The notes beneath the pieces were generated by a model. That model worked only from the letters and a program-made list of their open reading frames with translations. It searched no databases and was not told where the DNA came from. 64,000 nucleotides of DNA. Source: Niabella aurantiaca DSM 17617 (GTDB lineage: Bacteria; Bacteroidota; Bacteroidia; Chitinophagales; Chitinophagaceae). The stretch's first letter is position 1. Each line of letters starts with the position of its first letter. Positions 1 through 64,000 of the stretch are shown here, one piece after another. The position numbers and the translations under genes were made by a program. Location of the stretch: assembly GCF_000374125.1 (NCBI RefSeq), contig NZ_KB893627.1:124001-188000 (forward strand), written 5' to 3'.

Positions 1-483
1 TTTACCTATAAGAACTGGTCGCTTGCGGTGAATGCCTCTTATACCTTCCTGAGGGATGTGCTCAATACCCCGCTGGCGAAACGGTTCCAGTATTTTTATA
101 ACCCGGAGTCTTCGGGAGCGCTGCCGCCGATCGATGAATACGATTACTGGAAGCAACCGGGCGACGATGCCCGGTATCCCAATCCGTTTACCTATCAGCA
201 AAACCGTGCGATCGGTTCCTACCGGTACAACCAGACCCTGTTCATGGAAGATGGTTCCTATTTTAAATTCAATTCGGTTACCCTGGGGTATGCATTTGAC
301 AAGGCCCTGATCAGCCGGATCAAGCTCAAATCGGCGCGCATTTATTTTACCGGGCAGAATATGCTCGTGATCAGCAATTACTCCGGGCCCAACCCAGAGA
401 ACGTATCCGACCTGGGACGGGATCATCCGGATGGATATCCCAGCCCCCGAAAATATTCATTAGGCTTAAACGTAACCTTCTAA
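1..483 (+). CDS. SusC/RagA-family TonB-linked outer membrane protein, C-terminal part
   Basis: The reading frame is open from base 1, so only about the last 160 residues are present; the N-terminal plug and most of the barrel lie upstream of the window. The visible part is beta-rich, with alternating aromatic and polar residues, and ends in a short strand closing with Phe (SLGLNVTF), as outer-membrane barrels do. A SusD gene follows 9 bases later, the usual SusC-SusD order. The family imports oligomers bound by SusD across the outer membrane using TonB energy. The substrate cannot be read from this fragment. Confidence 0.9.
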   Translation, partial: FTYKNWSLAVNASYTFLRDVLNTPLAKRFQYFYNPESSGALPPIDEYDYWKQPGDDARYPNPFTYQQNRAIGSYRYNQTLFMEDGSYFKFNSVTLGYAFDKALISRIKLKSARIYFTGQNMLVISNYSGPNPENVSDLGRDHPDGYPSPRKYSLGLNVTF

Positions 484-492
484 AGTTTAGTT

Positions 493-2064
493 ATGAAGTT
501 GAAACAATATACATGCCTGCTGGCCGTAGTTGCATTGATCAGCATCGGAGCCGGTGGTTGCCGCAAATTCCTGAATGTGGATCCTGTGAACTCCATGTCG
601 GGAAACAATTTCTGGAAATCAGAAGACGACGTGGAGAAATTCATCACGGGCACTTACGGGTTGTTGCGCAGCTATACCTGTATGGACGGGTACTCATTGC
701 TGGCGCTGGCTGATTTTCGCTGCGCGGCGTGGATCCCTTCGTCGCGGGGTACGGGAAGAACCTATATCAGCGACCTGAACAATAACCGGATCCGAAGCCT
801 GATGAGCTCTACGGTAGGGCTGGCGGGGAGCTATGGCAATTTTGACCAGAATGTGAACCAGTTCGGTTTTCAGAATATGGCCGATTGGGGATATATGTAC
901 CGTATTGTTACGGCAGCCAATACCATTCTTGCAAATATTGACAGTAAGGATATTGCTGACATCAGCGATGCGGACCGCCGCAGGTATAAGGCGGAGGCCG
1001 TATTTATCAGAAGCCTTGTTTATTTTCTGATGGTACGGCATTGGGGCGATGTGCCGTATGTGACCGAACCGTCGGACGAAACGCCCCACGAGCGGATGAA
1101 CCAGGTAGCGGTATTTAAAAATTGCACGGCCGCACTCAAAGAAGTATTGAATGACCTGCCCTGGACCTATTCCGACCCTACCCTGAGAGGAGTAAGGGCC
1201 ATGCGCGGCGGCGCTTTGGTATTGATGATGGAAATGAATATGTGGATGGCCTGTTTTGATGAGCCGGGCGAGAACGGGTACTACGAGGAAGTGGTGGCGC
1301 TGGGAAGCCAGCTGATCGATCAGAACGGCGGCGCCTACGAGCTGCTGCCCCTGGAAAGTTATAAGGAGATCTTTAAAGGAACATCTAAAGAAAGCCTGTT
1401 TGAAATAGGACAGGATTATAACTACGGAGAAACCTTTGGATTGCTGGCTACGATTGCGGATATTGTTTTAAGAACGCCTTACAAGAAAAATGTAACGGTC
1501 ACTTATGCCTATTATGCCACCCCGTACCTGATGCAGCTGTATGATGAAGAGAACAATGGCCTTTCGGATAAACGGATTGATATGTGGTTTGAGCGGCCAA
1601 CCATGTATGACGGCAGCGGGCAGTTTGTATTCAAAAAATTCCTGAACACTTTTGCCACACAGCAGGAGACCGAAAACCCCAATGATGCCAAGATCCTTTT
1701 CCGGTATGTAGATGCGTACCTGCTCCGTGCAGAAGCGCTGGAGAAGCTGGGCCGCAACGCCGAAGCCCTTGCCGATGTGAATGTGATCCGCACCCGGGCG
1801 GGCGCCGAGCTGTTTACAGGAACAGAGACCAACCAGTTTGGCCAAACGCTGGAAGACGCCATCTGGTGGGAGCGGGAGCGCGAGCTGATGGGCGAAAGCG
1901 CTACTTTCTATGACCTGGTCCGCACCAAGCGGATCCTGAGCGGACAATACACGCCATTTCCCATTACGTATGATGAGTTCCTCGGCGGCGCGTGGACCTA
2001 TCCCATTCATCCGAATGTTATCCTGCGCAATCCCAAAGTAAAACCCAATCCGTTCTGGATGTAA
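493..2064 (+). CDS. SusD/RagB-family nutrient-binding outer membrane lipoprotein
   Basis: This 523-residue protein has a lipoprotein signal peptide ending GAGGC (Cys23) followed by RKFLNVDP, the characteristic SusD start. TPR-like helices follow (for example RRRYKAEAVFIRSLVYFLMVRHWGDVPYV near residues 160-190, shown here only as a landmark). The C-terminal part has the family signatures RAEALEKLGRNAEALADVN and WWERERELMGE. Length is normal for the family. It caps the SusC barrel at the cell surface and captures ligand. It belongs to the same transcription unit as the SusC fragment and the five lipoproteins downstream. Confidence 0.95.
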   Translation: MKLKQYTCLLAVVALISIGAGGCRKFLNVDPVNSMSGNNFWKSEDDVEKFITGTYGLLRSYTCMDGYSLLALADFRCAAWIPSSRGTGRTYISDLNNNRIRSLMSSTVGLAGSYGNFDQNVNQFGFQNMADWGYMYRIVTAANTILANIDSKDIADISDADRRRYKAEAVFIRSLVYFLMVRHWGDVPYVTEPSDETPHERMNQVAVFKNCTAALKEVLNDLPWTYSDPTLRGVRAMRGGALVLMMEMNMWMACFDEPGENGYYEEVVALGSQLIDQNGGAYELLPLESYKEIFKGTSKESLFEIGQDYNYGETFGLLATIADIVLRTPYKKNVTVTYAYYATPYLMQLYDEENNGLSDKRIDMWFERPTMYDGSGQFVFKKFLNTFATQQETENPNDAKILFRYVDAYLLRAEALEKLGRNAEALADVNVIRTRAGAELFTGTETNQFGQTLEDAIWWERERELMGESATFYDLVRTKRILSGQYTPFPITYDEFLGGAWTYPIHPNVILRNPKVKPNPFWM

Positions 2065-2078
2065 AAAATAATTGAATC

Positions 2079-2786
2079 ATGCGAAAGATTTTTATCTGCC
2101 TGTTTACAACCATCCTGTTTACCACTATTGTGGCCATGACCAGTTGCAAAAAACAGTATTATTTCGATTCGGGGCTGAGCACCCCCACCTTTGACGGCAG
2201 CATGCTGGAGTACCTGGAGTCGAACCCGTTCCTGTTTGACACCCTTGTGAGTGTGATCCGGATGGCCGGGCTGGAAAATTATTTTAAAGACAGCGCATTC
2301 ACCTTTTTTGTGCCGGCAGATTCGAGTATCCGGAGCTCCCTGCAGTATTTTAATCTTCAGCTGAAGCTGGAGGGGAAGGACACCATCCGCAAGATCAGTG
2401 ATGTGAAGCCGGAGTTCTGGCGTTCCACGCTGATGATGTATATGTACCGGTCTGTACGGGGGCTGGAAGATTACCCGCAGCTGGATGTCAATAACAAACA
2501 GGCCTTCCCGGGCGAATTTGTGCGGTCGATGTCTGGCAAGATCATGAACATCGGTACGATCTTTACCGATGCCCGCGGCATTAAGTACAAAGGATTCCGC
2601 TTTTTAAACCTGTCCTTTGTACCCAACGAAGCAGCGCCTTATAACTCCTGGTTCCTGGGGCCGGTAGCTACCTGTAATATTAAGCCCCGCAACGGTATTG
2701 CGCATGTGCTGGTGTACCCTGTGCATTTCTTTGGATTTGATGTGAATCAGGCATGGTTGCAGGCCCGCTACTACGGATTTGATTAA
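2079..2786 (+). CDS. Fasciclin-like domain lipoprotein
   Basis: A 235-residue lipoprotein with lipobox Cys23 in MTSCKK. One fasciclin-like (FAS1) domain is suggested by a helix with DTLVSVIRMAGLENYF, then the strand FTFFVPADSSI, the FAS1 'FAP-like' motif followed by a variable helix. The second conserved FAS1 stretch is less clear. FAS1 domains usually mediate adhesion or ligand binding rather than catalysis. The gene lies 14 bases after susD and 20 bases before the next lipoprotein, so it is probably an accessory surface component of this SusC/D system. The domain assignment rests on motif recognition only. Confidence 0.75.
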   Translation: MRKIFICLFTTILFTTIVAMTSCKKQYYFDSGLSTPTFDGSMLEYLESNPFLFDTLVSVIRMAGLENYFKDSAFTFFVPADSSIRSSLQYFNLQLKLEGKDTIRKISDVKPEFWRSTLMMYMYRSVRGLEDYPQLDVNNKQAFPGEFVRSMSGKIMNIGTIFTDARGIKYKGFRFLNLSFVPNEAAPYNSWFLGPVATCNIKPRNGIAHVLVYPVHFFGFDVNQAWLQARYYGFD

Positions 2787-2806
2787 TATAGTTAAAAATA
2801 CTGACG

Positions 2807-4564
2807 ATGTTTATAAGATTACGGAAGATGAATAAACGGACCTTATTTGCAGGGGTTGTCCTGTTGTACACCGGGCTGCTTTCCTGCAGCAAGAACCAGC
2901 AGAGCTTTTCAGGGGCATATAAAGACGCCGTGTTAAGCCCCGTCAAATTTCTGGCCACCCAGCCGGTTCCCGGTTCCGGGATCGCGGGCGTGCAGGTGAA
3001 GTTCAAGCTGGTAGGGGCAGATTACCTGAAGGGGCTGCCGGCGAATGAGCTGCAATTTTTCCTGAACGGCGTGGAAGCGCCGATTGACGAGCTGTCCCCG
3101 GCCGACAGTTCCATCCTGGTTACGGTTCCGGAAAATGCTTCTTCCGGAGCGGCAACCCTCGTAGTGGGCGACCGGATCTTTTTCGGCCCCCAGTTCCGGG
3201 TAAACGGCGATGTTTGGTTCGATTCTACATTCAACCGCCAGGGCACGGACCAGCAGGGCAATGCCATTATGGGAAGCGGCGTCAACGGCGCCATTACCGA
3301 TATCCATTATGAGGAGTTTGGCGCCACAAAGAATATATACATCATGGGGCTGTTTACATCGTTCAACGGTGAGCCCGCCTATACCGCTACCGCCAACGGC
3401 GCAACGGCCAGCTCCAATGTGCGCTATATGCTGAAGCTGGATCCGGTTACCGGGCTGATCAAAGGTGATTTTACAAAAGGAGAGGGGCCGAATGGCGCAC
3501 TGACCGGGCTGCTCCCGTTGACACGGTTCCCCGGTTTTCTGATCTACGGCGGTTTTTCCCGCTACAATGAGCGGGACGGGGTCAATAACATGACGCGGAT
3601 CTATGAAGACGGCAAGCTGGACTCGATCGTGCAGAACGTTTACAATCCCAACCCGCTGGAGACACAGTACAATGTGGATACATTGCCTGCTTTTATAGGC
3701 GGGTTTAACGGCGGGGTGCTGCGGGCTTTTATCGATAAGAAACAACGCATCATCAGTGTTGGTAATTTCCGTTATCACAATAAGAACCTCTACAACCAGT
3801 CTACGTATTTTAACGTGGTGCGGGAGCTGACCTATCTCAAAGATATTGGCGCGACCGACCAGGACGGCAACCTGGATACGACCTATAACTACGACCGCAC
3901 ACGCGGCCAGCTGTATAAAGGCGCCAATGCGCCCATCAATGACGCGGTACAGGTCCGGGATGGGAACAGCCCGTACGGCAAGATCATCGTGGTTGGGAAG
4001 TTTACGGCCTTCAATGGCATCCCGGTGCCTCGTATCATGCGCCTGGATGATAACGGCCAGCCGGATCCGGGATTCCAGGCTTCAGCAAACGGCGAGATCA
4101 CGAGGATCACCTATAACAGCACTACCCGCAGGTTGATGGTGGTGGGCAGCTTTACCCAGTTCAACGGTGTGGCCACCCCCAACGGGGTGATCATGCTGCA
4201 TGAGGATGGAGCAACCGATATGGGCTTTCAGACCCGGGAAATGACCCGTGCTACCAGTGCCGCGGGGCAGCTGATAACGTATGCGGCCCAGATGAACGAT
4301 GGAAAAGTGATCGTCAGCGGCAGCTTTGAAAAATATAAAAGCAGCAACAACGTGTTTGTTACCCGGCAGGGCTTTATGATATTGGATGAAACCGGTGAGC
4401 TGGTTCCGGGAATGAACAATACCGGGGCATTCAGCGGGGAGATCACCGATATGCTTGAAACGCTCAGCGGATCAAAAAAAGCGCTCATCCTCGTAGGCCG
4501 TTTCGGTCTTTTCGACAACATGGAAGTGGGAAATATGGTGCGCATCGGGTTAGAACCAAAATAA
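2807..4564 (+). CDS. DUF5008/IPT-like lipoprotein with delta-60-type repeats
   Basis: About 585 residues. A lipoprotein signal ends LLSC; a second possible ATG at 2828 (MNKRTLFAG) would remove seven residues and also leave a good signal peptide. Residues about 40-130 resemble an IPT/TIG-like immunoglobulin fold. The rest carries repeated units of the form GxFTxFNGxPxxxIMRLxxDGxxDxGF (for example VVGKFTAFNGIPVPRIMRL, VVGSFTQFNGVATPNGVIML), typical of the delta-60/DUF5122 beta-propeller repeat. No catalytic motif is visible. It is likely a surface binding protein of the SusC/D complex. Confidence 0.75.
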   Translation: MFIRLRKMNKRTLFAGVVLLYTGLLSCSKNQQSFSGAYKDAVLSPVKFLATQPVPGSGIAGVQVKFKLVGADYLKGLPANELQFFLNGVEAPIDELSPADSSILVTVPENASSGAATLVVGDRIFFGPQFRVNGDVWFDSTFNRQGTDQQGNAIMGSGVNGAITDIHYEEFGATKNIYIMGLFTSFNGEPAYTATANGATASSNVRYMLKLDPVTGLIKGDFTKGEGPNGALTGLLPLTRFPGFLIYGGFSRYNERDGVNNMTRIYEDGKLDSIVQNVYNPNPLETQYNVDTLPAFIGGFNGGVLRAFIDKKQRIISVGNFRYHNKNLYNQSTYFNVVRELTYLKDIGATDQDGNLDTTYNYDRTRGQLYKGANAPINDAVQVRDGNSPYGKIIVVGKFTAFNGIPVPRIMRLDDNGQPDPGFQASANGEITRITYNSTTRRLMVVGSFTQFNGVATPNGVIMLHEDGATDMGFQTREMTRATSAAGQLITYAAQMNDGKVIVSGSFEKYKSSNNVFVTRQGFMILDETGELVPGMNNTGAFSGEITDMLETLSGSKKALILVGRFGLFDNMEVGNMVRIGLEPK

Positions 4565-4584
4565 AAGTAATTAAATCAGTCCCC

Positions 4585-6609
4585 ATGAAAAAGTTATTAA
4601 ATCAGGGAATCTTATTATTGATGCTGGCGCTGATCTCCGTTGCCGGCTGTAAAAAATACGGCTATGCTTTTAGAGACGGCTATGAGAACGGAGAGGACAA
4701 TGCCACTATGCCCCCCGGCCAGACGGACAGCCTGAGTGCCGACTTTTCAAAGATCAGGGAGGCCCGCATCTTTCCCGGGCTGGTGGGGGCATCGGAGCCC
4801 CGGCTGAAGAATAAGGCCGTAACCATCGATTTTTCGAAAAGATACGTGCCTTCAACAGATATCCGCGTGGTTTCCACACCACAGCCTTTTTACAGTACGG
4901 GCCTGTATGCACCGGCAGGAGAGCCGGTTACCATAGAAGTGCCGCAGGGTACCGAAGGGATCATTGCCATGGTGGGCGGATGGACGGACAATCTTTCGGG
5001 GATCGCACAAACGAAAAGAGACCCGCTGATCTTTAGCCAGATCGGGTTGCGCCCTGGAAAAAATTACATCCGGAACCTGTACGGAGGGACCATTTACCTG
5101 AGAACGAACGGAACGGTAAAGAGCCTGGGCACGGTTACCGTAACGTTTTCCGGTGCCGTCCAATCGCCGGATTTTGTACTGGGCGAAACTTCCGATGCAG
5201 CCTGGAACGAAAGCGTTCACAACTCCACGGTTCCCTGGTTCCAGCTTCGCGGAAAGCGCATCATATTCGAGTTGCCGAAGATCTTTGTAGACAAACATCC
5301 GATCAGCAATCCCACGGCTTTAATGGAAGAATGGGACCGCATTATTGAGGAAGATATTTACAGGTGGAAAGGCCTGGCTGATGATGATCCCGATTCGCTG
5401 AACAGGGCGCCCAACCACCCCATACGGGTCATTATGGATGTGCAGCCCCGGTTATCCTATGCACACAACTCGTTCCCGGTAGTGATCCAGATGGATGAGA
5501 ACCTGTTTGTAAATGAGATCACCGATCTTTCCAAACTGACCACCAAAGGCGCCTGGCGGACGCTCTACGAGATCGGCAGGAATAACAGCACTTATTTCTG
5601 GTTGTTCAGCTCCGTATCTCCGGCGGCGGCTAATCTCTTTTCCATCAAGATGGCGCACCGGCTTCAATTCGGCTTTGAGAACCTTCACCCCGGCATGAAG
5701 CTGGCCATTGATACGGGCCTGTTGTATGCCAAACAAAAAAAGATCATCACCTCCAGCTTCAGCAGGGATATTACCCAGCGTACCAACGCAGACCTCATCC
5801 GGTTGCTGCCCTTTATCCAGCTGTTTGAAGTATATGGTTACGACATGCTGCAGTACATTGATTACCGCGCCCGGCAATACAACCTGTCGTCCTTATCCGA
5901 TCAGCAAAAGGTCAACTTCTTTTATACCTGTGCCAGTGAGTTTGCACAAACCGACCTGTCTGCCTTTTTCAGGGCCTGGGCCATTCCCGTATCTCCGGAT
6001 GTTACAGACTCCGTAGGTACAAAATTCCCCTACCTCACTAAAACGATCTTCGAATACAACCCCATTACCAAAACCGGGATCCGGGATTCGGTGATGCCGC
6101 CACCGCGGGAGATCGACCGGGTCAGCTGGCAGGTGATCGGTTTCTGCTGCCAGGAAACGGACAATGCCGCAGCCTATGCCAGCAACCTGCTGGATGGGAA
6201 TGTGGCCTCGGTATGGCATTCGCAATGGAAGCTGAATGCCGGCCAGGCTCCGCACTTCCCGCATTACATTACGTTTGACATGGGTAAGATTTTTGATGTT
6301 GGCGGGTTCTTCTACATCAACAGCACCTCGCAATGGCGTCCGAAAAATATCAAGATCTACCTGAGCTGGGATAATATGACCTGGGTAACAGCCTGGACCG
6401 GTGCCGGCTGGAACGTAGGCGACGGTGTGTATAACAGCGCCAATTTCGGCTACCGGTATAATGGGGTACGGTATGTGCGTTTTGAGATGAATGAAAGCTT
6501 CCCCGGTTCAGCCAACAATGCCGTGTGTACCGGTGAGTTCGGCGTGCTGACGCCGGTGGCGGCACAGGTGCCCAGTCCGCCCCCGAGCCCGGAAGGAGAG
6601 GAATTTTAA
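4585..6609 (+). CDS. M60-like peptidase-family lipoprotein with discoidin (F5/8C) domain, zinc site lost
   Basis: A 674-residue lipoprotein (Cys22). Residues about 90-400 follow the M60/enhancin-like layout: N-terminal beta region (FYSTGLYAPAGEPVTIEVP), then the core ending in a helix with NLFSIKMAHRLQFG. Active members have HExGH followed by EVTxN; here the same places read YEIGR (residues 328-332) and PAAAN (346-350), so both zinc histidines and the third ligand Glu are absent. Residues about 520-660 form a discoidin/F5/8C carbohydrate-binding domain (NLLDGNVASVWHSQW, HYITFDMGKIFDVGGF, RYVRFEM). I infer a non-catalytic glycan- or glycoprotein-binding protein. The rest of the protein is not visibly truncated. 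Confidence 0.75.
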   Translation: MKKLLNQGILLLMLALISVAGCKKYGYAFRDGYENGEDNATMPPGQTDSLSADFSKIREARIFPGLVGASEPRLKNKAVTIDFSKRYVPSTDIRVVSTPQPFYSTGLYAPAGEPVTIEVPQGTEGIIAMVGGWTDNLSGIAQTKRDPLIFSQIGLRPGKNYIRNLYGGTIYLRTNGTVKSLGTVTVTFSGAVQSPDFVLGETSDAAWNESVHNSTVPWFQLRGKRIIFELPKIFVDKHPISNPTALMEEWDRIIEEDIYRWKGLADDDPDSLNRAPNHPIRVIMDVQPRLSYAHNSFPVVIQMDENLFVNEITDLSKLTTKGAWRTLYEIGRNNSTYFWLFSSVSPAAANLFSIKMAHRLQFGFENLHPGMKLAIDTGLLYAKQKKIITSSFSRDITQRTNADLIRLLPFIQLFEVYGYDMLQYIDYRARQYNLSSLSDQQKVNFFYTCASEFAQTDLSAFFRAWAIPVSPDVTDSVGTKFPYLTKTIFEYNPITKTGIRDSVMPPPREIDRVSWQVIGFCCQETDNAAAYASNLLDGNVASVWHSQWKLNAGQAPHFPHYITFDMGKIFDVGGFFYINSTSQWRPKNIKIYLSWDNMTWVTAWTGAGWNVGDGVYNSANFGYRYNGVRYVRFEMNESFPGSANNAVCTGEFGVLTPVAAQVPSPPPSPEGEEF

Positions 6610-6630
6610 GAACCCAAAAACGAGATCACA

Positions 6631-7632
6631 ATGAAAATGAAACGCTATAAATTATTCGTGCTGCCGGTATTGGCCATCGTGGGAGCCGGCTTGCTTGGTG
6701 GGTGTAAGAAGTTCCCGGACCCGGGCCTGGTCATCGAGGAATACCAGCCGGATACGACCGTACGGGTATCAAAGGGGGACAGGAAGGTCCTGCTGATCAC
6801 CATCGACGGGCTCCGCGCAGATATCCTGTCCCAGCTGAAACCCGCGTCATTTGAGAACATTCTTAAGAATGCCAAATATTCCTTCAGCGCCGTTACCAAC
6901 TTACCGGTGAACAATACGGGGTCCTGGGGCTCCATGCTTACCGGTAATTTTGATACCCGCTTGTGGGACAGTACCTTTTACGCCGTTCCGGTAGATACGA
7001 CCAATACCATTCCGGTGCCGCTGAACATTACCGCGCTGCGCTACACCCACGGTGAAGACATCGGAAAGCGCATAGTGGCGGTTGCGGACTGGCCCAACCT
7101 GGTGAACACATTGATGAATGATGCCGATAAAAAACTGGTGACCACAGGCGATGAAGCCACCAAAGCAGCAGTAGAGCAGGTACTGAGAACCGATAGCGCG
7201 GATCTGATCGTGGCGCGTTTTTCGGATGTGCAAAAGGCCGGTGCCCAGTACGGTTTTGCCGATACCGACGGCTATAAGGCCGCCATTCAAAAAGTGGATA
7301 GCTATGTGGGCGCCGTGATGAACGCCCTGAGATCAAAACCGGATTACGCCAGCGAAAAGTGGCTGACGCTCATTACCACCACGCAGGTAAGCGATACATT
7401 GCTGACAACGGAAAACTGGGCAAACTCCCCGCTGCAGATACCTTCGTTCGTCATAGCGCATTACCCCGGGTTTACACCACAGGACATCACGAAGATCAAC
7501 CCGGCCATCATCGCAAGGACCGAAGACATTACTGCCCTGATCCTGTATTGGCTGCGGGTATCAAAACCAACTTCCGTAGTGAACGGTTTTTCCTGGATCG
7601 ACCGGTTTGAATTAGAATTCCTCACTAAATAA
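6631..7632 (+). CDS. Alkaline-phosphatase/phosphodiesterase-superfamily-like lipoprotein, metal ligands missing
   Basis: A 333-residue lipoprotein (lipobox LGGC, Cys25). The opening VLLITIDGLRADIL (Asp59) matches the first metal-binding strand of the alkaline phosphatase superfamily, and NTGSWGSMLTG matches the nucleophile region. Further on, the usual DxDxxGHxxG segment reads DVQKAGAQYG (199-208), and the usual SDHG reads TTQV (250-253). The expected Asp and His ligands of both metal sites are therefore replaced. The alpha/beta fold seems intact (YKAAIQKVDSYVGAVMNAL). It is short for the family. I infer a degenerate, probably binding-only member of this SusC/D operon. Confidence 0.65.
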   Translation: MKMKRYKLFVLPVLAIVGAGLLGGCKKFPDPGLVIEEYQPDTTVRVSKGDRKVLLITIDGLRADILSQLKPASFENILKNAKYSFSAVTNLPVNNTGSWGSMLTGNFDTRLWDSTFYAVPVDTTNTIPVPLNITALRYTHGEDIGKRIVAVADWPNLVNTLMNDADKKLVTTGDEATKAAVEQVLRTDSADLIVARFSDVQKAGAQYGFADTDGYKAAIQKVDSYVGAVMNALRSKPDYASEKWLTLITTTQVSDTLLTTENWANSPLQIPSFVIAHYPGFTPQDITKINPAIIARTEDITALILYWLRVSKPTSVVNGFSWIDRFELEFLTK

Positions 7633-7675
7633 GATGCGAAAAGATTTTTGGAACTGTTTAAATGATTAAAGCGAT

Positions 7676-8941
7676 ATGACAGCACATTATTCAGCATTTA
7701 GATACCTTGTTGTTCTGTTGTCCGGTTGGATGCTGGCGGGCTCCTGTGCCAAGGAAAACCTTCCGGAAGATTTGCGCGAGCTCCAATCCTATAACAAGTT
7801 GTATCTGGTGCAATCGTCTCTTACCGGCAACATCAATTACCGGTTGTATGTAAATTCACTGAAAACCGATACCAGTTTTTCGATCTATAATGTCACCATC
7901 GGGGGAAACAGTATTGCCGGCGCGGATATCCCCGTTTCTTTTGAGGCCCTGGGTCAGGACATGGTAGATGCTTATAACCAGGAAAAGCACACTGCTTACC
8001 AGTTGCTTCCCGCGCAGAGCTATACCCTGGTAGAAGACACGGTGATCAAAAAAGGGAACAGCAGCACCGGGATCCTGCCCATAAAGATAAAACTGCCCCT
8101 GCTGGAAAAAAATATCCAGTATCTCTTGCCCGTCCGGTTTACGACCGATACGCGGGATTATGAGGTAGACGAGCAGAAGCAGGTCGCTTATTTTATTTTT
8201 AAAGCCACCGTGGAGCCCACGGGGAAGATCATCGGCAATATTCCGCTGATCGACGATCCCCGCACCCGTGTCCTTGATTTTTTTGAAGACATCATGGTGC
8301 GGGATACTGCCGGCGACCTGTGGGTGTACCCGCTGAAGGGCCGCGAATCGCTGGGAGACCCGGTTAAGGTAGGTTCCGGCTTTTCAGATGTGATCTCGCT
8401 GATCTTTGAACCGTATTATGCAAAGCTCATAGGCATTCTTAGCAGCGGGTCTTTTAAGAATCACATCGCCAGCTGGACGGTCACGGAGTTCCCGGATGTA
8501 AAGATCGGGGCCACCTGGCTGGTATTTAAGACCTCCGATTATGCAACGCCAGGGTTCCGGGAATCATTCTGGAGTGGCCCTCATGGCCGATGGTATGGCA
8601 TCTGGACAAATGACGCCCTGTATTATTTTTCCGGACTGAACGCCAGCGGGGCATTGATCTCACGTACATCCATCGGTACCGGATTTAAACCGGCCACCTA
8701 TTCCTCCAATACCATTATCGGAAAAGACCTGGTAAGCAATAACATCAACGGGCTGTTGCTGTACTCGATGAACGACGCGGGTTCGGGGTTTCCGGCCAAT
8801 CGCTGGATGATCGGGGATGGGTTCTTTAGTTACCTCAGGCTGTTTTCTGTGGGGCATAAGGACCTGATCGCGGTCAAAAAGAACGGAGACCTTGTACGGT
8901 ATAAAGACTTTGATATCTACGGGTTTTACCACGCGCTGTAA
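7676..8941 (+). CDS. DUF1735-type lipoprotein with propeller-like C-terminal domain
   Basis: A 421-residue lipoprotein (Cys24 in LAGSC). Residues about 35-180 resemble the DUF1735/BT_3987-type N-terminal domain common in proteins encoded next to SusC/SusD: the strand order, the segment YQLLPAQSYTLVEDTVIKKG and the closing LEKNIQYLLPVRFTT. The C-terminal half repeats GDLWVYPL, DALYYFSGL and GDLVRYKDF, as in tachylectin-like five-bladed propellers that bind sugars. No enzyme motif is seen. It is the last gene of the operon; about 140 bases and a new promoter separate it from apbE. Confidence 0.7.
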   Translation: MTAHYSAFRYLVVLLSGWMLAGSCAKENLPEDLRELQSYNKLYLVQSSLTGNINYRLYVNSLKTDTSFSIYNVTIGGNSIAGADIPVSFEALGQDMVDAYNQEKHTAYQLLPAQSYTLVEDTVIKKGNSSTGILPIKIKLPLLEKNIQYLLPVRFTTDTRDYEVDEQKQVAYFIFKATVEPTGKIIGNIPLIDDPRTRVLDFFEDIMVRDTAGDLWVYPLKGRESLGDPVKVGSGFSDVISLIFEPYYAKLIGILSSGSFKNHIASWTVTEFPDVKIGATWLVFKTSDYATPGFRESFWSGPHGRWYGIWTNDALYYFSGLNASGALISRTSIGTGFKPATYSSNTIIGKDLVSNNINGLLLYSMNDAGSGFPANRWMIGDGFFSYLRLFSVGHKDLIAVKKNGDLVRYKDFDIYGFYHAL

Positions 8942-9070
8942 TGCACACCGGCGGCGGTCAGATATCCTGTTATCCGGGGGCGTTCCCGAACTGTACCGGC
9001 GAGTATAAAACAGTTGTCTGCCTGCACTGCCGGCGATGATCGTTTTACGGCGATGGCCTTTGAATTTGCT

Positions 9071-9078
9071 TATATTTG
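9071..9078 (+). promoter_or_regulatory. Bacteroidota -7 promoter element (TATATTTG) before apbE
   Basis: TATATTTG fits the Bacteroidota TAnnTTTG consensus exactly and lies only 6 bases before the ATG at 9085. Transcription would start at or next to the start codon, giving a leaderless or near-leaderless mRNA. No good -33 TTTG is seen at the standard distance. Confidence 0.6.
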
Positions 9079-9084
9079 CAGGCT

Positions 9085-10122
9085 ATGTGTTGGTTGAAAA
9101 AATATGGATGGAGCTTGCCGGCAGCCATTGCGGTTCTTTGTTTGTTTTCTTTTTTTAAAACAACGGCGGGTCTGAAGGCAATTCATATAAACGGGTTTGC
9201 GCAGGGAACCACTTACCATATTACCTACTATGCTGCCGACAGCAGTATGACCCGGGAAGCCGCCGATAGTATCTTCCGTTCCTTAGACAGTTCACTGTCC
9301 ATATACAAACCCTATTCGGTCATCACGAGATTCAACCGGGCGCCGCGGGGGCTGGTACCCGACGGGCATTTGCGGAAAGTGGTGCTCCGGGCACAGGAAG
9401 TCTCAGAAGCTGCGGCGGGGATCTTTGATATTACGGTAATGCCGCTGGTAAAACTTTGGGGCTTCGGACCGGATGGAAGATCCAAAACCATTCCGGATGC
9501 GCGGAAGGTAAAGGACATACTGGCATATGTGGGTTATCAGAAATTATATTTTAAAGGAGACAGCCTGCTGAAAAAAGATCCGAGGCTTACCATCGATGTG
9601 AACGGCATCGCGCAGGGATATACCGTAGATGTGATCGCCACCTTCCTGGAGGCCCGGGGAGTGCAGGACTATCTGGTGGAAGTAGGGGGCGAGATCCGTG
9701 TAAAGGGCCGGAAGCGGCCATCGGGGGAAATGATGAAGATCGGTATCGAAAGCCCTTCGGAGAATGAGGAGACCGAGACCCCCGTTTTGATAAAAACGGT
9801 CTTTGTAAAAGAAGGGGCCATAACAACTTCGGGAAAATACCGCAATTTCTACCGGAACGGAAATAAAAAAGTGTCGCACCTCATCGATCCCCGCACAGGG
9901 TTCCCGCTGAGTAATGAAATGGTCAGCGTAACCGTTTTTGCAAAAGATGCGATCACCGCAGATGCGTATGACAACGTAATGATGGGGATGCACCTCGATG
10001 AAGCGTTTGCCTTTTTAAAAAGACATCCGGAACTGGAGTGCTATTTTATTTATACTAAAAAGGACGGAACCGTTGCCGATACCGCTTCTGCAGGCTTTGA
10101 AGCAATGAAAGGCCGCATGTAA
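9085..10122 (+). CDS. apbE: ApbE-family FAD:protein FMN transferase
   Basis: 345 residues from the ATG at 9085, which is placed right after a promoter element; a TTG nine bases upstream is less likely. One N-terminal hydrophobic segment (residues about 10-25) suggests export or membrane anchoring. ApbE motifs are present: DSSLSIYKPYSVITRFN, AAAGIFDITVMPLVKLWGFG, LTIDVNGIAQGYTVD, and the metal/flavin-binding tail HLIDPRTGFP with ITADAYDNVMMGM. ApbE proteins transfer FMN from FAD to a Thr of exported flavoproteins such as Nqr/Rnf subunits. No target flavoprotein gene is in the window. Confidence 0.92.
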   Translation: MCWLKKYGWSLPAAIAVLCLFSFFKTTAGLKAIHINGFAQGTTYHITYYAADSSMTREAADSIFRSLDSSLSIYKPYSVITRFNRAPRGLVPDGHLRKVVLRAQEVSEAAAGIFDITVMPLVKLWGFGPDGRSKTIPDARKVKDILAYVGYQKLYFKGDSLLKKDPRLTIDVNGIAQGYTVDVIATFLEARGVQDYLVEVGGEIRVKGRKRPSGEMMKIGIESPSENEETETPVLIKTVFVKEGAITTSGKYRNFYRNGNKKVSHLIDPRTGFPLSNEMVSVTVFAKDAITADAYDNVMMGMHLDEAFAFLKRHPELECYFIYTKKDGTVADTASAGFEAMKGRM

Positions 10123-10191
10123 ATGCTGATGTATTCTGCCGCTTATTGGTTATATTAGCACTTCAAGCCACATCTTTAACTTTTGATCAAT

Positions 10192-12102
10192 ATGAACAGA
10201 CTAAACAAGCTGAACCTGACGGTTCTTGCGCTTGCAATTTCTTTGATCAGCACTGCACAGCAAAAGCCCAATGCCATTGCATTGATACCGGAGCCGGTTT
10301 CGCTGACGGAACAGAACGGCGTTTTTGTGCTGCCGCAGAATGTGACCATCAGTGTTCCCGCAAAAGCAGACCTGGGCCATACCTATGCCCTGTTAAAAGA
10401 AAGGATCGCCAATACCGGGGCCACGGTACAGGAGCAGAAAGAGAATGCCGGCGCCACGATCAGCCTGGTGCTGAACAAAAGCCGCGACAGCCGCCTGGGT
10501 GATGAAGGGTACACGCTTTCGGTAGCACCCGGCAAGGTAACGGTAAAGGCCAACAAGCCGGCGGGGCTTTTTTATGGCGTGCAGACATTTTTGCAATTGC
10601 TGCCGGCGCAGATCGAAAGCGTGGAGCGGGTGGATGGCGTGCAGTTGCAGGCTCCCGCCGTGGAAATTGTCGACTACCCGAAAGTAGGATGGAGAGGACT
10701 GATGCTGGATGTGTCCCGCCACTTTTTTACCGTCGATGAGGTAAAGCGGTACATCGACAATATGTCGCGCTTTAAATACAATATGTTCCATTTTCATCTT
10801 ACGGATGATGAAGGCTGGCGGCTGCAGATCAAAAGCCTGCCCCGGCTTACCGAAGTGGGCGCATGGCGGGTGAACAAAGTGGGCCTGTTCAATACATTTA
10901 CTCCGCCAACACCGGATGAACCTAAAAACTATGGAGGTTACTATACACATGAAGACATTAAAGAGCTGGTGCAATATGCAAAGGACCGCTTTATAAATAT
11001 TGTTCCGGAGATCGATGTCCCCGGGCACAGTCTTGCGGCCATTGCTTCATACCCCGAGCTGTCGTGTACGGAGGGGGCCGATAAATACCAGGTAAGGTCG
11101 GGAGAGCCCATAATGGATTGGTCGCACGGGGCGCCGCCGATCGCGATGATGGACAATACCCTTTGCCCGGCAAATGAAAAAGTATATGGATTTATGGATA
11201 AGGTCATCACCGAAGTGGCACAACTGTTCCCGTTCCCGTACATTCACGTAGGCGGTGATGAAGCCCCTCATAATTTCTGGGAAAAAAGTGCACAGGTGAA
11301 GGCCCTTATGAAAAGGGAAAAGCTCACAACCATCCCGCAGGTACAGGCTTATTTTGAGAAGCGGCTGGAAAAGATCGTAAATGCAAAAGGCAAGAAGCTG
11401 ATGGGCTGGGACGAGATCCTCGAAGGGGGCATTTCTCCCACGGCCGCGCTGATGAGCTGGCGCGGGGAACAGCATGGCATCGAAGCATCAAAATCGAAGC
11501 ATTATGTGGTAATGAGCCCCACACAGTTTACCTATATTGATTACATGCAGGGGGATATAAGCACCGAAGTGCCGATTTATGCTTCCCTACGGTTATCGCA
11601 GGCGTATAAATTCAACCCGGTTCCGGAAGGGGCAAATGCCGAATATATTTTGGGCGGTCAGGCAAACCTGTGGACGGAGAATGTGTCCAACATCCGGCAG
11701 GCGGAGTACATGACCTGGCCGCGCGGGCTGGCGATTGCAGAGTCTGTCTGGTCGCCGCTGGACAAAAAGGACTGGAAAAAATTTGCGGCAAAGACCGAGC
11801 GGTTCTTTGACCGGTTCAATGCAGCGGAGATCAAATATTCGCCGGCCATTTATGACCCCATCGTAACCGTGTCTAAAAAAGAAGGCGAATATTCTGTAAC
11901 CCTCACACCGGAAATAGACGGTCTGGATATTTACACCAGTTTTGATAATTCTGCGCCTGATCGTTTCTATCCAAAGTATTCCCGGCCTTTGCAGATCCCC
12001 AAGGACGCCAATGAGCTACGGATCATTACCTACAAAGGGAAAAAAGAGATCGGCCGGCAAATGACGATCAAAGTGGCCGATCTGAAAAAGCGGGTGAAAT
12101 AG
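10192..12102 (+). CDS. GH20 beta-N-acetylhexosaminidase
   Basis: 636 residues from the ATG at 10192, with a Sec signal peptide ending STAQQ. An N-terminal GH20b-like domain (about 25-150) precedes the GH20 barrel: GWRGLMLDVSRHFFTVDEVK, FHFHLTDDEGWRLQIKS, VPEIDVPGHSLAA, and the catalytic pair in HVGGDEAPHNFW (Asp356-Glu357). A C-terminal beta domain of about 90 residues follows. It removes terminal GlcNAc or GalNAc from glycans, chitobiose or glycoproteins, in the periplasm or at the surface. A cyclophilin lipoprotein gene follows after 38 bases. All catalytic features look intact. Confidence 0.95.
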   Translation: MNRLNKLNLTVLALAISLISTAQQKPNAIALIPEPVSLTEQNGVFVLPQNVTISVPAKADLGHTYALLKERIANTGATVQEQKENAGATISLVLNKSRDSRLGDEGYTLSVAPGKVTVKANKPAGLFYGVQTFLQLLPAQIESVERVDGVQLQAPAVEIVDYPKVGWRGLMLDVSRHFFTVDEVKRYIDNMSRFKYNMFHFHLTDDEGWRLQIKSLPRLTEVGAWRVNKVGLFNTFTPPTPDEPKNYGGYYTHEDIKELVQYAKDRFINIVPEIDVPGHSLAAIASYPELSCTEGADKYQVRSGEPIMDWSHGAPPIAMMDNTLCPANEKVYGFMDKVITEVAQLFPFPYIHVGGDEAPHNFWEKSAQVKALMKREKLTTIPQVQAYFEKRLEKIVNAKGKKLMGWDEILEGGISPTAALMSWRGEQHGIEASKSKHYVVMSPTQFTYIDYMQGDISTEVPIYASLRLSQAYKFNPVPEGANAEYILGGQANLWTENVSNIRQAEYMTWPRGLAIAESVWSPLDKKDWKKFAAKTERFFDRFNAAEIKYSPAIYDPIVTVSKKEGEYSVTLTPEIDGLDIYTSFDNSAPDRFYPKYSRPLQIPKDANELRIITYKGKKEIGRQMTIKVADLKKRVK

Positions 12103-12140
12103 CCGGCGCGGACTTACTGCTGATACAACAAAAGCTTGAA

Positions 12141-12842
12141 ATGAAAAGATTTTTTCCGGTGCTGTGCATCGGTATGCTGGTGTTGAGTGGTTGTGCAACG
12201 GGCAAACCGGTCCGGTCCGATTATAAAAAGGACGTGCTGCTGCGCACCAGCTATGGTGATATGGTGCTGCGCCTGAGCGACGAAACGCCTCAGCACCGCG
12301 ATAATTTCATCCGGCTGGTGAAGTCCGGGTACTACAACGGTGTCCTGTTTCACCGGGTGATCCGGGATTTTATGATCCAGTCCGGCGATCCGCAAAGCCG
12401 GAATGCGCCGGGAGGGAAACCCCTGGGAGAAGGGGGGCCGGGGTACACCATACCGGCAGAGTTCCGGGAGCAGTTGTTTCACCGTAAAGGTGCCCTGGCG
12501 GCCGCCAGGGAGGGAGATGATGTGAACCCGCAAAAAGCCAGCAGCGGCAGCCAGTTCTATATCGTTCAGGGAAAAGTATGGACGAACGGCGCCCTGGATA
12601 CGCTGGAATGGAAACGTCTGAACGGGAGAAAGATCCCCGGAGCGTACCGGAAGGTCTATACCACCGTTGGCGGCGCTCCGCACCTGGATCAGCATTATAC
12701 CGTATTTGGCCGGTTGGTAAAGGGGATTGCGGTGCTGGACAAAATAGCCGCGGTACCCACCAGCAAAGGAAAGGACCGGGACCGCCCCATCCGGAATGTA
12801 ACGATCATCAAAGCAAAAATGGTGAAACGGCAATATCCGTAA
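12141..12842 (+). CDS. Cyclophilin-type peptidyl-prolyl isomerase lipoprotein
   Basis: A 233-residue lipoprotein (VLSGC, Cys18). The cyclophilin core is clear: LLRTSYGDMVLRLSDETP, YYNGVLFHRVIRDFMIQSGDP, ASSGSQFYIVQG and HYTVFGRLVKGIAVLDKIA. An insertion of about 40 residues (WTNGALDTLEWKRLNGRK and following) interrupts the core before the last strand, as in many Bacteroidota homologues. It would catalyse prolyl cis-trans isomerisation during folding of envelope proteins. The gene stands 38 bases after the GH20 gene and may be co-transcribed. It is convergent with the cupin gene. Confidence 0.92.
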   Translation: MKRFFPVLCIGMLVLSGCATGKPVRSDYKKDVLLRTSYGDMVLRLSDETPQHRDNFIRLVKSGYYNGVLFHRVIRDFMIQSGDPQSRNAPGGKPLGEGGPGYTIPAEFREQLFHRKGALAAAREGDDVNPQKASSGSQFYIVQGKVWTNGALDTLEWKRLNGRKIPGAYRKVYTTVGGAPHLDQHYTVFGRLVKGIAVLDKIAAVPTSKGKDRDRPIRNVTIIKAKMVKRQYP

Positions 12843-13110
12843 GCCCAAACCAATCTGCTTGCTTTATCGGTGCTTCCTTCCGGCAGGCGCATCTCCAAAC
12901 GGGGCTTCCCGGAAAATAAGAAGGCGGGCCGGGGGGATTTTCAGGAAGATCCAAGATGAAATATACTGCAGATCGCAGCTCCTGTTTGCAGGTGAACAGC
13001 ATTCAAATTTATATATAGCAGATCTGTTCCGTATGGATAGGTCTGGCGGCAGACGTCTAAATCGCAGGTCCCCGGATTTTTTGTTGAGATTACTGAACGA
13101 TTTGCCCCGG

Positions 13111-13509
13111 TTAGGGCTCACTCGTGACGCTGTCAAAATCTTCCTCGTTCTCTTCTGCCTCTTTTTTCGTGACCCGGATGATGCCGTCTTTATGATGCGG
13201 CGGAGCATAGATGGTGTACATTTTCAGGGGATCGCTGCCCGTGTTGATCACATTATGACGGGCTCCTGAAGGAATGATAACGGCAACGCCATCGCCTACC
13301 GCATATTCCTGATCGTCGATCCGGCAAATGCCTGTGCCGCCTTCAAAACGGAAGAACTGGTCATTCTCCGGGTGTACTTCGGAGCCGATCTCTTCTCCCG
13401 GCTGCAGCGTCATCAGTACCAGCTGCAGCTGTTTTGCGGTGTACAGCACCTTTCTGAAAGCATTATTGGCCAGCGTGTCTTTTTCGATGTCAGTGTGAAA
13501 TCCGTTCAT
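13111..13509 (-). CDS. Small cupin-domain protein
   Basis: 132 residues with no signal peptide. It is a single-domain cupin: motif 1 GEEIGSEVHPENDQFFRFEGG and motif 2 DGVAVIIPSGARHNVINTG, with candidate metal ligands His, Glu/Asp and His. A short acidic tail (KKEAEENEEDFD) follows. Small cupins of this type include sugar isomerases, dioxygenases and metal-dependent binding proteins; the substrate cannot be told. It lies 18 bases downstream of the GroES-like gene on the same strand, so the two are probably co-transcribed. Confidence 0.85.
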   Translation of the reverse strand: MNGFHTDIEKDTLANNAFRKVLYTAKQLQLVLMTLQPGEEIGSEVHPENDQFFRFEGGTGICRIDDQEYAVGDGVAVIIPSGARHNVINTGSDPLKMYTIYAPPHHKDGIIRVTKKEAEENEEDFDSVTSEP

Positions 13510-13527
13510 GGTGTATTGTGTTTCTGG

Positions 13528-13899
13528 TTAAAGTTCTTCTTCCCGTTCCAGCATCAGGATGGCGCTCTGCGGAACAATAAAATACCGTTCGCCTTCATAC
13601 ATCACTTCTGTAGCACCGCTCAGCAAAAAGATGGCAAGGTCTCCCTCTTTGGCTTGCAAAGGAACGTATTTCACCTGGTCTTCCTCCGATTTCCAGGACT
13701 CGTCCTCAACCGGAATGGGGATCGCATAGCCCGGCCCGGTCTTGATCACATAGCCCTGCTGTACTTTTTCTTTTTCCTGAACGCCCGGGGGCAGGTATAA
13801 CCCGCTTTCGGTGCGCTCGTTCCCCTTTACCGGTTTGATCAAAAGCCGGTCGCCGATCACGATTAATTTTCTGAAACGATTGTCTGCGGTTATTCTCAT
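13528..13899 (-). CDS. Stand-alone GroES-like (Cpn10) co-chaperone
   Basis: 123 residues from the ATG at 13899. A longer open frame upstream lacks homology, and a near-consensus promoter element lies at 13920-13927. The Cpn10 fold is visible: VIGDRLLIKPVKGNERTESGLYLPP, QQGYVIKTGPGYAIP, and the C-terminal strands AIFLLSGATEVMYEGERYFIVPQSAILMLE. It is about 25 residues longer than typical GroES, with the extra sequence between the mobile-loop region and the closing strands. No groL is nearby, so it is probably a specialised paralogue. A cupin gene follows. Confidence 0.8.
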   Translation of the reverse strand: MRITADNRFRKLIVIGDRLLIKPVKGNERTESGLYLPPGVQEKEKVQQGYVIKTGPGYAIPIPVEDESWKSEEDQVKYVPLQAKEGDLAIFLLSGATEVMYEGERYFIVPQSAILMLEREEEL

Positions 13900-13919
13900 A
13901 CCTGATCTGGATTGAACCA

Positions 13920-13927
13920 TAAAGGTA
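13920..13927 (-). promoter_or_regulatory. Probable -7 promoter element for the GroES-like gene
   Basis: On the minus strand this reads TACCTTTA, one base off TAnnTTTG, and it lies 20 bases before the chosen ATG at 13899. T-rich sequence lies upstream in the -33 area. It supports the shorter start of the GroES-like gene. Confidence 0.4.
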
Positions 13928-14607
13928 GCAAAATAAAGGGAGCAAAAAAGGACCGGACCGCATAACATCTTCATACGGATACGGCGCATGGAGATATACG
14001 CCACGGCTCGCGGCCCCGGTTCGTATCCGGGAACCATCCGCCCGTTAAACGGTCGGACCCGGTACATGATGGGCCATGTCCATGGCACTTATGGGATTAC
14101 TGCCCCGTTAATGGGCCAACCAAAAAATTTGTTTATGGAAGATTATCATTTTGAATTGCAGCATGGACGAGTGGTCGGACAATCAGTCTTCATTTTGGAT
14201 GCTGAAATAAATTGCCAATGACAGGTTGCTTACGCATTTGAAATCAATTATACTTTAGTCATGCCGAATGTCTTGCTGAACTTGTTTCAGCATCTATGCA
14301 TGATTTAGGCAGATCCTGAAACAAGAATAGATCCCGGAACAAGTCCGGGATGACATCTTCAGGATAACCCAAAGCAGATTTGTCATGGCTTCATTGATTT
14401 TACAACGCAAATTGAAAACTCGGTATGACAGGAGATACTTTTTAGTCAGCCTCTTAATGATAACAGTGCGCCGCTTATCAAGGGAATCAACATTCTGTTT
14501 TTAAACAGGCGCTCAGGATCCCGGTGATAACCCGGGCCATAAGTTGGCAGCTATGGCATCCGCATGAATCGGAAAGCTATTGTCGGGTCGAAGGAGCTGG
14601 CCACCTG
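13928..14607. other. Non-coding interval with palindromic elements
   Basis: About 680 bases between the GroES-like gene and blaR1-like gene. A 77-codon frame at 13988-14221 exists on the plus strand but has no recognisable protein features. The part from 14270 to 14370 holds a cluster of perfect hairpins listed separately. The remainder (14370-14607) shows no gene, promoter or RNA that I recognise. Confidence 0.6.
14274..14365. repeat. Palindromic repeat element with three hairpins, two nested
   Basis: Hairpin one pairs TGCTGAA (14274-14280) with TTCAGCA (14286-14292). The second structure is nested: the outer arms ATCCTGAA (14313-14320) and TTCAGGAT (14358-14365) enclose the inner arms ATCCCGGA (14331-14338) and TCCGGGAT (14344-14351). 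All arms are perfect 7-8 base pairs and two loops share ACAAG or its complement. The words resemble dispersed intergenic palindromes seen in many genomes. No other copy was noticed in this window, so its repeat nature is inferred from its form. Confidence 0.6.
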
Positions 14608-16293
14608 TTAAAGGGCAACGACCTTCCTGTCCTGAAGACTGTCTTTTGTACGGGGAGCGGAGTGTGGGTGATCTTTTTGTTGCTGCTCTACACCTGCTTT
14701 GCTGAAAAGGCTATCGGCCAGCCGGCGATATTCCTTTTGCTTTAAACCGTGCTGCCGGGCGGATCCTGCATGAAACAGGGCGTCCAGGCTTGCCCTCAGC
14801 TGATCATCGGCCTGTTGCCAGTTAATGTCTTTATAAAAAGAACGCAGCATATTGGCGTTTTGCTCCCAGTTAACCTGGTCGATCAGCCGGCTGAGTTTGT
14901 CCTTCAGCGCTTTTTTCTGTTGTTCCGTTACAGTTTCAGCGAGGCTGTTCTCCATGTGCTTCCAGCTTAATTCGGTCACCAGTTTCTTAAAGGCATCCAT
15001 CGATTGCTGTACTTTTTCTTCCGCAGCGCTGTCGAGGGCCGGTACGATGATCGTTGGGTGGTCTGCAAAAAGGATCAGGGGCTCAGAAGCGGTTGCGGCG
15101 GGCGGTGGTGCGGGTGCCTGTATTTTGCCGTCGGGCGTTTCAGCGATCTTCAGATACAGGGCATTATCTCCCGGGCGGGCATCGGGATCATCGATGACCG
15201 GAATGGGTTGTATCGAATATTTCTCCTGACTGCTGTCTGCAGCGCTTTCTTTAGCAGCCACGGGCATAATGTACCGGGCTTCGGCAATGGCGGAGGCGGG
15301 CAGGCTGTTTGTAGCGGCAAGAGCGACCCGGTCCGTCATCGGGCGGGTGCTGCGTGTCAGGTAAAAGCCGCCGGATAACAACAGCATGCATGCCAGCAGC
15401 CCGATCTTTTTAAAGGGTAGCGTTGTTTTCTGGACGCTTCCCATAATAGAGGCCACCCGGTTGCCCAGCTGGCTTTCCTTTCCGGAAGCCTGCATGGTAA
15501 ACCCGTTGCCGGGAAATTGATTGCGGGCCAGCTGCAGGAGGGTGGAGGCGTACATGGATTGTCCGTACTCAAAACGCAATACCCATTGGTCTGCTGATTT
15601 TTCACGATCCAGGTCCTGCGCTTTAACCAGCAGGCGCGCAAAGGGGTTGAAATATAAAAAGGTAATGATGATCTGGGTCACCAGGTTAAAAAAATAGTCG
15701 TTGCGCTTTATATGCGCCAGTTCATGCAGCAGGATCGCCTCCAGTTGCTGCGGGGTGAGCTGGTTGATAAGGGCCACCGGAATCAGGATCACCGGTTTCA
15801 AAAAACCAAGCGTCAATGGGGAAGAAATGATGGAGGATGTATAAAGCTGCACTTTTCTCTTTATATTGAGATAACCGGCAGCATCCAGCATAAAGATCTT
15901 CAGAGCTCCCGGTACGCGGCCGGTACCGGTTCTTCGCAGCCGGCGCAGTTCAAAAGAATTTTTCAGGATATTCCTCAGCGGCAGCACCAGTAATGCCAGG
16001 TACAGGATGGCACCGTAGTTGAGCAGGGGGCGCAACCATTCCAGGTGAATCATCCATTTTAGCAGCCCCCGGTTTGCCTGCGGCGCATCAAGGGAAGTGA
16101 AAAAGGTGATCAGGAAAAGCACAAAGCCCGAAACCAGTCCGGCAAAACGCAGCAAACTGTTTGACGCATCAGAATTTGAGGGACGCAGATACGTGTAAAG
16201 GGTGATCAGCAGCCAGATGATCCCCATTTGCCAGACGCTGCTGAACAGCGCATTTCCCAAAGCAGTAAACACATGGTACAATCCGTATTGCAT
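14608..16293 (-). CDS. BlaR1-type M56 membrane metallopeptidase
   Basis: 561 residues. Transmembrane segments lie near residues 14-34, 46-66, 88-108 and 295-313, with the M56 protease domain between TM3 and TM4. The zinc motif is HELAH (190-194), and the downstream Glu/Asp pair is in DREKSADQWVL (229-239). There is no penicillin-binding sensor domain; instead the extracytoplasmic tail is Pro/Ala-rich and then helical, with three Trp-centred units (Trp444, Trp476, Trp492). In BlaR1 systems the protease cleaves BlaI, encoded here just upstream (3-base gap). The signal sensed is unknown. Confidence 0.9.
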   Translation of the reverse strand: MQYGLYHVFTALGNALFSSVWQMGIIWLLITLYTYLRPSNSDASNSLLRFAGLVSGFVLFLITFFTSLDAPQANRGLLKWMIHLEWLRPLLNYGAILYLALLVLPLRNILKNSFELRRLRRTGTGRVPGALKIFMLDAAGYLNIKRKVQLYTSSIISSPLTLGFLKPVILIPVALINQLTPQQLEAILLHELAHIKRNDYFFNLVTQIIITFLYFNPFARLLVKAQDLDREKSADQWVLRFEYGQSMYASTLLQLARNQFPGNGFTMQASGKESQLGNRVASIMGSVQKTTLPFKKIGLLACMLLLSGGFYLTRSTRPMTDRVALAATNSLPASAIAEARYIMPVAAKESAADSSQEKYSIQPIPVIDDPDARPGDNALYLKIAETPDGKIQAPAPPPAATASEPLILFADHPTIIVPALDSAAEEKVQQSMDAFKKLVTELSWKHMENSLAETVTEQQKKALKDKLSRLIDQVNWEQNANMLRSFYKDINWQQADDQLRASLDALFHAGSARQHGLKQKEYRRLADSLFSKAGVEQQQKDHPHSAPRTKDSLQDRKVVAL

Positions 16294-16296
16294 GAT

Positions 16297-16683
16297 TTAG
16301 TCTTTCTTTTTAAGTGCATCGATCATTAGCTGGATCTTATCCAGTTCTTCCGGGGTTACTTTGCCGTCACCCAGGGCCTGCATCACCAGTTGAGAGGACG
16401 AGCCTCCGAATAAATTACTGACAAACTTGTTCAGCATGTATTTTTGGGTAATCTCTTTATTCACCGCCGCCTTATAAATATGGGTGCGGAAGGAATCATT
16501 GCGTTTTACCAGCCCTTTTTCATTCATGATCTGCATCAGCTTGAGCGTTGTGGTATATCCAACGTCCTTAAACGCAAGCAGGTTCTCATGAACCTCCCGT
16601 ACAGTAGCATTTCCTTTATCCCACAGTACCTGTAAAATTTCCAGTTCGCTTTCAGTGGGCTTCAATGATTTGTTATCTGGCAT
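16297..16683 (-). CDS. BlaI/MecI/CopY-family transcriptional repressor
   Basis: 128 residues from the ATG at 16683; a TTG at 16704 would add seven unneeded residues. The winged helix is in the first 80 residues (TESELEILQVLWDKGNATVREVHENL, YTTTLKLMQIMNEKGLV), and a C-terminal dimerisation region follows. BlaI repressors are released when the partner M56 protease cleaves them. The partner gene begins 3 bases downstream, so the pair is one operon. A TACGA/TCGTA inverted repeat at 16707-16722 is a candidate autoregulatory operator. Confidence 0.93.
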   Translation of the reverse strand: MPDNKSLKPTESELEILQVLWDKGNATVREVHENLLAFKDVGYTTTLKLMQIMNEKGLVKRNDSFRTHIYKAAVNKEITQKYMLNKFVSNLFGGSSSQLVMQALGDGKVTPEELDKIQLMIDALKKKD

Positions 16684-16706
16684 AAGACTTCCATTTATCC
16701 GCAATT

Positions 16707-16722
16707 TACGATTTTTTTCGTA
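16707..16722. promoter_or_regulatory. Candidate BlaI operator (inverted repeat)
   Basis: TACGA, six T, TCGTA is a perfect 5-base inverted repeat, centred about 30 bases upstream of the BlaI ATG. BlaI-type repressors bind short inverted repeats of the TACA/TGTA kind near their own promoters, so position and form fit. The exact Bacteroidota BlaI site is not known to me. Confidence 0.4.
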
Positions 16723-16802
16723 TCAAACCGGAGGCCCGGTTCATTTTACCGCTTTTTAACAAATTTTTGAAGCGCTGCGTATCGCCGGCGGTGGCGGCAG
16801 GC

Positions 16803-16834
16803 TTTTGACGGCAGCGGGTATTTCGGTACCTTTG
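16803..16834 (+). promoter_or_regulatory. Full Bacteroidota promoter (TTTTG, 19 bases, TACCTTTG) for the Crp/Fnr gene
   Basis: The -33 element TTTTG ends at 16807 and the -7 element TACCTTTG spans 16827-16834, leaving 19 bases between them, the standard spacing for the Bacteroidota primary sigma factor. The ATG at 16842 is 7 bases further, so transcription should start at or very near the start codon. This is the best promoter in the window. Confidence 0.75.
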
Positions 16835-16841
16835 CGGCACC

Positions 16842-17549
16842 ATGGATCATTTCAGTAACCCCATCTGTCAGGCTTGTACCATGCACCAGAATTCATTTTT
16901 CTCCGGGCTGACGGAAAAAGAACTGGCGGTATTGAACAGCAATAAATCCTGCAGCTGTGCCAAAAAAGGCCGGGTGATCTTTTCCGAAGGGGGCATGCCC
17001 AGCGGATTGTTCTGCATCAGCAAAGGAAAGATCAAGCTCAGCGCTGTGGGTTTTGACGGGAAAGAGCAGATACTGCGGCTGGCAAAGCCGGGCGACATCA
17101 TCGGGTACCGTTCACTGCTTTCCAACGACCGGTATCATTGCACGGCCGTTGCGCTGGAAGATGTTGATTACTGCTATATCGAAAAAGATTGTTTTTTAAA
17201 ACTGGTGCATTCCAACCGTGCGTTCTGCAGCGCGATCTTTAAGAAGATCAGCGCCGATCTCCGGAACGCGGAACAGCTGATTGTTTCCATGTCGCAAAAG
17301 AATGTACGCGAGCGGATGGCCGAAGCGCTGCTGTTCCTCAAGAATACCTATGGATTGGAAAATGACGGCACTACGTTAAACATACAGCTATCCAGGATCG
17401 AACTGGCCGATTATGTAGGCACTTCCACAGAAAGTGCCATCCGGGTGCTGTCGGAATTCAATCACGACAAACTCATTGGGCTGAGCGGAAAACGGATACG
17501 GCTGCTCGACCTGGAAAAACTGACACGAACGGCAAACCCCCGTCTCTGA
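16842..17549 (+). CDS. Crp/Fnr-family transcriptional regulator
   Basis: 235 residues: N-terminal cyclic-nucleotide-binding-like beta barrel (FSEGGMPSGLFCISKGKIKLS to IEKDCFLKL), a long dimer helix, then a winged helix with LSRIELADYVGTSTESAIRVLSEF as recognition part. Cysteines at 9 and 12 (CQAC) and 36 and 38 (CSC) could hold a redox or Fe-S centre as in FNR, although the spacing differs from the E. coli protein. In Bacteroidota such a gene commonly precedes the cbb3-oxidase assembly genes; here only a decayed ATPase-like remnant follows. It is probably an oxygen or redox regulator. Confidence 0.9.
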   Translation: MDHFSNPICQACTMHQNSFFSGLTEKELAVLNSNKSCSCAKKGRVIFSEGGMPSGLFCISKGKIKLSAVGFDGKEQILRLAKPGDIIGYRSLLSNDRYHCTAVALEDVDYCYIEKDCFLKLVHSNRAFCSAIFKKISADLRNAEQLIVSMSQKNVRERMAEALLFLKNTYGLENDGTTLNIQLSRIELADYVGTSTESAIRVLSEFNHDKLIGLSGKRIRLLDLEKLTRTANPRL

Positions 17550-17594
17550 TCCTCCTTATTTTCCGGTCTTCCTCATGCCCGGTATCGTTTTCCG

Positions 17595-17897
17595 TTGACC
17601 GGCAAACCCATCTTATCTTCCTGGTTCCGCATATACATTGCAGCCGGGCACCTCATCCTTCCGTGTCAATTTTTCCGCGACGAGATTTTTATTGTCCCGG
17701 ATCCCGCGCAAACCACGGTGCGGGTGGTGGTGGAAACACTAACGGGCATCGGTTACGAACCCTGTCTGTCGCCACTGGGAAACAGGTAGGAGGGCTTAAA
17801 GGGCAATGTTCGTGCGGTACAGATCGGCATTGCAGGTTTTTGTTTTACCAATATCATGATGCGAAGCCTGCCAGGATATTTTTCGGTTGCCGGGTAG
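17595..17897 (+). pseudogene. Remnant of a CcoI-like copper-translocating P-type ATPase
   Basis: One frame, interrupted by TAG at 17787 and 17895, reads like the N-terminal part of Bacteroidota heavy-metal P-type ATPases of the cbb3-assembly type. HLILPCQFF matches the PAILSSRVNF stretch, VRVVVETLTGIGYEPCLS matches the end of the metal-binding domain, and VQIGIAGFCFTNIMMRSLPGYF matches the start of the first membrane segment (IGVAGFCFxNIMLxSFPEYL). The CxxC copper site is lost and nothing of the ATPase core follows. Its place right after a Crp/Fnr gene fits the usual order of fnr and ccoI. The homology is from memory of the family. Confidence 0.6.
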
Positions 17898-18161
17898 CTG
17901 CAGGACCGGATCGGGACCGCCGTTCTTTTTCCCCATGACGGCCAACCTGAAAAAGCAAACGGGACCGGTGCCCGTATTGATCAGTGCCCTAAAGGGACGA
18001 TCATCCGTACGGACACTTTCAGGGCCTGTTGAGGGGGACTAAAAAGATCAATACTGCGCTGCAGTTTCTTCATCGTAAAACGAACTTGACGCAGGCGCGA
18101 TGGTCATCGGGATTCAGATTTTCAAATTCCGGGTTTGCAGGCTTCTCATTAAAAAGACCGC

Positions 18162-18524
18162 TTACCTGGCCTTCTTCGGGGAAGGCTCGTCTGCGATCTT
18201 TTCCAGCTCCAGGGCCAGCTTTTCGATCAGGCTGGCAGTAGATGCGGCGAGGCTGTCAATATAGGGCTGGCTGGTCTTTGCCAGATTGCTGGCCTTCTGC
18301 TCCACGATGACCCTGATCTTGCCGGCCGCCTTTTCGGCGGCAGCGGCTGCTTTTGCAAGACTTTCCTCCAGCTCTTTGCTGCTTTTGGTACTGTCTGCAT
18401 TACCGGACGGTATTACTGCCACTGTAGGCCCATCCGTAGAATCTGCGGTGCTTTGGGCGCTGCCGGTAACTGCAAGCCCGGTGGCAAACAAAAGAATAAG
18501 AAAGGCTCTTGCGTATTTTTTCAT
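18162..18524 (-). CDS. Small secreted helical protein, unknown function
   Basis: 120 residues from the ATG at 18524, which starts a clean Sec signal peptide (MKKYARAFLILLFATGLAVTGSAQ); a longer frame from 18557 would bury it. The mature part is low in complexity: a Ser/Thr/Asp-rich linker, then an Ala/Lys/Glu-rich helix (SLAKAAAAAEKAAGKIRV, SLIEKLALELEKIAD). I recognise no family. It could be a periplasmic coiled-coil or apolipoprotein-like protein. Genes on both sides are separated by at least 100 bases, so it is probably transcribed alone. Confidence 0.65.
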   Translation of the reverse strand: MKKYARAFLILLFATGLAVTGSAQSTADSTDGPTVAVIPSGNADSTKSSKELEESLAKAAAAAEKAAGKIRVIVEQKASNLAKTSQPYIDSLAASTASLIEKLALELEKIADEPSPKKAR

Positions 18525-18633
18525 GATGCGATCTTTTCTGAAAGCATAAGACCGCAAAATAAAAGAAGGGGTTGCCTAAAGAAAAAGCCAAATTCCTGTC
18601 GGGGAAGAACAACAGGTCTTATTCCCCTGAATG

Positions 18634-19491
18634 TTAGTTCAGTAGCCGGATCAATGTCTCCAGCTCCTGGTACTGTATTTTTTGGAGATCGTTGTTGAAA
18701 CACTCCCTGAAGTCGGTGAGCACCTGCCTGATCACTTCGCGGTTGGATTGTGGACGGAACAGTTCCGGCGAGTTTTCCACGGCGATCTTTGTAAGGTAAT
18801 GATGCAGGTCGGTATGTGTAAATACCTGTCCCAGAGAGGGCTCTATAAAAAAGTCAACGTCATGGTTCCCCGTGGCGTCTCCCAGCCCGGGTTTGCAGTA
18901 GCCCAGCACGAACTGGTGGGGGATGCGCATCAGCCGCACCGGGATATCCAGCATATCCACCAGCAGTAAATAGAGCGCCCCAATGCCGGTCTGGTTCCCT
19001 TTTTTGGATTCGAGGATCTGCGGGAGCAGGTATTCATTCGGGCGGTCGGTATTATTGGATGTGCCCTTTATGCCAATATAATTATAGATAATGCTGTTGA
19101 TGATGTGTACCTGCTCCAGCGGGGTCAGGTAATTGTTGATCTCCAGCCAGATATTCCTGCGCAGGCGTTCCACGTGGTGCAGTACCTTAGCGGCCTGCAG
19201 TTCCGGATAAAGAAATTTGGCGATCAAAAGCAATGCCGGCATCAGTTCGTGATGCCCCGCTTCATCCCATTGTTTGAAATCGGCATTTAGGCCTGAAAAA
19301 TACAAACGGTGGATCAGCAACTCAATGCGCTCCTGCACGGCCGAGTCTGCTGTTGTTTCCCACAAGTGCTCCAGGTTGGGAATCATCGGCAGCCCGTATG
19401 TGATAATCCGGTCGCTGACGGCCTCATAGATCTCATGATCCGGGTCGTCGATCAGATTGAGCAGGGCATTTACTTCTTTTTGTTCATCCAT
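18634..19491 (-). CDS. SirB1/transglutaminase-like family protein
   Basis: 285 residues from the ATG at 19491 (MDEQKEVNALL); a longer frame to 19578 has an unlikely N-terminus. The N-terminal part is helical and repeat-like (LNLIDDPDHEIYEAVSDRIITYG). The central part holds the transglutaminase-like core of the SirB1 family: IINSIIYNYIGIKG, the segment KGNQTGIGALYLLLVDMLDIPVRLMRIPHQFVLGY with the family His, and a following Asp in DVDFFIEPSLG. The usual catalytic Cys place reads Thr-Gly-Ile (QTGIGALY), as in many SirB1 members. The cellular role is unknown. Confidence 0.8.
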   Translation of the reverse strand: MDEQKEVNALLNLIDDPDHEIYEAVSDRIITYGLPMIPNLEHLWETTADSAVQERIELLIHRLYFSGLNADFKQWDEAGHHELMPALLLIAKFLYPELQAAKVLHHVERLRRNIWLEINNYLTPLEQVHIINSIIYNYIGIKGTSNNTDRPNEYLLPQILESKKGNQTGIGALYLLLVDMLDIPVRLMRIPHQFVLGYCKPGLGDATGNHDVDFFIEPSLGQVFTHTDLHHYLTKIAVENSPELFRPQSNREVIRQVLTDFRECFNNDLQKIQYQELETLIRLLN

Positions 19492-19610
19492 CCGCTCAAA
19501 GATAGCAGGCTGTATGCTGCAGAACAAAAATTTAAATCCACACCCGTGCATAAAGATCCTGTTTTTAAATTCGGTCAAAATGATTAGTTTGGCGCTTCAA
19601 TTGATGCCCG

Positions 19611-20465
19611 ATGGAGCAACAAAAAAAGGCAATACCGGTTTCTTTTATCCTGAGGTTCATCCTGTGGGTCCTGCTGAGCATTTCGTTCCCCTTCTTTGAA
19701 GCCTATTATGTCCGGCATCCCTACCTGTTGCAGCTGGCTTACGGGCTCAATACCTTCCTTACGGCCAGCGTTGTCATTTCCATTGGACGGTTCATCATGG
19801 TCTCTTTCTACAACCGGCGGCACGCGGCGCGCAGGGTACGGGGCAATTTTGTGTTGGGAATTGGCAGGCTTGCGGCCATCCTGAACGCGGTTTTTGCCGT
19901 TATTGCGCTGATGATCGCGTTTGGCATCGATCTCCGGGAATTCATTACCAGCATGACCATTGTTGCCATGGCCATTGCCGTGATCTTCCGCGAGTATATT
20001 ACCAATATGATCAGCGGGTTGATCGTTATGTTCTCGGAGCAGTTCTCGATCGGTGATCACATCCGTATCGGCGATCATTCGGGAAAGATCATCGACATTA
20101 CCTTTACGAATATTGTGGTGCTGAACGACGAGGAGGATATGGTATTAGTACCCAATAATCTTGTTTTTACGGCCACGGTGGTCAACAAATCGGCCCAGGT
20201 TTCCAATAAGCTGACTGTGCGGTTTGAGCTGCCGCTTGAGGATAAAATGGATATCCGGGCACTGGCGGCAAAGCTGGAGCCGGTGCTGAAAACAATGCCC
20301 GACCTGGCTGCCGGCGGCGAGGCCCTGATCCGGATTGCGGAGGTCGGAAAAGATTTTGTAAAGTATAAGATCGATCTTTATGCCATAGACAGCAGCAACC
20401 GGCGGCAAAAACGGATTGAAAGCGAAGTGCTGAACGCCCTGCTGCATTTAAAGACTGCCGGTTGA
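19611..20465 (+). CDS. MscS-family mechanosensitive channel
   Basis: 284 residues. Transmembrane helices lie near residues 10-27, 38-60 and 80-105, then the pore-lining helix TM3 (SMTIVAMAIAVIFREYITNMISGLIVMFSEQF). The conserved MscS beta domain follows: FSIGDHIRIGDHSGKIIDITFTNIVV and VPNNLVFTATVVNKS, then an alpha/beta C-terminal domain. It would open on membrane tension during osmotic downshock. The gene is divergent from the SirB1-like gene with 119 bases between. It is a compact member of the family (E. coli MscS has 286 residues). Confidence 0.93.
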   Translation: MEQQKKAIPVSFILRFILWVLLSISFPFFEAYYVRHPYLLQLAYGLNTFLTASVVISIGRFIMVSFYNRRHAARRVRGNFVLGIGRLAAILNAVFAVIALMIAFGIDLREFITSMTIVAMAIAVIFREYITNMISGLIVMFSEQFSIGDHIRIGDHSGKIIDITFTNIVVLNDEEDMVLVPNNLVFTATVVNKSAQVSNKLTVRFELPLEDKMDIRALAAKLEPVLKTMPDLAAGGEALIRIAEVGKDFVKYKIDLYAIDSSNRRQKRIESEVLNALLHLKTAG

Positions 20466-20516
20466 CGGAACGGTGGCCGGATAGGGCACTTTTTTAGGAT
20501 AATATTTACAGATAAA

Positions 20517-21869
20517 ATGCGACATCTTTATTTTTTTTCATGGCTGCTGCTTATGGGTCTTAACGGATTTGGCCAGCAAAGACCCAATATTGTTTTTGTA
20601 TTGGCAGATGACCTGGGCTATTCTGATCTGGGTTGCTACGGAAACCCGGTGATACAGACCCCTTTCCTGGACAAGATGGCGGGCCGCGGTCTGTTGGCCA
20701 CCAATTATGTGGTCACCAGCCCTTCCTGCACCCCTTCCCGTGCTTCCCTGCTCACCGGCCGGTATGCTTCGAGGTACGATCTTCCGGATCCGATTGCACC
20801 GGGTTCCCGGCTGGGATTGCCGGATGCGGAAGTGACCATTGCGGAAATGCTGAAAAAGAACGGGTACCGGACCGGAATGGTGGGCAAATGGCACCTGGGC
20901 GATCAGCAGGCGCAGAACAAACCCAATGGCCAGGGCTTTGACTTTTTTTACGGGATCCTGTACAGCCATGATTACCGGGCACCTTATGTAAAGACGGATA
21001 CGGTGATCAAGATCTTCCGGAACACAGCGCCGGAGCTGGAACGCCCGGCGGATTCGCTGCTTACCAGATTGTACACCCGGGAATCTATCCGTTTTATTGA
21101 GCAGCAGCAGCCCGGGCAGCCGTTCTTTTTATACCTGGCGCATAACCTGCCCCACCTGCCGGTGGCGTATGCGGCTGCAGCCGGCCGGCTGAACGGAAAA
21201 CAGGGTGGCCCGCTGGGCAAGGTGATCACGGAGATCGACGAGGGACTGGCAGCGATCTGGAAAACGCTGGAGCAAAAGAAAATGGCCGATAACACCATCT
21301 TTATTTTTTCCAGTGATAATGGCCCCTGGAGCGAATATCCGGCACGGATGGAAAGGGACGGCGTCACCAGGCGTTCGCATGCCGGGGCAGCCGGCATTTT
21401 CAGGGGTTCCAAAGCGCAGTCCTACGAAGGTGGGGCGCGTGTTCCTTTTATTCTTTACTGGAAGAACAGGATCCCGGCCGGTCATCGGCTGACCCGGGCG
21501 ATCAGCAATGTAGACCTGCTGCCTACGATCGCAACCTGGACGGGTGCCCGGCTGCCGGAAGGGCAGGCCCTGGACGGACAGGATATCAGCAGCCTGCTGG
21601 AGCGGAGGGTTGGCCCTGGTTTTGAGCACCGCCCGATATTCATTGTCAATCACGGCAAACCGGAAGCAGTTAAATGGGGCCCGTGGAAGTACCGGGAAGC
21701 ACCGGCCTGGGAGCACCCGGTCACCGGGCAAATGATCCCGGCTGTAAAGGAACTGTTTAACCTGGATGAAGACCCCTCGGAACGGGTAAATCTGATCGGC
21801 GTTGATAAAGAAAAGGCGGCGGTTTTAAAAAAGATCTTTGACGGCTTTGCGGCTTATCGCAAGCAGTAG
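20517..21869 (+). CDS. Secreted sulfatase (arylsulfatase family, CTPSR type)
   Basis: 450 residues with a signal peptide ending GFGQQ. Type I sulfatase signatures: [21 protein letters not shown] (metal Asp pair), [14 protein letters not shown] with Cys71 as the residue converted to formylglycine, GKWHLG, and SSDNGPW as the second metal site. The architecture is complete. It probably hydrolyses sulfate esters of glycans in the periplasm. It is the first of two sulfatases around a DUF1080 gene. No formylglycine-generating enzyme or anaerobic sulfatase maturase is in the window. The specific substrate cannot be assigned. Confidence 0.93.
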
Positions 21870-22076
21870 CTCTTTTGCAACAACCCGGGTGTCCGCCGGT
21901 ATACCAGCTGCGGCTGATGGCGTTTCTGTTTGTAGAAGGGGCTCATAACATTTTTCTGAAGGACAGGAATCAGGGCGGCCGTGGTTCCGCAGCCGCGCGT
22001 CTTCACAGGCCTGCCCGGGAATAAAATGTTATACACCCGTTTGTGGAATGAGGCCGGCGGAAAACGAAAATAAATC

Positions 22077-22084
22077 TTATCTTT
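22077..22084 (+). promoter_or_regulatory. Probable -7 promoter element before the DUF1080 gene
   Basis: TATCTTTC, one base off TAnnTTTG, lies about 75 bases before the ATG at 22159. The 289-base interval from the sulfatase stop to this gene otherwise shows no gene or RNA I recognise. Confidence 0.35.
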
Positions 22085-22158
22085 CGCACGCATTGCAACC
22101 GGTGAGCCCTCCTTGCGGAAGCACCGGTCATTGAATCATTAAATTCTAAATCATTTTT

Positions 22159-23133
22159 ATGCGTAAACATTTTCTTGTGTTTGGAGCTGGTTGCCTGATG
22201 GCTGTGGCCACCTACGGCAAACCGCTGCCGGCTGTGGAACGTGCATGGGGGCAGGTAGCTGCTGTTGAAGCAAAGGACCTGATCGGCCGCTGGGATATTA
22301 CGGTGGATGTAGATGGCAAACCTTCTCCTTCCTGGCTGGAAGTAAAGCTGTCGGGTACCCGTACACTGGTGGGCTATTTTGTAGGTGTAACCGGGAGCGC
22401 GCGACCGGTGGCAAAGGTCAATTTCGATAACGGCAAATTCAGCTTTACCATTCCGCCGCAGTGGGAAGAGGGAAATCAGGATTTTGTGATCGAAGGGGAA
22501 CTGAAGAACGGCGGTATTGAAGGAACGGTTGTGACCAGTGAAGGGAAGACGCATCAGTGGAAGGGGGTAAGGGCTCCTTTGTTGAAAAGGACCGCAGCCC
22601 CGGCTTGGGGCAAACCGATCAACCTGTTTAACGGGAAAGACCTGACCGGCTGGAAGGCGATCGGTGCGGACAATCAGTGGGTGGTAAAGAATGGTGTTTT
22701 AACAAGCCCGCATTCAGGCGCCAACCTGATCTCCGATCAAAAATTCAATGACTTTAAACTGCACGTTGAGTTCCGCTATCATAAGGGTAGCAACAGCGGT
22801 GTATACCTGAGAGGCCGCTATGAAACACAGATCGAAGACAGCCCCAAAGATGCACATCCCTCCAGTGTGCTGTTTAGCGGCGTCTATGGATTTTTGACGC
22901 CCAGCGAGATCAATGCAAAAGGACCCGATCAATGGCAGCGCTACGATATTACGCTGACCGGAAGAATGGTGACGGTTGTCGTGAACGGGAAAACAGTGAT
23001 CAGCAATCAGGAGATCCCCGGCATCACCGGTGGTGCGCTGGACAGCGACGAGGGAGCACCCGGACCGATCTATATCCAGGGCGATCATGGCCCCATCGAG
23101 TTCCGGAAGATCGTGATCACTCCGGCAAAATAA
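22159..23133 (+). CDS. DUF1080 (3-keto-disaccharide hydrolase-type) secreted protein
   Basis: 324 residues with a signal peptide. Residues about 40-140 form a lipocalin-like or beta-rich N-terminal part (GRWDITVDVDGKPSPSWLEV). Residues about 150-324 form the DUF1080 jelly-roll: INLFNGKDLTGWKAIG, NQWVVKNGVL, FKLHVEFRYHKGSNSGVYLRGRYETQIED, and the closing GPIYIQGDHGPIEFRKIVI. DUF1080 proteins include 3-keto-disaccharide hydrolases and are abundant in glycan degradation loci. Its neighbours are two sulfatases, which suggests a shared role in handling sulfated or oxidised glycans. Confidence 0.9.
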   Translation: MRKHFLVFGAGCLMAVATYGKPLPAVERAWGQVAAVEAKDLIGRWDITVDVDGKPSPSWLEVKLSGTRTLVGYFVGVTGSARPVAKVNFDNGKFSFTIPPQWEEGNQDFVIEGELKNGGIEGTVVTSEGKTHQWKGVRAPLLKRTAAPAWGKPINLFNGKDLTGWKAIGADNQWVVKNGVLTSPHSGANLISDQKFNDFKLHVEFRYHKGSNSGVYLRGRYETQIEDSPKDAHPSSVLFSGVYGFLTPSEINAKGPDQWQRYDITLTGRMVTVVVNGKTVISNQEIPGITGGALDSDEGAPGPIYIQGDHGPIEFRKIVITPAK

Positions 23134-23152
23134 TAATCTTTTTACAGGATGC

Positions 23153-23179
23153 ACAAAGGGCCTTAAAAGGGCCCTTTGT
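23153..23179. terminator. Bidirectional intrinsic terminator
   Basis: ACAAAGGGCC (23153-23162) pairs perfectly with GGCCCTTTGT (23170-23179) around a seven-base loop, between the convergent DUF1080 and sulfatase genes. The last codons and stop of the minus-strand sulfatase (from 23163) lie inside the stem-loop. T-rich sequence is present on both sides. Confidence 0.8.
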
Positions 23180-24635
23180 TGTTGTTGTGGGGGGCATCGG
23201 CCGCCGCGCCCGGCATTTCGCCGCGCGTATTTTTTTGTGGCAGCGCTTTACCGGTTATGCGATGGTACCAGTCGGGGGTCAGTTGTACCGGTTCCGTATC
23301 TCCCGTTTCCCGCTGCCATTGCTTTAACTTTTTGCGCAGGGCATTTATTTCCCTTCGGTATTTTGGATTTTGGATCTGATTGAGTGTCTGGAGCGGGTCC
23401 TGACCCATCACAAAGAATTCTTCGGGTGCACGCGGCGCAGCCAGGGCATCGCTTTGAAGGGGCGTTAGCTGGTCGCGCTGTTGTTTTAGGGATCGTGCAG
23501 AAGGGCTTTGATTGGCATCGATGGGGCCGCCGTTGTCCAGCCGGGGCCGGCCATTGAAAATATAGAGAAAATCTTTTGTCCGTACCGAACGTTCATAGGC
23601 CTCATAGTCGTGCCAGTTATGCTCGCCAAAAAGATAATTGCGGAAGGTTTTTGCCGGCTTTTTCAGAAGCGGCAGAAAGCTGATGCCCTGTACGGAGGGC
23701 GCAGGGCGCACCCCTGCGATCTCCAGCAGAGTAGGTGCAATGTCGATGCTGCTGACCAGGGCATGGTTTACAGTGCCCGGTTCAATAACGCCCGGCCAAT
23801 AAATAATAAAGGGTTCCTTAAGCCCCCTGTCCAGCAAACGGGTCTTGCTGCCGGGAAAGGGGCGGCCGTTATCCGCTGTAAAAATAATGATGGTATTTTG
23901 TGCCAGTCCTTCCTGCTCAAGCGTTGCCCTGAGTTTACCCAGGTGGGTGTCGATCCGGCCGATCTCGTTGTAGTAGGAGGCCAGGTCGCGTCGGGTGGAC
24001 GAATCGTCGACGAGCGTTGGAGGAACCCGGATATCTTTAGGGTCGTGCGTCACCGCAAATTCCCGGTCGGGCGACCAGGTGCGATGCGCATCAAACGGGG
24101 CCAGCCATAAAAAAAAGGGTTTGCCGGTTGCTTTGCATTTAGAGATCATATCGGCCCACAGGGCTTCGCCTCCGGAGCCGTTCCGCGCAGCACCACCGGT
24201 GATGCGGTCATAGGCTCTTTTGGTGTTTGGGCCCTCATGCCATTTACCCAATAGGGCCGTGTAATATCCGGCCTTGCGCAGTTGTTCGGGAAAATAGGTA
24301 AGGCTGGCAGGCAAGGGGGTATGCAGCTCGGCGGCACCGGTGTTGTGCGGGTATCTTCCGGTTAAGATACTGGTGCGGCTGGGGCTGCAGGAACTGGTTG
24401 TTACAAAGAAATTGCGGAACAGAGCGCCGTCTGCCGCCATCCGGTCGAGGTTGGGGGTTTTTACCAGCCCGTTCCCGTAGGCCCCAAGGTCATCCCCGCT
24501 GATGTCATCCCCAATAATGAAAATAATATTGGGCGGTTGAGAACCAGCATTGTTTTGGGCATGGGCTTCCGGTTGTACAAACAGAAAAGGAGTGGCGAAA
24601 AACAGCAATCGAAAAAAGAAAAGGGATCTGATCAT
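23163..24635 (-). CDS. Secreted sulfatase (N-sulfoglucosamine sulfohydrolase-like, CSPSR type)
   Basis: 490 residues with a signal peptide ending AHAQ. Sulfatase signatures: PPNIIFIIGDDISGDDLGAYG, SSCSPSRTSILTGRYPHNTGA with Cys83 as the formylglycine precursor, GKWHEGPN and FTADNGRPFPG. The GDDxxxDDLGAYGN opening and the HNWHDYEAYERSVRTKDFLYIFN segment are like the sulfamidase/heparan N-sulfatase branch. The C-terminus has a linker rich in Gln/Asn/Pro and ends at the terminator stem. It is convergent with the DUF1080 gene. Secreted, probably periplasmic. Confidence 0.92.
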   Translation of the reverse strand: MIRSLFFFRLLFFATPFLFVQPEAHAQNNAGSQPPNIIFIIGDDISGDDLGAYGNGLVKTPNLDRMAADGALFRNFFVTTSSCSPSRTSILTGRYPHNTGAAELHTPLPASLTYFPEQLRKAGYYTALLGKWHEGPNTKRAYDRITGGAARNGSGGEALWADMISKCKATGKPFFLWLAPFDAHRTWSPDREFAVTHDPKDIRVPPTLVDDSSTRRDLASYYNEIGRIDTHLGKLRATLEQEGLAQNTIIIFTADNGRPFPGSKTRLLDRGLKEPFIIYWPGVIEPGTVNHALVSSIDIAPTLLEIAGVRPAPSVQGISFLPLLKKPAKTFRNYLFGEHNWHDYEAYERSVRTKDFLYIFNGRPRLDNGGPIDANQSPSARSLKQQRDQLTPLQSDALAAPRAPEEFFVMGQDPLQTLNQIQNPKYRREINALRKKLKQWQRETGDTEPVQLTPDWYHRITGKALPQKNTRGEMPGAAADAPHNNNKGPF

Positions 24636-24692
24636 AAAAGAAGGTTCTTTTTTGCTAAATTAAAGCGAATTGGATAAGGATCCGGTAAAATC

Positions 24693-24737
24693 CGTGAGGT
24701 TTGGGACCAGTTAGAGGTCCTTAAGACCTAACAGGTC
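24693..24737. repeat. Intergenic hairpin element (AGGTC/GACCT)
   Basis: AGGTC at 24715-24719 and 24733-24737 alternates with GACCT at 24725-24729, allowing two mutually exclusive hairpins. The neighbouring GTGAGGTTTGGGACC resembles the palindrome at 29518-29546. The 240-base interval between the sulfatase and the anti-sigma gene contains nothing else I recognise. Confidence 0.4.
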
Positions 24738-24877
24738 TCCCATTGCAGGGCGTTTCTTCCACTACCGGATGGGATGCACCAGGATTGATAAAAGTGTTGT
24801 TGTCTCGTTGACGTTGTCCCCGTAAATAGAGTACTCGGCGCGATCATCCCTTTAAAAAGGCCTTTGGTCCGTCCGTT

Positions 24878-26218
24878 TTAGTCTACCTTCATTTTTACGT
24901 CTACCTTCCTTTTCTTCCTGTTGGCCTTCCATTTAGGCCCCTTCTTAATGATCGAGATGGCTTTTTGTGCTGTGGCAGCATCGGGTGCTTTGATCACCGT
25001 GAATTTTTCGGGCAAACCATTCTCCACGGTAAAGCGGAGGTGTAGTTCCTTGGTGGCGCTGTTTTTATTCACCCCCATTTCAGTAGTAAGATTGTTGTAA
25101 AAGCGATCCCAGCCTCCCTGGGGGTAGGGCGATTCCTTATAAGGCAGGGTATCTACTTTATGACTGCTGATGCTGCCGATAATAGCCCGCTTTTTTTGCC
25201 GCCCATAGCCAACGACCACTACTTCATTTGCCCGGGTATCGGACTCGGTTAACTGGATCCCGGCTACTTTTCCGGCGAGCAGCTCCTGTGTCTTTTGGTC
25301 GTAGCCAGGGGCGGTAAAAGCCAGGCTGCCGGCCGAGTCCTGCGCCGGCAGACGAAAGCTTCCGTCTACATTGGAGAGCGTGGAATGGTTGTTGGGTGTG
25401 GTAATGGTGACACCGGGAATGGGAGCGCCGGAAGTATCGGTAACCTTCCCCAGATAATAGGATGGTTCCTGGTTTTTGGCCATCATAAAACCCGTTTTTG
25501 CCGGAGCCGGGGCGGGGGGCGCTTTTGCGGAGGGGCTCATGCCTCGTATGCGAATGGATGATTGCGCAGCGCTGATGCCGGACCGCAGTGTATCGTTTCG
25601 CATAGCCAGCCCGGCAATTTCCCTGGATCCGGGACCAACCAGCTGACCGGCAACCGGGGCCTTTTGCTTAGCAGCCGGGAGCGTAGGGGCTGCGGCTGCT
25701 ACGGGATGGCGGACTTTGCCTGCAGCGAGCCGGACCGCTTTTTTTTCAGGTACGGCAGGCGTATTTGATGATTTCGCCCCGATGATGACCGTGTCGGGCG
25801 AAAGTACTGTTTTAGCCCTGGCTGATTCAGCCGGAGCGGGCGGGATAATTTTGGCAATGGGCGCAATCGTAGCGGATTGTTCCGGTTTCATAAAAAACCA
25901 GGCTCCTGCTGCCATAATGCAGATAACCGCAGCAGCGGCCAAACCCCGCCACCACCGGGCCTTGGTTTGGGAAAGTGAAATGACCCGGGATTGTTTCATC
26001 TCCTCCGCCTGCCGGCCGCCGATCCGGCTCCGGATTTCATTTAAGTGCGCATCCGTTACCGATGGCGTGGCACTCCGGTAACCATCCAGCGCGTCCGCCA
26101 GCAACGGATCGCTCAATGCAGCCTTTTCCATCTCATGCATTTCTGCAGAGGACATGCTGCCGCTCAGATATCGCCGGATATCCTCAACCGTGTACTGATA
26201 TGTAGGATCAGTTGGCAT
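24878..26218 (-). CDS. Anti-sigma factor with carboxypeptidase-like domain and SusC-type motif
   Basis: 446 residues. The cytoplasmic N-terminus (about 1-75) is helical with VEDIRRYLSGSMSSAEMHEMEKA, as in Bacteroidota anti-sigma proteins. One transmembrane helix lies at about 90-110. The periplasmic part has a Pro/Ala-rich linker, the stretch SSIRIRGMS (220-228), a carboxypeptidase-regulatory-like domain (about 255-325), then NEVVVVGYGRQKK (331-343), which is the N-terminal signature of SusC receptors. A TonB-C-like tail (360-446) ends the protein. It overlaps the sigma gene by 11 bases, so it is translationally coupled and probably binds that sigma factor. Confidence 0.8.
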   Translation of the reverse strand: MPTDPTYQYTVEDIRRYLSGSMSSAEMHEMEKAALSDPLLADALDGYRSATPSVTDAHLNEIRSRIGGRQAEEMKQSRVISLSQTKARWWRGLAAAAVICIMAAGAWFFMKPEQSATIAPIAKIIPPAPAESARAKTVLSPDTVIIGAKSSNTPAVPEKKAVRLAAGKVRHPVAAAAPTLPAAKQKAPVAGQLVGPGSREIAGLAMRNDTLRSGISAAQSSIRIRGMSPSAKAPPAPAPAKTGFMMAKNQEPSYYLGKVTDTSGAPIPGVTITTPNNHSTLSNVDGSFRLPAQDSAGSLAFTAPGYDQKTQELLAGKVAGIQLTESDTRANEVVVVGYGRQKKRAIIGSISSHKVDTLPYKESPYPQGGWDRFYNNLTTEMGVNKNSATKELHLRFTVENGLPEKFTVIKAPDAATAQKAISIIKKGPKWKANRKKRKVDVKMKVD

Positions 26219-26783
26219 CTTTATCCATACAGTTTTTTAAGTTCCGCCTTCCGTTCTGTATCAGGCTGCGCACCTTGTTCCATTCCATGCCCGTTGTTGC
26301 CGCTATTTCATTATAACATTTATTGTCATAATAAAATAAGCGGATCGTTTTTGCCTGTTCGCCCGGAAGCGATTCCATACATTTTTCCAGTTTTTTAAAG
26401 GTCTCTTCTTTTTCAATGACACTATCCAGATGCGAAAAATCGCCCGATTGCACAACCTGTGCATCTAAATTTATGGTCCGGTTCTTTTTGGCCGCCCTTA
26501 AGATCATGAGGCAGTGGTTCTTAGCGAGTACATACAACCAGCTTTTGAAATTCTGGACTTCATGCCGGGGCAGTTTCTCCCTCAGCTCCTGGTAAATATT
26601 CATAACAGCATCCTTTGCGTCTTCGGGATCTTCCAGGTATTTAAGACATACCCCATAGATCAGATCACTGTATCTCAGGTACAATTGCGCCAGCGCCTCC
26701 TGATCTTTCCTGAGTTTGAACTGATCAAGGAGTTGCGCGTCGCTCTGTTCGGCGTGTACAGGTATGCTGATGATTTTACTCAA
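26208..26783 (-). CDS. ECF-type RNA polymerase sigma factor
   Basis: 191 residues. Region 2 is seen in LAQLYLRYSDLIYGVCLKYLEDPEDAKDAVMNIYQ and FKSWLYVLAKNHCLMILRA; region 4 is LPGEQAKTIRLFYYDNKCYNEIAATTGMEWNKVRSLIQNGRRNLK. Between them lies a short linker. It would direct RNA polymerase to a dedicated promoter set under control of the anti-sigma protein encoded directly downstream (start overlapping its stop). The divergent VWA gene is an obvious candidate target because only 115 bases separate the two starts. Confidence 0.93.
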   Translation of the reverse strand: MSKIISIPVHAEQSDAQLLDQFKLRKDQEALAQLYLRYSDLIYGVCLKYLEDPEDAKDAVMNIYQELREKLPRHEVQNFKSWLYVLAKNHCLMILRAAKKNRTINLDAQVVQSGDFSHLDSVIEKEETFKKLEKCMESLPGEQAKTIRLFYYDNKCYNEIAATTGMEWNKVRSLIQNGRRNLKNCMDKDAN

Positions 26784-26898
26784 GCGGATGAAAACGGCCC
26801 GTTAGGACCTTTTATCAGCTGCAAGATAATTTTTTTTTCCCAGCCTGTGTAATCGGAAAGAATAAGGCATCCTCCCTCTGAACCATAAAGTAAAAAAT

Positions 26899-28806
26899 AT
26901 GAAACTACTGAAGGGAATGGCTGTGTTGCTCCTGGGTATCGCAGCCCTGGGGCTCACCCCCCGGCAAAGGACCATTAAAGGTGTGGTGCTGGATGACGGC
27001 AAAGCGCCGGTTGTGCATGCATCCGTACAGGTAAAAGGTACACAGCAGGCAGTAAGCACCGATGCACAGGGTGCATTCAGCATCCGGGCAGATAATCAGG
27101 ATGTGCTGATCATCACCGCGGTGGGGTTTGCTCAAAAGCAGGTGACCGTGGGCAAAGCGTCGGATCTGACCATTGTGCTTACCCCTTTGGGGAAGCAGCT
27201 GGACGAAGTGGTAGTAGTAGGATTGGGTACCCAAAAAAAATCTGCGGTGGTCGGTTCCATAATGATAAGGGGCGCATCCCTGTATGGCTCCCGCCGGCCG
27301 GTACCGGAACGCTGGCGCTATAACGGTAATATGAACCGGGAAGGGTATGAAGATTATAAAGAGAACCCCTTTTTAAAAGCAGAAGAGAATCCGCTTTCTA
27401 CCTTTTCCATAGATGTAGACGGAGCCTCCTACAGCAATATCCGCCGCCTTCTAAACAGTGAACAGCTGCCGCCGGCGGGCGCGGTGCGGATCGAGGAAAT
27501 GATCAATTACTTCAGCTACGACTACCCCCAGCCAAAAGGAAATGATCCTTTTGGGATCCATACGGTATATACGAGCTGTCCCTGGAATACCGGTCACCAA
27601 TTGGTTGCCATCGGGTTACAGGGAAAGAAGATCCCTATGGATGATCTGCCGCCTTCCAACCTGGTGTTCCTGATCGATGTAAGCGGAAGCATGGAGTCTC
27701 AGGATAAACTTCCGCTGGTTCAGTCATCAATGAAGCTGCTGGTGGATCAGCTAAGGGTAAAAGACAACATAGCCATCGTGGTTTATGCGGGTAGTGCGGG
27801 GCTTGTACTGCCGCCTACCGGTGGCGACGACAAAACAAAAATAAAAGACGCCATCGACGGACTCAGGGCTGGTGGCTCAACGGCTGGAGGAGCAGGCATC
27901 AGCCTGGCCTATAAAGTAGCCTCTGAAAATTTTATAAAAGGTGGGAACAACCGGGTGATCCTCTGTACAGACGGGGACTTTAATGTGGGAGCAAGCAGCG
28001 ATGCCGCGATGGAAAAGCTGATCGAAGAAAAGAGGGCGTCCGGGGTCTATTTGTCGGTACTGGGGTATGGAACCGGAAATTACCAGGATGCCAAAATGCA
28101 GAAACTGGCCAATAAGGGAAATGGCAATCATGCATATATCGATAACCTGAGCGAGGCACGGAGGGTGTTGATCAACCAGTATGGCGGTACCATGTTTACC
28201 ATCGCAAAGGATGTAAAACTGCAGGTGGAATTCAACCCGGTAAGGGTACAGGGATACCGGCTCATCGGCTATGAGAACCGGATGCTGGCAAAAGAAGATT
28301 TTAATGATGACCAGAAGGATGCCGGTGAGCTGGGAAGCGGTCATACGGTTACCGCGCTTTATGAGATCATTCCTGTTGGTATAAAAGCGCCGGAATTGAA
28401 AACCGTTGATGCGCTCCGGTACCGGAAAAATACTGCCGGCAATACCGCAACGTTTAAAAATGAGCTGATGACCATAAAATTCCGGTATAAAAAACCGGAT
28501 GGGAAAAGAAGCCTGCTGCTGCAAAAAAGCATAGAGGGGAACCCGGTAGCGTTTGCAGGTGCCGGCGCTGATATCCGGTTGGCTGCCGGGCTGGCCCAGT
28601 TTGGCATGTTGTTGAAAAACTCGGAATACAAAGGAACCGGTGGCTACCAGCTAGCGGAGCAACTGGTGAGTGGCCCCGATAAAAAAGGAAGGGATGTTTA
28701 CCGGAAAGAACTGTTACAATTGATCCGGAAAGCTTCAGCGATGGAGAAGCCGGTGCCGGAGGATATTTCTTATAAAAGAACAGACCGGTTGCCACACCGG
28801 AAATAG
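26899..28806 (+). CDS. VWA-domain (YfbK-like) exported protein with carboxypeptidase-like domain and SusC-type motif
   Basis: 635 residues with a signal peptide. Residues about 24-95 form a carboxypeptidase-D regulatory-like domain (KGVVLDDGKAPVVHASVQVKG). Then comes LDEVVVVGLGTQKKSAVVGS (101-120) followed by IMIRGASLYG, very close to the SusC plug start. A von Willebrand factor N-terminal region and a VWA domain follow, with an intact MIDAS motif DVSGS (260-264) and TDGDFNVG. The C-terminal part (about 440-620) is the YfbK/DUF3520-like region. No barrel is present. It is divergent from the sigma/anti-sigma genes. Its function is unknown; the VWA domain suggests metal-dependent protein binding. 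Confidence 0.85.
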   Translation: MKLLKGMAVLLLGIAALGLTPRQRTIKGVVLDDGKAPVVHASVQVKGTQQAVSTDAQGAFSIRADNQDVLIITAVGFAQKQVTVGKASDLTIVLTPLGKQLDEVVVVGLGTQKKSAVVGSIMIRGASLYGSRRPVPERWRYNGNMNREGYEDYKENPFLKAEENPLSTFSIDVDGASYSNIRRLLNSEQLPPAGAVRIEEMINYFSYDYPQPKGNDPFGIHTVYTSCPWNTGHQLVAIGLQGKKIPMDDLPPSNLVFLIDVSGSMESQDKLPLVQSSMKLLVDQLRVKDNIAIVVYAGSAGLVLPPTGGDDKTKIKDAIDGLRAGGSTAGGAGISLAYKVASENFIKGGNNRVILCTDGDFNVGASSDAAMEKLIEEKRASGVYLSVLGYGTGNYQDAKMQKLANKGNGNHAYIDNLSEARRVLINQYGGTMFTIAKDVKLQVEFNPVRVQGYRLIGYENRMLAKEDFNDDQKDAGELGSGHTVTALYEIIPVGIKAPELKTVDALRYRKNTAGNTATFKNELMTIKFRYKKPDGKRSLLLQKSIEGNPVAFAGAGADIRLAAGLAQFGMLLKNSEYKGTGGYQLAEQLVSGPDKKGRDVYRKELLQLIRKASAMEKPVPEDISYKRTDRLPHRK

Positions 28807-29111
28807 CGCGGTTCTCGCAACAGATATGCCCGGGCAGCCTGCGGCCGGGAGCAGCATGTTTGGGAATTTGTACGGGTAAATGGATGGTATTTAGATGTTT
28901 ATGTGCTTAATTTTCCCGGATCTCAATTTTGGCATAATATTTACAAATAATAGGGTAGGCCGTTGCTGGTTTGTATGGTTAAAAAAACAGCGTAGTTCTT
29001 ATCTGGTGTAGATACGTGGCCATTCAACGCTTATCCTATAAAATTTTAAGAGCGCTCCTTTGAACAGGGGGCGCTCTTGTTTTATAGAGGCGATTGTTCT
29101 TTATTTGCAGG
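28807..29111. other. Non-coding interval with a possible small RNA
   Basis: About 305 bases between the VWA gene and the next small membrane protein. The first 110 bases show nothing recognisable. From about 28920 the sequence becomes AT-rich (TAATATTTAC, TAATAGGG) and ends in a strong hairpin terminator at 29048-29084. A small RNA or a long 3' leader ending at that terminator is possible. I recognise no known RNA family in it. Confidence 0.4.
29048..29084 (+). terminator. Intrinsic terminator
   Basis: AAGAGCGCTCC (29048-29058) pairs with the GGGGCGCTCTT arm ending at 29078, with one G-T wobble and a loop of about nine bases, followed by GTTTTAT. It lies 240 bases after the VWA stop and about 30 bases before the next ATG. 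Confidence 0.75.
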
Positions 29112-29525
29112 ATGAAAATCTTAAGTCGCTCTCAATGGCTGGCACTTTTAGCAGCAATCGTCCTTACAATTGCCTGTTTTATGCCCTGGGCACAGATCCG
29201 GTCAATGGGACTTACTTTATCCGGCATTGATACCACGGGTACCCGTTATGGCAAACCGGGATATAATCATTTTATATTGACGACGGTGATCCTGGTGCTG
29301 ACGCTCATTGCGCGGATCTGGGCAAAAAGAATGAACCTGCTTTTTGGGGTGCTGAACCTGTCGTGGGCGATACGGAATTTCATTCTTTTTGGTCGCTGCG
29401 AAGCAGGCGACTGTCCTGAGCGGCAGATCGGTTTATACCTCGTACTGCTGGCTTCCATTATCCTCATGCTGACCATACTGTTTCCTAAAATGGAATTAAA
29501 GGATGAAGCAGAGCAAGACCTGTGA
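29112..29525 (+). CDS. Small four-helix membrane protein, unknown function
   Basis: 137 residues from the ATG at 29112; a TTTATTTG near-consensus -7 element sits just before it (29099-29106), which makes an upstream start unlikely. Four hydrophobic helices are visible (about residues 8-28, 50-70, 76-92, 103-123) with short loops and a charged tail (KMELKDEAEQDL). The loop after helix three has CEAGDCPE. I recognise no domain. It is convergent with the VIT-like gene, sharing a palindromic terminator. Confidence 0.65.
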   Translation: MKILSRSQWLALLAAIVLTIACFMPWAQIRSMGLTLSGIDTTGTRYGKPGYNHFILTTVILVLTLIARIWAKRMNLLFGVLNLSWAIRNFILFGRCEAGDCPERQIGLYLVLLASIILMLTILFPKMELKDEAEQDL

Positions 29526-29546
29526 GGGTTTAAAAGTTTCACAGGT
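29518..29546. terminator. Palindromic terminator between convergent genes
   Basis: ACCTGTGA (29518-29525) and TCACAGGT (29539-29546) form a perfect 8-base-pair stem around a 13-base A/T-rich loop. It overlaps the 3' ends of both converging genes, so it can serve both. The words match a palindrome type common in Bacteroidota intergenic DNA. Confidence 0.55.
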
Positions 29547-30145
29547 TAAAGCAGGGTGCCGATCCAATAGGCGCCTGCCGCCGCGATGACGCCCCCGCCT
29601 GCGGTTAACAGGATCCCACCCCATGCAGGGCGGCCAAACAGCCGGTATTTCAAAAATCCCGCTATCATCAGCATCAGCGCCGGCAGCACAAAGAAGCGAT
29701 ACCCGGGTAGTGCAGCTAACCGGATATTGAGCAATACGATAAGGCCGCCGGCAATACATCCCCAAAAGATCCAGCATGCGTAATGTAATGGCGCCAAAGG
29801 CTCTCCGGGAGCCGTCTTTCCGCTCCATGCTGTTTTCCATTCGGAGCTTTCCCGCTGTGCATCTTTTATCAGGTCATCCTTGATGTGGTCGGCCACATCC
29901 AATCCTTTATAGACATTTAGAATGCGTTTGTCATGGGTGCGCGACAGCTCTTCCCTGCGGGTAAAGAATCCGCCTGCGGCCATCAGCACTGCCGTGGCCA
30001 GCGCCGCATAAATGGTATAGATCCGGGCGGCAGGGAACGGGCTCCCCAGCCCCGTAAGAAAACAGTACACCGTAAGGGGAATAATGATGCCGTCGATGGC
30101 ACCAATGAGGACGGAAGAAAAATAGCTGGCGGATATTTTAAGCAT
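29546..30145 (-). CDS. VIT1/CCC1-like membrane protein
   Basis: 199 residues with about five transmembrane helices. The start ([25 protein letters not shown]) and the motif [10 protein letters not shown] recall VIT1/CCC1 iron/manganese transporters, which have a conserved DG in helix one and a charged R-E stretch after helix two. The end ([30 protein letters not shown]) also follows that family. The usual long metal-binding cytoplasmic helices are short here. The gene overlaps the ornithine aminotransferase stop by 8 bases, so it is probably translated from the same mRNA. The substrate is inferred only. Confidence 0.65.
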
Positions 30146-31370
30146 TGAGGTCGTTTAATGAATGACCAATGATTCCGACGGCCTCTTCCAGCTGGGCTTT
30201 TGTGATGCAAAGAGGAGGGGCAAACCGGATCTTATCACCATGGGTGGGTTTTGCCAGCAGCCCGTTCTTTTTCATCTTCAGGCAGATCTTCCAGGCCGCT
30301 TCGGGATCGCTTGCGTGGATCTCAATAGCATTCAACAGCCCTTTGCCTCTTACCTGGCGTATATGCGGGGAAGAAAGCCCCCGGATCTGTTCGCGGAAAT
30401 AATCGCCCAGCCTCAGGGCATTGCCTGCCATATCTTCATCGATCAGCACCTGCAATGAGGCGATGGCCGTAACCGCAGCCAGCGGATTGCCGCCATAGGT
30501 AGAGCCATGTTCCCCGGGTTTAATGGTCAGCATGATGGCGTCATTGGCCAGTACTGCGCTAATGGGCATCATGCCTCCGCTCAGCGCCTTTCCCAGCAGC
30601 ACCATATCGGGCTTTACCTGCTCTGCATCACAGGCCAGCAGATGACCGGTACGGCAGAGGCCCGTTTGGATCTCGTCGGCAATAAACAGCACACCGGCTT
30701 CTTCACAAAGCTGCTTGGCGGTTGCCAGGTAACCATCGTCGGGTACAATAACACCCGCTTCTCCCTGTATCGGCTCAACCAGGAAGCCGGCCACATTTTT
30801 TTGTTTCAGCGCTGTGGCCAGCGCAGAAAGATCGTTGTAGGGGATCTTTAAAAAACCACCGGCGAAGGGGCCAAAATTTTTGGTTGAGGAAGCGTCGCTG
30901 CTAAAGGAAATAACCGTGGTCGTTCTTCCATGGAAGTTCTGCTCACAAACAATGATCACTGCTTCATTTTCAGGAATGCCCTTTACTTCGTAGGCCCATT
31001 TTCTGCAGAGCTTGATGCCGGTTTCCACCGCTTCCACGCCCGTATTCATCGGCAGCACTTTATCATACCCCAGCAAATTGGTAATGTACTGTTCAAAATC
31101 ACCCAGCTTGTCATTATAAAAGGCACGGCTGGTAAGCGTCAGCTGCTGCGCCTGTTCCGTAAAAGCTGCCACAATGCGCGGATGGCAATGCCCCTGGTTT
31201 ACGGCAGAGTAACCACTTAGAAAATCATAGTACCGGTTGCCTTCCACATCCCATACAAAAACACCTTTTCCTTTTGAAAGAACAACGGGAAGGGGATGAT
31301 AATTGTGTGCGCCATAGGCTTCTTCAAGATCGATAAAATAGCTATCTGTATTTTGAGCAATTGCAGACAT
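30138..31370 (-). CDS. rocD: Ornithine--oxo-acid aminotransferase
   Basis: 410 residues, normal for the family. This is a class III PLP aminotransferase: [38 protein letters not shown], the cofactor-binding [12 protein letters not shown], and the Schiff-base Lys261 in [15 protein letters not shown]. These are hallmarks of ornithine delta-aminotransferase, which makes glutamate semialdehyde (route to proline) from ornithine. No signal peptide. It is followed by, and overlaps, a VIT-like membrane-protein gene. The 240 bases upstream hold no gene. Confidence 0.95.
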
Positions 31371-31609
31371 AGTCAGAAAGTTTAAAAAATGAGTAAAATA
31401 ATCAGAAACGGAAATTGTCCGGAGCAGTACCGGTTTGGGACCCTGACAGATGTCAGTGGTTCAACAGATCGAGATGCTGTCGCAAAAATGAAAGTCGGAG
31501 CGTACCTGCTGTAAGCATAGCCGCAAGATACAAAAAATGGCGGATAAACGCAACGGGAATTTGAAGATGTGAAAATATGAGAATGAAAATGTGGGATGGA
31601 TGATGGCAT

Positions 31610-32437
31610 TCAACGAAGCAATGGGTCATCCAGGCAAATGTATCTGACAAAATAAGTATCCGGAAAAGCGATCGTGCCCGGGCGGCTCCTGAAGAGGCCG
31701 AAGACCGTGCTGCCCGTTCCCGTCATGGCCGTAAACACGGCACCGGTTGCATGTAACCGGTCGCGGATCTCCTTCACTTCGGGATATGCTTCAAACACCA
31801 GGGGAGCAAAATCGTTGGCAACAAAGGAGACCCACTCGGAAGGAGGGGAAGCGGCAATGTTTTTTAATGAGTGCGCCGGAGGACCGGGTGTAAGCCGGCT
31901 GAATGCCCATGCGGTGCTGATGTGGATGCCGGGGTTCACGATAACCAGGTAATACCGGCCCAGGTCCAGTGAAACCGGCTGAAGCTCCTCACCGCGGCCG
32001 GTGCCATAGCTGGGCGTATTGCGGATGAAAAACGGGCAATCGCTGCCGAGGGTCAGGGCATATTTTAATAATTGTTTTTCCGGCAATTGTAAATCAAAGA
32101 GCCGGTTCAGTGCGCTCAATGCGGTAGCCCCATTGGCGCTGCCCGCTCCAAGACCGGCACCGGCCGGGATGTTCTTTAAAAGATGAAACCAGACAGGAGG
32201 CAGCTCGGGCCGGTCACGTTTTAGCAATTGCCAGGCCTTCAATACGATGTTGTTTTCCTTATTGCCGGGGATGGGAAGTCCGTAAAGGCTCAGCCCGGTT
32301 TCTTCCGCGGGAAGCAGTTCCAGCACATCGTAGAGTGGCAGGGGGTAAAAGACCGTTTCCAGGTCGTGATATCCATCCGGCCGCCGGGCCGTAATGTGCA
32401 GCCCTAAATTTATTTTACAATTGGAAAAGAATACCAC
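31610..32437 (-). CDS. ispE: 4-diphosphocytidyl-2-C-methyl-D-erythritol kinase
   Basis: 275 residues. GHMP-kinase fold: the N-terminal KINLGLHITARRPDGYHDLETVFYPL, the ATP motif IPAGAGLGAGSANGATAL, and the third motif MTGTGSTVFGLF. The Asp of SDCPFF, the catalytic region, is present. IspE phosphorylates CDP-methylerythritol in the non-mevalonate isoprenoid pathway. The gene lies 32 bases downstream of the bifunctional nuclease gene on the same strand, so both may be co-transcribed. Confidence 0.95.
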   Translation of the reverse strand: MVFFSNCKINLGLHITARRPDGYHDLETVFYPLPLYDVLELLPAEETGLSLYGLPIPGNKENNIVLKAWQLLKRDRPELPPVWFHLLKNIPAGAGLGAGSANGATALSALNRLFDLQLPEKQLLKYALTLGSDCPFFIRNTPSYGTGRGEELQPVSLDLGRYYLVIVNPGIHISTAWAFSRLTPGPPAHSLKNIAASPPSEWVSFVANDFAPLVFEAYPEVKEIRDRLHATGAVFTAMTGTGSTVFGLFRSRPGTIAFPDTYFVRYICLDDPLLR

Positions 32438-32469
32438 TTTGACCGTGTATTAGATGGTGGTGCGGGGCG

Positions 32470-33066
32470 TTATTTTTTTGTCCGGCTATTGATCTCATCG
32501 CGTATGGCTATTGCCCGGATATAATCCTCGTTCTCCAAAACCTCATTCAGCATTGTATGGAGCTCCTCAAGGCTCAGCGTTTTCAGGTCGTCCCGTGCGG
32601 GCTCGCTGGTAGTGGCGCCCACTGCCTCTTCCTTGGTAGCTTTGGGTTCGCCTTTTTCATCCATTACAATACCCGCGGTTTCCAATATATGCTCGTAAGT
32701 GTAAATGGGGCACCCAAAGCGAACGGCCAGTGCAATGGCATCAGAAGTGCGGCTGTCGATTTCCACCGTATCATGATCCGATGAACAGATAAGTTTACTG
32801 AAGAATATGCCTTCCTGCAGGTCTGAAATAATGATCTCGTGTAAATCGATATTGAATGCCACCAGGAAATTTTTCATCAGGTCATGAGTCAGAGGCCGGC
32901 TGGGATTCATTTTTTCGAGGGCTACTGCAATGGCCTGCGCTTCAAATCCGCCGATGACGATCGGCAGGCGTCGCAAGCCATTTACTTCACCCAGCACCAC
33001 GGCATATGAATGGGTCTGGGTTATGCTGTGTGATAAAGCCACTATTTCTAACTCGATTTTTTTCAT
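32470..33066 (-). CDS. Bifunctional nuclease (BFN/DUF151) with UvrB/C motif
   Basis: 198 residues. Residues about 1-135 form the BFN (DUF151) domain: LGEVNGLRRLPIVIGGFEAQAIAVALE, SRPLTHDLMKNFL and DSRTSDAIALAVRFGCPIYTYEHIL. A linker follows, then a UvrB/UvrC-type helical motif (LSLEELHTMLNEVLENEDYIRAIAIRDEI). The family has reported RNase/DNase activity, and the UvrB/C motif is a protein-interaction element in repair proteins. The combination is usual in Bacteroidota. It has its own promoter (33102-33109) and precedes ispE. Confidence 0.9.
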   Translation of the reverse strand: MKKIELEIVALSHSITQTHSYAVVLGEVNGLRRLPIVIGGFEAQAIAVALEKMNPSRPLTHDLMKNFLVAFNIDLHEIIISDLQEGIFFSKLICSSDHDTVEIDSRTSDAIALAVRFGCPIYTYEHILETAGIVMDEKGEPKATKEEAVGATTSEPARDDLKTLSLEELHTMLNEVLENEDYIRAIAIRDEINSRTKK

Positions 33067-33101
33067 ATATCACAATTCTTAAATACGGGGTATTTAATCG
33101 A

Positions 33102-33109
33102 CAAATATA
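33102..33109 (-). promoter_or_regulatory. -7 promoter element (TATATTTG) for the bifunctional nuclease gene
   Basis: The minus strand reads TATATTTG, an exact TAnnTTTG match, 35 bases before the ATG at 33066. It would drive the nuclease gene and ispE. Confidence 0.6.
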
Positions 33110-33190
33110 ACCCTTTTTTGTGGTCAATGATCTGCTTTTACAGGCAAAATCGGCCGGTAAGGCGCGCACATACCTTTCGGACAGAAGACA

Positions 33191-34840
33191 TTATCGCATC
33201 TTTTTATAAGCATTGATCAGACCGGAAGTGCTGCTGTCGTGCCCGGAGACCGCGGCATCATTTTCGAGGGCCGGCAAGATTTTATTGGCCAGCTGCTTGC
33301 CCAGTTCCACACCCCACTGATCAAAACTGTAAATATTCCAGATCACTCCCTGAACAAAGATCTTGTGCTCATACAGGGCGATCAGCTGCCCCAGTGTATA
33401 AGGGGTGATCTTCTTTATCAGGATGGAGTTGGTGGGCTTGTTTCCTTCAAATACTTTAAAGGGCGCCAGCTTGTCGATGTCGGCTTTCGGCATGCCGGAT
33501 TGCTTCAATGCTGCTTTTACTTCTTTCAGTGATTTGCCATTCATCAGGGCCTCGGTCTGTGCAAAAAAATTGCTTAACAATTTCTGATGATGGTCTCCAA
33601 CGGGATTATGGGTTTGCGCAGGGGCTATAAAATCGCAGGGGATCAGAGGGGTGCCCTGGTGAATGAGCTGATAGAAAGCATGCTGACCATTGGTGCCGGG
33701 TTCGCCCCAGATCACCGGTCCGGTAGCATAGGAAACTTTTTTTCCGTTGCGGTCCACACTTTTTCCGTTGCTTTCCATATTGCCCTGCTGGAAATAAGCG
33801 GGGAAGCGATGCAGGTACTGGTCGTAAGGAAGAATGGCTTCCGTTTGTGTGTCGAAAAAATCGGTGTACCAGAGTCCTACCAGCGCCATGATCACCGGGA
33901 TGTTCTTATCAAAAGGGGCAGTTTTAAAATGTTCGTCAATATCGGAAGCCCCTTTCAGGAGTGCTTCAAAATGATCATAGCCAATGGTCAGGGCTATAGA
34001 CAGGCCGATGGCGGACCAAAGCGAATAACGGCCACCCACCCAATCCCAGAACTCGAACATATTCTTTGGATCGATGCCGAATTTCTTTACTTCCGGGGCA
34101 TTGGTGCTCAGCGCTGCAAAGTGTTTGGATACCTGTTTGACGTCCTTGGCCTTTTTCAGGAACCAATCCCGGGCCGTATGTGCATTGGTCATCGTTTCCT
34201 GGGTGGTAAAGGTTTTTGAAGCGATCAGGAAGAGCGTTGTTTCGGGGTTTACCTTTTTGAGGACCTCTGTGATCTGTGTGCCGTCAACGTTCGATACAAA
34301 ATAGGCTTCGATGCCCCTGATGGTGTAGGGTTTCAGGGCTTCCGTAACCATAAACGGGCCAAGGTCGCTTCCCCCGATCCCGATATTTACGATGGACCTG
34401 ATTTTCTTACCGGTGTATCCTACATGCGCTCCACTGTGTACGGCCTCGCAGAAGCGTTTCATTTTCTGCTGCACCCTGCGTACTGCTGGCACTACGTTTT
34501 CACCATTGCCGAAAATGGCGCCCTTCCCAAAATACCGCAGTGCTATATGCAGCACGGACCGGTGCTCCGTCTGGTTGATGAGCGCTCCGGAGAACATGGC
34601 ACGGATCGCCTCTGGCAGCCGGGTTTCTTTTGCCAGCTCCCTCAGCAGCTGAAGGGTATCGTCCGTGATCCTGTTTTTTGAGTAATCAAAGAGTATATCA
34701 CCGTGGCGGAGGGAATATTTTTGAAAGCGTTGGTCATCGGCGGCAAAAAGGTCCCGCATCTGCACCTGTTTCATCACCGCGGCATGGGCAGCCAGTTTCT
34801 TCCAGCTTTTTGTTTTGGATGGGTTTTGGGTTGGTAACAT
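33191..34840 (-). CDS. pgi: Glucose-6-phosphate isomerase
   Basis: 549 residues, the same length as the E. coli enzyme. Sugar-phosphate and catalytic motifs: [64 protein letters not shown], and the catalytic region [20 protein letters not shown]. The SIS fold is complete. It interconverts glucose-6-phosphate and fructose-6-phosphate in the cytosol. The gene lies 24 bases after the threonine aldolase stop on the same strand, so the two probably share a transcript. Confidence 0.97.
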
Positions 34841-34864
34841 ATTCTTTCTTTTGTTTAGTAGTTT

Positions 34865-35872
34865 TTAAATGGACCGGATCTTTTCGAGCACCTGGTCTAC
34901 CATATGCCCGGTAACGTCCAGGTGCAATACAAAGCGGACACGGTTGGCAGATACCGCGTTGCAAAGCACTCCCTGCTCTCTGAGTTTTGCAACGAGATCG
35001 GAGGCATGGCCGCTTGTTTCAAAAATAATGATATTTGTTGCTACGGGTAAAATGTTTTCAACAAAACTGCAATGCTCCAGGGCGCCGGCGATCGCTGTTG
35101 CATGGGCATGGTCGGTCTGCAGCCGGGTAATATGGTGCTCCAGCGCGTAAGTTCCTGCGGCTGCAAGGATGCCTGCCTGGCGCATGCCGCCTCCCAGTAC
35201 CTTGCGGAAGCGCCTTGCCTTAGCAATAAACGGTTTGCTACCCAGCAATACACTGCCTACCGGGCAACCGAGGCCTTTGGAAAAGCAAACGGAAATACTG
35301 TCGAACAGCTGACCATATTGGCCGGGTGTTTCCCCGCGGGCCACCAGCGCATTGAACAAACGGGCCCCGTCGAGATGAAAACCCATATGGCGGGCCGCGC
35401 ATACTTTTTGTATCTGCTCTAACGCTTCAAAATCGTAACAGCTTCCGCCGCCGCGGTTGCTGGTGTTTTCGATGCAGACCAATGTGCTTGCCGGTTTGTG
35501 CACATCATCCGGGTTAACGGCCGCTGCCACCTGAGCTGCTGTAATACGCCCGTGGTCTCCCGGAAGCAAACGGACGGAGGCTCCGGAATTAAAAGCAATG
35601 CCGCCGGCCTCATACTGATACACATGGGCATCCGCATCGCAGATCACCTCATCCCCGGGCTGGGTATGGCACTTGATCGCTATCTGGTTGGTTTGCGTGC
35701 CGCTGGCACAAAAGAGCGCTGCCTCCATATGGAACAATGCGGCACAACGCGCTTCGAGGTCATTAACGGCGGGGTCTTCCCCAAAAACGTCGTCGCCGGT
35801 CTTTGCCTGCATCATAGCCTGCAGCATGCCGGGAGAGGGACGCGTTACGGTATCTGAACGTAGATCAATCAT
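34865..35872 (-). CDS. ltaE: Low-specificity L-threonine aldolase
   Basis: 335 residues of a PLP fold-type I aldolase: [42 protein letters not shown], the cofactor Asp in [11 protein letters not shown], and Lys199 in [13 protein letters not shown]. This set is diagnostic of the beta-eliminating/threonine aldolase family, which cleaves threonine to glycine and acetaldehyde. It starts right after an exact promoter element (35881-35888) and leads a two-gene unit with pgi. Confidence 0.93.
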
Positions 35873-35880
35873 CTGGGTTC

Positions 35881-35888
35881 CAAAATTA
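35881..35888 (-). promoter_or_regulatory. -7 promoter element (TAATTTTG) for ltaE-pgi
   Basis: The minus strand reads TAATTTTG, an exact TAnnTTTG match, 8 bases before the ATG at 35872. The mRNA would begin at or next to the start codon, as for apbE and the Crp/Fnr gene. Confidence 0.6.
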
Positions 35889-35997
35889 GGATTTTGAAAG
35901 AAGCCGGCATCACTGTGCGCTGAAATTTACGGGTGCGCTTAAATAAATGAAATTCAGTAAGGATGGTTACATTATATATTTTTTAACATATAAAAGC

Positions 35998-36005
35998 TAA
36001 ATTTG
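35998..36005 (+). promoter_or_regulatory. -7 promoter element (TAAATTTG) for the L,D-transpeptidase gene
   Basis: TAAATTTG matches TAnnTTTG exactly and is preceded by a very A/T-rich stretch. It lies 144 bases before the ATG at 36150, giving a leader of about 135 bases that is A/T-rich and has no structure I can name. Confidence 0.5.
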
Positions 36006-36149
36006 TAGATAATTTGTAACACATCATCAAAATATCTGTCTCTTTTTTTCGTTTTTAAAGAGCAGATGCGGTGGTTCATTTTGTAAATAGTGATCATTAA
36101 ATTTTAAACGGCGATCTATTATTATCCGACGAATTATTATTGATTTAAA

Positions 36150-37349
36150 ATGGCTTTAAAACTGAGAGGAAAAAAGGGATACTTTATCATTGCAAGCGTT
36201 TTTATATTTTCAATATGCGGCTCTGCACAAAATTCTTATACGCCCACGGTATCTTATGGTGCTTTTTTTGACGCGCAAACCAGCTTGCCGCGTCCCAAAG
36301 AGTCTTTCCAGAAAAAAGGAGAATATCTGAAGAATCTTTTTAAACTGAAGGGGCTCAACTGGCCGGCAAAATATGTGTACATCCGTTCGTTCAAGTATGA
36401 CAGCCAGCTGGAAGTATGGGTGAAGAATTCGATAAAAGAGCAATACAAGCTCTTGAAGATCTATAAAGTATGTGCCCTGGCTGGATCTTTGGGACCCAAG
36501 CGGTTTGAAGGTGATTACCAGGTGCCCGAAGGCTTTTATTATATCAACGAATTTAATCCCAACAGTTCCTATTATTTGTCGCTGGGTTTGAACTATCCCA
36601 ATGCATCTGACCGTATTCTTTCGGACCAGGCAAAACCGGGAGGCGATATTTTTATTCACGGGGGATGCGCAACCGTGGGATGCATTCCGATTAAGAATGA
36701 CCAGATCGACGAACTGTATATTTTAACCGCAAGCGCCAAGAGTGCAGGACTGGATTATATACCGGTGCATATTTTCCCGATCAATTACAGCGTAAAGAGG
36801 AGCTATGAATACCTGAACAAACTGCTGAATGAAGACCCTTCTTACAAAGCACTGAATGTAAAACTGGAGCAGGCATTCGAATATTTTGAGCAGCACAAAC
36901 AGCTGCCCGTGATCCTGACAAAGGATAACGGAGAGTATGTGGTGAACGACGCTCCACAGCTGGCATTGCGGTTCCAGCCCAAACAACGCCCCAAATCCAA
37001 CTTTGTACCTACCCACCGGAAGATCGATTTTGTTGCGGATGCCGTGGCCAAATGGCCCGAATATCCGGGCGGTGCAGCTGCTTTTTCTGAATACCTGAAG
37101 CAGGTAGGAGGGGAAATGGTAAAAGCATTGCCCGATAGTGTAACGCATGCCTATGTGCAACTGGAGTTCATTATTGATAAAGACGGAAGCCCGGTGAATT
37201 TTAAAATATTGAGGGGTGGGGTAGATGACTATTTTGATAAGGTATTATTGTCAAAGCTGGAAAAGATGCCTGCCTGGTCCCCGGCCATTTTGCGGGAAAA
37301 ACCGGTTGCAAAAAAAATGATACAGACCATTGCCGTCAATGGCGAATAG
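36150..37349 (+). CDS. L,D-transpeptidase (YkuD) with TonB C-terminal-like domain
   Basis: 399 residues with a signal peptide ending GSAQ. The YkuD domain lies at about residues 70-215: LEVWVKNSIKEQYKLLKIYKVC, GDYQVPEGFYYIN and the catalytic HGGCATVGC (His170, Cys178). The C-terminal 90 residues (WPEYPGGAAAFSEYLKQ to MPAWSPAILREKPVAKKM) match the TonB C-terminal fold used in Bacteroidota periplasmic proteins. L,D-transpeptidases form 3-3 peptidoglycan cross-links or attach proteins to the wall. The fusion suggests anchoring of the TonB-like domain to peptidoglycan. The active site looks intact. Confidence 0.85.
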   Translation: MALKLRGKKGYFIIASVFIFSICGSAQNSYTPTVSYGAFFDAQTSLPRPKESFQKKGEYLKNLFKLKGLNWPAKYVYIRSFKYDSQLEVWVKNSIKEQYKLLKIYKVCALAGSLGPKRFEGDYQVPEGFYYINEFNPNSSYYLSLGLNYPNASDRILSDQAKPGGDIFIHGGCATVGCIPIKNDQIDELYILTASAKSAGLDYIPVHIFPINYSVKRSYEYLNKLLNEDPSYKALNVKLEQAFEYFEQHKQLPVILTKDNGEYVVNDAPQLALRFQPKQRPKSNFVPTHRKIDFVADAVAKWPEYPGGAAAFSEYLKQVGGEMVKALPDSVTHAYVQLEFIIDKDGSPVNFKILRGGVDDYFDKVLLSKLEKMPAWSPAILREKPVAKKMIQTIAVNGE

Positions 37350-37376
37350 AAAGGACCGGGTCGTTCTTACGGGGCA

Positions 37377-38639
37377 TTAATGATGCAACGCCCTTATATT
37401 CCGGACGGTTTGTTGTTTTACAAGGATCTCCTTGTTGTTTACGTATTGATTGTATGCTGCCTGGTCGTAATGCCGGATGGTGGTCAGGGTCAGCCCAGGG
37501 GTTACGTGCACATCAAACAGCGCGGCTGCTGCTGATGAGAACCGGCTGATCTTTTCTTCCCAGTTGTCGAAAGCGAAAATAAGGCTGATGGCTCCGTTTT
37601 GTGTAAGCGTGGGCCGCAGGGAATGTTCATTGAACCACTGATACAGCTGGTAGGCGTGCGCATCTCCTACAAAAGAAAAATCCTTTGTTTTTAATTCCAT
37701 CATTACCTGGTTCTCTTTGATCACAATGATCGGCGGCAGGTCCTTGCTCATGCGGTCCCGGATAACCGTCCCGGGCAGATCGGCATCCAGGAAGCATTTT
37801 ACATATAACGGGATGTTTTTGTTTTGGAGGGGTTTGATGGTTTTGGGATGAATTACCTGGGCCCCGTAATAGGCCATTTCAATGACCTCATTGTAACTTA
37901 GCTCATGGATGGGTACGGCATCCGGGATCTTTTTGGGATCGGCGCTCATCACGCTTTCCACGTCCTTCCAGATGGTAAGACTTTGTGCGTTGAGCATATT
38001 GGCAAAGAGAGCGGCGGAGTAATCACTGCCTTCGCGCCCCAGGGTGGTACTTTCGTTTTCATCGGTGGCCCCGATAAATCCCTGTGTAATGACCCATTTT
38101 TTTGATTCAAGGAGGGGGCGGATCAGCGTATCAATCTGCTGCTGGGTATGATCTTCGTTCATATTGGCATCCCGGAAATTATCATCTGTCCGGAAAATAT
38201 CCCGCACATCAACCCACTCATTGGTGATCCCGCGCTCCGACAGGTAAGCACTTACGATGCAGGTAGCCAGTAGTTCCCCGATGCTCACGACCTGGTCATA
38301 GTAATAGTCAAATTCCCGGACCGGCTGGTCATGCAGCATCCATTCCACTTCGGTAAAAAAATCCCTTAATCTTGCCTCGCAGGCCAGGTAATGCGTTACC
38401 AGCAGGTATTTGGCGGTGGTAAGGTGCTGTCTTTTGATCTCCTCAAAAAGTTGCAGGGCTTCTTCCTTCTTATGCTCAAAATAAGCCTGTACCACTTTTT
38501 CAAGCGCATTGGTGGTCTTGCCCATGGCGGAAATAACAATGACCAGGTCATCGTCGGGAAAGCGCTCCAGGATATCTGCTACGTTTGAAACCCGCTCTGC
38601 ACTGTTCACGGAGGCTCCGCCGAATTTATATACCTTCAT
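37377..38639 (-). CDS. lysC: Aspartate kinase
   Basis: 420 residues from the ATG at 38639 (MKVYKFGGASV); a longer frame to 38687 is not needed. The aspartokinase core is clear: VYKFGGASVNSAERV, GELLATCIVSAYL, TTLGREGSDYSAALFANML and LTIWKDVESVMSADPKKIPDA. The C-terminal ACT-type regulatory region (about 300-420) is short and probably lysine- or threonine-sensitive. It catalyses the first step of lysine/methionine/threonine synthesis. It is convergent with the L,D-transpeptidase gene, 27 bases apart. Confidence 0.95.
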   Translation of the reverse strand: MKVYKFGGASVNSAERVSNVADILERFPDDDLVIVISAMGKTTNALEKVVQAYFEHKKEEALQLFEEIKRQHLTTAKYLLVTHYLACEARLRDFFTEVEWMLHDQPVREFDYYYDQVVSIGELLATCIVSAYLSERGITNEWVDVRDIFRTDDNFRDANMNEDHTQQQIDTLIRPLLESKKWVITQGFIGATDENESTTLGREGSDYSAALFANMLNAQSLTIWKDVESVMSADPKKIPDAVPIHELSYNEVIEMAYYGAQVIHPKTIKPLQNKNIPLYVKCFLDADLPGTVIRDRMSKDLPPIIVIKENQVMMELKTKDFSFVGDAHAYQLYQWFNEHSLRPTLTQNGAISLIFAFDNWEEKISRFSSAAAALFDVHVTPGLTLTTIRHYDQAAYNQYVNNKEILVKQQTVRNIRALHH

Positions 38640-38943
38640 TGTCTTTTTATTTTGCGGACGAAGGTCGTCCTTTTTTGAGAAAAGCAACTGACCGCGTAAA
38701 AATAAACCGAAGATGGCTCGTGAGCAGCCGGCTATCTGTTCTGAACACCACTGATGTGCAGAAAGGTACCGCAGCCACGATCTGCGGTAGATCTTTAATC
38801 ACTAGAATCGAAAACTAATCTGCGAATCTGTGGCTATAAAATAAACAACCGGTGGCTACTAAGATCTGTCGCTAAAAATTAATGTACCCATCTTTCAAAA
38901 ATAAACCGCCAGGCAATTGGCAACTTATTTGTAGTTTTAGCGC
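38640..38943. other. Non-coding interval with hairpin element
   Basis: About 304 bases between lysC and the ABC ATPase gene, which are divergent. It contains a perfect hairpin, TACCGCAG (38767-38774) with CTGCGGTA (38782-38789), and a nearby AATCTGCGAATCTGTGGC whose GTGGCT can pair with AGCCAC inside the first hairpin. A near-consensus -7 element (TAGTTTTA, 38932-38939) lies 4 bases before the ABC ATPase ATG. No gene is seen. Confidence 0.5.
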
Positions 38944-39705
38944 ATGGCTACTCCCATCATTACGGTAAGCAATCTTGTAAAGAATTACGATCAGTTCCGG
39001 GCGGTAAAAGGCATTTCCTTTGAAGTATATGAAGGTGAGATCTTTGGCCTGCTGGGCCCTAATGGTGCGGGCAAATCAACTACACTGGAGATCATCGAAA
39101 CACTGCGGGCAAAAACCAGCGGCAGCGTAGTGGTGGCAGGCTATAACCTGGACCGGGAACCGGATGCTATCAAAAGCATCATCGGTGTACAGCTACAGGC
39201 CAGCGGCTATTATCCGGGGCTGAATCTTTTGCAGCTGGTTGATCTCTTTGCCGGGTTGTACAACCAGCGGGTAGATGCGCTGGAGCTGTTAAAAACGGTG
39301 AACCTTGAAGAAAAGGCACGGGCGAAGTTCAAAGACCTGAGCGGTGGACAGAAACAACGGTTTTCGGTGGCGACCACGCTGATCAACAAACCCCGTGTGA
39401 TCTTTTTAGATGAGCCGACTACGGGCCTGGACCCCCAGGCGCGGAGAAACCTCTGGGAGCTGATCCGCAAGATCAACGCAGAGGGCACCACTGTGATCAT
39501 TACCACCCATTATATGGATGAGGCAGAATATCTATGCAACCGGATCGCGATCATCGATTCGGGAGAGATCGTTGCCCTCGATACCCCGGATCAATTAATT
39601 GATAACCTGGTGGCCACCGGGTTTGAACGCCCCCGGGAAGTGAAAAAAGCGAATCTTGAAGATGTGTTTATTCACCTCACAGGAAGAAACCTGCGGGAAG
39701 ATTAA
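38944..39705 (+). CDS. ABC transporter ATP-binding protein (ABC-2 type)
   Basis: 253 residues. Walker A GPNGAGKST (38-46), signature LSGGQKQR, Walker B VIFLDEPTTGLDP, switch His in TTHYMDEAEYLCNRI. It resembles the drug/exporter (CcmA/NatA) branch that partners a separate ABC-2 membrane protein. No permease gene is adjacent: downstream lies the convergent DUF234 ATPase gene, which overlaps its stop codon by 4 bases. The protein looks intact and probably pairs with a permease encoded elsewhere, or the permease was lost. Confidence 0.93.
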   Translation: MATPIITVSNLVKNYDQFRAVKGISFEVYEGEIFGLLGPNGAGKSTTLEIIETLRAKTSGSVVVAGYNLDREPDAIKSIIGVQLQASGYYPGLNLLQLVDLFAGLYNQRVDALELLKTVNLEEKARAKFKDLSGGQKQRFSVATTLINKPRVIFLDEPTTGLDPQARRNLWELIRKINAEGTTVIITTHYMDEAEYLCNRIAIIDSGEIVALDTPDQLIDNLVATGFERPREVKKANLEDVFIHLTGRNLRED

Positions 39706-41153
39706 GGTGCCGGTTGCACAGGGCAGAACAGTATGTCCATCGTAAACTGGTGCTGGATGACGCCGGAGTGGTTTTCTGCATTCTTAACACCATAAGTGGT
39801 CATAAAGCCAAGGAACACGGTTTTCCTTGTTCCCGTAGTTTCAATAAAAAGCTCCTGTTTGTTCATTAAAGCCGACAGGTATGACCTGGAGAGTATGAAC
39901 GGATTGGTGGAGAACTTCATTTCAAAAATATTGATGCAGCGGTCATTGCGGTCGATAACCAGGTCGATCTGTGCGCCCTGCCGCCCGGATGTTGGAGCCG
40001 TAGTCCGCCAGATGCTTTCGCGGGTATGTATGCCGGAAATGCCCAGCGCCGACTTTAGCTGCTCCAGGTGTTTTTGACAGATGGCCTCAAATGCATAGCC
40101 GCTCCAGCTTTTCCAGGAAGGGGTATTAAACAGTTTGATCCAGGTGCCCTTTCCGGAGCTTTTGTTGGCAGCAATGAATTTCATATAGAACAGCGAGTAT
40201 TCATCCGCCAGTTTGTAGATGCTGTTCTTTATGGTTTTGCCAAAGGGGATATAAGGCCTGATGAACCCGGATTCTGTTAGCTCGTCAAGGGTCTGGGTGA
40301 TGCCGCCGCCGGAGGATAAACGAAGCGCCTGGATGATCTCGTTGCGGGTAAGACCGGAGGGTTTCCCCGCAAGCGCCTTTACAATGGCGATATGGTGCTG
40401 GGCGCTGTTGAAAAGAGAACGGTAAAGATTGCTGAATTCGTTGGCCAGGTAGCTGTCTTTTGCGAAGCAGACCCGGTCGATGGCCTGTACGGCACTTTCC
40501 CCGCGTTTGACCTGTTTGAGGTATTGAGGCACACCGCCCATGGCCATATAGAGCTGGAGCACCTGGTACCGGTCAAGGTGCATATGCTTTGCCCGGAAAA
40601 AATGTTCCGTTTCCTCCAGCGAAAAGGGCAACAGCCGGATCTGCCGGGTAAGCCGGTTGTGCAGGCCGCCCCTGTTGTTTACGATCCGGCGGATCATCCA
40701 GGAAGCGGCCGATCCGCAAATGACCACAATGATATTTTTTTGCCGGGAAGCCCAGCTGTTCCAGAAGTTCTCGAAGGCCCGCATAAAGCCGGATCGGGGC
40801 GAGTCGAGCCAGGGGAATTCGTCAAAGAAAACGACCTTTTTCTTTTTTGCTGGCCGGAGCTGCAGGATTCTGATAAGCTGCTGGAATGCCTGCAGCCAGG
40901 TTTCGGGGACCGGCAATTTTCTTTTGGGCACTGCTTTTAAAAGACAGTCCCTGAAGTTTTCAAGTTGCTCCCGGAGCGACGCATTGTGCAGCCCGGAAAT
41001 TTCAAAGATGATCTCGTTTTCAAAGAAGCTCCGGATCAGGTAGGTCTTACCCACCCGTCTTCTTCCATAAACGGCCACCAGTTCTGCTTCCGGCGTTTTT
41101 TTTATGTCTGATAGGATCCGGATCTCTTCACTTCTTCCAATGATTTCCTCCAT
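39702..41153 (-). CDS. AAA/archaeal-type ATPase with DUF234 nuclease-like C-terminus
   Basis: 483 residues. N-terminal ATPase: GRRRVGKTYL Walker A (30-39) and VVFFDEFPWL Walker B, then sensor CGSAASWMIRRIV. A winged helix follows (AKDSYLANEF through GLTRNEIIQALRLSSGGGITQTLDELTESGFI). The C-terminal DUF234 part has QIDLVIDRNDRCINIFEMKFS, the D-ExK pattern of restriction-like nucleases. Such ATPases are widespread and patchily distributed in Bacteroidota; their cellular role is unclear. The duplicated element at 41158-41285 lies immediately upstream. It overlaps the ABC ATPase stop, as if placed next to it by insertion. Confidence 0.88.
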   Translation of the reverse strand: MEEIIGRSEEIRILSDIKKTPEAELVAVYGRRRVGKTYLIRSFFENEIIFEISGLHNASLREQLENFRDCLLKAVPKRKLPVPETWLQAFQQLIRILQLRPAKKKKVVFFDEFPWLDSPRSGFMRAFENFWNSWASRQKNIIVVICGSAASWMIRRIVNNRGGLHNRLTRQIRLLPFSLEETEHFFRAKHMHLDRYQVLQLYMAMGGVPQYLKQVKRGESAVQAIDRVCFAKDSYLANEFSNLYRSLFNSAQHHIAIVKALAGKPSGLTRNEIIQALRLSSGGGITQTLDELTESGFIRPYIPFGKTIKNSIYKLADEYSLFYMKFIAANKSSGKGTWIKLFNTPSWKSWSGYAFEAICQKHLEQLKSALGISGIHTRESIWRTTAPTSGRQGAQIDLVIDRNDRCINIFEMKFSTNPFILSRSYLSALMNKQELFIETTGTRKTVFLGFMTTYGVKNAENHSGVIQHQFTMDILFCPVQPAP

Positions 41154-41157
41154 GATC

Positions 41158-41285
41158 TGTATTTCGCCAAAAGTATATAAAAAGTCATGTTTTGGCAGAA
41201 TATAAATTTATGTGCAGGTAGAATCGCGAATGTATATCTCGCCAAAACTATATAAAAGATCATGTTTTGGCGGGATATAAATTTT
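41158..41285. repeat. Two direct repeats with internal inverted repeats upstream of the DUF234 ATPase gene
   Basis: Two units of about 45-50 bases (41158-41210 and 41231-41285) match at roughly 87% and start 75 bases apart. Each has GCCAAAA and TTTTGGC arms (41166-41172 with 41190-41196; 41241-41247 with 41265-41271). On the minus strand each contains an exact TAnnTTTG element: TACTTTTG at 41168-41175 and TAGTTTTG at 41243-41250. The proximal one is 14 bases from the ATG. This looks like a duplicated promoter/operator. Confidence 0.75.
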
Positions 41286-41460
41286 AAGGAAAATAGAGGC
41301 AAAGCATTCGGGGAGGGCGTTGATGGCCGTTTGGCCGGCAGCTGACAGCCGGCTGCTTTCGGTTGGGGCGCCGGGAAGATGGCTTTGAGGTTTGATATAC
41401 AACGCGCCGGAATGAAGCGGAAAACAACAAAAACATCGGTGTCTTTTATGCCGGATTTGC

Positions 41461-41468
41461 TATCTTTG
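41461..41468 (+). promoter_or_regulatory. -7 promoter element (TATCTTTG) for the FKBP gene
   Basis: An exact TAnnTTTG match, 36 bases before the ATG at 41505. It probably drives the FKBP, YfiT-like and Nudix genes as one unit. Confidence 0.6.
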
Positions 41469-41504
41469 AGGCTATTTACTTTTGTTGAAACGATAAAATA
41501 AATT

Positions 41505-41939
41505 ATGGGTTTACAGGATAAACTGAAAGCATTTATGAATAATAAACTTGAAGCACAAAAAGAGACCGGAAGGAAGTTTCTGGAGACAAATAAAGAGCAG
41601 GAGGGGGTGCAAACACTTCCGGAAGGCATCCAGTATGAAGTGATTAAAGAGGGCGCAGGAAAACAACCTGCCGTTCATCAGGTGGTAACGGCCCATTACC
41701 GGGGCGCATTGCTGGACGGGACGGAATTTGACAGCTCGTTTAAACGGAACCAGCCGTTTACGGCGCCTCTGAATGCGCTGATCAAAGGGTGGCAGATCGC
41801 CATTCCCCTGATGAAAGAAGGCAGCCACTGGCGGCTGTGGATCCCGTCGGATCTTGCATATGGCGACCGCGGGGCGGGCAGCGATATCCCCGGAGGGGCA
41901 ACCCTGCTTTTTGAGGTGGAACTGTTACAGGTGCACTAA
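41505..41939 (+). CDS. FKBP-type peptidyl-prolyl isomerase
   Basis: 144 residues, no signal peptide, so cytoplasmic. The N-terminal 40 residues are helical and charged; then a single FKBP domain: VTAHYRGALLDGTEFDSSFKRNQPFTAPLNALIKGWQIAIPLMKEGSHWRLWIPSDLAYGDRGAGSDIPGGATLLFEVELL (a family landmark listed only in pieces). Key elements are YRGxxxDGxxFDSS, IKGWxxAxxxMKEG and the closing GxxIPGGATLxFxVEL. Its N-terminal helix is like FkpA/Mip forms but short. It is followed after 50 bases by the YfiT-like gene. Confidence 0.94.
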   Translation: MGLQDKLKAFMNNKLEAQKETGRKFLETNKEQEGVQTLPEGIQYEVIKEGAGKQPAVHQVVTAHYRGALLDGTEFDSSFKRNQPFTAPLNALIKGWQIAIPLMKEGSHWRLWIPSDLAYGDRGAGSDIPGGATLLFEVELLQVH

Positions 41940-41990
41940 AAAGCTGTATTCAAGAAAGGCGCATCCATTCAAAATAATCCTGTAAAATTG

Positions 41991-42521
41991 ATGATCGAGA
42001 ATCAATATCCCATCGGGCAGTTTGAAGAGCGGGTGTTTACGGCATCCGTAAAGCAGGAATGCCTGGGTGCTATCCGGTTCCTGCCAAATATGCTGGAAGC
42101 TGCAATTTCCGGTCTGGATGAAGCGCAGCTGCAAACCCCGTACCGGGAGGGCGGATGGACGGTCCATCAGCTGGTGCATCATGTAGCAGACAGTCATTTG
42201 AATGCTTATATCCGTTTTAAGCTGGGATTAACGGAAGACCATCCGGTGATCAAACCTTATGATGAGCAAAAATGGGCGAGCCTCGATGACGTGCGTTCCC
42301 TGCCCGTCAATATTTCGATTACGCTTCTTTATGCCCTGCATGCAAGGTGGTTTGAAGCGGTCAGGGACCTGGATGACGCCCAATGGAGGCGGATGATTGT
42401 TCATCCCGCCACCGGCGGCCCTTTACCATTGTCTCATTACCTGCAGCAATATGCCTGGCATGGTAAACATCATGTGGCGCAGGTCAACTATTTAAGAGAA
42501 AAAAGAAAATGGCAGCAATGA
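41991..42521 (+). CDS. YfiT/DinB-like putative metal-dependent hydrolase or bacillithiol transferase
   Basis: 176 residues from the ATG at 41991 (a TTG three bases upstream is weaker). The four-helix DinB fold is seen in GGWTVHQLVHHVADSHLNAYIRFKLGL and in YAWHGKHHVAQVNYLREKRKW, with metal-binding His residues in HQLVHHVADSH and WHGKHHVAQ. YfiT-type proteins include a putative bacillithiol transferase that uses a metal to join thiols to electrophiles. No bacillithiol synthesis gene is in the window. The gene overlaps the Nudix gene by 13 bases. Confidence 0.85.
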   Translation: MIENQYPIGQFEERVFTASVKQECLGAIRFLPNMLEAAISGLDEAQLQTPYREGGWTVHQLVHHVADSHLNAYIRFKLGLTEDHPVIKPYDEQKWASLDDVRSLPVNISITLLYALHARWFEAVRDLDDAQWRRMIVHPATGGPLPLSHYLQQYAWHGKHHVAQVNYLREKRKWQQ

Positions 42522-43066
42522 ACTGGAAGATACTTTCTTCAGAATATTTATTTAGGGACCTGTGGTTTACGGTGCGCCGGGACCGGTGCGAAACGCCCCT
42601 GGGCAAGATCGTAGATCCTTATTATGTTTATGAATTCCCTACTTGGGTGACCGCCTTCGCACTTACGGAAGATAACCACGTATTGCTGGAAATGCAATAC
42701 CGGCATGGGATAGGAGAAACGCATTATGAGATCCCCGGCGGTTGTGTAGATGATACGGATGCCAGTCTTGAAGCGGCGATCAAAAGGGAATTGCGGGAAG
42801 AGACGGGCTACGAATTTTCGAAGTATGAATACCTGGGTAAAACCTGCGCCAATCCGTCTACCAACAATAACTGGATGCATATGTTCCTGGCTACCGGCGG
42901 AAAGAAGACCGGCGACCAGGAGCTGGATCCTAATGAAGAGATCCATGTTGAGCTGGTACCGATGGAGCGCTTTAAAGAAATGTTCCGGAACAACCAGTTC
43001 ATTCAATCCATGCACGTAACCTGTATGCTTTATGCATTGCAGCGGTTGGGAGCGTTAGAGGTCTGA
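42509..43066 (+). CDS. Nudix hydrolase
   Basis: 185 residues. The Nudix box GGCVDDTDASLEAAIKRELREETGYEF fits GX5EX7REUXEEXGU loosely: the acidic REXXEE core (RELREETG) is intact, while the first Glu position is displaced. It also has GKTCANPSTNNNWMHMFLATGG, as in ADP-ribose pyrophosphatase-like members. Nudix enzymes hydrolyse nucleoside diphosphates linked to another group. The start overlaps the YfiT-like gene by 13 bases, so the two are translated from one mRNA. Confidence 0.88.
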   Translation: MAAMNWKILSSEYLFRDLWFTVRRDRCETPLGKIVDPYYVYEFPTWVTAFALTEDNHVLLEMQYRHGIGETHYEIPGGCVDDTDASLEAAIKRELREETGYEFSKYEYLGKTCANPSTNNNWMHMFLATGGKKTGDQELDPNEEIHVELVPMERFKEMFRNNQFIQSMHVTCMLYALQRLGALEV

Positions 43067-43120
43067 CGGGGTTTAAAAAGAAAAGTCCCGGGTCTGCCAC
43101 GGTTTTAATGCGCTCCGGTA

Positions 43121-44584
43121 ATGCGTGTGATAAAAAAAGTTCCACCGTACATAAAATCGTATGTTTTGGAAACAGAGAACGCCCCCGTTATTTACCGGTA
43201 TCTGCCCTGGATAGCGGCCCTTGCGATCTTTATGCAATCGCTGGATGGCACCATTCTGAATACTGCACTGCCTTCCATTGCTGCCGATCTGCACCGGTCG
43301 CCTCTGAGCATGCAGTCCATCATTGTAAGCTACGTGCTGATCCTGGCATTGCTGATCCCGCTGAGCGGATGGATGTCGGATCGCTTTGGCTCCCGGAAAA
43401 TCTTTATCTGGGCCATTGGGCTGTTTACCCTGGGTTCCCTGCTCAGCGCGTTTTCCACCAGCCTGGCTGCTTTGATCCTTTCCCGCGTGGTGCAGGCGGT
43501 GGGCGGTTCCATGATGGTGCCGGTGGCGCGGCTGGCCATTCTTTATACGTATTCAAAAGACCGGCTGCTGGGGGTGATCAACTTTATTACCATACCCGGC
43601 CTGGTGGGCCCCATTATCGGTCCTACGCTGGGAGGCTGGCTGGTAGATGTGGCCAGCTGGCATTGGATCTTCCTGATCAATATACCCGTTGGGATCATTG
43701 GGATGGCCTTTGCCTGGAAAGTAATGCCCAACTATATTTACCGGGGAAAACCATTTGACACGCTGGGAATGCTGTTGTTTGGCGGATCCCTGGTTTGCAT
43801 TACCGTAGCAATAGAGCTGGGATCCGAAAAGCTGGTGGAGGGCTGGTACCTGGTAGGCGTTGCCGCACTGGGTATCGCGTTGATGCATGCATATTACCGG
43901 CATTTTAAAAAGCAGCAATATCCGCTGATCGACCTGCACCTGATCCGGATCCGGACGTTGCGCATTGGCGTGTTTGGCAACCTGCTTACCCGTTTGGGTA
44001 TCGGAGGCATGCCCTTGCTGTTGCCGCTGCTTTTCCAGGTGGGCTTTGGGCATACGGCAATGGTATCGGGCATGATGCTGGTGCCTTCTGCGATCACCAC
44101 TATAATGGTGAAGCCCTGGGTCGTGCCCATTGTAAGGCGGTTTGGTTATAAAAGAACGCTTATCATCAATACCATGCTGATCGCAGCGGTGATCATGCTT
44201 TTTGCCGTTCCGGATGCGCACACGCCGTTGCCTTTACTGATCCCATTTCTGGTATTGTTCGGCGCTGTAAATTCCATTCAAATGGCCACCATGAATACGC
44301 TTGCCCTATCGGATCTGAACAATGAGAACGCCAGCATGGGCAACAGCCTGTTGCTGGTAATGCAGCAGCTGTCGATGAGCCTGGGGGTGTCCGTAGGTGC
44401 CTACCTGTTATCGAAGTATGGAAGCGCTTCCTGGATCCGGACGGGAGATGCCGTTACGGTGTTTAAATATACTTTTTTGACAATGGGAGGAATCACGGCG
44501 CTGGCCGGGTTGATCTTTTTCCGGCTGAAAGCAACGGATGGCAGTATGTTGGCGGGAAGGGCCGGGGAGCACACGACATCCTGA
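43121..44584 (+). CDS. MFS transporter, DHA2 (EmrB/QacA-type) family
   Basis: 487 residues with 14 predicted membrane helices. DHA2 signatures: MQSLDGTILNTALPSIAADL in the first helix, SGWMSDRFGSRKIFIW (motif A) after helix two, and VGPIIGPTLGGWLVDVASWHWIFLINIPVGI (motif C). These are drug-proton antiporters that export toxic compounds. No membrane-fusion protein (EmrA/HlyD) gene accompanies it, so a single-component efflux pump is likely. A weaker TTG start at 43166 would drop the first 15 residues. Confidence 0.93.
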   Translation: MRVIKKVPPYIKSYVLETENAPVIYRYLPWIAALAIFMQSLDGTILNTALPSIAADLHRSPLSMQSIIVSYVLILALLIPLSGWMSDRFGSRKIFIWAIGLFTLGSLLSAFSTSLAALILSRVVQAVGGSMMVPVARLAILYTYSKDRLLGVINFITIPGLVGPIIGPTLGGWLVDVASWHWIFLINIPVGIIGMAFAWKVMPNYIYRGKPFDTLGMLLFGGSLVCITVAIELGSEKLVEGWYLVGVAALGIALMHAYYRHFKKQQYPLIDLHLIRIRTLRIGVFGNLLTRLGIGGMPLLLPLLFQVGFGHTAMVSGMMLVPSAITTIMVKPWVVPIVRRFGYKRTLIINTMLIAAVIMLFAVPDAHTPLPLLIPFLVLFGAVNSIQMATMNTLALSDLNNENASMGNSLLLVMQQLSMSLGVSVGAYLLSKYGSASWIRTGDAVTVFKYTFLTMGGITALAGLIFFRLKATDGSMLAGRAGEHTTS

Positions 44585-44708
44585 CACTGCAACGCAGGCG
44601 GATATTGATTTTCGGGGACTCCTTCGCAATCTTACAGGAAGCTTTTTCAGGAGCGGATCATTGTTTAGCGCGGGGCCGTTCAACGATCGCGTTTCACAAA
44701 AAGCGGCA

Positions 44709-44738
44709 GTCTCCTGCACTTGCACAAACGTAGGAGAC
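44709..44738. terminator. Possible terminator hairpin between MFS and carA genes
   Basis: GTCTCCT (44709-44715) pairs perfectly with AGGAGAC (44732-44738) around a 16-base loop, followed on the plus strand by a T-rich run (TTTCTTAATTATTTTTT). It sits between convergent genes, and its position fits transcription ends of the MFS gene. Confidence 0.5.
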
Positions 44739-44747
44739 AACCGTTTC

Positions 44748-45857
44748 TTAATTATTTTTTGATTGTTTGATGAGATTAATAAACTCGTCGAACAGGTATC
44801 TTGAATCGTAGGGACCGGGGGTGCTTTCCGGGTGGTATTGAACGGAGAAAGCGGGTTTCCCTTTGATCCGGATGCCTTCGATGGATTGATCATTCAGGTT
44901 TACATGGGTGATCTCTACCAGTTCCGATTTTTTAATCGAATCCGGGTCTACTCCAAAACCATGATTTTGAGTGGTGATTTCGGATCGGCCTGTAATTAAA
45001 TTTTTTACCGGGTGGTTCAATCCGCGGTGGCCGTGGTGCATCTTAAAAGTAGCGATGCCATTTGCCAGGGCCAGCAACTGGTGCCCGAGACAAATGCCAA
45101 ACATCGGTTTGCCTTCATCCAGGATCTGTTTTAACTGGTGTACCGCATAATCCATAGCCGCTGGGTCGCCAGGCCCATTGGATATAAAGTAACCGTCGGG
45201 GTTAAACGCTTTTACTGCTTCCAACGGGGTCTTTGCCGGAAATACCTTTACATAGGCGCCCCGGTCCGTCATGCATCTGAGAATATTGCGTTTGATGCCG
45301 TAGTCCATAACCGCAATGCGGATCCCCGCCTGGGGGTCTCCGGACTCATATACCTCCTGTGTGCTTACTTTTGAAGCCAGCTCCAGTCCATCCATCGATG
45401 GCACCGCTGCAAGGCGTTTCTTCAGTTCTTCCACATCAAATATTTCTGATGAAATGATGCAGTTCATGGCCCCTTTGGTGCGGACATGCGCTACGAGCGC
45501 CCTTGTATCTACATCATGAATGGAAACAATATTGTTTTTTTTCAGATAGGCATCTAAAGATCCGATCGCTCTTTTACGGGAATAGTTCTCGTTCAGGTTT
45601 TTGGCGATCACTCCCAGGATCTTTACACTGTCCGACTCCACATCTTCATCAATCACCCCATAGTTACCTACGTGTACAGCATTCATGATCACGATCTGGC
45701 CGTAGTAGCTGGGATCAGTAAAAACTTCCTGGTAACCGGTCATGCCGGTGTTGAAACAGATTTCACCGGTGGTAGTGCCGATAGCACCGAAGGCTTTACC
45801 GGTACAAATCGCTCCATCTTCTAAAAGTAAAATTGCGGGAGATTGATTATCAGACAT
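44748..45857 (-). CDS. carA: Carbamoyl-phosphate synthase small subunit
   Basis: 369 residues, normal length. The N-terminal domain has AILLLEDGAICTGKAFGAIGTTTGEICFNTGMTGYQEVFTDPSY in part (GTTTGEICFNTGMTGYQEV is diagnostic). The C-terminal class I amidotransferase has GICLGHQLLALANG with the nucleophile Cys and YHPESTPGP with the catalytic His-Glu. It supplies ammonia for carbamoyl phosphate in arginine and pyrimidine synthesis. carB is not in the window. The minus-strand region just upstream has TATCTTCG, a near -7 element. Confidence 0.96.
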   Translation of the reverse strand: MSDNQSPAILLLEDGAICTGKAFGAIGTTTGEICFNTGMTGYQEVFTDPSYYGQIVIMNAVHVGNYGVIDEDVESDSVKILGVIAKNLNENYSRKRAIGSLDAYLKKNNIVSIHDVDTRALVAHVRTKGAMNCIISSEIFDVEELKKRLAAVPSMDGLELASKVSTQEVYESGDPQAGIRIAVMDYGIKRNILRCMTDRGAYVKVFPAKTPLEAVKAFNPDGYFISNGPGDPAAMDYAVHQLKQILDEGKPMFGICLGHQLLALANGIATFKMHHGHRGLNHPVKNLITGRSEITTQNHGFGVDPDSIKKSELVEITHVNLNDQSIEGIRIKGKPAFSVQYHPESTPGPYDSRYLFDEFINLIKQSKNN

Positions 45858-45989
45858 TTAGATCTATTGAAAATTAAAAAAATCACGCGAAGATAAGCTG
45901 AAAAGTTGAATAGTTGAATCGTTTGGCCGTAAAATATTCCACAATGCCTGTTTCCGCGGAGCCATTCCGGAGAGCAACCCGGCTGCAGA

Positions 45990-46784
45990 TCAGCTTTTCA
46001 TGGCCTCCTGCTTCATTTTTGCGGCCTGCTCGTGGCCCAGGTACTTTTCAATAACATTGTGTACCCAGTAGATCACGGGGGTCATAACAATGGCTACGAT
46101 GAACTTATAGATATAGTTGCCTACACAGATGCTAAGCACCAGTACCAGGCTCCAGGGCTCGCCCTGGTTTGCCGATAATCTTGGCCCAACATAGAAAGCA
46201 ATAAAGAGCACCAGGAAGCTGTCTACCAGCTGCGAAATAAGCGTAGAGCCGGTGGCGCGGAGCCAGATCGCTTTTTCGCCGGTGACCTTTTTAATGCGAT
46301 GGAAGACCGCAACGTCCAGTATTTGCCCAAGTAAAAAGGCGCTCAGGGAACCGATGATGATCCAGGAGCCCTGGCCCAGCATCACCCGGTATGCATGATC
46401 TGCATTGGGGACGTTGCTTTTGGTGTAATTGCCTACCCAGAAATCAGCAGGGGTAAGCACAATGGCACCCTGGAACATGATAAATGTGTACCCGATCAAC
46501 CCTGCGGCCAGGAAAGAGAGAAACCGGACCCCCTTTATGCCGTAATACTCGTTGATGATATCCGTCATGATAAACACCACGGGCCATAGCAGAACACCTG
46601 CCGTAAGATTAAAAGAAAAAGTATTGCCAAAGAGGTTCAGGTTAAAGGGGGGAATCCCGATCGTTTTTTCCAGCGAAAATATTTTTACCCCGATCACTTC
46701 GGCGATAATGGCATTGGCAACGAAAAAACAGCCCAGCAGTATGAAAAGTCTTGTGGGTTTATTTTTGGTGATAGTATGGATCAT
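45990..46784 (-). CDS. Queuosine precursor transporter (YhhQ family)
   Basis: 264 residues from the ATG at 46784 (MIHTITKNKP). About six membrane helices, with the DUF165/YhhQ hallmarks WPVVFIMTDIINEYYGIKGVR and STLISQLVDSFLVLFIAFYVG. The family imports queuosine precursors (preQ0/preQ1 or queuine) for tRNA modification. Its start overlaps the small membrane protein gene by 26 bases. No queuosine-synthesis gene is present here. Confidence 0.93.
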   Translation of the reverse strand: MIHTITKNKPTRLFILLGCFFVANAIIAEVIGVKIFSLEKTIGIPPFNLNLFGNTFSFNLTAGVLLWPVVFIMTDIINEYYGIKGVRFLSFLAAGLIGYTFIMFQGAIVLTPADFWVGNYTKSNVPNADHAYRVMLGQGSWIIIGSLSAFLLGQILDVAVFHRIKKVTGEKAIWLRATGSTLISQLVDSFLVLFIAFYVGPRLSANQGEPWSLVLVLSICVGNYIYKFIVAIVMTPVIYWVHNVIEKYLGHEQAAKMKQEAMKS

Positions 46785-47067
46785 TGATATAAAATGTATA
46801 TGCAAAAATAAGGAGGAGGCAAAGGATATTAAAGAAGATCAGCCACCGGGGAACAATGGCCCCGGGTTTCTTCCCCAAAATCCAGCAGATCAGATAGAGG
46901 AAATTGATGAGCGGAATAAGGATCAGTCCCAGTGCATACCCGGAGGTGATGATCGAAGAGCTGATCGTCTCTCCCCGGTTCCATTCATTAAAAAGAAGTG
47001 AAAAGGCCAGAATGACCGTGATACCGCATAAAAACGCTACTCTTGATAAAAATATTAACCAGCGCAT
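46759..47067 (-). CDS. Small three-helix membrane protein, unknown function
   Basis: 102 residues with three hydrophobic helices (about 4-24, 40-62, 73-92) and short, mostly basic loops. I recognise no domain. Its stop lies inside the start of the YhhQ-type transporter gene (26-base overlap), so translation is probably coupled. The plus-strand start of the YfhO-like gene is 118 bases away, divergent. Confidence 0.6.
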   Translation of the reverse strand: MRWLIFLSRVAFLCGITVILAFSLLFNEWNRGETISSSIITSGYALGLILIPLINFLYLICWILGKKPGAIVPRWLIFFNILCLLLIFAYTFYINDPYYHQK

Positions 47068-47184
47068 AAGCTAATTTCTTGTAAAATAGCATTATTTTGC
47101 CCAAACTTAAAGGGTTTCATGTTGGGGCTTCCAGAGACGCAGCCCCTGACTTAAACGATCGCCCGTAAATTTAATAATGAACGA

Positions 47185-49674
47185 ATGAAAAATAATTGGG
47201 TGAAGAAAATAATTCCGCATGTGATTGCCGTGGTTATTTTTATAGTGGCGGCGCTTGCTTTTTGCCGACCGGTCCTTGAGGGAAATGTATTGAACCAGCA
47301 CGATATCGTTGGCTGGAAGGGCGCCGCCCAGAATGCATTTGCGGTAAAAGAAAAGACCGGCAAGATGCCGCTTTGGAATACGGGGCTCTTCAGTGGTATG
47401 CCCAACTACCAGATCGCGATGGAGGGAAAATCCGTATTACCGGACCTTACAAAGATCTTTGGGTTGGGGCTGCCCAACCCCGCTAATTTTTTCTTTATTG
47501 CCTGCATCTGTTTTTATATCCTGGCCCTGGCGATGGGGCTGAACCCGCTGGCGGGCATCCTGGGTGCGCTGGCGTACGGATTTTCCACGTATAATCCCGT
47601 CATCCTTTCTGCGGGGCATGAAACAAAAATGTATGCCATCGGCTTTATGCCGCTGCTGCTGGCAGGATTACTGCTGATCTTCAATAAGCGATACTGGATC
47701 GGCCTGGCGGTAGCCACCCTCGGGGCTTACCAGGAGCTGATGTCGAACCACCCGCAGGTCAATTATTATTTTTTCATCATCGCAGCATTGATCACTATTT
47801 TTTATGTTGTGAAATGGATCAGGGAAAAAGACTTTAAACAAATCGGTGTGGCTTTTGTACTGAGCGCGGTGGCGGCCGTGGCCGGGCTTGGATCCTATTA
47901 CCTGAGTTATTCCACCACCAGGGAATATACGGAGTTTACCATGCGTGGAGGAAAATCTGTGGATATTCAGGGTGATCAGGTGAAAGCGGTGCAAACAAAA
48001 GGACTGGACGAAGATTATGCGTTCTCCTACAGCATGAAAATGCAGGAACCGCTGGTAATGCTGATGCCATATGCATTTGGCGGAAGCAGTGGAGACCCAT
48101 TAAAAGAAAAGGCGCAGGAAAGCATCATAGAAAAACTTACCGCGTTAAACATTCCCCAGCTCAATTCCGCAGCCCCTCAAATGGTGGGACAGCTTCCAGG
48201 TTACTGGGGTGGTATGGCTAAACCAGGTGAAAGCACTTCAGGCCCACCGTATGTAGGCGCGCTTGTCTGCCTGCTGGCCCTGATCGGTTTTGCCATAGTA
48301 AAAGGACCATTAAAATGGGGGCTTTTGGTGGCTACTGCAGTGGGTATTATAATGAGCTGGGGCAGCTATTTCAGCGGGTTTAACCTCGTACTGCTGCACA
48401 ATCTGCCGCTTTACAATAAGTTCCGGGCACCGTCGATGGCGCTGGTCATCCCCCAGCTGACATTGGCTGTGATGGCCGTGCTTACCATACAGCAACTTTT
48501 CTTTTCGGCCGATGGCAAAAAGCTGTTGCAGCAGGAATTTAAAAAGATCCTTTATGTTTTTGGGGGTGCTGTTGTGGTGATCGGGCTGATCTATCTCGGA
48601 CAATCCTATTCCTCAGGATATGATGCGCTGATGGCAGGGCAGCTGCCGGATCAGATCAAAACGATCCTGATCGGCGGATTGAAATCGGCGCGAAAATCGA
48701 TGTTTCTGGGGCAGCTGTTCAGAACCGTGTTATTTGCGGGAGTGCTGATCGGGGTCCTGTACCTGTTTGTAAAAGGGATGCTGAAGCCTGCGATCGCAAC
48801 CGGCATTTTGCTGCTGATCATTTTTATAGACCTGTGGGCAGTTGATAAGAAATATCTTACGGATGACTATTACGTTCCGAAGGAAACAACGGAAGTGCAA
48901 AATTTTGTAAAAACGGCGGTTGACGAACAGATCCTCCAGGATAAAGACCCGCATTTCCGTGTGTTTGACGTTGCCAATGGTTTTAACAGCAACCATGCAG
49001 TTTATTTTCACCGCTCCATCCTGGGCTACCACCCGGCAAAGCTGCGGATCTACCAGGACATCATCGAGCGGTATATGAGCACCGGTCAGCCTCCGCAGGA
49101 GTTGCTGAATGCGCTGGATACCCGGTACATCATTACTCAAGACCAGCAGGGACAACCGGCGCTGATCCCTAACCCCAACGCCTATGGCGCCGCCTGGTTT
49201 GTGCGCGGACTAAAGCCGGAAGCGGACGCGGCAAAAGAGCTGCAGGCGATCGGGAACACGCAATTAAGAGATACGGCGATCGTGTCACAGGCGGTACTGC
49301 CCTCCATAGGAACCATACACGCCGATACAACGGCAAAGATCTCCCTGGTGAACTATTCCAACGATGCTGCCGAGTACGCCAGTATCAGCAATACGCCCCA
49401 GTTTGCCGTATTTAGCGAAGTCTATTACCCGGCAGGGTGGAAGGCTACGATCGATGGAAAAGAGGCACCCATTGTTAAGACCAATTATTTTATGCGGGGA
49501 TTGGTGGTGCCGGCGGGAAAACATACCGTGAAGTTTGTTTTTGAACCGCAAACATTTAAAAAGGGACTGACCATTTCTTATATGAGCTCCATCCTGGTAG
49601 TGGTGCTGGTGTTGGGGGGCTTTGGACTGCAATGGTGGTCCGATCGTAAAACGAAAAATAAGGCAGCGGCTTGA
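47185..49674 (+). CDS. YfhO-family membrane protein
   Basis: 829 residues with about 12-14 membrane helices and a C-terminal extracytoplasmic beta domain (about residues 700-800; YYPAGWKATIDGKEAPIVKTNYFMRG). The start PHVIAVVIFIVAALAFCRPVLEGNVLNQHDIVGWKG and the motif NTGLFSGMPNYQIAMEGKS are typical of the family. YfhO proteins are linked to glycosylation of teichoic acids or other surface polymers with a lipid-linked sugar donor. Here it stands beside a glycosyltransferase gene that starts inside its stop codon (TTGA overlap). Confidence 0.88.
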   Translation: MKNNWVKKIIPHVIAVVIFIVAALAFCRPVLEGNVLNQHDIVGWKGAAQNAFAVKEKTGKMPLWNTGLFSGMPNYQIAMEGKSVLPDLTKIFGLGLPNPANFFFIACICFYILALAMGLNPLAGILGALAYGFSTYNPVILSAGHETKMYAIGFMPLLLAGLLLIFNKRYWIGLAVATLGAYQELMSNHPQVNYYFFIIAALITIFYVVKWIREKDFKQIGVAFVLSAVAAVAGLGSYYLSYSTTREYTEFTMRGGKSVDIQGDQVKAVQTKGLDEDYAFSYSMKMQEPLVMLMPYAFGGSSGDPLKEKAQESIIEKLTALNIPQLNSAAPQMVGQLPGYWGGMAKPGESTSGPPYVGALVCLLALIGFAIVKGPLKWGLLVATAVGIIMSWGSYFSGFNLVLLHNLPLYNKFRAPSMALVIPQLTLAVMAVLTIQQLFFSADGKKLLQQEFKKILYVFGGAVVVIGLIYLGQSYSSGYDALMAGQLPDQIKTILIGGLKSARKSMFLGQLFRTVLFAGVLIGVLYLFVKGMLKPAIATGILLLIIFIDLWAVDKKYLTDDYYVPKETTEVQNFVKTAVDEQILQDKDPHFRVFDVANGFNSNHAVYFHRSILGYHPAKLRIYQDIIERYMSTGQPPQELLNALDTRYIITQDQQGQPALIPNPNAYGAAWFVRGLKPEADAAKELQAIGNTQLRDTAIVSQAVLPSIGTIHADTTAKISLVNYSNDAAEYASISNTPQFAVFSEVYYPAGWKATIDGKEAPIVKTNYFMRGLVVPAGKHTVKFVFEPQTFKKGLTISYMSSILVVVLVLGGFGLQWWSDRKTKNKAAA

Positions 49675-50804
49675 TAAAAATTGCATCTCTGGTTCCTTAC
49701 AGGATCGTTCCGCCGGTAACGGGCGGGGAGAAGGCTGTTTATTACTTTCTGGAAGGGCTGAGTACCCGGATTCCCATTGATTGTTTTACGGTGACCGAAA
49801 ATACGGATATGAAGGTTCCGGATGTGATGGTACTTCCATTACTGGGCGCTATGCGGTCAAAGATCCGCTACATCAATCCCCTGTTATTTTTTCGCATCCG
49901 GCGGGCCTGCCGTGCAAACGGGATCCGGCACCTGGTGATCGAACATCCCTACTATGGGTGGCTGGGGATCTTATTGAAATACATGGCGGGACTGAAACTG
50001 ATCGTGCATTCGCACAATATCGAAAGCCTGCGCTTCCGGTCGCTGAAGAAGTGGTGGTGGCCGGTGTTGTATGCCTATGAGCGGTGTACGCATAAGAGCG
50101 CCGATCTCAATCTTTTTATTACCACAAACGACCGGCTTTTTGGGCAGGAGCGTTTTGGACTTGTCCCTGAAAAAACCATGGTTTGTACCTATGGCATTCC
50201 GGGGCTGCGGCCTGTTGCCGGCGAAGAGAAACTGCGGGCGAAGGAGCAACTGACCCTGAAATACCACTTGCATCCGGATACCCGGATCCTTCTGTTTAAC
50301 GGTACATTAAGCTATCCTCCCAATAGAGACGCGGTTAGCGAGATCGTACAGCACATCAATCCATTGCTGCAAAAAGAAGCGGACCTTCATTATATTATCC
50401 TTATCTGTGGAAGCGGGTTGCCGGCGGCATGGGAGGGGCTGAAGGCTTACAGGGAAATGAATGTGATCTATACGGGCTTTGTGGAAGATATTGGGCTGTA
50501 TTTTGATGCAGCGGATATTTTTATCAACCCGGTAACGGACGGTGGCGGTATCAAAACAAAGCTGGTAGAGGCATTGGCCGCCGGCGCCCGGGCGGTGTCT
50601 TACCGGTCCGGAGCGATAGGCGTGGATGAAGCGCTTACCGGCGGGAACCTGTGTATTGTAAAAGATGGAGATGCGCCCGCCTTTGCGGCAGAGATCATCG
50701 GGTGCGTGCATCGGCCTCCGGAGGAACTGCCCAAAGCGTTCTTTGATCATTTTGACTGGGGAATGATCACCGGGCGCGTGGCAGATGCCATAGAAAAGTT
50801 ATAG
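49671..50804 (+). CDS. GT4-type glycosyltransferase
   Basis: 377 residues with a GT-B fold: N-terminal LVPYRIVPPVTGGEKAVYYFLEGL (sugar-nucleotide loop GGEK), IVHSHNIESLRF, and the C-terminal donor-binding region ILLFNGTLSYPPNRDAV and FINPVTDGGGIKTKLVEALAAG, where the Glu of the E-x7-E pattern is present. The start is a TTG at 49671 whose last bases overlap the TGA of the upstream gene, indicating translational coupling. It probably transfers a sugar to a surface polysaccharide. It is convergent with the GT2 gene, 7 bases apart. Confidence 0.88.
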   Translation: MIKIASLVPYRIVPPVTGGEKAVYYFLEGLSTRIPIDCFTVTENTDMKVPDVMVLPLLGAMRSKIRYINPLLFFRIRRACRANGIRHLVIEHPYYGWLGILLKYMAGLKLIVHSHNIESLRFRSLKKWWWPVLYAYERCTHKSADLNLFITTNDRLFGQERFGLVPEKTMVCTYGIPGLRPVAGEEKLRAKEQLTLKYHLHPDTRILLFNGTLSYPPNRDAVSEIVQHINPLLQKEADLHYIILICGSGLPAAWEGLKAYREMNVIYTGFVEDIGLYFDAADIFINPVTDGGGIKTKLVEALAAGARAVSYRSGAIGVDEALTGGNLCIVKDGDAPAFAAEIIGCVHRPPEELPKAFFDHFDWGMITGRVADAIEKL

Positions 50805-50811
50805 CACCCGT

Positions 50812-51819
50812 TTACAACAGTTTGTAAAAATAAGGTTTGTTGGAAATGATCCTGGGGGCCAGGGACAGCGCCCGGAAAACATTGGCCGTATACCCTCCAA
50901 ATGCAACCCAGGCGGCTTTTATGCCGGATCGGAACAGCAGTGTTTTCATAACAAGTACTGCAAAATATACGGGCAGGTTGAGCAGATGTGCTGACTGGTG
51001 AAAAAGGTACCAGGCAATGCCATACTGTTTCCGGAATCCCAAAAAATTAGAGACCATGATCTGCAATCCCTTCCTGTCTGAATAGACCCGGTAGCCGCGT
51101 GTGGCGGAATTAAAGGTGGTTGCTGAAGAACCGCCTTCAAGATGATACACGTGCAGGTCTCCATAAATGCAAAGCGGGCCATGCTTCCCAAGGCGGCTGC
51201 ACCATTCGGATTCTTCGGAGTAGAGAAAAAAATCTTCATCCATAAAGCCGGCTTTTGTAATGGCTTGTTTTTTGACCATCAGGAAGGCGCCATTGATCCA
51301 ATCGACTTCCGTGGTTTGGACAGCTTCCGGCAGGTTGGTCTTTTTCATTCCCACGGAAAGTGCTGCCCGCCGGAGCAATTCTCCGGTACAGGGAAGCGTC
51401 ATCAGGTAGTTCAGCCCGCCCCGCATAAAGAAGTTGCCGGAGATCTGGGGTGTGTTGTCTTCATTCAGCAATTGCACGCCGGCGGCAACAAAACGGTCTT
51501 TTTCCAATCGTTCAAAGCAACTGAAAATGGCGTTTTTGACATTGAGCGTATCGGAATTCAATAAGAGGACGATATCACCTGCGGCCTGACGGATACCGGC
51601 ATTATTGGCTCTTGCAAATCCACTGTTGTAGGTCATTTGCAGCCATATCACCCGGGGATAGGCGGCTTCGATCTGCTGCCGGCTGTCATCGCCTGATGCA
51701 TTATCCACTACGATGACTTCAATGCCAGCTACCGTGCCTGCGTAAATGCTTTGCAGGCACTGCAACACCAGTTGCGGTGTTTTATAATTGACAATAATAA
51801 CGGAATAAGACGTCTTCAA
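50812..51819 (-). CDS. GT2-type glycosyltransferase (rhamnosyltransferase-like)
   Basis: 335 residues, GT-A fold: YSVIIVNYKTPQLVLQCLQSIYAG, VIVVDNASGDDS, LLLNSDTLN (the DxD-like metal site is NSD), and INGAFLMVKKQAITKAGFMDEDFFLYSEESEWCSRL, where the acceptor base lies. Hydrophobic C-terminal helices suggest membrane association. It resembles rhamnosyltransferases of O-antigen or capsule synthesis. It is the last gene of the minus-strand polysaccharide operon. Confidence 0.9.
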   Translation of the reverse strand: MKTSYSVIIVNYKTPQLVLQCLQSIYAGTVAGIEVIVVDNASGDDSRQQIEAAYPRVIWLQMTYNSGFARANNAGIRQAAGDIVLLLNSDTLNVKNAIFSCFERLEKDRFVAAGVQLLNEDNTPQISGNFFMRGGLNYLMTLPCTGELLRRAALSVGMKKTNLPEAVQTTEVDWINGAFLMVKKQAITKAGFMDEDFFLYSEESEWCSRLGKHGPLCIYGDLHVYHLEGGSSATTFNSATRGYRVYSDRKGLQIMVSNFLGFRKQYGIAWYLFHQSAHLLNLPVYFAVLVMKTLLFRSGIKAAWVAFGGYTANVFRALSLAPRIISNKPYFYKLL

Positions 51820-51824
51820 AATGG

Positions 51825-52916
51825 CTACGAAAGTACCGGTTTTTTATAAAACTTCTTGAACAGCAGGAACAGGCGGTGGTACACCGGATTGGTGTCGATG
51901 AGTTTTCCCAGCCGGATCTTTTTGTAGGCGAGTGGCTCAAAAAGATCGTCTTCCCGCAGACGTTTGCCATAGATGCGGAACCGGTCAATAAGTGCACCGA
52001 CGGAAAGTGTCTGGCGTTCCGATTTAGGGGTCTTCAGGATTTTATGCGAAATGCCCTGGCAATATTTGCTCAGGATCCGGTCTGCGTTTTCGATCACCGC
52101 CTTGTTCACCTGCGGGCTGAATGATTTAATGGACTCGAGATAGGTGACCAGCGCGTCAAAGCCTTCGGCAAATGCTTTATCGGAAGAAACAGAAGTGGTG
52201 GCGGCAAGATGCAAGCGGTAGGAAAAGCGCTCCTCCGCTGCCACGACCAGGTAGCCCGGCAGGGTCAGCTGGATAAAAAGCTCCATATCTGCAAAGAGTA
52301 ATTTCGGGTAGGGGGGAATGCCCCCGATCCGGTCATAGTGGGCTGCCCGCATCATAAAACCGGTTCCCATAAGACTGATCTTGTCTGCCATAAACAGGGC
52401 TACTGCTGTTTCCGGGGCAATGGTTCCGGGCATCGGCTTGCATTTCTTCAGTACGGTTCCCTTTGCATCGATGTATCGAAAATGTGTTTGATAAAGCGAA
52501 GCATCCGGATATTGATCTATGAGCCGGTTCATGGTTTCCAGGTACTCCTTATCCAGAACGTCGTCGTGCCCGATGAGGGTGATGAACTCGTTTTTCGGGA
52601 TTGTCCGGATGCGGCTCCAGTTCTCTTCAATGGTCAGGGGCTTTTCTGACGGTATGATTTTGATCCGCGGATCATTAAATGCACGGATGATCTCCAGGGT
52701 ATTATCGGTGCTGCAGTTTTCCAGGATGATCAGGTCAAAGCCGGTAACGGTCTGATCGAGGATGCTGCGGATGCACTCCCGGATGTGATTGCTGCCATTT
52801 CTTACGGGCAATATGATGGAATATTTTGACAATTGTTTTTCTGTTTTATTGTGTAACCATAAGGTGCTGTTCTGCTTCAATGGAAACCTTCCGCACGGCT
52901 GCCTGCTTTTTTGCAA
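51825..52916 (-). CDS. GT2-type glycosyltransferase
   Basis: 363 residues; a start at the TTG at 52832 would remove a 28-residue N-terminus that is not part of the fold, so the true start is uncertain. GT-A signatures: YSIILPVRNGSNHIRECIRSILDQT, IILENCSTDNTLEIIR and LIGHDDVLDKEY (DD metal motif), then MLIGF-like region MGTGFMMRAAHYDRIGG. It probably adds a sugar to the surface polymer. A 265-base gap upstream separates it from the next GT2 gene, with a small hairpin at 53000-53016 but no gene. Confidence 0.85.
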   Translation of the reverse strand: MQKSRQPCGRFPLKQNSTLWLHNKTEKQLSKYSIILPVRNGSNHIRECIRSILDQTVTGFDLIILENCSTDNTLEIIRAFNDPRIKIIPSEKPLTIEENWSRIRTIPKNEFITLIGHDDVLDKEYLETMNRLIDQYPDASLYQTHFRYIDAKGTVLKKCKPMPGTIAPETAVALFMADKISLMGTGFMMRAAHYDRIGGIPPYPKLLFADMELFIQLTLPGYLVVAAEERFSYRLHLAATTSVSSDKAFAEGFDALVTYLESIKSFSPQVNKAVIENADRILSKYCQGISHKILKTPKSERQTLSVGALIDRFRIYGKRLREDDLFEPLAYKKIRLGKLIDTNPVYHRLFLLFKKFYKKPVLS

Positions 52917-53181
52917 AATACGCCGTTTTTACCGGATCCGCCACCACGCGCCGGCATCTTATTTTTGTGTGAGCTTATGGGTATCATCCGCGGCGGGCGT
53001 TTCCGCTATGCGGAAATGAATCCTGCATTCCTGCCGGCCGCTGATAACACCAATAGTGGCCGGTGCAATAGATGTATAAGATCATTTATAGCGGGGGAAA
53101 TGATGCTGTGGTTTGGGATCAATGCGGTTAACAGCAATCTGCCTGCTATTGGCCCCGGCCGCGAGGTAGTCTACACCCCGG

Positions 53182-54129
53182 TTATTTTAAGATCCCCGAT
53201 TTTAAAAGCGGCTTTTTAAGTGTAAAAATTGTTTGCTTGAGGAAATAAGGCCGTTTGAATTTTTTCATTACGGGAATGGCCAGTATGTCCCGGGCCAAGC
53301 GGTCTACTGCTCTTAGTTTTTCCGGATCGGGATGGGTGACAAAGTATTTTTTTAATACGAACATATTTACGATGAACCATTCCCTTAAATGAGCGGTGAT
53401 CACATTTTCGCGGTTCTTGATGTAGCTGGATCGGGGAAATGACTCCTGGATCAGTTTAACAAAAGATGCACAGGCGGTGTAGTACAACCCGAGGTTCGTT
53501 TTGCTGAAATTGTCATCGTGCTTATTCAGGCGGCTGAACATTTTGTTGATCATGATGCCGCCTGTTTTTTTGCTGCAGAGGGCCAGCATCGCATGATCTG
53601 CCAAATGCGGGCTCCCGTAGTCCTGCATGCCTCCAATGTCAAGCGCAACCTGGCGATCGAGCACGCAGCTTGACCACAGGAAATTAGGTGTGCGTTGGGG
53701 ATGGAGGAGCTCGAAGAGGAAATCGTCTGCCGAAAAGGATTCCACCTGGCCCTCCTGTTTATGATTCCTTATACAACCGCAGTAAATGCCATACCCGGGC
53801 ATCTTATCGATCCTGTTTTTAAAGAAGGCCAGCATTTCCGGTTGAACCGGGTCGTCGTCTGTAACCATAACAATAAAAGCTGTTGTGGCTCTTTCGATGC
53901 TCTTATTAAAGCTCCGGACCATACCTAGGTTTTCCACGTTTTTGTAATATTTCAAACGTGGGTCGTTTAACCTCTCAACAACCGCCCGTGCGCTTCCTTC
54001 CGGATCATTGTCCGATATGACGATCTCAAACGCCGGATCTGTTTGTGTTAACAAAGAACACAATTGGTCCTTGAGGAATCCCGGACGTTTATAGGTAGAG
54101 ATACAAAAACTAACCCATGGGTTGGTCAT
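53182..54129 (-). CDS. GT2-type glycosyltransferase
   Basis: 315 residues. GT-A signatures: WVSFCISTYKRPGFLKDQLCSLLTQ, IVISDNDPEGSARAVVERL, and VMVTDDDPVQPEML, with the DDD metal motif. It resembles transferases of capsule or O-antigen operons. It follows the CmcI-like gene after 5 bases and is co-transcribed. The acceptor is unknown. Confidence 0.88.
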   Translation of the reverse strand: MTNPWVSFCISTYKRPGFLKDQLCSLLTQTDPAFEIVISDNDPEGSARAVVERLNDPRLKYYKNVENLGMVRSFNKSIERATTAFIVMVTDDDPVQPEMLAFFKNRIDKMPGYGIYCGCIRNHKQEGQVESFSADDFLFELLHPQRTPNFLWSSCVLDRQVALDIGGMQDYGSPHLADHAMLALCSKKTGGIMINKMFSRLNKHDDNFSKTNLGLYYTACASFVKLIQESFPRSSYIKNRENVITAHLREWFIVNMFVLKKYFVTHPDPEKLRAVDRLARDILAIPVMKKFKRPYFLKQTIFTLKKPLLKSGILK

Positions 54130-54134
54130 AGCTG

Positions 54135-54875
54135 TTATTTAACCCTTTTTAGATATCCGCGGGGTGCCACGCTGATCTGGATCTTATTGTCGATGTCTTT
54201 ATTGATCTCAAACCGGTCGTTCTCGGCTAAGAAGGCATCTACGGCGGTCATAGGATTATTGCCGATGCCCCAGGGGCGGGTCATGCCGGGAATGTAATTA
54301 TTGGGCAGGTTTTCGACGATGGTGTCGAATACCACGATATAGGAATTGAGGGATACCAGCGGAGCATAATAGCGTAACTCATCCAGCACGTGCTCGTGCG
54401 TATGGTTAGAATCCAGTACTACCAGTATCTTTTCTTTGCCGGCCGCTGCTGCATATACCAGGTCGGCTGTTGCCTGATCTACCGACGAGCCCTGGATCAT
54501 TTTGATCCGCCGGTACATCGGGTGTTTTTCAATTTCCTTCCGGTTATGCTCCCGAATATCGATATCGATGCCCAGCACTTCTCCGTTGCCGATCAGCTCC
54601 AGTAACGAAGCATAAAAGATCAGTGATCCGCCGTGCGCAATGCCGGTTTCAATGATCAGGTCCGGCTGCACTTCCCAGATCAGTTCCTGCATGGCGATCA
54701 TGTCCTGGGGGTACTGGATAATGGGCCGCCCCATCCATTTAAAATTGTAGGAATACTGAGCTTTGTTGGATTCTGTATTGAACGCAGCTGCGGCAGCTTT
54801 TAATCCTTCATTCTGCCCGTAACTGTTCACTCTGTTGTTACATTCCTGTATAAATTCCTGTACCGGGTTACTCAT
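54135..54875 (-). CDS. Cephalosporin hydroxylase (CmcI)-family protein
   Basis: 246 residues. It has a SAM-type Rossmann core: LIIETGIAHGGSLIFYASLLELIG, VLGIDIDIREHNRKEIE, and a metal-type segment VVLDSNHTHEHVLDELRYYAPLVS. These match the CmcI family. In capsule clusters such proteins are usually annotated as sugar O-methyltransferases, although CmcI itself was first named a hydroxylase. A role in methylating the polymer or its sugar is likely here. The gene is 5 bases from both neighbours, in the same operon. Confidence 0.85.
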   Translation of the reverse strand: MSNPVQEFIQECNNRVNSYGQNEGLKAAAAAFNTESNKAQYSYNFKWMGRPIIQYPQDMIAMQELIWEVQPDLIIETGIAHGGSLIFYASLLELIGNGEVLGIDIDIREHNRKEIEKHPMYRRIKMIQGSSVDQATADLVYAAAAGKEKILVVLDSNHTHEHVLDELRYYAPLVSLNSYIVVFDTIVENLPNNYIPGMTRPWGIGNNPMTAVDAFLAENDRFEINKDIDNKIQISVAPRGYLKRVK

Positions 54876-54880
54876 CGATT

Positions 54881-55726
54881 TTATTTGATTGATTTTAATT
54901 TACTGTTGTCTCCCCAAAAATGCATGGGCTCGAAATCGGGGTAGGGGTAAAAGCCCAAATTTAGCTGAATCTTCTGGTTTTTTGATCGCAGATGGTCCAA
55001 AACGAATTGTTTTACGGTTACCGGCTGGTTGCTGGAGATATTGATCAGGCCCGTAACCTGCTGTTGCAGGGCCACTTTTACAATGGCTTCGGCCAGGGCT
55101 GTTACCGGCATGAAATCCCGGGTTTGCTCCCCGCCGCTCATATTGAATACGGGCTCGCCCTTTTCCAGCGCAGCATCCAGCTGAGGGATCAGGGATTTGG
55201 AGTTCTGGCCTTCGCCATACATGTAAAACAGGCGTACCCATTTCAGGGAAAAAGGTTTTTCCTTTTGAAATGCCTCCAGGGTCGTTCTTAATGCATCCTT
55301 AGCCTGTGCATAGGCGTTGCCGGGCCGGGCGGGCATCGTTTCGTCCAGGCGCCCTTCCTGCATTCCATATTCGAAACAGGTGCCGGTGACTGTCAGATCG
55401 TTCAGTCCCTGCCCGACCAGGTTCATAAGGAATTGCCGGTGTGCGGGAAGGTTCCTGGCTGTATGGAAGGCTTCTTTATAGTTGGGCAGCCCTTCCCACG
55501 CCAGATGAATGGCCAGGTCCGGCCGGTCAAAATACTCAAAAAGATCAGGCCCCAGGTCCGGCTGGTGCAGGTCGAACGGCCTTACCGAAATACGGGGCGT
55601 ATCAAAGAGACCCGTGGCCCGGATATGCCGGGAAGCGGCAATGATGTGCACATTCTGCTGTAACAGCGCCTGAACAACATGTTTTCCGATGAACCCTGTG
55701 GCTCCTGTAACCAGCACTTTTCTCAT
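54881..55726 (-). CDS. NAD(P)-dependent SDR reductase/epimerase of nucleotide-sugar type
   Basis: 281 residues. Rossmann motif VTGATGFIGKHVVQAL; catalytic region TCFEYG then YAQAKDAL (YxxxK) and RLFYMYGEGQNSKSL. This extended-SDR set is that of UDP/dTDP/CDP-sugar 4-reductases or epimerases. Given its place after a CDP-4-keto-6-deoxyglucose route and a C-methyltransferase, it probably reduces the keto group of the branched sugar. Its start overlaps the methyltransferase stop by 4 bases. Confidence 0.85.
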   Translation of the reverse strand: MRKVLVTGATGFIGKHVVQALLQQNVHIIAASRHIRATGLFDTPRISVRPFDLHQPDLGPDLFEYFDRPDLAIHLAWEGLPNYKEAFHTARNLPAHRQFLMNLVGQGLNDLTVTGTCFEYGMQEGRLDETMPARPGNAYAQAKDALRTTLEAFQKEKPFSLKWVRLFYMYGEGQNSKSLIPQLDAALEKGEPVFNMSGGEQTRDFMPVTALAEAIVKVALQQQVTGLINISSNQPVTVKQFVLDHLRSKNQKIQLNLGFYPYPDFEPMHFWGDNSKLKSIK

Positions 55727-56949
55727 GTTGTTTGCAATGAGGGTATGGCGGTTACAAATTGCCCGTTCCAGTCTTTAATATAGGCCAGCTGTTTCATGAT
55801 CTCTTCTTTCAGGTTCCAGGGGAGGATCAGGACAAAGTCGGGTTTTGCCGTTTTTAACTGGTCTTCATTGACCACGGGAATATGACTGGCCGGAAGGTAT
55901 TTATCCTGTTTGTAGGGGTTGGCGTCCACTACAAAACCGATCAGGTCATTTTTGACACCACAATAGTTCAGCAAGGTATTTCCTTTGGCCGCAGCGCCAT
56001 AGGCGGCAACGGTTTTGCCGGCTTTTTGCTGATCCAGCAGGAACTGTAGCAACTGCTTTTTGATCGCAAATGCTTTTCCCTGGAAGTTGGAATAATAGGG
56101 CATTTCAAGCATGCCCTTTTCCTTTTCTTTTTGCAGCAATGCGGCTACCTGTGGGCCAACCGGCCTGGTTGGATCTTCTTTATGTTTGGCGTAGATCCGC
56201 AGTGATCCGCCATGTGTAGTAAGCTCTTCCACATCAAAGAGCTCCAAACCGGCAGCCTCAAATATCTGTTTTACGGTATGAAACGACAGGTAAGAAAAGT
56301 GTTCATGGTAAATGGTATCGAACTGGTTATTGTCAACCAGCTGCATGAGGTGCGGAAACTCCATGGTGATCACACCCTGCTCTTTTAAAAGGATCTTCAT
56401 TCCGCCTACAAAATCCACAATGTCCGGCACATGGGCCAGTACATTGTTGCCGAGCAGCAGGTCGGCCTTTTTGCCCTCGGCTGCCAGCTGGCGGGCGAGT
56501 CGTACGCCAAAAAAATCCACTACCGAGGGGACGCCTTTTTCTGCGGCGGCCGCGGCAGTATTGGCGGTAGGCTCCACACCCAGCACCGGTATGTTTCTTT
56601 CTTTAAAATATTGCAGCAGGTAGCCATCGTTGCTGGCAATTTCAACAACCAGGGAATCTGTTGTGTAGCGGAACCGTTCCTGCATTTTTTCCACGTAGGC
56701 CCTTGCATGCGCCAGCCAGCTGGTGGAGTAGGAAGAGAAGTACACGTAGTTGCTGTCAAAAATGGCATCGGATTTTTTATATTCGTCCACCTGTACCAGA
56801 AAACAATTCGGGCAGGTATGTACTTTCAGGGGATAAAATGTTTCAGGCTCATTCAACGCTTCTTTTGCTAAAAAGGAATTGGATGCGGGAGCATTTCCCA
56901 GATCAATAAATACATCGTTCAGTTCAGTCGTACAAAATCTGCAATTCAT
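55723..56949 (-). CDS. Class I SAM methyltransferase, C-methyltransferase type (TylC3/NovU-like)
   Basis: 408 residues from the ATG at 56949 (MNCRFCTTEL); an upstream start to 57000 is unlikely. The N-terminal zinc-binding part has CRFC (3-6) and CPNC (about 46-49). The SAM core is VVEIASNDGYLLQYFKE, NNVLAHVPDIVDFVGGMK and YHEHFSYLSFHTVKQIFEAAGLELFDVEELTTHGGSLRIY. The C-terminal domain AAYGAAAKGNTLLNY and FVVDANPYKQDKYLPAS is typical of sugar C-methyltransferases acting on ketosugars. It probably makes a branched 3-C-methyl or 5-C-methyl deoxysugar. Confidence 0.88.
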   Translation of the reverse strand: MNCRFCTTELNDVFIDLGNAPASNSFLAKEALNEPETFYPLKVHTCPNCFLVQVDEYKKSDAIFDSNYVYFSSYSTSWLAHARAYVEKMQERFRYTTDSLVVEIASNDGYLLQYFKERNIPVLGVEPTANTAAAAAEKGVPSVVDFFGVRLARQLAAEGKKADLLLGNNVLAHVPDIVDFVGGMKILLKEQGVITMEFPHLMQLVDNNQFDTIYHEHFSYLSFHTVKQIFEAAGLELFDVEELTTHGGSLRIYAKHKEDPTRPVGPQVAALLQKEKEKGMLEMPYYSNFQGKAFAIKKQLLQFLLDQQKAGKTVAAYGAAAKGNTLLNYCGVKNDLIGFVVDANPYKQDKYLPASHIPVVNEDQLKTAKPDFVLILPWNLKEEIMKQLAYIKDWNGQFVTAIPSLQTT

Positions 56950-56959
56950 TGTATCATTT

Positions 56960-57484
56960 TTATAATAACGGATGCTGCTGATCACGCGCGGATAATTCAA
57001 CCGGGTGCAGCGGCCATTGTATGTTTATTTTCGGGTCGTTATACCGGACGCCCGATTCCAAGGCCGGCGTATAGAATTCGGAATGGCAGTACACGAGCTC
57101 CACATCATTGGTGAGCGCCTGAAAGCCATGCGCAAATCCTTCCGGAAGGTACATCATCTGTTTGTTGGCGGCCGAGATCTCGGCACCAAACCACTGCAAA
57201 TACGTTGCCGAGTTTTGCCGCAGGTCCAGGATCACGTCGTAGGCGGCGCCTGCAATGCAGCGTATGAGCTTGATCTCCTTATGTGGCGCCCGTTGAAAAT
57301 GCATGCCCCTTACCGTTCCTTTTAAAGCGGTGTAGGAATGGTTCATCTGCACCCATTCTTTGTGGTGGCCGATTTCTGCAAAGCTGTTTTTACAAAACGT
57401 GCGCATAAACCATCCCCGGTTATCGCCCAATACCTTGGGGGTGATCAAAAAGCTGCCGGGTAAAGGAGTAGGGGAGAATATCAT
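56960..57484 (-). CDS. dTDP-4-dehydrorhamnose 3,5-epimerase-family protein
   Basis: 174 residues from the ATG at 57484, which overlaps the stop of the dehydratase gene (ATGA). RmlC-type cupin: PKVLGDNRGWFMRTFCKNSFAEIG, NHSYTALKGTVRGMHFQRAPHKEIKLIRCIAGAAYDVILDLR in parts (RGMHFQ, KLIRCIAGAAYDVILDLR), and YLPEGFAHGFQAL. The catalytic His and Tyr positions are kept. Here the substrate is probably the CDP-4-keto-6-deoxy sugar rather than the dTDP form, as the neighbours are CDP-specific. Confidence 0.85.
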   Translation of the reverse strand: MIFSPTPLPGSFLITPKVLGDNRGWFMRTFCKNSFAEIGHHKEWVQMNHSYTALKGTVRGMHFQRAPHKEIKLIRCIAGAAYDVILDLRQNSATYLQWFGAEISAANKQMMYLPEGFAHGFQALTNDVELVYCHSEFYTPALESGVRYNDPKINIQWPLHPVELSARDQQHPLL

Positions 57485-58563
57485 AGTGCCATGTACCGGT
57501 TGATCTGGTTTAATGTGAAAGAAGCTGCGGCTCCGGCCGGTTGCCGGTACCAGTCGATGGTCCATTCAATGGCTTCCGCGGCATTTAATTTGGGCTGCCA
57601 GTCCAGCTGTTGTTTTGCCTTGCTGATGTTCAGCTGCAACAGGTGTGCTTCATGTACCGCCTGCGGATCGCTGCCATCTTCCCAGCTGCCGGCACCCCAT
57701 GTGGTAATGGCTTGCTCTGCCAGCTCTTTTACGGTAAGGTGGTCTGCCGGTTCGGGCCCAAAATTATAGGCGCCGCTATAGGCAAGATCGTTGTGTAATT
57801 TTGAGGCCAGCAGCAGGTAACCGCCCAATGGTTCCAGCACATGCTGCCAGGGACGCACGGATGCGGGGTTGCGTATCAGGATCGCCTCCTGCTTTTTTAA
57901 GGCGGTTACGATATCGGGTATGATCCGGTCTTTGCTGAAATCACCTCCGCCGATGACGTTGCCTGCCCTTACGGAGGCCAGGGCCTTCTGGTGGCGGGAG
58001 TGGGTGGCCGTGTTGAAAAAGGAATTCCTAAAGGCGTTTACTACCAGCTCGGTACAGGCCTTGCTGGCGCTGTACGGGTCGTAGCCGCCTAAAACATCAG
58101 CTTCTGTATAAAGGATGTCCTGTTCTTTGTTCTCGTACACTTTATCGGTGGTGATGATTAGCACAGTGCATGCCCCTTTTACTTTTTGCACAGCTTCAAG
58201 GAGATTGGCGGTGCCGGCCACATTGACTTCAAATGTTTCGGCGGGGATCTCATAGCTCCGGCGTACCAGGGGCTGTGCGGCCAGGTGAAAAATAAAGTCG
58301 GGCTGAAAGTCGGCGATCTCGCCGGCCAGCCTGTCCCTGTTCCGGATGTCTGCAATAACGCTCGTTGCTGCCGCATAGGGCCGCGTTGCATTAAAAATGC
58401 ACTGTTCATCTTCCGGGGCAAGGGCATAGCCTTTTATATGCGCGCCTAGTTCCTTTAGCCATAAGGATAGCCAGGTGCCCTTAAAGCCGGTGTGGCCGGT
58501 TATAAAAACGTTCTTCCCGGAATAAGCTGCGGTCAATGCAGCTTTGTTTACCACACTTTCCAT
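57481..58563 (-). CDS. rfbG: CDP-glucose 4,6-dehydratase
   Basis: 360 residues from the ATG at 58563, which overlaps the rfbF 3' end by 16 bases; a longer frame upstream is not needed. SDR dehydratase motifs: NVFITGHTGFKGTWLSLWLKELGAHI, FIFHLAAQPLVRRSYEIPAETFEVN, IITTDKVYEN and GYDPYSASKACTELVV (YxxxK). It converts CDP-glucose to CDP-4-keto-6-deoxyglucose, the entry to CDP-linked deoxysugars. Order and overlap with rfbF are as in known rfbFG clusters. Confidence 0.95.
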   Translation of the reverse strand: MESVVNKAALTAAYSGKNVFITGHTGFKGTWLSLWLKELGAHIKGYALAPEDEQCIFNATRPYAAATSVIADIRNRDRLAGEIADFQPDFIFHLAAQPLVRRSYEIPAETFEVNVAGTANLLEAVQKVKGACTVLIITTDKVYENKEQDILYTEADVLGGYDPYSASKACTELVVNAFRNSFFNTATHSRHQKALASVRAGNVIGGGDFSKDRIIPDIVTALKKQEAILIRNPASVRPWQHVLEPLGGYLLLASKLHNDLAYSGAYNFGPEPADHLTVKELAEQAITTWGAGSWEDGSDPQAVHEAHLLQLNISKAKQQLDWQPKLNAAEAIEWTIDWYRQPAGAAASFTLNQINRYMAL

Positions 58564-59324
58564 TTTGCGTTGTTGTTTTTCCATAGCTCTTCGAGTTCGA
58601 TCTTGTCCCTCAGCGCGTCCATCGGCTTCCAAAAGCCGGTATGCCTGAATGCCGCGAGCTGCCCGTCATCGGCCAGCTGCTCCAGCGGCTCGTCTTCCCA
58701 CATCATATTGCTCATATCGCCTTGCAGATAGCGGAATACTTCCGGCTTCAATACAAAAAAGCCGCCATTGATCCATTTACCTTCATCCTTGGCTTTTTCG
58801 CGGAAAGCAGCTACATTGTCGTCACCGTCCAGTTCCAGTCCGCCAAAGCGGGAGTCCATCTGGATGGCGGTAACGGTTGCGATCTTGTTGTGCTGATGAT
58901 GATAATCGAGCAGTTGCCGGATGTTCACATCACAAACACCGTCGCCATAGGTGAGCATAAAATCCTTATCATCCAGGTATTTTTGTACCTGCTGCAGACG
59001 GCCGGCTGTTTTTGTATGAGTGCCGGTTTCCACCAGGGTTACTTTAAAGTTTTCGCTGGCGCTGGCATGATAGGCAATGGAGTTATTGGCAAGATCTACG
59101 GTAAGGTCGGCATTGCGCAAAAAATATTGGGTAAAATATTCTTTGATGACGTGCCCCTTATACCCGAGACAAACTACAAATTCATTGAATCCATAGCGAC
59201 TGTAAATCTTCATAATGTGCCAAAGGATCGGTTTTCCGCCGATCTCAACCATGGGTTTGGGGCGCACATCGGTCTCTTCCGATAAGCGCGTGCCCAATCC
59301 ACCTGCAAAAATGACCACTTTCAT
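58548..59324 (-). CDS. rfbF: Glucose-1-phosphate cytidylyltransferase
   Basis: 258 residues from the ATG at 59324. Nucleotidyltransferase motifs: VVIFAGGLGTRLSEETDVRPKPMVEIGGKPILWHIMK, FMLTYGDGVCDVNI, and the cytidylyltransferase end GFWKPMDALRDKIELEELW. It makes CDP-glucose from glucose-1-phosphate and CTP. It is the first gene of the operon and has an exact -7 element upstream. About 230 bases separate it from the isomerase gene stop. Confidence 0.95.
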   Translation of the reverse strand: MKVVIFAGGLGTRLSEETDVRPKPMVEIGGKPILWHIMKIYSRYGFNEFVVCLGYKGHVIKEYFTQYFLRNADLTVDLANNSIAYHASASENFKVTLVETGTHTKTAGRLQQVQKYLDDKDFMLTYGDGVCDVNIRQLLDYHHQHNKIATVTAIQMDSRFGGLELDGDDNVAAFREKAKDEGKWINGGFFVLKPEVFRYLQGDMSNMMWEDEPLEQLADDGQLAAFRHTGFWKPMDALRDKIELEELWKNNNAKWKVW

Positions 59325-59354
59325 ACCAAATCCTCCCTTTTCTTGTGAGATCAG

Positions 59355-59362
59355 CAAAAATA
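59355..59362 (-). promoter_or_regulatory. -7 promoter element (TATTTTTG) for the rfbF operon
   Basis: The minus strand reads TATTTTTG, an exact TAnnTTTG match, 30 bases before the rfbF ATG. It probably drives the whole polysaccharide operon down to 50812, since the gaps between its genes are short apart from one of 265 bases. Confidence 0.55.
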
Positions 59363-59554
59363 GGCGTTATCCCGAGGATTCCGGTTATCAAAGCCCTAAA
59401 ATCCAAATTTTGCAGGCAGTTTTTGTCCGGATCATGATGCCGGATGCGCATCCGAATTGAACCAGGAGGCTCGTTGCTGACGGCTTTAACTTCAATGTTT
59501 CCGGTTGCCACCGCCGGTAGCTCCTGGTTCTTATGCCAATGACCCGGTCGGGTG

Positions 59555-60988
59555 TTAAGGGTACAGATTTATCACATCGATATTGAGCAGTTTTCCCAGC
59601 TTCTCAATTTTTGAAGCGATATGCCCGACCCCGATGGCGCAATGGTGTGCCGGGCCATATGCGTTCCAGCTGTTTACAAAATTTCTTGCTCCTGAAGGAA
59701 ACTTATAGCGGCTATTGGTATTGCCGATCTGTAAAATGGGACCGGCTACCGACTCGGCTTCCGCAACCAGCAGCATCAGCTCGCCTCCTTTTGTTTCCAC
59801 TACCGATAAGAGGGTTACGGGGCCGTGCTTTACACTCATTTCAACAGACAGCCCTTTTCCTACTTTTCCATGATACACTACCAGCGGGCGCACTTTTGTT
59901 TTCCCTTCAGCAATGGCCAGGTGGCCCGGACCGTCGTGTCCCATCAGCACCACGTCGTCTTTAAAATCCAGGGCGTAGTATTCTGTAAACGACCCGCCGG
60001 CTCCAAAACTGTCCATGATCTTCATTGCCTGGGCATTCTTTATTTCGTATTCGCCGGCTACCGGAACGCCCCGGGCTGTAAGGAGGGAGTTGCCCAGGAT
60101 GATGGAGCTCATGGTATCTTCGTTTTCCGTATTTCCGGTTCCTTTATAATAGTAGGCAATGGAGCCGAGCTTGTATTGTGCCACCAGCTCGTCCAGCGCA
60201 ACAGATGTACGGGCAGCGCGCCCTAGCTCTGCTTCCTGGCAGTCGGGCTGCACATCAAATACTTCTTTAAAAAGGGCAATGCGTTCGGCAATCTTTTTTC
60301 CGGGAACGGCCTTTCGCAGTGCCGAAAGCTCATCTACTTCCAGCAGTTCTATATGCCCGCCAAAGCTGGCGTATTGCCGGGTAAGGTCGGTATAGATATC
60401 CAGCATGCCGCTGTAATAGTGTCCCAGGCAGCCCATCCGGTTATAAGCCATGGTATGTGCCACGCGTGCGGCTTCCACCCATTCCTGTATCTCACGCCAG
60501 CAGGCTTCATCGTCCTGAAGCATGCCCGTTATCTGGTGAAACGGGATGCCCGTCCGGTTGAATACATTAGCTATTTCAGGCACCGGGCAGGCGGAGCACC
60601 AGGCCAGCCATTCCCCTGTCATTTTTGTGCGGTCGTTCAGCGCATTAAAAGAAGCATAGTCAATATGAGGACCGGGAGACAGGTTTAAGATGATCACCGG
60701 CACCTTTGCCCGCTGCACGGCCGGCAGCACGGTAGAAGAGAGCGCATACGTGGTAACGTAAAGAAATATCAGGTCTACCTCTTCCCTGCGGAACAGGCTG
60801 CCTGCGGCGAAGGCCTTGTCAACAGTATCTACCAGTCCGGCGCTGACCACCTCTGTATGAATGGCGGCGATCCGTTTTTCAACTAAGCTCAAATAGTCTT
60901 CCAGCCGTTGCTGCAGCCCTTCAAACTGCTCCCAGTATGCGTCCAGGCCAATACCCAATAATCCAATTTTTAAAACAGTTGGTTGCAT
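59555..60988 (-). CDS. L-fucose/L-arabinose isomerase-family protein
   Basis: 477 residues from the ATG at 60988 (MQPTVLKIG). It has the Rossmann-like start KIGLLGIGLDAYW and the metal/substrate region VVLMGHDGPGHLAIAEGK of the family, with NCxx-like YNRMGCLGHYYSGMLDIYTDL. It belongs to the branch usually annotated as L-fucose/L-arabinose isomerase family in Bacteroidota; the true substrate is not settled. It lies 40 bases downstream of the GH106-like gene and could isomerise the released sugar (for example rhamnose). Confidence 0.8.
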   Translation of the reverse strand: MQPTVLKIGLLGIGLDAYWEQFEGLQQRLEDYLSLVEKRIAAIHTEVVSAGLVDTVDKAFAAGSLFRREEVDLIFLYVTTYALSSTVLPAVQRAKVPVIILNLSPGPHIDYASFNALNDRTKMTGEWLAWCSACPVPEIANVFNRTGIPFHQITGMLQDDEACWREIQEWVEAARVAHTMAYNRMGCLGHYYSGMLDIYTDLTRQYASFGGHIELLEVDELSALRKAVPGKKIAERIALFKEVFDVQPDCQEAELGRAARTSVALDELVAQYKLGSIAYYYKGTGNTENEDTMSSIILGNSLLTARGVPVAGEYEIKNAQAMKIMDSFGAGGSFTEYYALDFKDDVVLMGHDGPGHLAIAEGKTKVRPLVVYHGKVGKGLSVEMSVKHGPVTLLSVVETKGGELMLLVAEAESVAGPILQIGNTNSRYKFPSGARNFVNSWNAYGPAHHCAIGVGHIASKIEKLGKLLNIDVINLYP

Positions 60989-61028
60989 GTGCTTTTGATT
61001 ATGATCGGTTAAAATTAGTGATCCCTTT

Positions 61029-64000
61029 TTAATCTTTTTCATTACGGAACAAACGAATGTCGTTCAGCCCGTAATCAAAGAGGATGTATGCATGGCCCGC
61101 CGGGTAACCGGTAATGCCGCTCCAGCTGTCTGGGCCGGTGTATCCGGGGCGGTACGATTTATAATGCGGCCCCATAAGATTGCGCAGGCTGCCCACTACC
61201 GTTACCTCGATCCTGTTTTTTCCTTTTTTCAGCAATTTTGAAACATCGAGCAGGTACGGATCTGCATATACGATCCCTGCGTTCTTTCCGTTTACCCTAA
61301 CCGCGGCCAGGGATCCTTTTAAAGAATCTAACCGGAGCACGTAGCTGTTGCCGGGTGCATCGAGGGTGTAGTCTTTTTTATACAGAATGGCATGGCCGTA
61401 CATGGGCAATCCCTGTTTCCGCCAGCTTCCGGTGGTCAATGGTTTGGGTGGAACGATCTTCCAGCCTTTGGCGGCTGATTCAAGGTTGTAGTCGCCCAGC
61501 AGGAATACCGGACCTATTTCTGCATAGATACTCATAGGATCGATCGTGAGCGAAAGGGTATTGTTCCCTTCTTTGAGGTAGGGGCCTGCGTTTAAAACGG
61601 TGAAGGACCGGTCCAGCCACCAGCTGTTGCCGGGGGTGAGGGGATGACCGTTTACCCGGATGTCATTCCAGAGATGTCCCTGCTCGATGACGGCCCTGAA
61701 GTTTTTGGCGTCCACCCGATCGCCGATGCTGAAATGATACGATACGGTAAAGCCCGATCCGCGGGAAAAGGTATCCCGCTGTACAAAATCGGTCCTGAAC
61801 TGCATCTGATGGTCCCAGGGATCCCTGGAGAAGCCATTCTCCTTAAATACCAGCTGTGTGGCGTCTCTTACATGCAGGTCCTTTTTTTCGCTGCCCGCTA
61901 TCTGAAGATCGCAGAAGTCGATCATCAGTGTGTTTGCTGCAGGGCGCTGCACGGTTATTGCGCTTCCTTTCAGTTCTTCTTCCGTATGTAGCTGCCGGTA
62001 AGTGCCGCCGGCCTTTTGCCGGTGGTCTGCAATAAAAAACAGGGCACTGCCGGCAGGCGGAATGTCAAAGGAGAAGCGGGTTCCCTGTTGCCGGGCCGTT
62101 TGGGGGTAGTTTAAAATGGTTCCGGTGCTCAGGTCCATCATCAGGATGAATTTGTTGCCGTTAACGTCTACATACCCTGCGGCAGGCTGTGTAAGATTTG
62201 CATTGGATAAGAACAATAGCTGCCCGTCGCCAATGATGCGCCGGTGATGCAGCAGGCTCCCGCCTTCTGGCGGAGGCGTGCTCATGTGTATACTGAAGCC
62301 GGGCGACCGGAAGATCCTGTCTATGACCGTATCATCGAGTTCTGTGAAAACGGCCACGCCCCGGCGGTCATCGGAAAAGCGCTCCCCGGGTGTCATTGCT
62401 GCCCCATCGATCCGGCTTAAAGGGTTAAACAGGACCAGCTTTCCGCCGTTGGCAACGAACTGCCTTAATAACAGGTAGGTTTCTTTGTTTACGTTTTCCA
62501 TTCCGGGGGGAATGACCACGGTTTTATAAGAGGCATTGCCGATCCTGAATTGATCCCTGTACACCGAGCCGTGGTCTTTGATGATGTTTTCCGAACCCAG
62601 GTCATATTCGGCCTGTGCTTTTTCAAGCCGGGTTATGAAGGATTGGAATAGCGTGCCGGTCTCAAAAAAACGCGGATTGCTTTTTACGCGGCTATGATAC
62701 ATCCAGGCAGTGGAAGTGGGCTCCAGGATCAGGATATCGTTCTTTTGTATCCCGCGGGAGAGTGCATAAGAAAGCCGCGCAAAATATTCGTTCAGTGACC
62801 GGTAATAGGGCCACCAGGAATTCTGATATGAGAAGGTGGTGGGATAATCGTATTTCCGTGCACCGGCCATACTCATCCAGGCGAGATGCTGGTTCATGAA
62901 ATTGACGCCCAGCGCGGCCTGCCAGTCGCCCAGCCGCTTCATATCCTTAAAGGTCAGATCCCACCCGGCACCGCCATAGGTTTCGCATAAGGTTCGTTCT
63001 TTTCCCAATTGGTTGGCCACGCTGGAGAGCTCTTTTACCGAGCGGATATTTCCAAACTGTGCATTGGGGCTGGATTCGTTGAACTGGTTAAACAGCATAT
63101 CGATGCCCGGCTGGTCGTGCCAGGCATACATCGCCATATTGTCCGGACCTTCACCCGGGTCCGGCCAGCCGTGTTCCCAGTAATGCCCGGTCCATTTTAG
63201 ATGGTTTTTTTGCGTGAAGGCCTGCATGGGCTTCGACCACCGGTCGATGAATAGCTGGAGCAGTGTTTCCTGATAGTTATGCCGTATCTTCCTCCAGTCG
63301 CCGGTTTCCTCAAAAAGCGATGGCAGGTGCGGCACCAGGTCATAGCCCCATTTTTCTTTGAATACGGCAAACAGATCGGGGGTCCACCGGGTGGTCAGAC
63401 TGCCATGTGTAGGTATGCTGGGCTCATCAGAAAAAGTACCGGGAACGGTTTTGCCAAACGCATCCCCAAAGGCTTTTTTATACCCGCTAAAAGTGATATC
63501 AATGAATTTTTCGGTAACGCCTTTTACCAAAAGGTCTACCAGCGGATAGTTGGGCGGACCCACCATGCCCGCCTGATTGGTATAGCTGAGCTTGCGGAAC
63601 AGGTAATAGTCACCTTTTCCCAGGGCTCCGGCGGTGACCTCTGTAAAGTGATCTCCTTCTTTTTTTAAACAAATAAAATATGAAGCTCTGTTCCCGGGAA
63701 CGGTGTCGGACCGGAACAGCTGCAACATCTGGCCCTGGTTGTATGATCCGGGCATCTGATCCGGTACCAGGCCCCCGGCAAACCCCGTGGGGTAAGAATT
63801 TTCATCATAGATCCATATATGCATGTCCAGGGCTGCCGCTTTTTGAACAGCGTGTTTGTATAAAGACAACCATTCGTCTCCAAGATATTCGGTTATAAGA
63901 CCGGGGCGGGGGTGTATGAATACGCCGCCAAAGGCATTTGCTTTAAACTCCTGGAGCATGGAGTCGATCATGCCCGTAGTTACCCGGGTATTCCATACCC
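61029..64000 (-). CDS. Large GH106-like glycoside hydrolase (alpha-L-rhamnosidase-like), 5' end missing
   Basis: At least 990 residues; the frame stays open to base 64000, so the N-terminus lies beyond the window. The visible start WNTRVTTGMIDSMLQEFKANAFGGVFIHPRPGL and WIYDENSYPTGFAGG match the GH106-type barrel. Landmarks are TFSDEPSIPTHG (a Glu candidate for catalysis), KWTGHYWEHGWPDPGEGPDNM and CETYGGAGWDLTFKDMKRLGDWQAALGVN. C-terminal beta-sandwich regions end with NRIEVTVVGSLRNLMGPHY, a common end of the family. It probably removes rhamnose from plant or bacterial polysaccharides in the periplasm. The family call is from memory. Confidence 0.8.
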   Translation of the reverse strand, partial: VWNTRVTTGMIDSMLQEFKANAFGGVFIHPRPGLITEYLGDEWLSLYKHAVQKAAALDMHIWIYDENSYPTGFAGGLVPDQMPGSYNQGQMLQLFRSDTVPGNRASYFICLKKEGDHFTEVTAGALGKGDYYLFRKLSYTNQAGMVGPPNYPLVDLLVKGVTEKFIDITFSGYKKAFGDAFGKTVPGTFSDEPSIPTHGSLTTRWTPDLFAVFKEKWGYDLVPHLPSLFEETGDWRKIRHNYQETLLQLFIDRWSKPMQAFTQKNHLKWTGHYWEHGWPDPGEGPDNMAMYAWHDQPGIDMLFNQFNESSPNAQFGNIRSVKELSSVANQLGKERTLCETYGGAGWDLTFKDMKRLGDWQAALGVNFMNQHLAWMSMAGARKYDYPTTFSYQNSWWPYYRSLNEYFARLSYALSRGIQKNDILILEPTSTAWMYHSRVKSNPRFFETGTLFQSFITRLEKAQAEYDLGSENIIKDHGSVYRDQFRIGNASYKTVVIPPGMENVNKETYLLLRQFVANGGKLVLFNPLSRIDGAAMTPGERFSDDRRGVAVFTELDDTVIDRIFRSPGFSIHMSTPPPEGGSLLHHRRIIGDGQLLFLSNANLTQPAAGYVDVNGNKFILMMDLSTGTILNYPQTARQQGTRFSFDIPPAGSALFFIADHRQKAGGTYRQLHTEEELKGSAITVQRPAANTLMIDFCDLQIAGSEKKDLHVRDATQLVFKENGFSRDPWDHQMQFRTDFVQRDTFSRGSGFTVSYHFSIGDRVDAKNFRAVIEQGHLWNDIRVNGHPLTPGNSWWLDRSFTVLNAGPYLKEGNNTLSLTIDPMSIYAEIGPVFLLGDYNLESAAKGWKIVPPKPLTTGSWRKQGLPMYGHAILYKKDYTLDAPGNSYVLRLDSLKGSLAAVRVNGKNAGIVYADPYLLDVSKLLKKGKNRIEVTVVGSLRNLMGPHYKSYRPGYTGPDSWSGITGYPAGHAYILFDYGLNDIRLFRNEKD

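Follow-up and report, generated by a model that had tools for sequence, protein, structure and literature searches.

An eleven-gene SusC/SusD block with M60-fold and phosphodiesterase-fold pseudoenzymes in Niabella aurantiaca, a candidate system for glycan capture and import

The described systems closest to the locus studied here include two loci of Bacteroides thetaiotaomicron. The mucin PUL BT4240-50, which encodes the M60 O-glycopeptidase BT4244, is reported to combine SusC/D in one operon with an M60 lipoprotein that carries a CBM32-type domain and with a surface glycan-binding protein of the DUF1735 type (PMC11992087). For PUL5 (BT0267 HTCS, BT0268 SusC, to BT0279), the cited passages name the products of BT0269-75 as SusD, hypothetical, DUF5007, SusD and DUF5124, and those of BT0277-79 as carbohydrate-binding protein, alkaline phosphatase family protein and hypothetical (PMC10434189), and the BT0268 promoter is reported to be induced by arabinogalactan (PMC6874557, PMC5061871). 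In the levan and dextran PULs, SusC, SusD and accessory lipoproteins are described as a single outer-membrane complex, the utilisome, in which the binding protein was seen tethered when the GH was inactive and the chains were long (PMC7618045). At the level of the protein family, a survey of PF13402 reports HEXXH in 489 of 523 proteins and a deteriorated motif in 13 of 36 vertebrate ones (PMC3267712).

Here we describe a related block in Niabella aurantiaca DSM 17617, part of which lies in a 64,000-nt stretch of contig NZ_KB893627.1 (positions 124,001-188,000) that was analysed as a whole and is referred to as the window. The host is described as a soil-type bacterium. A search of the open-access literature returned no description of the block as a whole and no pseudoenzyme linked with polysaccharide utilization loci; subscription work on arabinogalactan PULs of B. 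thetaiotaomicron reportedly exists.

Gene content and extent of the block

The initial annotation placed SusC, SusD and five lipoproteins at positions 1-8941 of the window, and all seven genes are present there on the plus strand (Table 1). They form the 3' two thirds of an operon-like block of 11 genes, the limits of which are predicted. A start of the block near base 1 was considered and rejected, as the extended DNA carries 9.6 kb more of it upstream; the SusC2 gene itself begins 2.7 kb upstream of base 1 (13304-16483 in locus L007). The genes beyond base 1, which the annotation had proposed to look for, encode a second SusC/SusD pair, an F5/8 lipoprotein and DUF5007. The tandem SusC/SusD arrangement of Sus-like PULs therefore occurs twice, and the block products are these two pairs and seven further lipoproteins. 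Intergenic gaps within the block are 2-43 nt, and all 11 genes are open reading frames in this genome. The lipobox pattern is found in eight of the nine non-SusC products, and the ninth, FAS1a, which the pattern missed, has a Cys behind a hydrophobic stretch. Domain profiles recognised no active CAZyme or protease among the 11 genes, enzymes being found in the flanking units only, and the earlier observation that no active enzyme is recognisable thus holds both for the window part and for the upstream half. No regulator was found among the 11 genes.

Table 1. Features of the 3' part of the block and of its downstream neighbours (window coordinates)
Feature	Position	Strand	Evidence
SusC2 3' end (second SusC/RagA TonB-dependent transporter)	1..483	+	TIGR04056 649.9 bits, full protein
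SusD2 lipoprotein	493..2064	+	SusD_RagB 78.7 bits
FAS1b, FAS1-like lipoprotein	2079..2786	+	Fasciclin 17.8 bits, sub-threshold; lipobox
DUF5008 (TIG-like) + DUF5122/delta-60 repeat propeller lipoprotein	2807..4564	+	DUF5122 55.1, DUF5008 26.9 bits
M60-like_N + Peptidase_M60 + F5/8 (CBM32-like) lipoprotein, pseudoprotease	4585..6609	+	PF13402 107.5 bits
Type I phosphodiesterase/nucleotide pyrophosphatase-like lipoprotein, metal ligands lost	6631..7632	+	PF01663 32.1 bits
DUF1735 (BT_3987-like N-terminal domain) lipoprotein, all-beta C-terminal part	7676..8941	+	PF08522 66.1 bits
ApbE, neighbour outside block	9085..10122	+	PF02424 259.5 bits; 143 nt gap
GH20 beta-hexosaminidase-like, neighbour outside block	10183..12102	+	PF00728 368.7 bits; HVGGDE motif

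No NCBIfam family exceeded its threshold for the five window lipoproteins. The cut-off of the Fasciclin profile, which FAS1b does not reach, is 22 bits and is exceeded by the C13 paralogue (24.5 bits); the delta-60 match of the DUF5008 protein is also sub-threshold. SusD2 has as its best solved relative 3iv0 (E 6.4e-81, residues 34-522), and 3iv0, like 3hdx, is a B. thetaiotaomicron SusD protein solved by structural genomics. The last protein of the block had been annotated as DUF1735 plus propeller; the first part is confirmed by its profile, and a propeller in the C-terminal part is plausible only, its AlphaFold model, built from 3 sequences, matching DUF1735 proteins and assorted beta-propellers, which we treat as a hint because the mean pLDDT is 59.7.

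Loss of catalytic residues in the M60 and phosphodiesterase folds

The M60-like protein retains the profile of its family (cut-off 25.8 bits) and, in an AF2 model (pLDDT 79.2) from an alignment that included intact M60s, its fold. Foldseek matched this model to 5ev7, 4fca, ZmpB, BT_4244 and AM0627 (5ev7/4fca: E about 1e-23, probability 1.00), with a TM of 0.52 by query length and a global rmsd of 16-19 A for the top two. The HExxH motif and third Glu ligand of an active M60 are lost: in the alignment with 4fca, and with the codons re-read, the zinc ligands H, H and E correspond to Y328, R332 and P346, and HExxH..E reads YEIGR..P. Similarly, four metal ligands of the type I phosphodiesterases/nucleotide pyrophosphatases are missing from the phosphodiesterase-like protein; relative to the Xac-type enzyme, D and H of VDEAGH are replaced by Q and A, and D and H of SDHG by T and Q. 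The description of both proteins as dead, made at first from the sequence alone, is thereby upheld. None of 91 phosphodiesterase-like rows (2 gapped there) retains the SDHG Asp; the rows were drawn from 44 loci found through M60 and from C3, C6 and C13 of the window genome only.

M60 residues were compared across 82 rows, with identical rows and fragments removed, and a quick tree was built in which several long branches were flagged. H, E, H and E are all present in each of the 64 block rows classed as intact. Eleven dead rows, that of the window among them, form a single clade (SH-aLRT 100) of 11 distinct copies across 6 Niabella-type genomes, and the M60 protein is retained throughout it, with either His kept in 0/11 rows and a Glu aligned at the third ligand in 2/11. 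The Trp four residues ahead of the first His (Trp324 in the window) is kept in 10 of the 11, and would be the counterpart of AM0627 W321, which is reported to contact O-linked GalNAc (PMC9118916). The adjoining Gly is lost in all 11 rows, and the old glycan pocket is therefore altered. Four changes of the site, a Glu-to-Gln copy included, are required on the quick tree. A minimum of three zinc-site losses was nevertheless not upheld, since trees in which the window clade was constrained together with the f34 rows (slightly better, p-AU 0.548) or with L094/L095 (27 log units worse, p-AU 0.101) were not rejected; on present evidence the losses would number one to three.

Five close pairs of dead M60 genes gave dN/dS ratios of 0.03-0.10 by two methods, and four intact pairs gave 0.03-0.18, indicating for the close pairs that the dead M60 of the Niabella-type clade is under purifying selection. 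The window M60 has a sole measurable ratio of 0.14, against L010 (NG86, dS 2.2; YN00 without a value), dS being saturated against L086; among the 11 pairs YN00 returned no value for five, and for four NG86 put dS at roughly 2 or higher. This ratio, the highest among dead pairs, the lost zinc site and the absence from the window of an NAGPA gene carried by four sister loci could together mark the locus as a decaying paralogue, an M60 locus copy that the cell can spare and is losing. With all 11 block genes open, so many distinct dead copies in six genomes and the low ratios of the close pairs, we disfavour this reading and find it scarcely credible.

Distribution and genomic neighbours

We compared 59 blocks anchored on DUF5007. 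The M60 motif is kept in 30, the zinc ligands are lost in 15, an M60 is lacking in 13, and one has an M60 changed only by Glu to Gln. The 30 blocks with HExxH..E contradict the proposition that the block is always without an enzyme. Outside the 59 are G007 (L107; weak DUF5007, no surrounding block), G790 (L136; contig too short), weak or partial DUF5007 matches in G137, G046, G101, G182, G065, G202 and G426, and second DUF5007 matches in G520 and G537; the 44 M60-found loci are counted among the 59 only if also recovered in a DUF5007 search. The order from DUF5007 to PDEb is kept in 40 of these 44, the exceptions being L017 and L038, which end at contig ends, and L010 and L011, which have no PDEa. 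Two f34 genomes have the complete order SusC-SusD-FAS1-DUF5007-SusC-SusD-FAS1-DUF5008-PDEa-M60-PDEb, with HTCS and GH43 neighbours and an M60 without HExxH; relative to these, the window lacks PDEa and has an additional DUF1735 gene. An apparent DUF5008-M60 fusion in L100 was rejected, as its 1,261-residue frame crosses a run of N. The block is widespread, and one genome holds four copies, two active-looking and two dead.

Among seven M60-less blocks that were scanned, five have lipoproteins with DUF1735-like+PA14, CBM6/35 or F5/8 domains in or after the M60 slot. This bears on the suggestion that DUF5007, DUF5008, FAS1, the DUF1735 protein or a re-made M60 pocket could hide an undescribed catalytic activity. 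The window DUF5007, DUF5008 and DUF1735 proteins have no solved relative by sequence at E 0.1, which leaves room for such an activity, but the domains found in these lipoproteins are of binding or unknown type only, and in those five of seven M60-less blocks the lipoproteins in or after the M60 slot are carbohydrate-binding; we consider a hidden enzyme improbable.

Nine lipoprotein-like products and no enzyme would also suit an adhesion locus, whose FAS1, discoidin and propeller lipoproteins would anchor the cell on plant, fungal or animal surfaces, with uptake secondary. Adhesins often contain FAS1 and F5/8 domains. Two SusC/SusD pairs are nevertheless present in all 17 blocks for which upstream DNA was read, HTCS sensors with GH2, GH29 and GH20, or with GH43, adjoin related blocks (an HTCS directly adjoins C6 and one of the f34 blocks), and the B. 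thetaiotaomicron locus with matching names is reported to be induced by a soluble glycan, making a primary role in adhesion very improbable.

Glycosidases do lie close to the block. Upstream in the window genome an HTCS-like sensor kinase precedes a unit of SusC, SusD, a GH5-like protein, three GH43, a GH127 and an aldose epimerase; the stretch that reads GH43, GH43, GH43+BNR, GH127 and aldose epimerase stops roughly 1 kb short of the block. The GH43-to-epimerase part keeps its place upstream in 5/5 loci of the window type. The gap ahead of the block, 1,021 nt (1,054 to the ATG), contains a strong terminator-like hairpin (-17.7 kcal/mol) followed by T6, and the Bacteroidota-type promoter pattern TTG-N20-TATATTTG has one match ahead of the block and none inside it. 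On the downstream side, a GH20 gene begins 1.2 kb after the block; its HVGGDE motif was read in the translation, and its catalytic meaning is presumed. The initial annotation had named an active glycosidase or protease just upstream in the same operon as what would refute its reading. The GH43/GH127 unit comes close to this, but by prediction it lies outside the operon, as the hairpin and promoter match part the two units.

This conserved neighbourhood raises the question of whether the locus is an ordinary bipartite PUL, with the block as its surface half, the enzymes in the neighbouring unit, and the M60 loss without special meaning. The sensor, transporter and glycosidase genes directly upstream and their constant position argue for it. 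The upstream unit, however, has its own SusC/SusD pair in all three loci with enough DNA (window, L141, L142), hairpin and promoter match separate the two, and C13-type and L143/L144-type loci carry a dead-M60 block without the GH43/GH127 unit, so that we regard this arrangement as rather unlikely. C13-type loci have BNR proteins, a sulfatase and NAGPA as neighbours, and L143/L144-type loci (inspected by eye) have amino-acid and oxidoreductase-like genes and an MFS-like transporter; as the other dead types differ in their neighbours, a single substrate cannot be assumed. The NAGPA-family gene, which may encode an active enzyme, lies directly after the DUF1735 gene in the four other loci of the window type. 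Because these sister loci carry it, the window copy would be enzyme-free partly by local absence, with tblastn finding no remains of the gene in the window or L007.

Proposed role and comparison with known systems

Collectively, these data are best explained by a surface complex that captures and imports a large glycan or glycoprotein, in which the pseudoenzymes act as binding proteins and neighbouring glycosidases do the cutting, a reading we consider probable. We infer that the lipoproteins are located at the cell surface, bind there and assemble into a single complex. They would hold the substrate, with the M60-fold pseudoprotease, which has a galactose-binding-type F5/8 domain, and the phosphodiesterase-fold pseudoenzyme among them; glycosidases from the adjoining transcription units would generate fragments, and SusD/SusC would then take these up, driven by TonB. 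An active M60 O-glycopeptidase was most likely part of the ancestral block, and in the window clade the zinc site would have been lost and the protein retained for binding. The likeliest substrate class is an arabinose/galactose-rich plant glycan or glycoprotein, for example arabinogalactan protein. Capture with processing by separately encoded enzymes was already among the roles first proposed and fits best, with the amendment that these enzymes are not distant, as the GH43/GH127 unit and GH20 adjoin the block. A more specific version, in which a wholly non-catalytic capture platform, with dead phosphodiesterase-fold proteins beside the M60, serves two SusC/D importers, the M60 has turned probably glycan-binding throughout its clade, and the large glycoprotein fragments taken up come from separately regulated enzymes, we put forward tentatively, at somewhat less than even likelihood. 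The phosphodiesterase-fold proteins are dead in every copy counted, and the Gln-for-Glu M60 stands apart from the zinc-site losses.

One operon slot thus occurs in four states: an active-looking protease, a Gln-for-Glu form, a form without the zinc site, and plain carbohydrate-binding lipoproteins. With four copies in one genome, the evolution of an enzyme into a surface glycan-binding protein is therefore directly testable with paralogues of one organism, and the same set allows a test of whether a SusC/D importer needs its cognate surface enzyme.

Comparison with described systems places the block near several of them. M60-like proteins with a deteriorated HEXXH are known, and the cited account of them, as far as it extends, does not include a conserved bacterial SusC/D operon with the motif lost (PMC3267712). 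The mucin PUL BT4240-50 shares SusC/D, an M60 with a CBM32-type domain and DUF1735 with the block, but has one SusC/D pair, an active M60, and GH2 and GH109 within the PUL, and the cited account does not name FAS1, DUF5007, DUF5008 or phosphodiesterase-like genes (PMC11992087); the window locus has a dead M60 and two SusC/D pairs, and neither GH2 nor GH109 was found among its scanned block and flanking genes. In utilisomes, as described, each SusC/D is accompanied by a single surface GH and a single SGBP (PMC7618045), whereas the block, known here from its genes, has two importers, seven further lipoproteins and no recognised active enzyme. The names reported for PUL5 fit the block order, a comparison of names in which five names stand for the seven genes BT0269-75 and three for BT0277-79. 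The f34 blocks fit these names, with PDEa present and a terminal DUF1735 absent; the window shows the reverse, and its HTCS is not beside the block.

Gene content and limits of the block

The window, positions 124001-188000 of contig C3, belongs to a genome of 5.93 Mb in 25 contigs, for which protein searches gave Niabella pedocola as the best named relative. The initial annotation read the 3' end of a SusC gene, a SusD gene and five lipoprotein genes at 1-8941, and this gene content was borne out; the block itself begins upstream of the window with another SusC/SusD pair, in DNA designated L007. A lipobox pattern was matched by eight of the nine non-SusC products, while the ninth has a Cys behind a hydrophobic stretch. 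The 11 genes are separated by gaps of 2-43 nt and are flanked by 1,021 nt ahead of the SusC1 frame and 143 nt past the last gene. The gene preceding the 1,021-nt gap ends in a terminator-like hairpin (-17.7 kcal/mol, then T6), and a promoter match, TTG-N20-TATATTTG, lies about 0.16 kb upstream of SusC1, with no further match to this pattern within the block. A sigma-70 scan was uninformative (13 matches vs 13.5 expected).

Features of the block upstream of the window and of genes in or after the M60 slot ("M60-slot") and related genes in other loci (L-numbers, fetched DNA loci)
Feature	Locus	Position	Remarks
SusC1	L007	6353-9370	first gene of block
SusD1	L007	9373-10998	pairs with SusC1
Lipoprotein, F5/8 domain and FAS1-like N-terminal part	L007	11022-12209	FAS1-like part read by eye
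DUF5007	L007	12226-13269	263 bits
SusC2	L007	13304-16483	3' end reaches into window
Phosphodiesterase-like protein, C13 block	L073	680-2140	longer than the window's; F5/8-like inserted stretch by eye
M60, HQLGH	L083 (G009:C11)	10454-12490, reverse complement	zinc ligands kept, Gln for catalytic Glu
Tandem M60 genes, one Pedobacter frigoris block	L033	10001-12960	HExxH in both
M60-slot proteins	L130		DUF1735-like+PA14 and PKD+F5/8
M60-slot protein	L127		CBM6/35
M60-slot proteins	L126, L133		F5/8
M60-slot protein	L123		DUF1735-like+F5/8, both slightly below cut-offs
M60-slot protein	L102, L103		weak metalloenzyme/phosphodiesterase matches instead

Distribution of the block and of its M60 slot

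A scan of named genomes yielded 44 loci from Niabella, Pedobacter, Sphingobacterium, Chitinophaga and further Sphingobacteriaceae. The order DUF5007-SusC2-SusD2-FAS1-DUF5008-PDEa-M60-PDEb, in which PDEa and PDEb are the phosphodiesterase-like genes before and after M60, occurs in 40 of them (counting L050, with split frames, and L033, with two M60 genes); two others are truncated at contig ends and two are without PDEa. SusC1-SusD1-FAS1a precedes all 17 blocks for which upstream DNA was read. Split block genes in L050 and L106 (G008), L087, L089 and L093 reflect either sequencing error or real decay.

Within the genus, 14 of 17 genomes carry DUF5007; the family sample has it in 25 of 195 (22 above the cut-off) and the class sample in 8 of 396, the window's own genome being counted each time. 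In another family, f34, it occurs in 3 of 251 genomes. The 59 DUF5007-anchored blocks comprise 30 with an intact M60 motif, 15 with zinc ligands lost, one with Glu changed to Gln and 13 without M60. The genus contributes 34 (16 intact, 13 lost, one HQLGH, four lacking M60), while 17 come from further genera of its family (12 intact, five lacking it), six from the family f40 (two intact, four lacking it) and two from f34, both with ligands lost. A profile search of the 13 M60-less blocks recovered no M60, its two weak matches being proteins with F5/8 by Pfam; proteins in or after the M60 slot were scanned in seven of these blocks (table). Downstream of the f34 blocks L110 and L112 we noted by eye ExbB/ExbD-like and TonB-like genes, as if the block carried its own energy supply.

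The window genome alone holds four blocks by DUF5007 search, with M60 intact on C6 (HEQGH..E) and C2 (HELGH..E) and dead on C3, the window (YEIGR), and C13 (GAIGS); a fifth M60 (C13:493104) lies away from every DUF5007 match. An HTCS gene adjoins the C6 block, with GH2, GH29 and GH20 downstream; behind the C13 block come a DUF1735-like gene, NAGPA and genes for BNR proteins and a sulfatase.

Loss of the zinc site and retention of the protein

The window M60 domain scores 107.5 bits, and the zinc ligands H, H and E of 4fca align with Y328, R332 and P346. An AlphaFold model (24-row alignment, pLDDT 79.2) keeps the M60 fold; Foldseek placed 5ev7/4fca first, followed by ZmpB, ZmpC, AM0627, BT_4244 and IMPa, at a TM of 0.52 by query length and a large global rmsd, and the C-terminal domain resembles CBM32-type galactose-binding modules. 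The window phosphodiesterase-like protein retains the first Asp but carries Q, A, T and Q in place of four metal ligands. The Asp of SDHG is kept in none of 91 such sequences (two gapped there) from the 44 M60-found loci and the window's own genome, including those from intact-M60 blocks. No solved sequence relatives were found at E 0.1 for the DUF5007, DUF5008 or DUF1735 protein of the window block.

A quick tree of 82 M60 rows groups the 11 dead ones from PDEa-less Niabella blocks into a single clade (SH-aLRT 100). Outside it stand L094/L095, two f34 rows and L083, making four changes in total, whose direction the tree does not set. In L094 (G005:C3) and L095 (G017:C169) the zinc site was lost while PDEa is still in the block, and this loss is perhaps separate from that of the window clade. 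Because AU tests reject neither a joint clade of the 11 rows with f34 (p 0.548) nor one with L094/L095 (p 0.101), the number of zinc-site losses may lie anywhere between one and three.

All 64 rows counted as intact keep a Trp and a Gly ahead of the motif together with H, E, H and E; the dead clade keeps the Trp in 10 of 11 rows, and the Gly and either His in none. The Trp position is that of W321 in AM0627, derived via the E326A label of 7yx8 and an excerpt of PMC9118916, in which W321 contacts O-linked GalNAc. dN/dS is 0.03-0.10 in five close dead pairs (two methods) and 0.03-0.18 in four intact pairs; the sole usable comparison for the window M60, with L010, gave 0.14 at dS 2.2 (NG86). The dead M60 of this clade is thus kept for a purpose other than zinc catalysis.

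Neighbouring genes and proposed role

Upstream, the block is flanked by genes for an HTCS-type sensor kinase (no regulator domain in the domain scan), SusC, SusD, a GH5-like lipoprotein, two GH43 proteins (the domain scan of the second was made on L078, the locus from N. pedocola), GH43+BNR, GH127 and aldose epimerase. The GH43-to-epimerase part, and ApbE with GH20 downstream, occur in all five window-type loci (the window, L078, G005 L139, G006 L141 and G016 L142). The other four also carry NAGPA (phosphodiester glycosidase family) behind DUF1735; window positions 8942-9084 hold neither this gene nor remains of it.

The f34 block adjoins HTCS and GH43 genes. In the excerpted part of a list of iron-regulated genes (PMC10434189), BT0269-75 are named SusD, hypothetical, DUF5007, SusD and DUF5124, and BT0277-79 carbohydrate-binding protein, alkaline phosphatase family protein and hypothetical; these names agree with the block's gene order, as a comparison of names alone, with five names for the seven genes BT0269-75. 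According to excerpts of two further studies, the PUL5 SusC is BT0268, controlled by the HTCS BT0267 and induced by arabinogalactan (PMC6874557, PMC5061871). Because of this names-based link to BT0268 and the upstream GH43/GH127 unit, we tentatively put forward an arabinose/galactose-rich plant glycoprotein as the likeliest substrate.

Beyond what the block displays directly (genes, spacing, ligand loss, retention and selection on close pairs), we consider a capture role, with pseudoenzymes acting as binders, rather probable. The lipoproteins would be located on the surface and bind substrate there, neighbouring enzymes would make fragments, and the lipoproteins would pass these to the two SusC/D importers. 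This hand-over is modelled on the utilisome as described in an excerpt of PMC7618045. Open-literature searches returned no description of a conserved double-SusC/D block with a dead or replaced enzyme slot; already known are accessory surface lipoproteins of SusC/D loci, M60 proteins lacking HEXXH and the arabinogalactan PUL.
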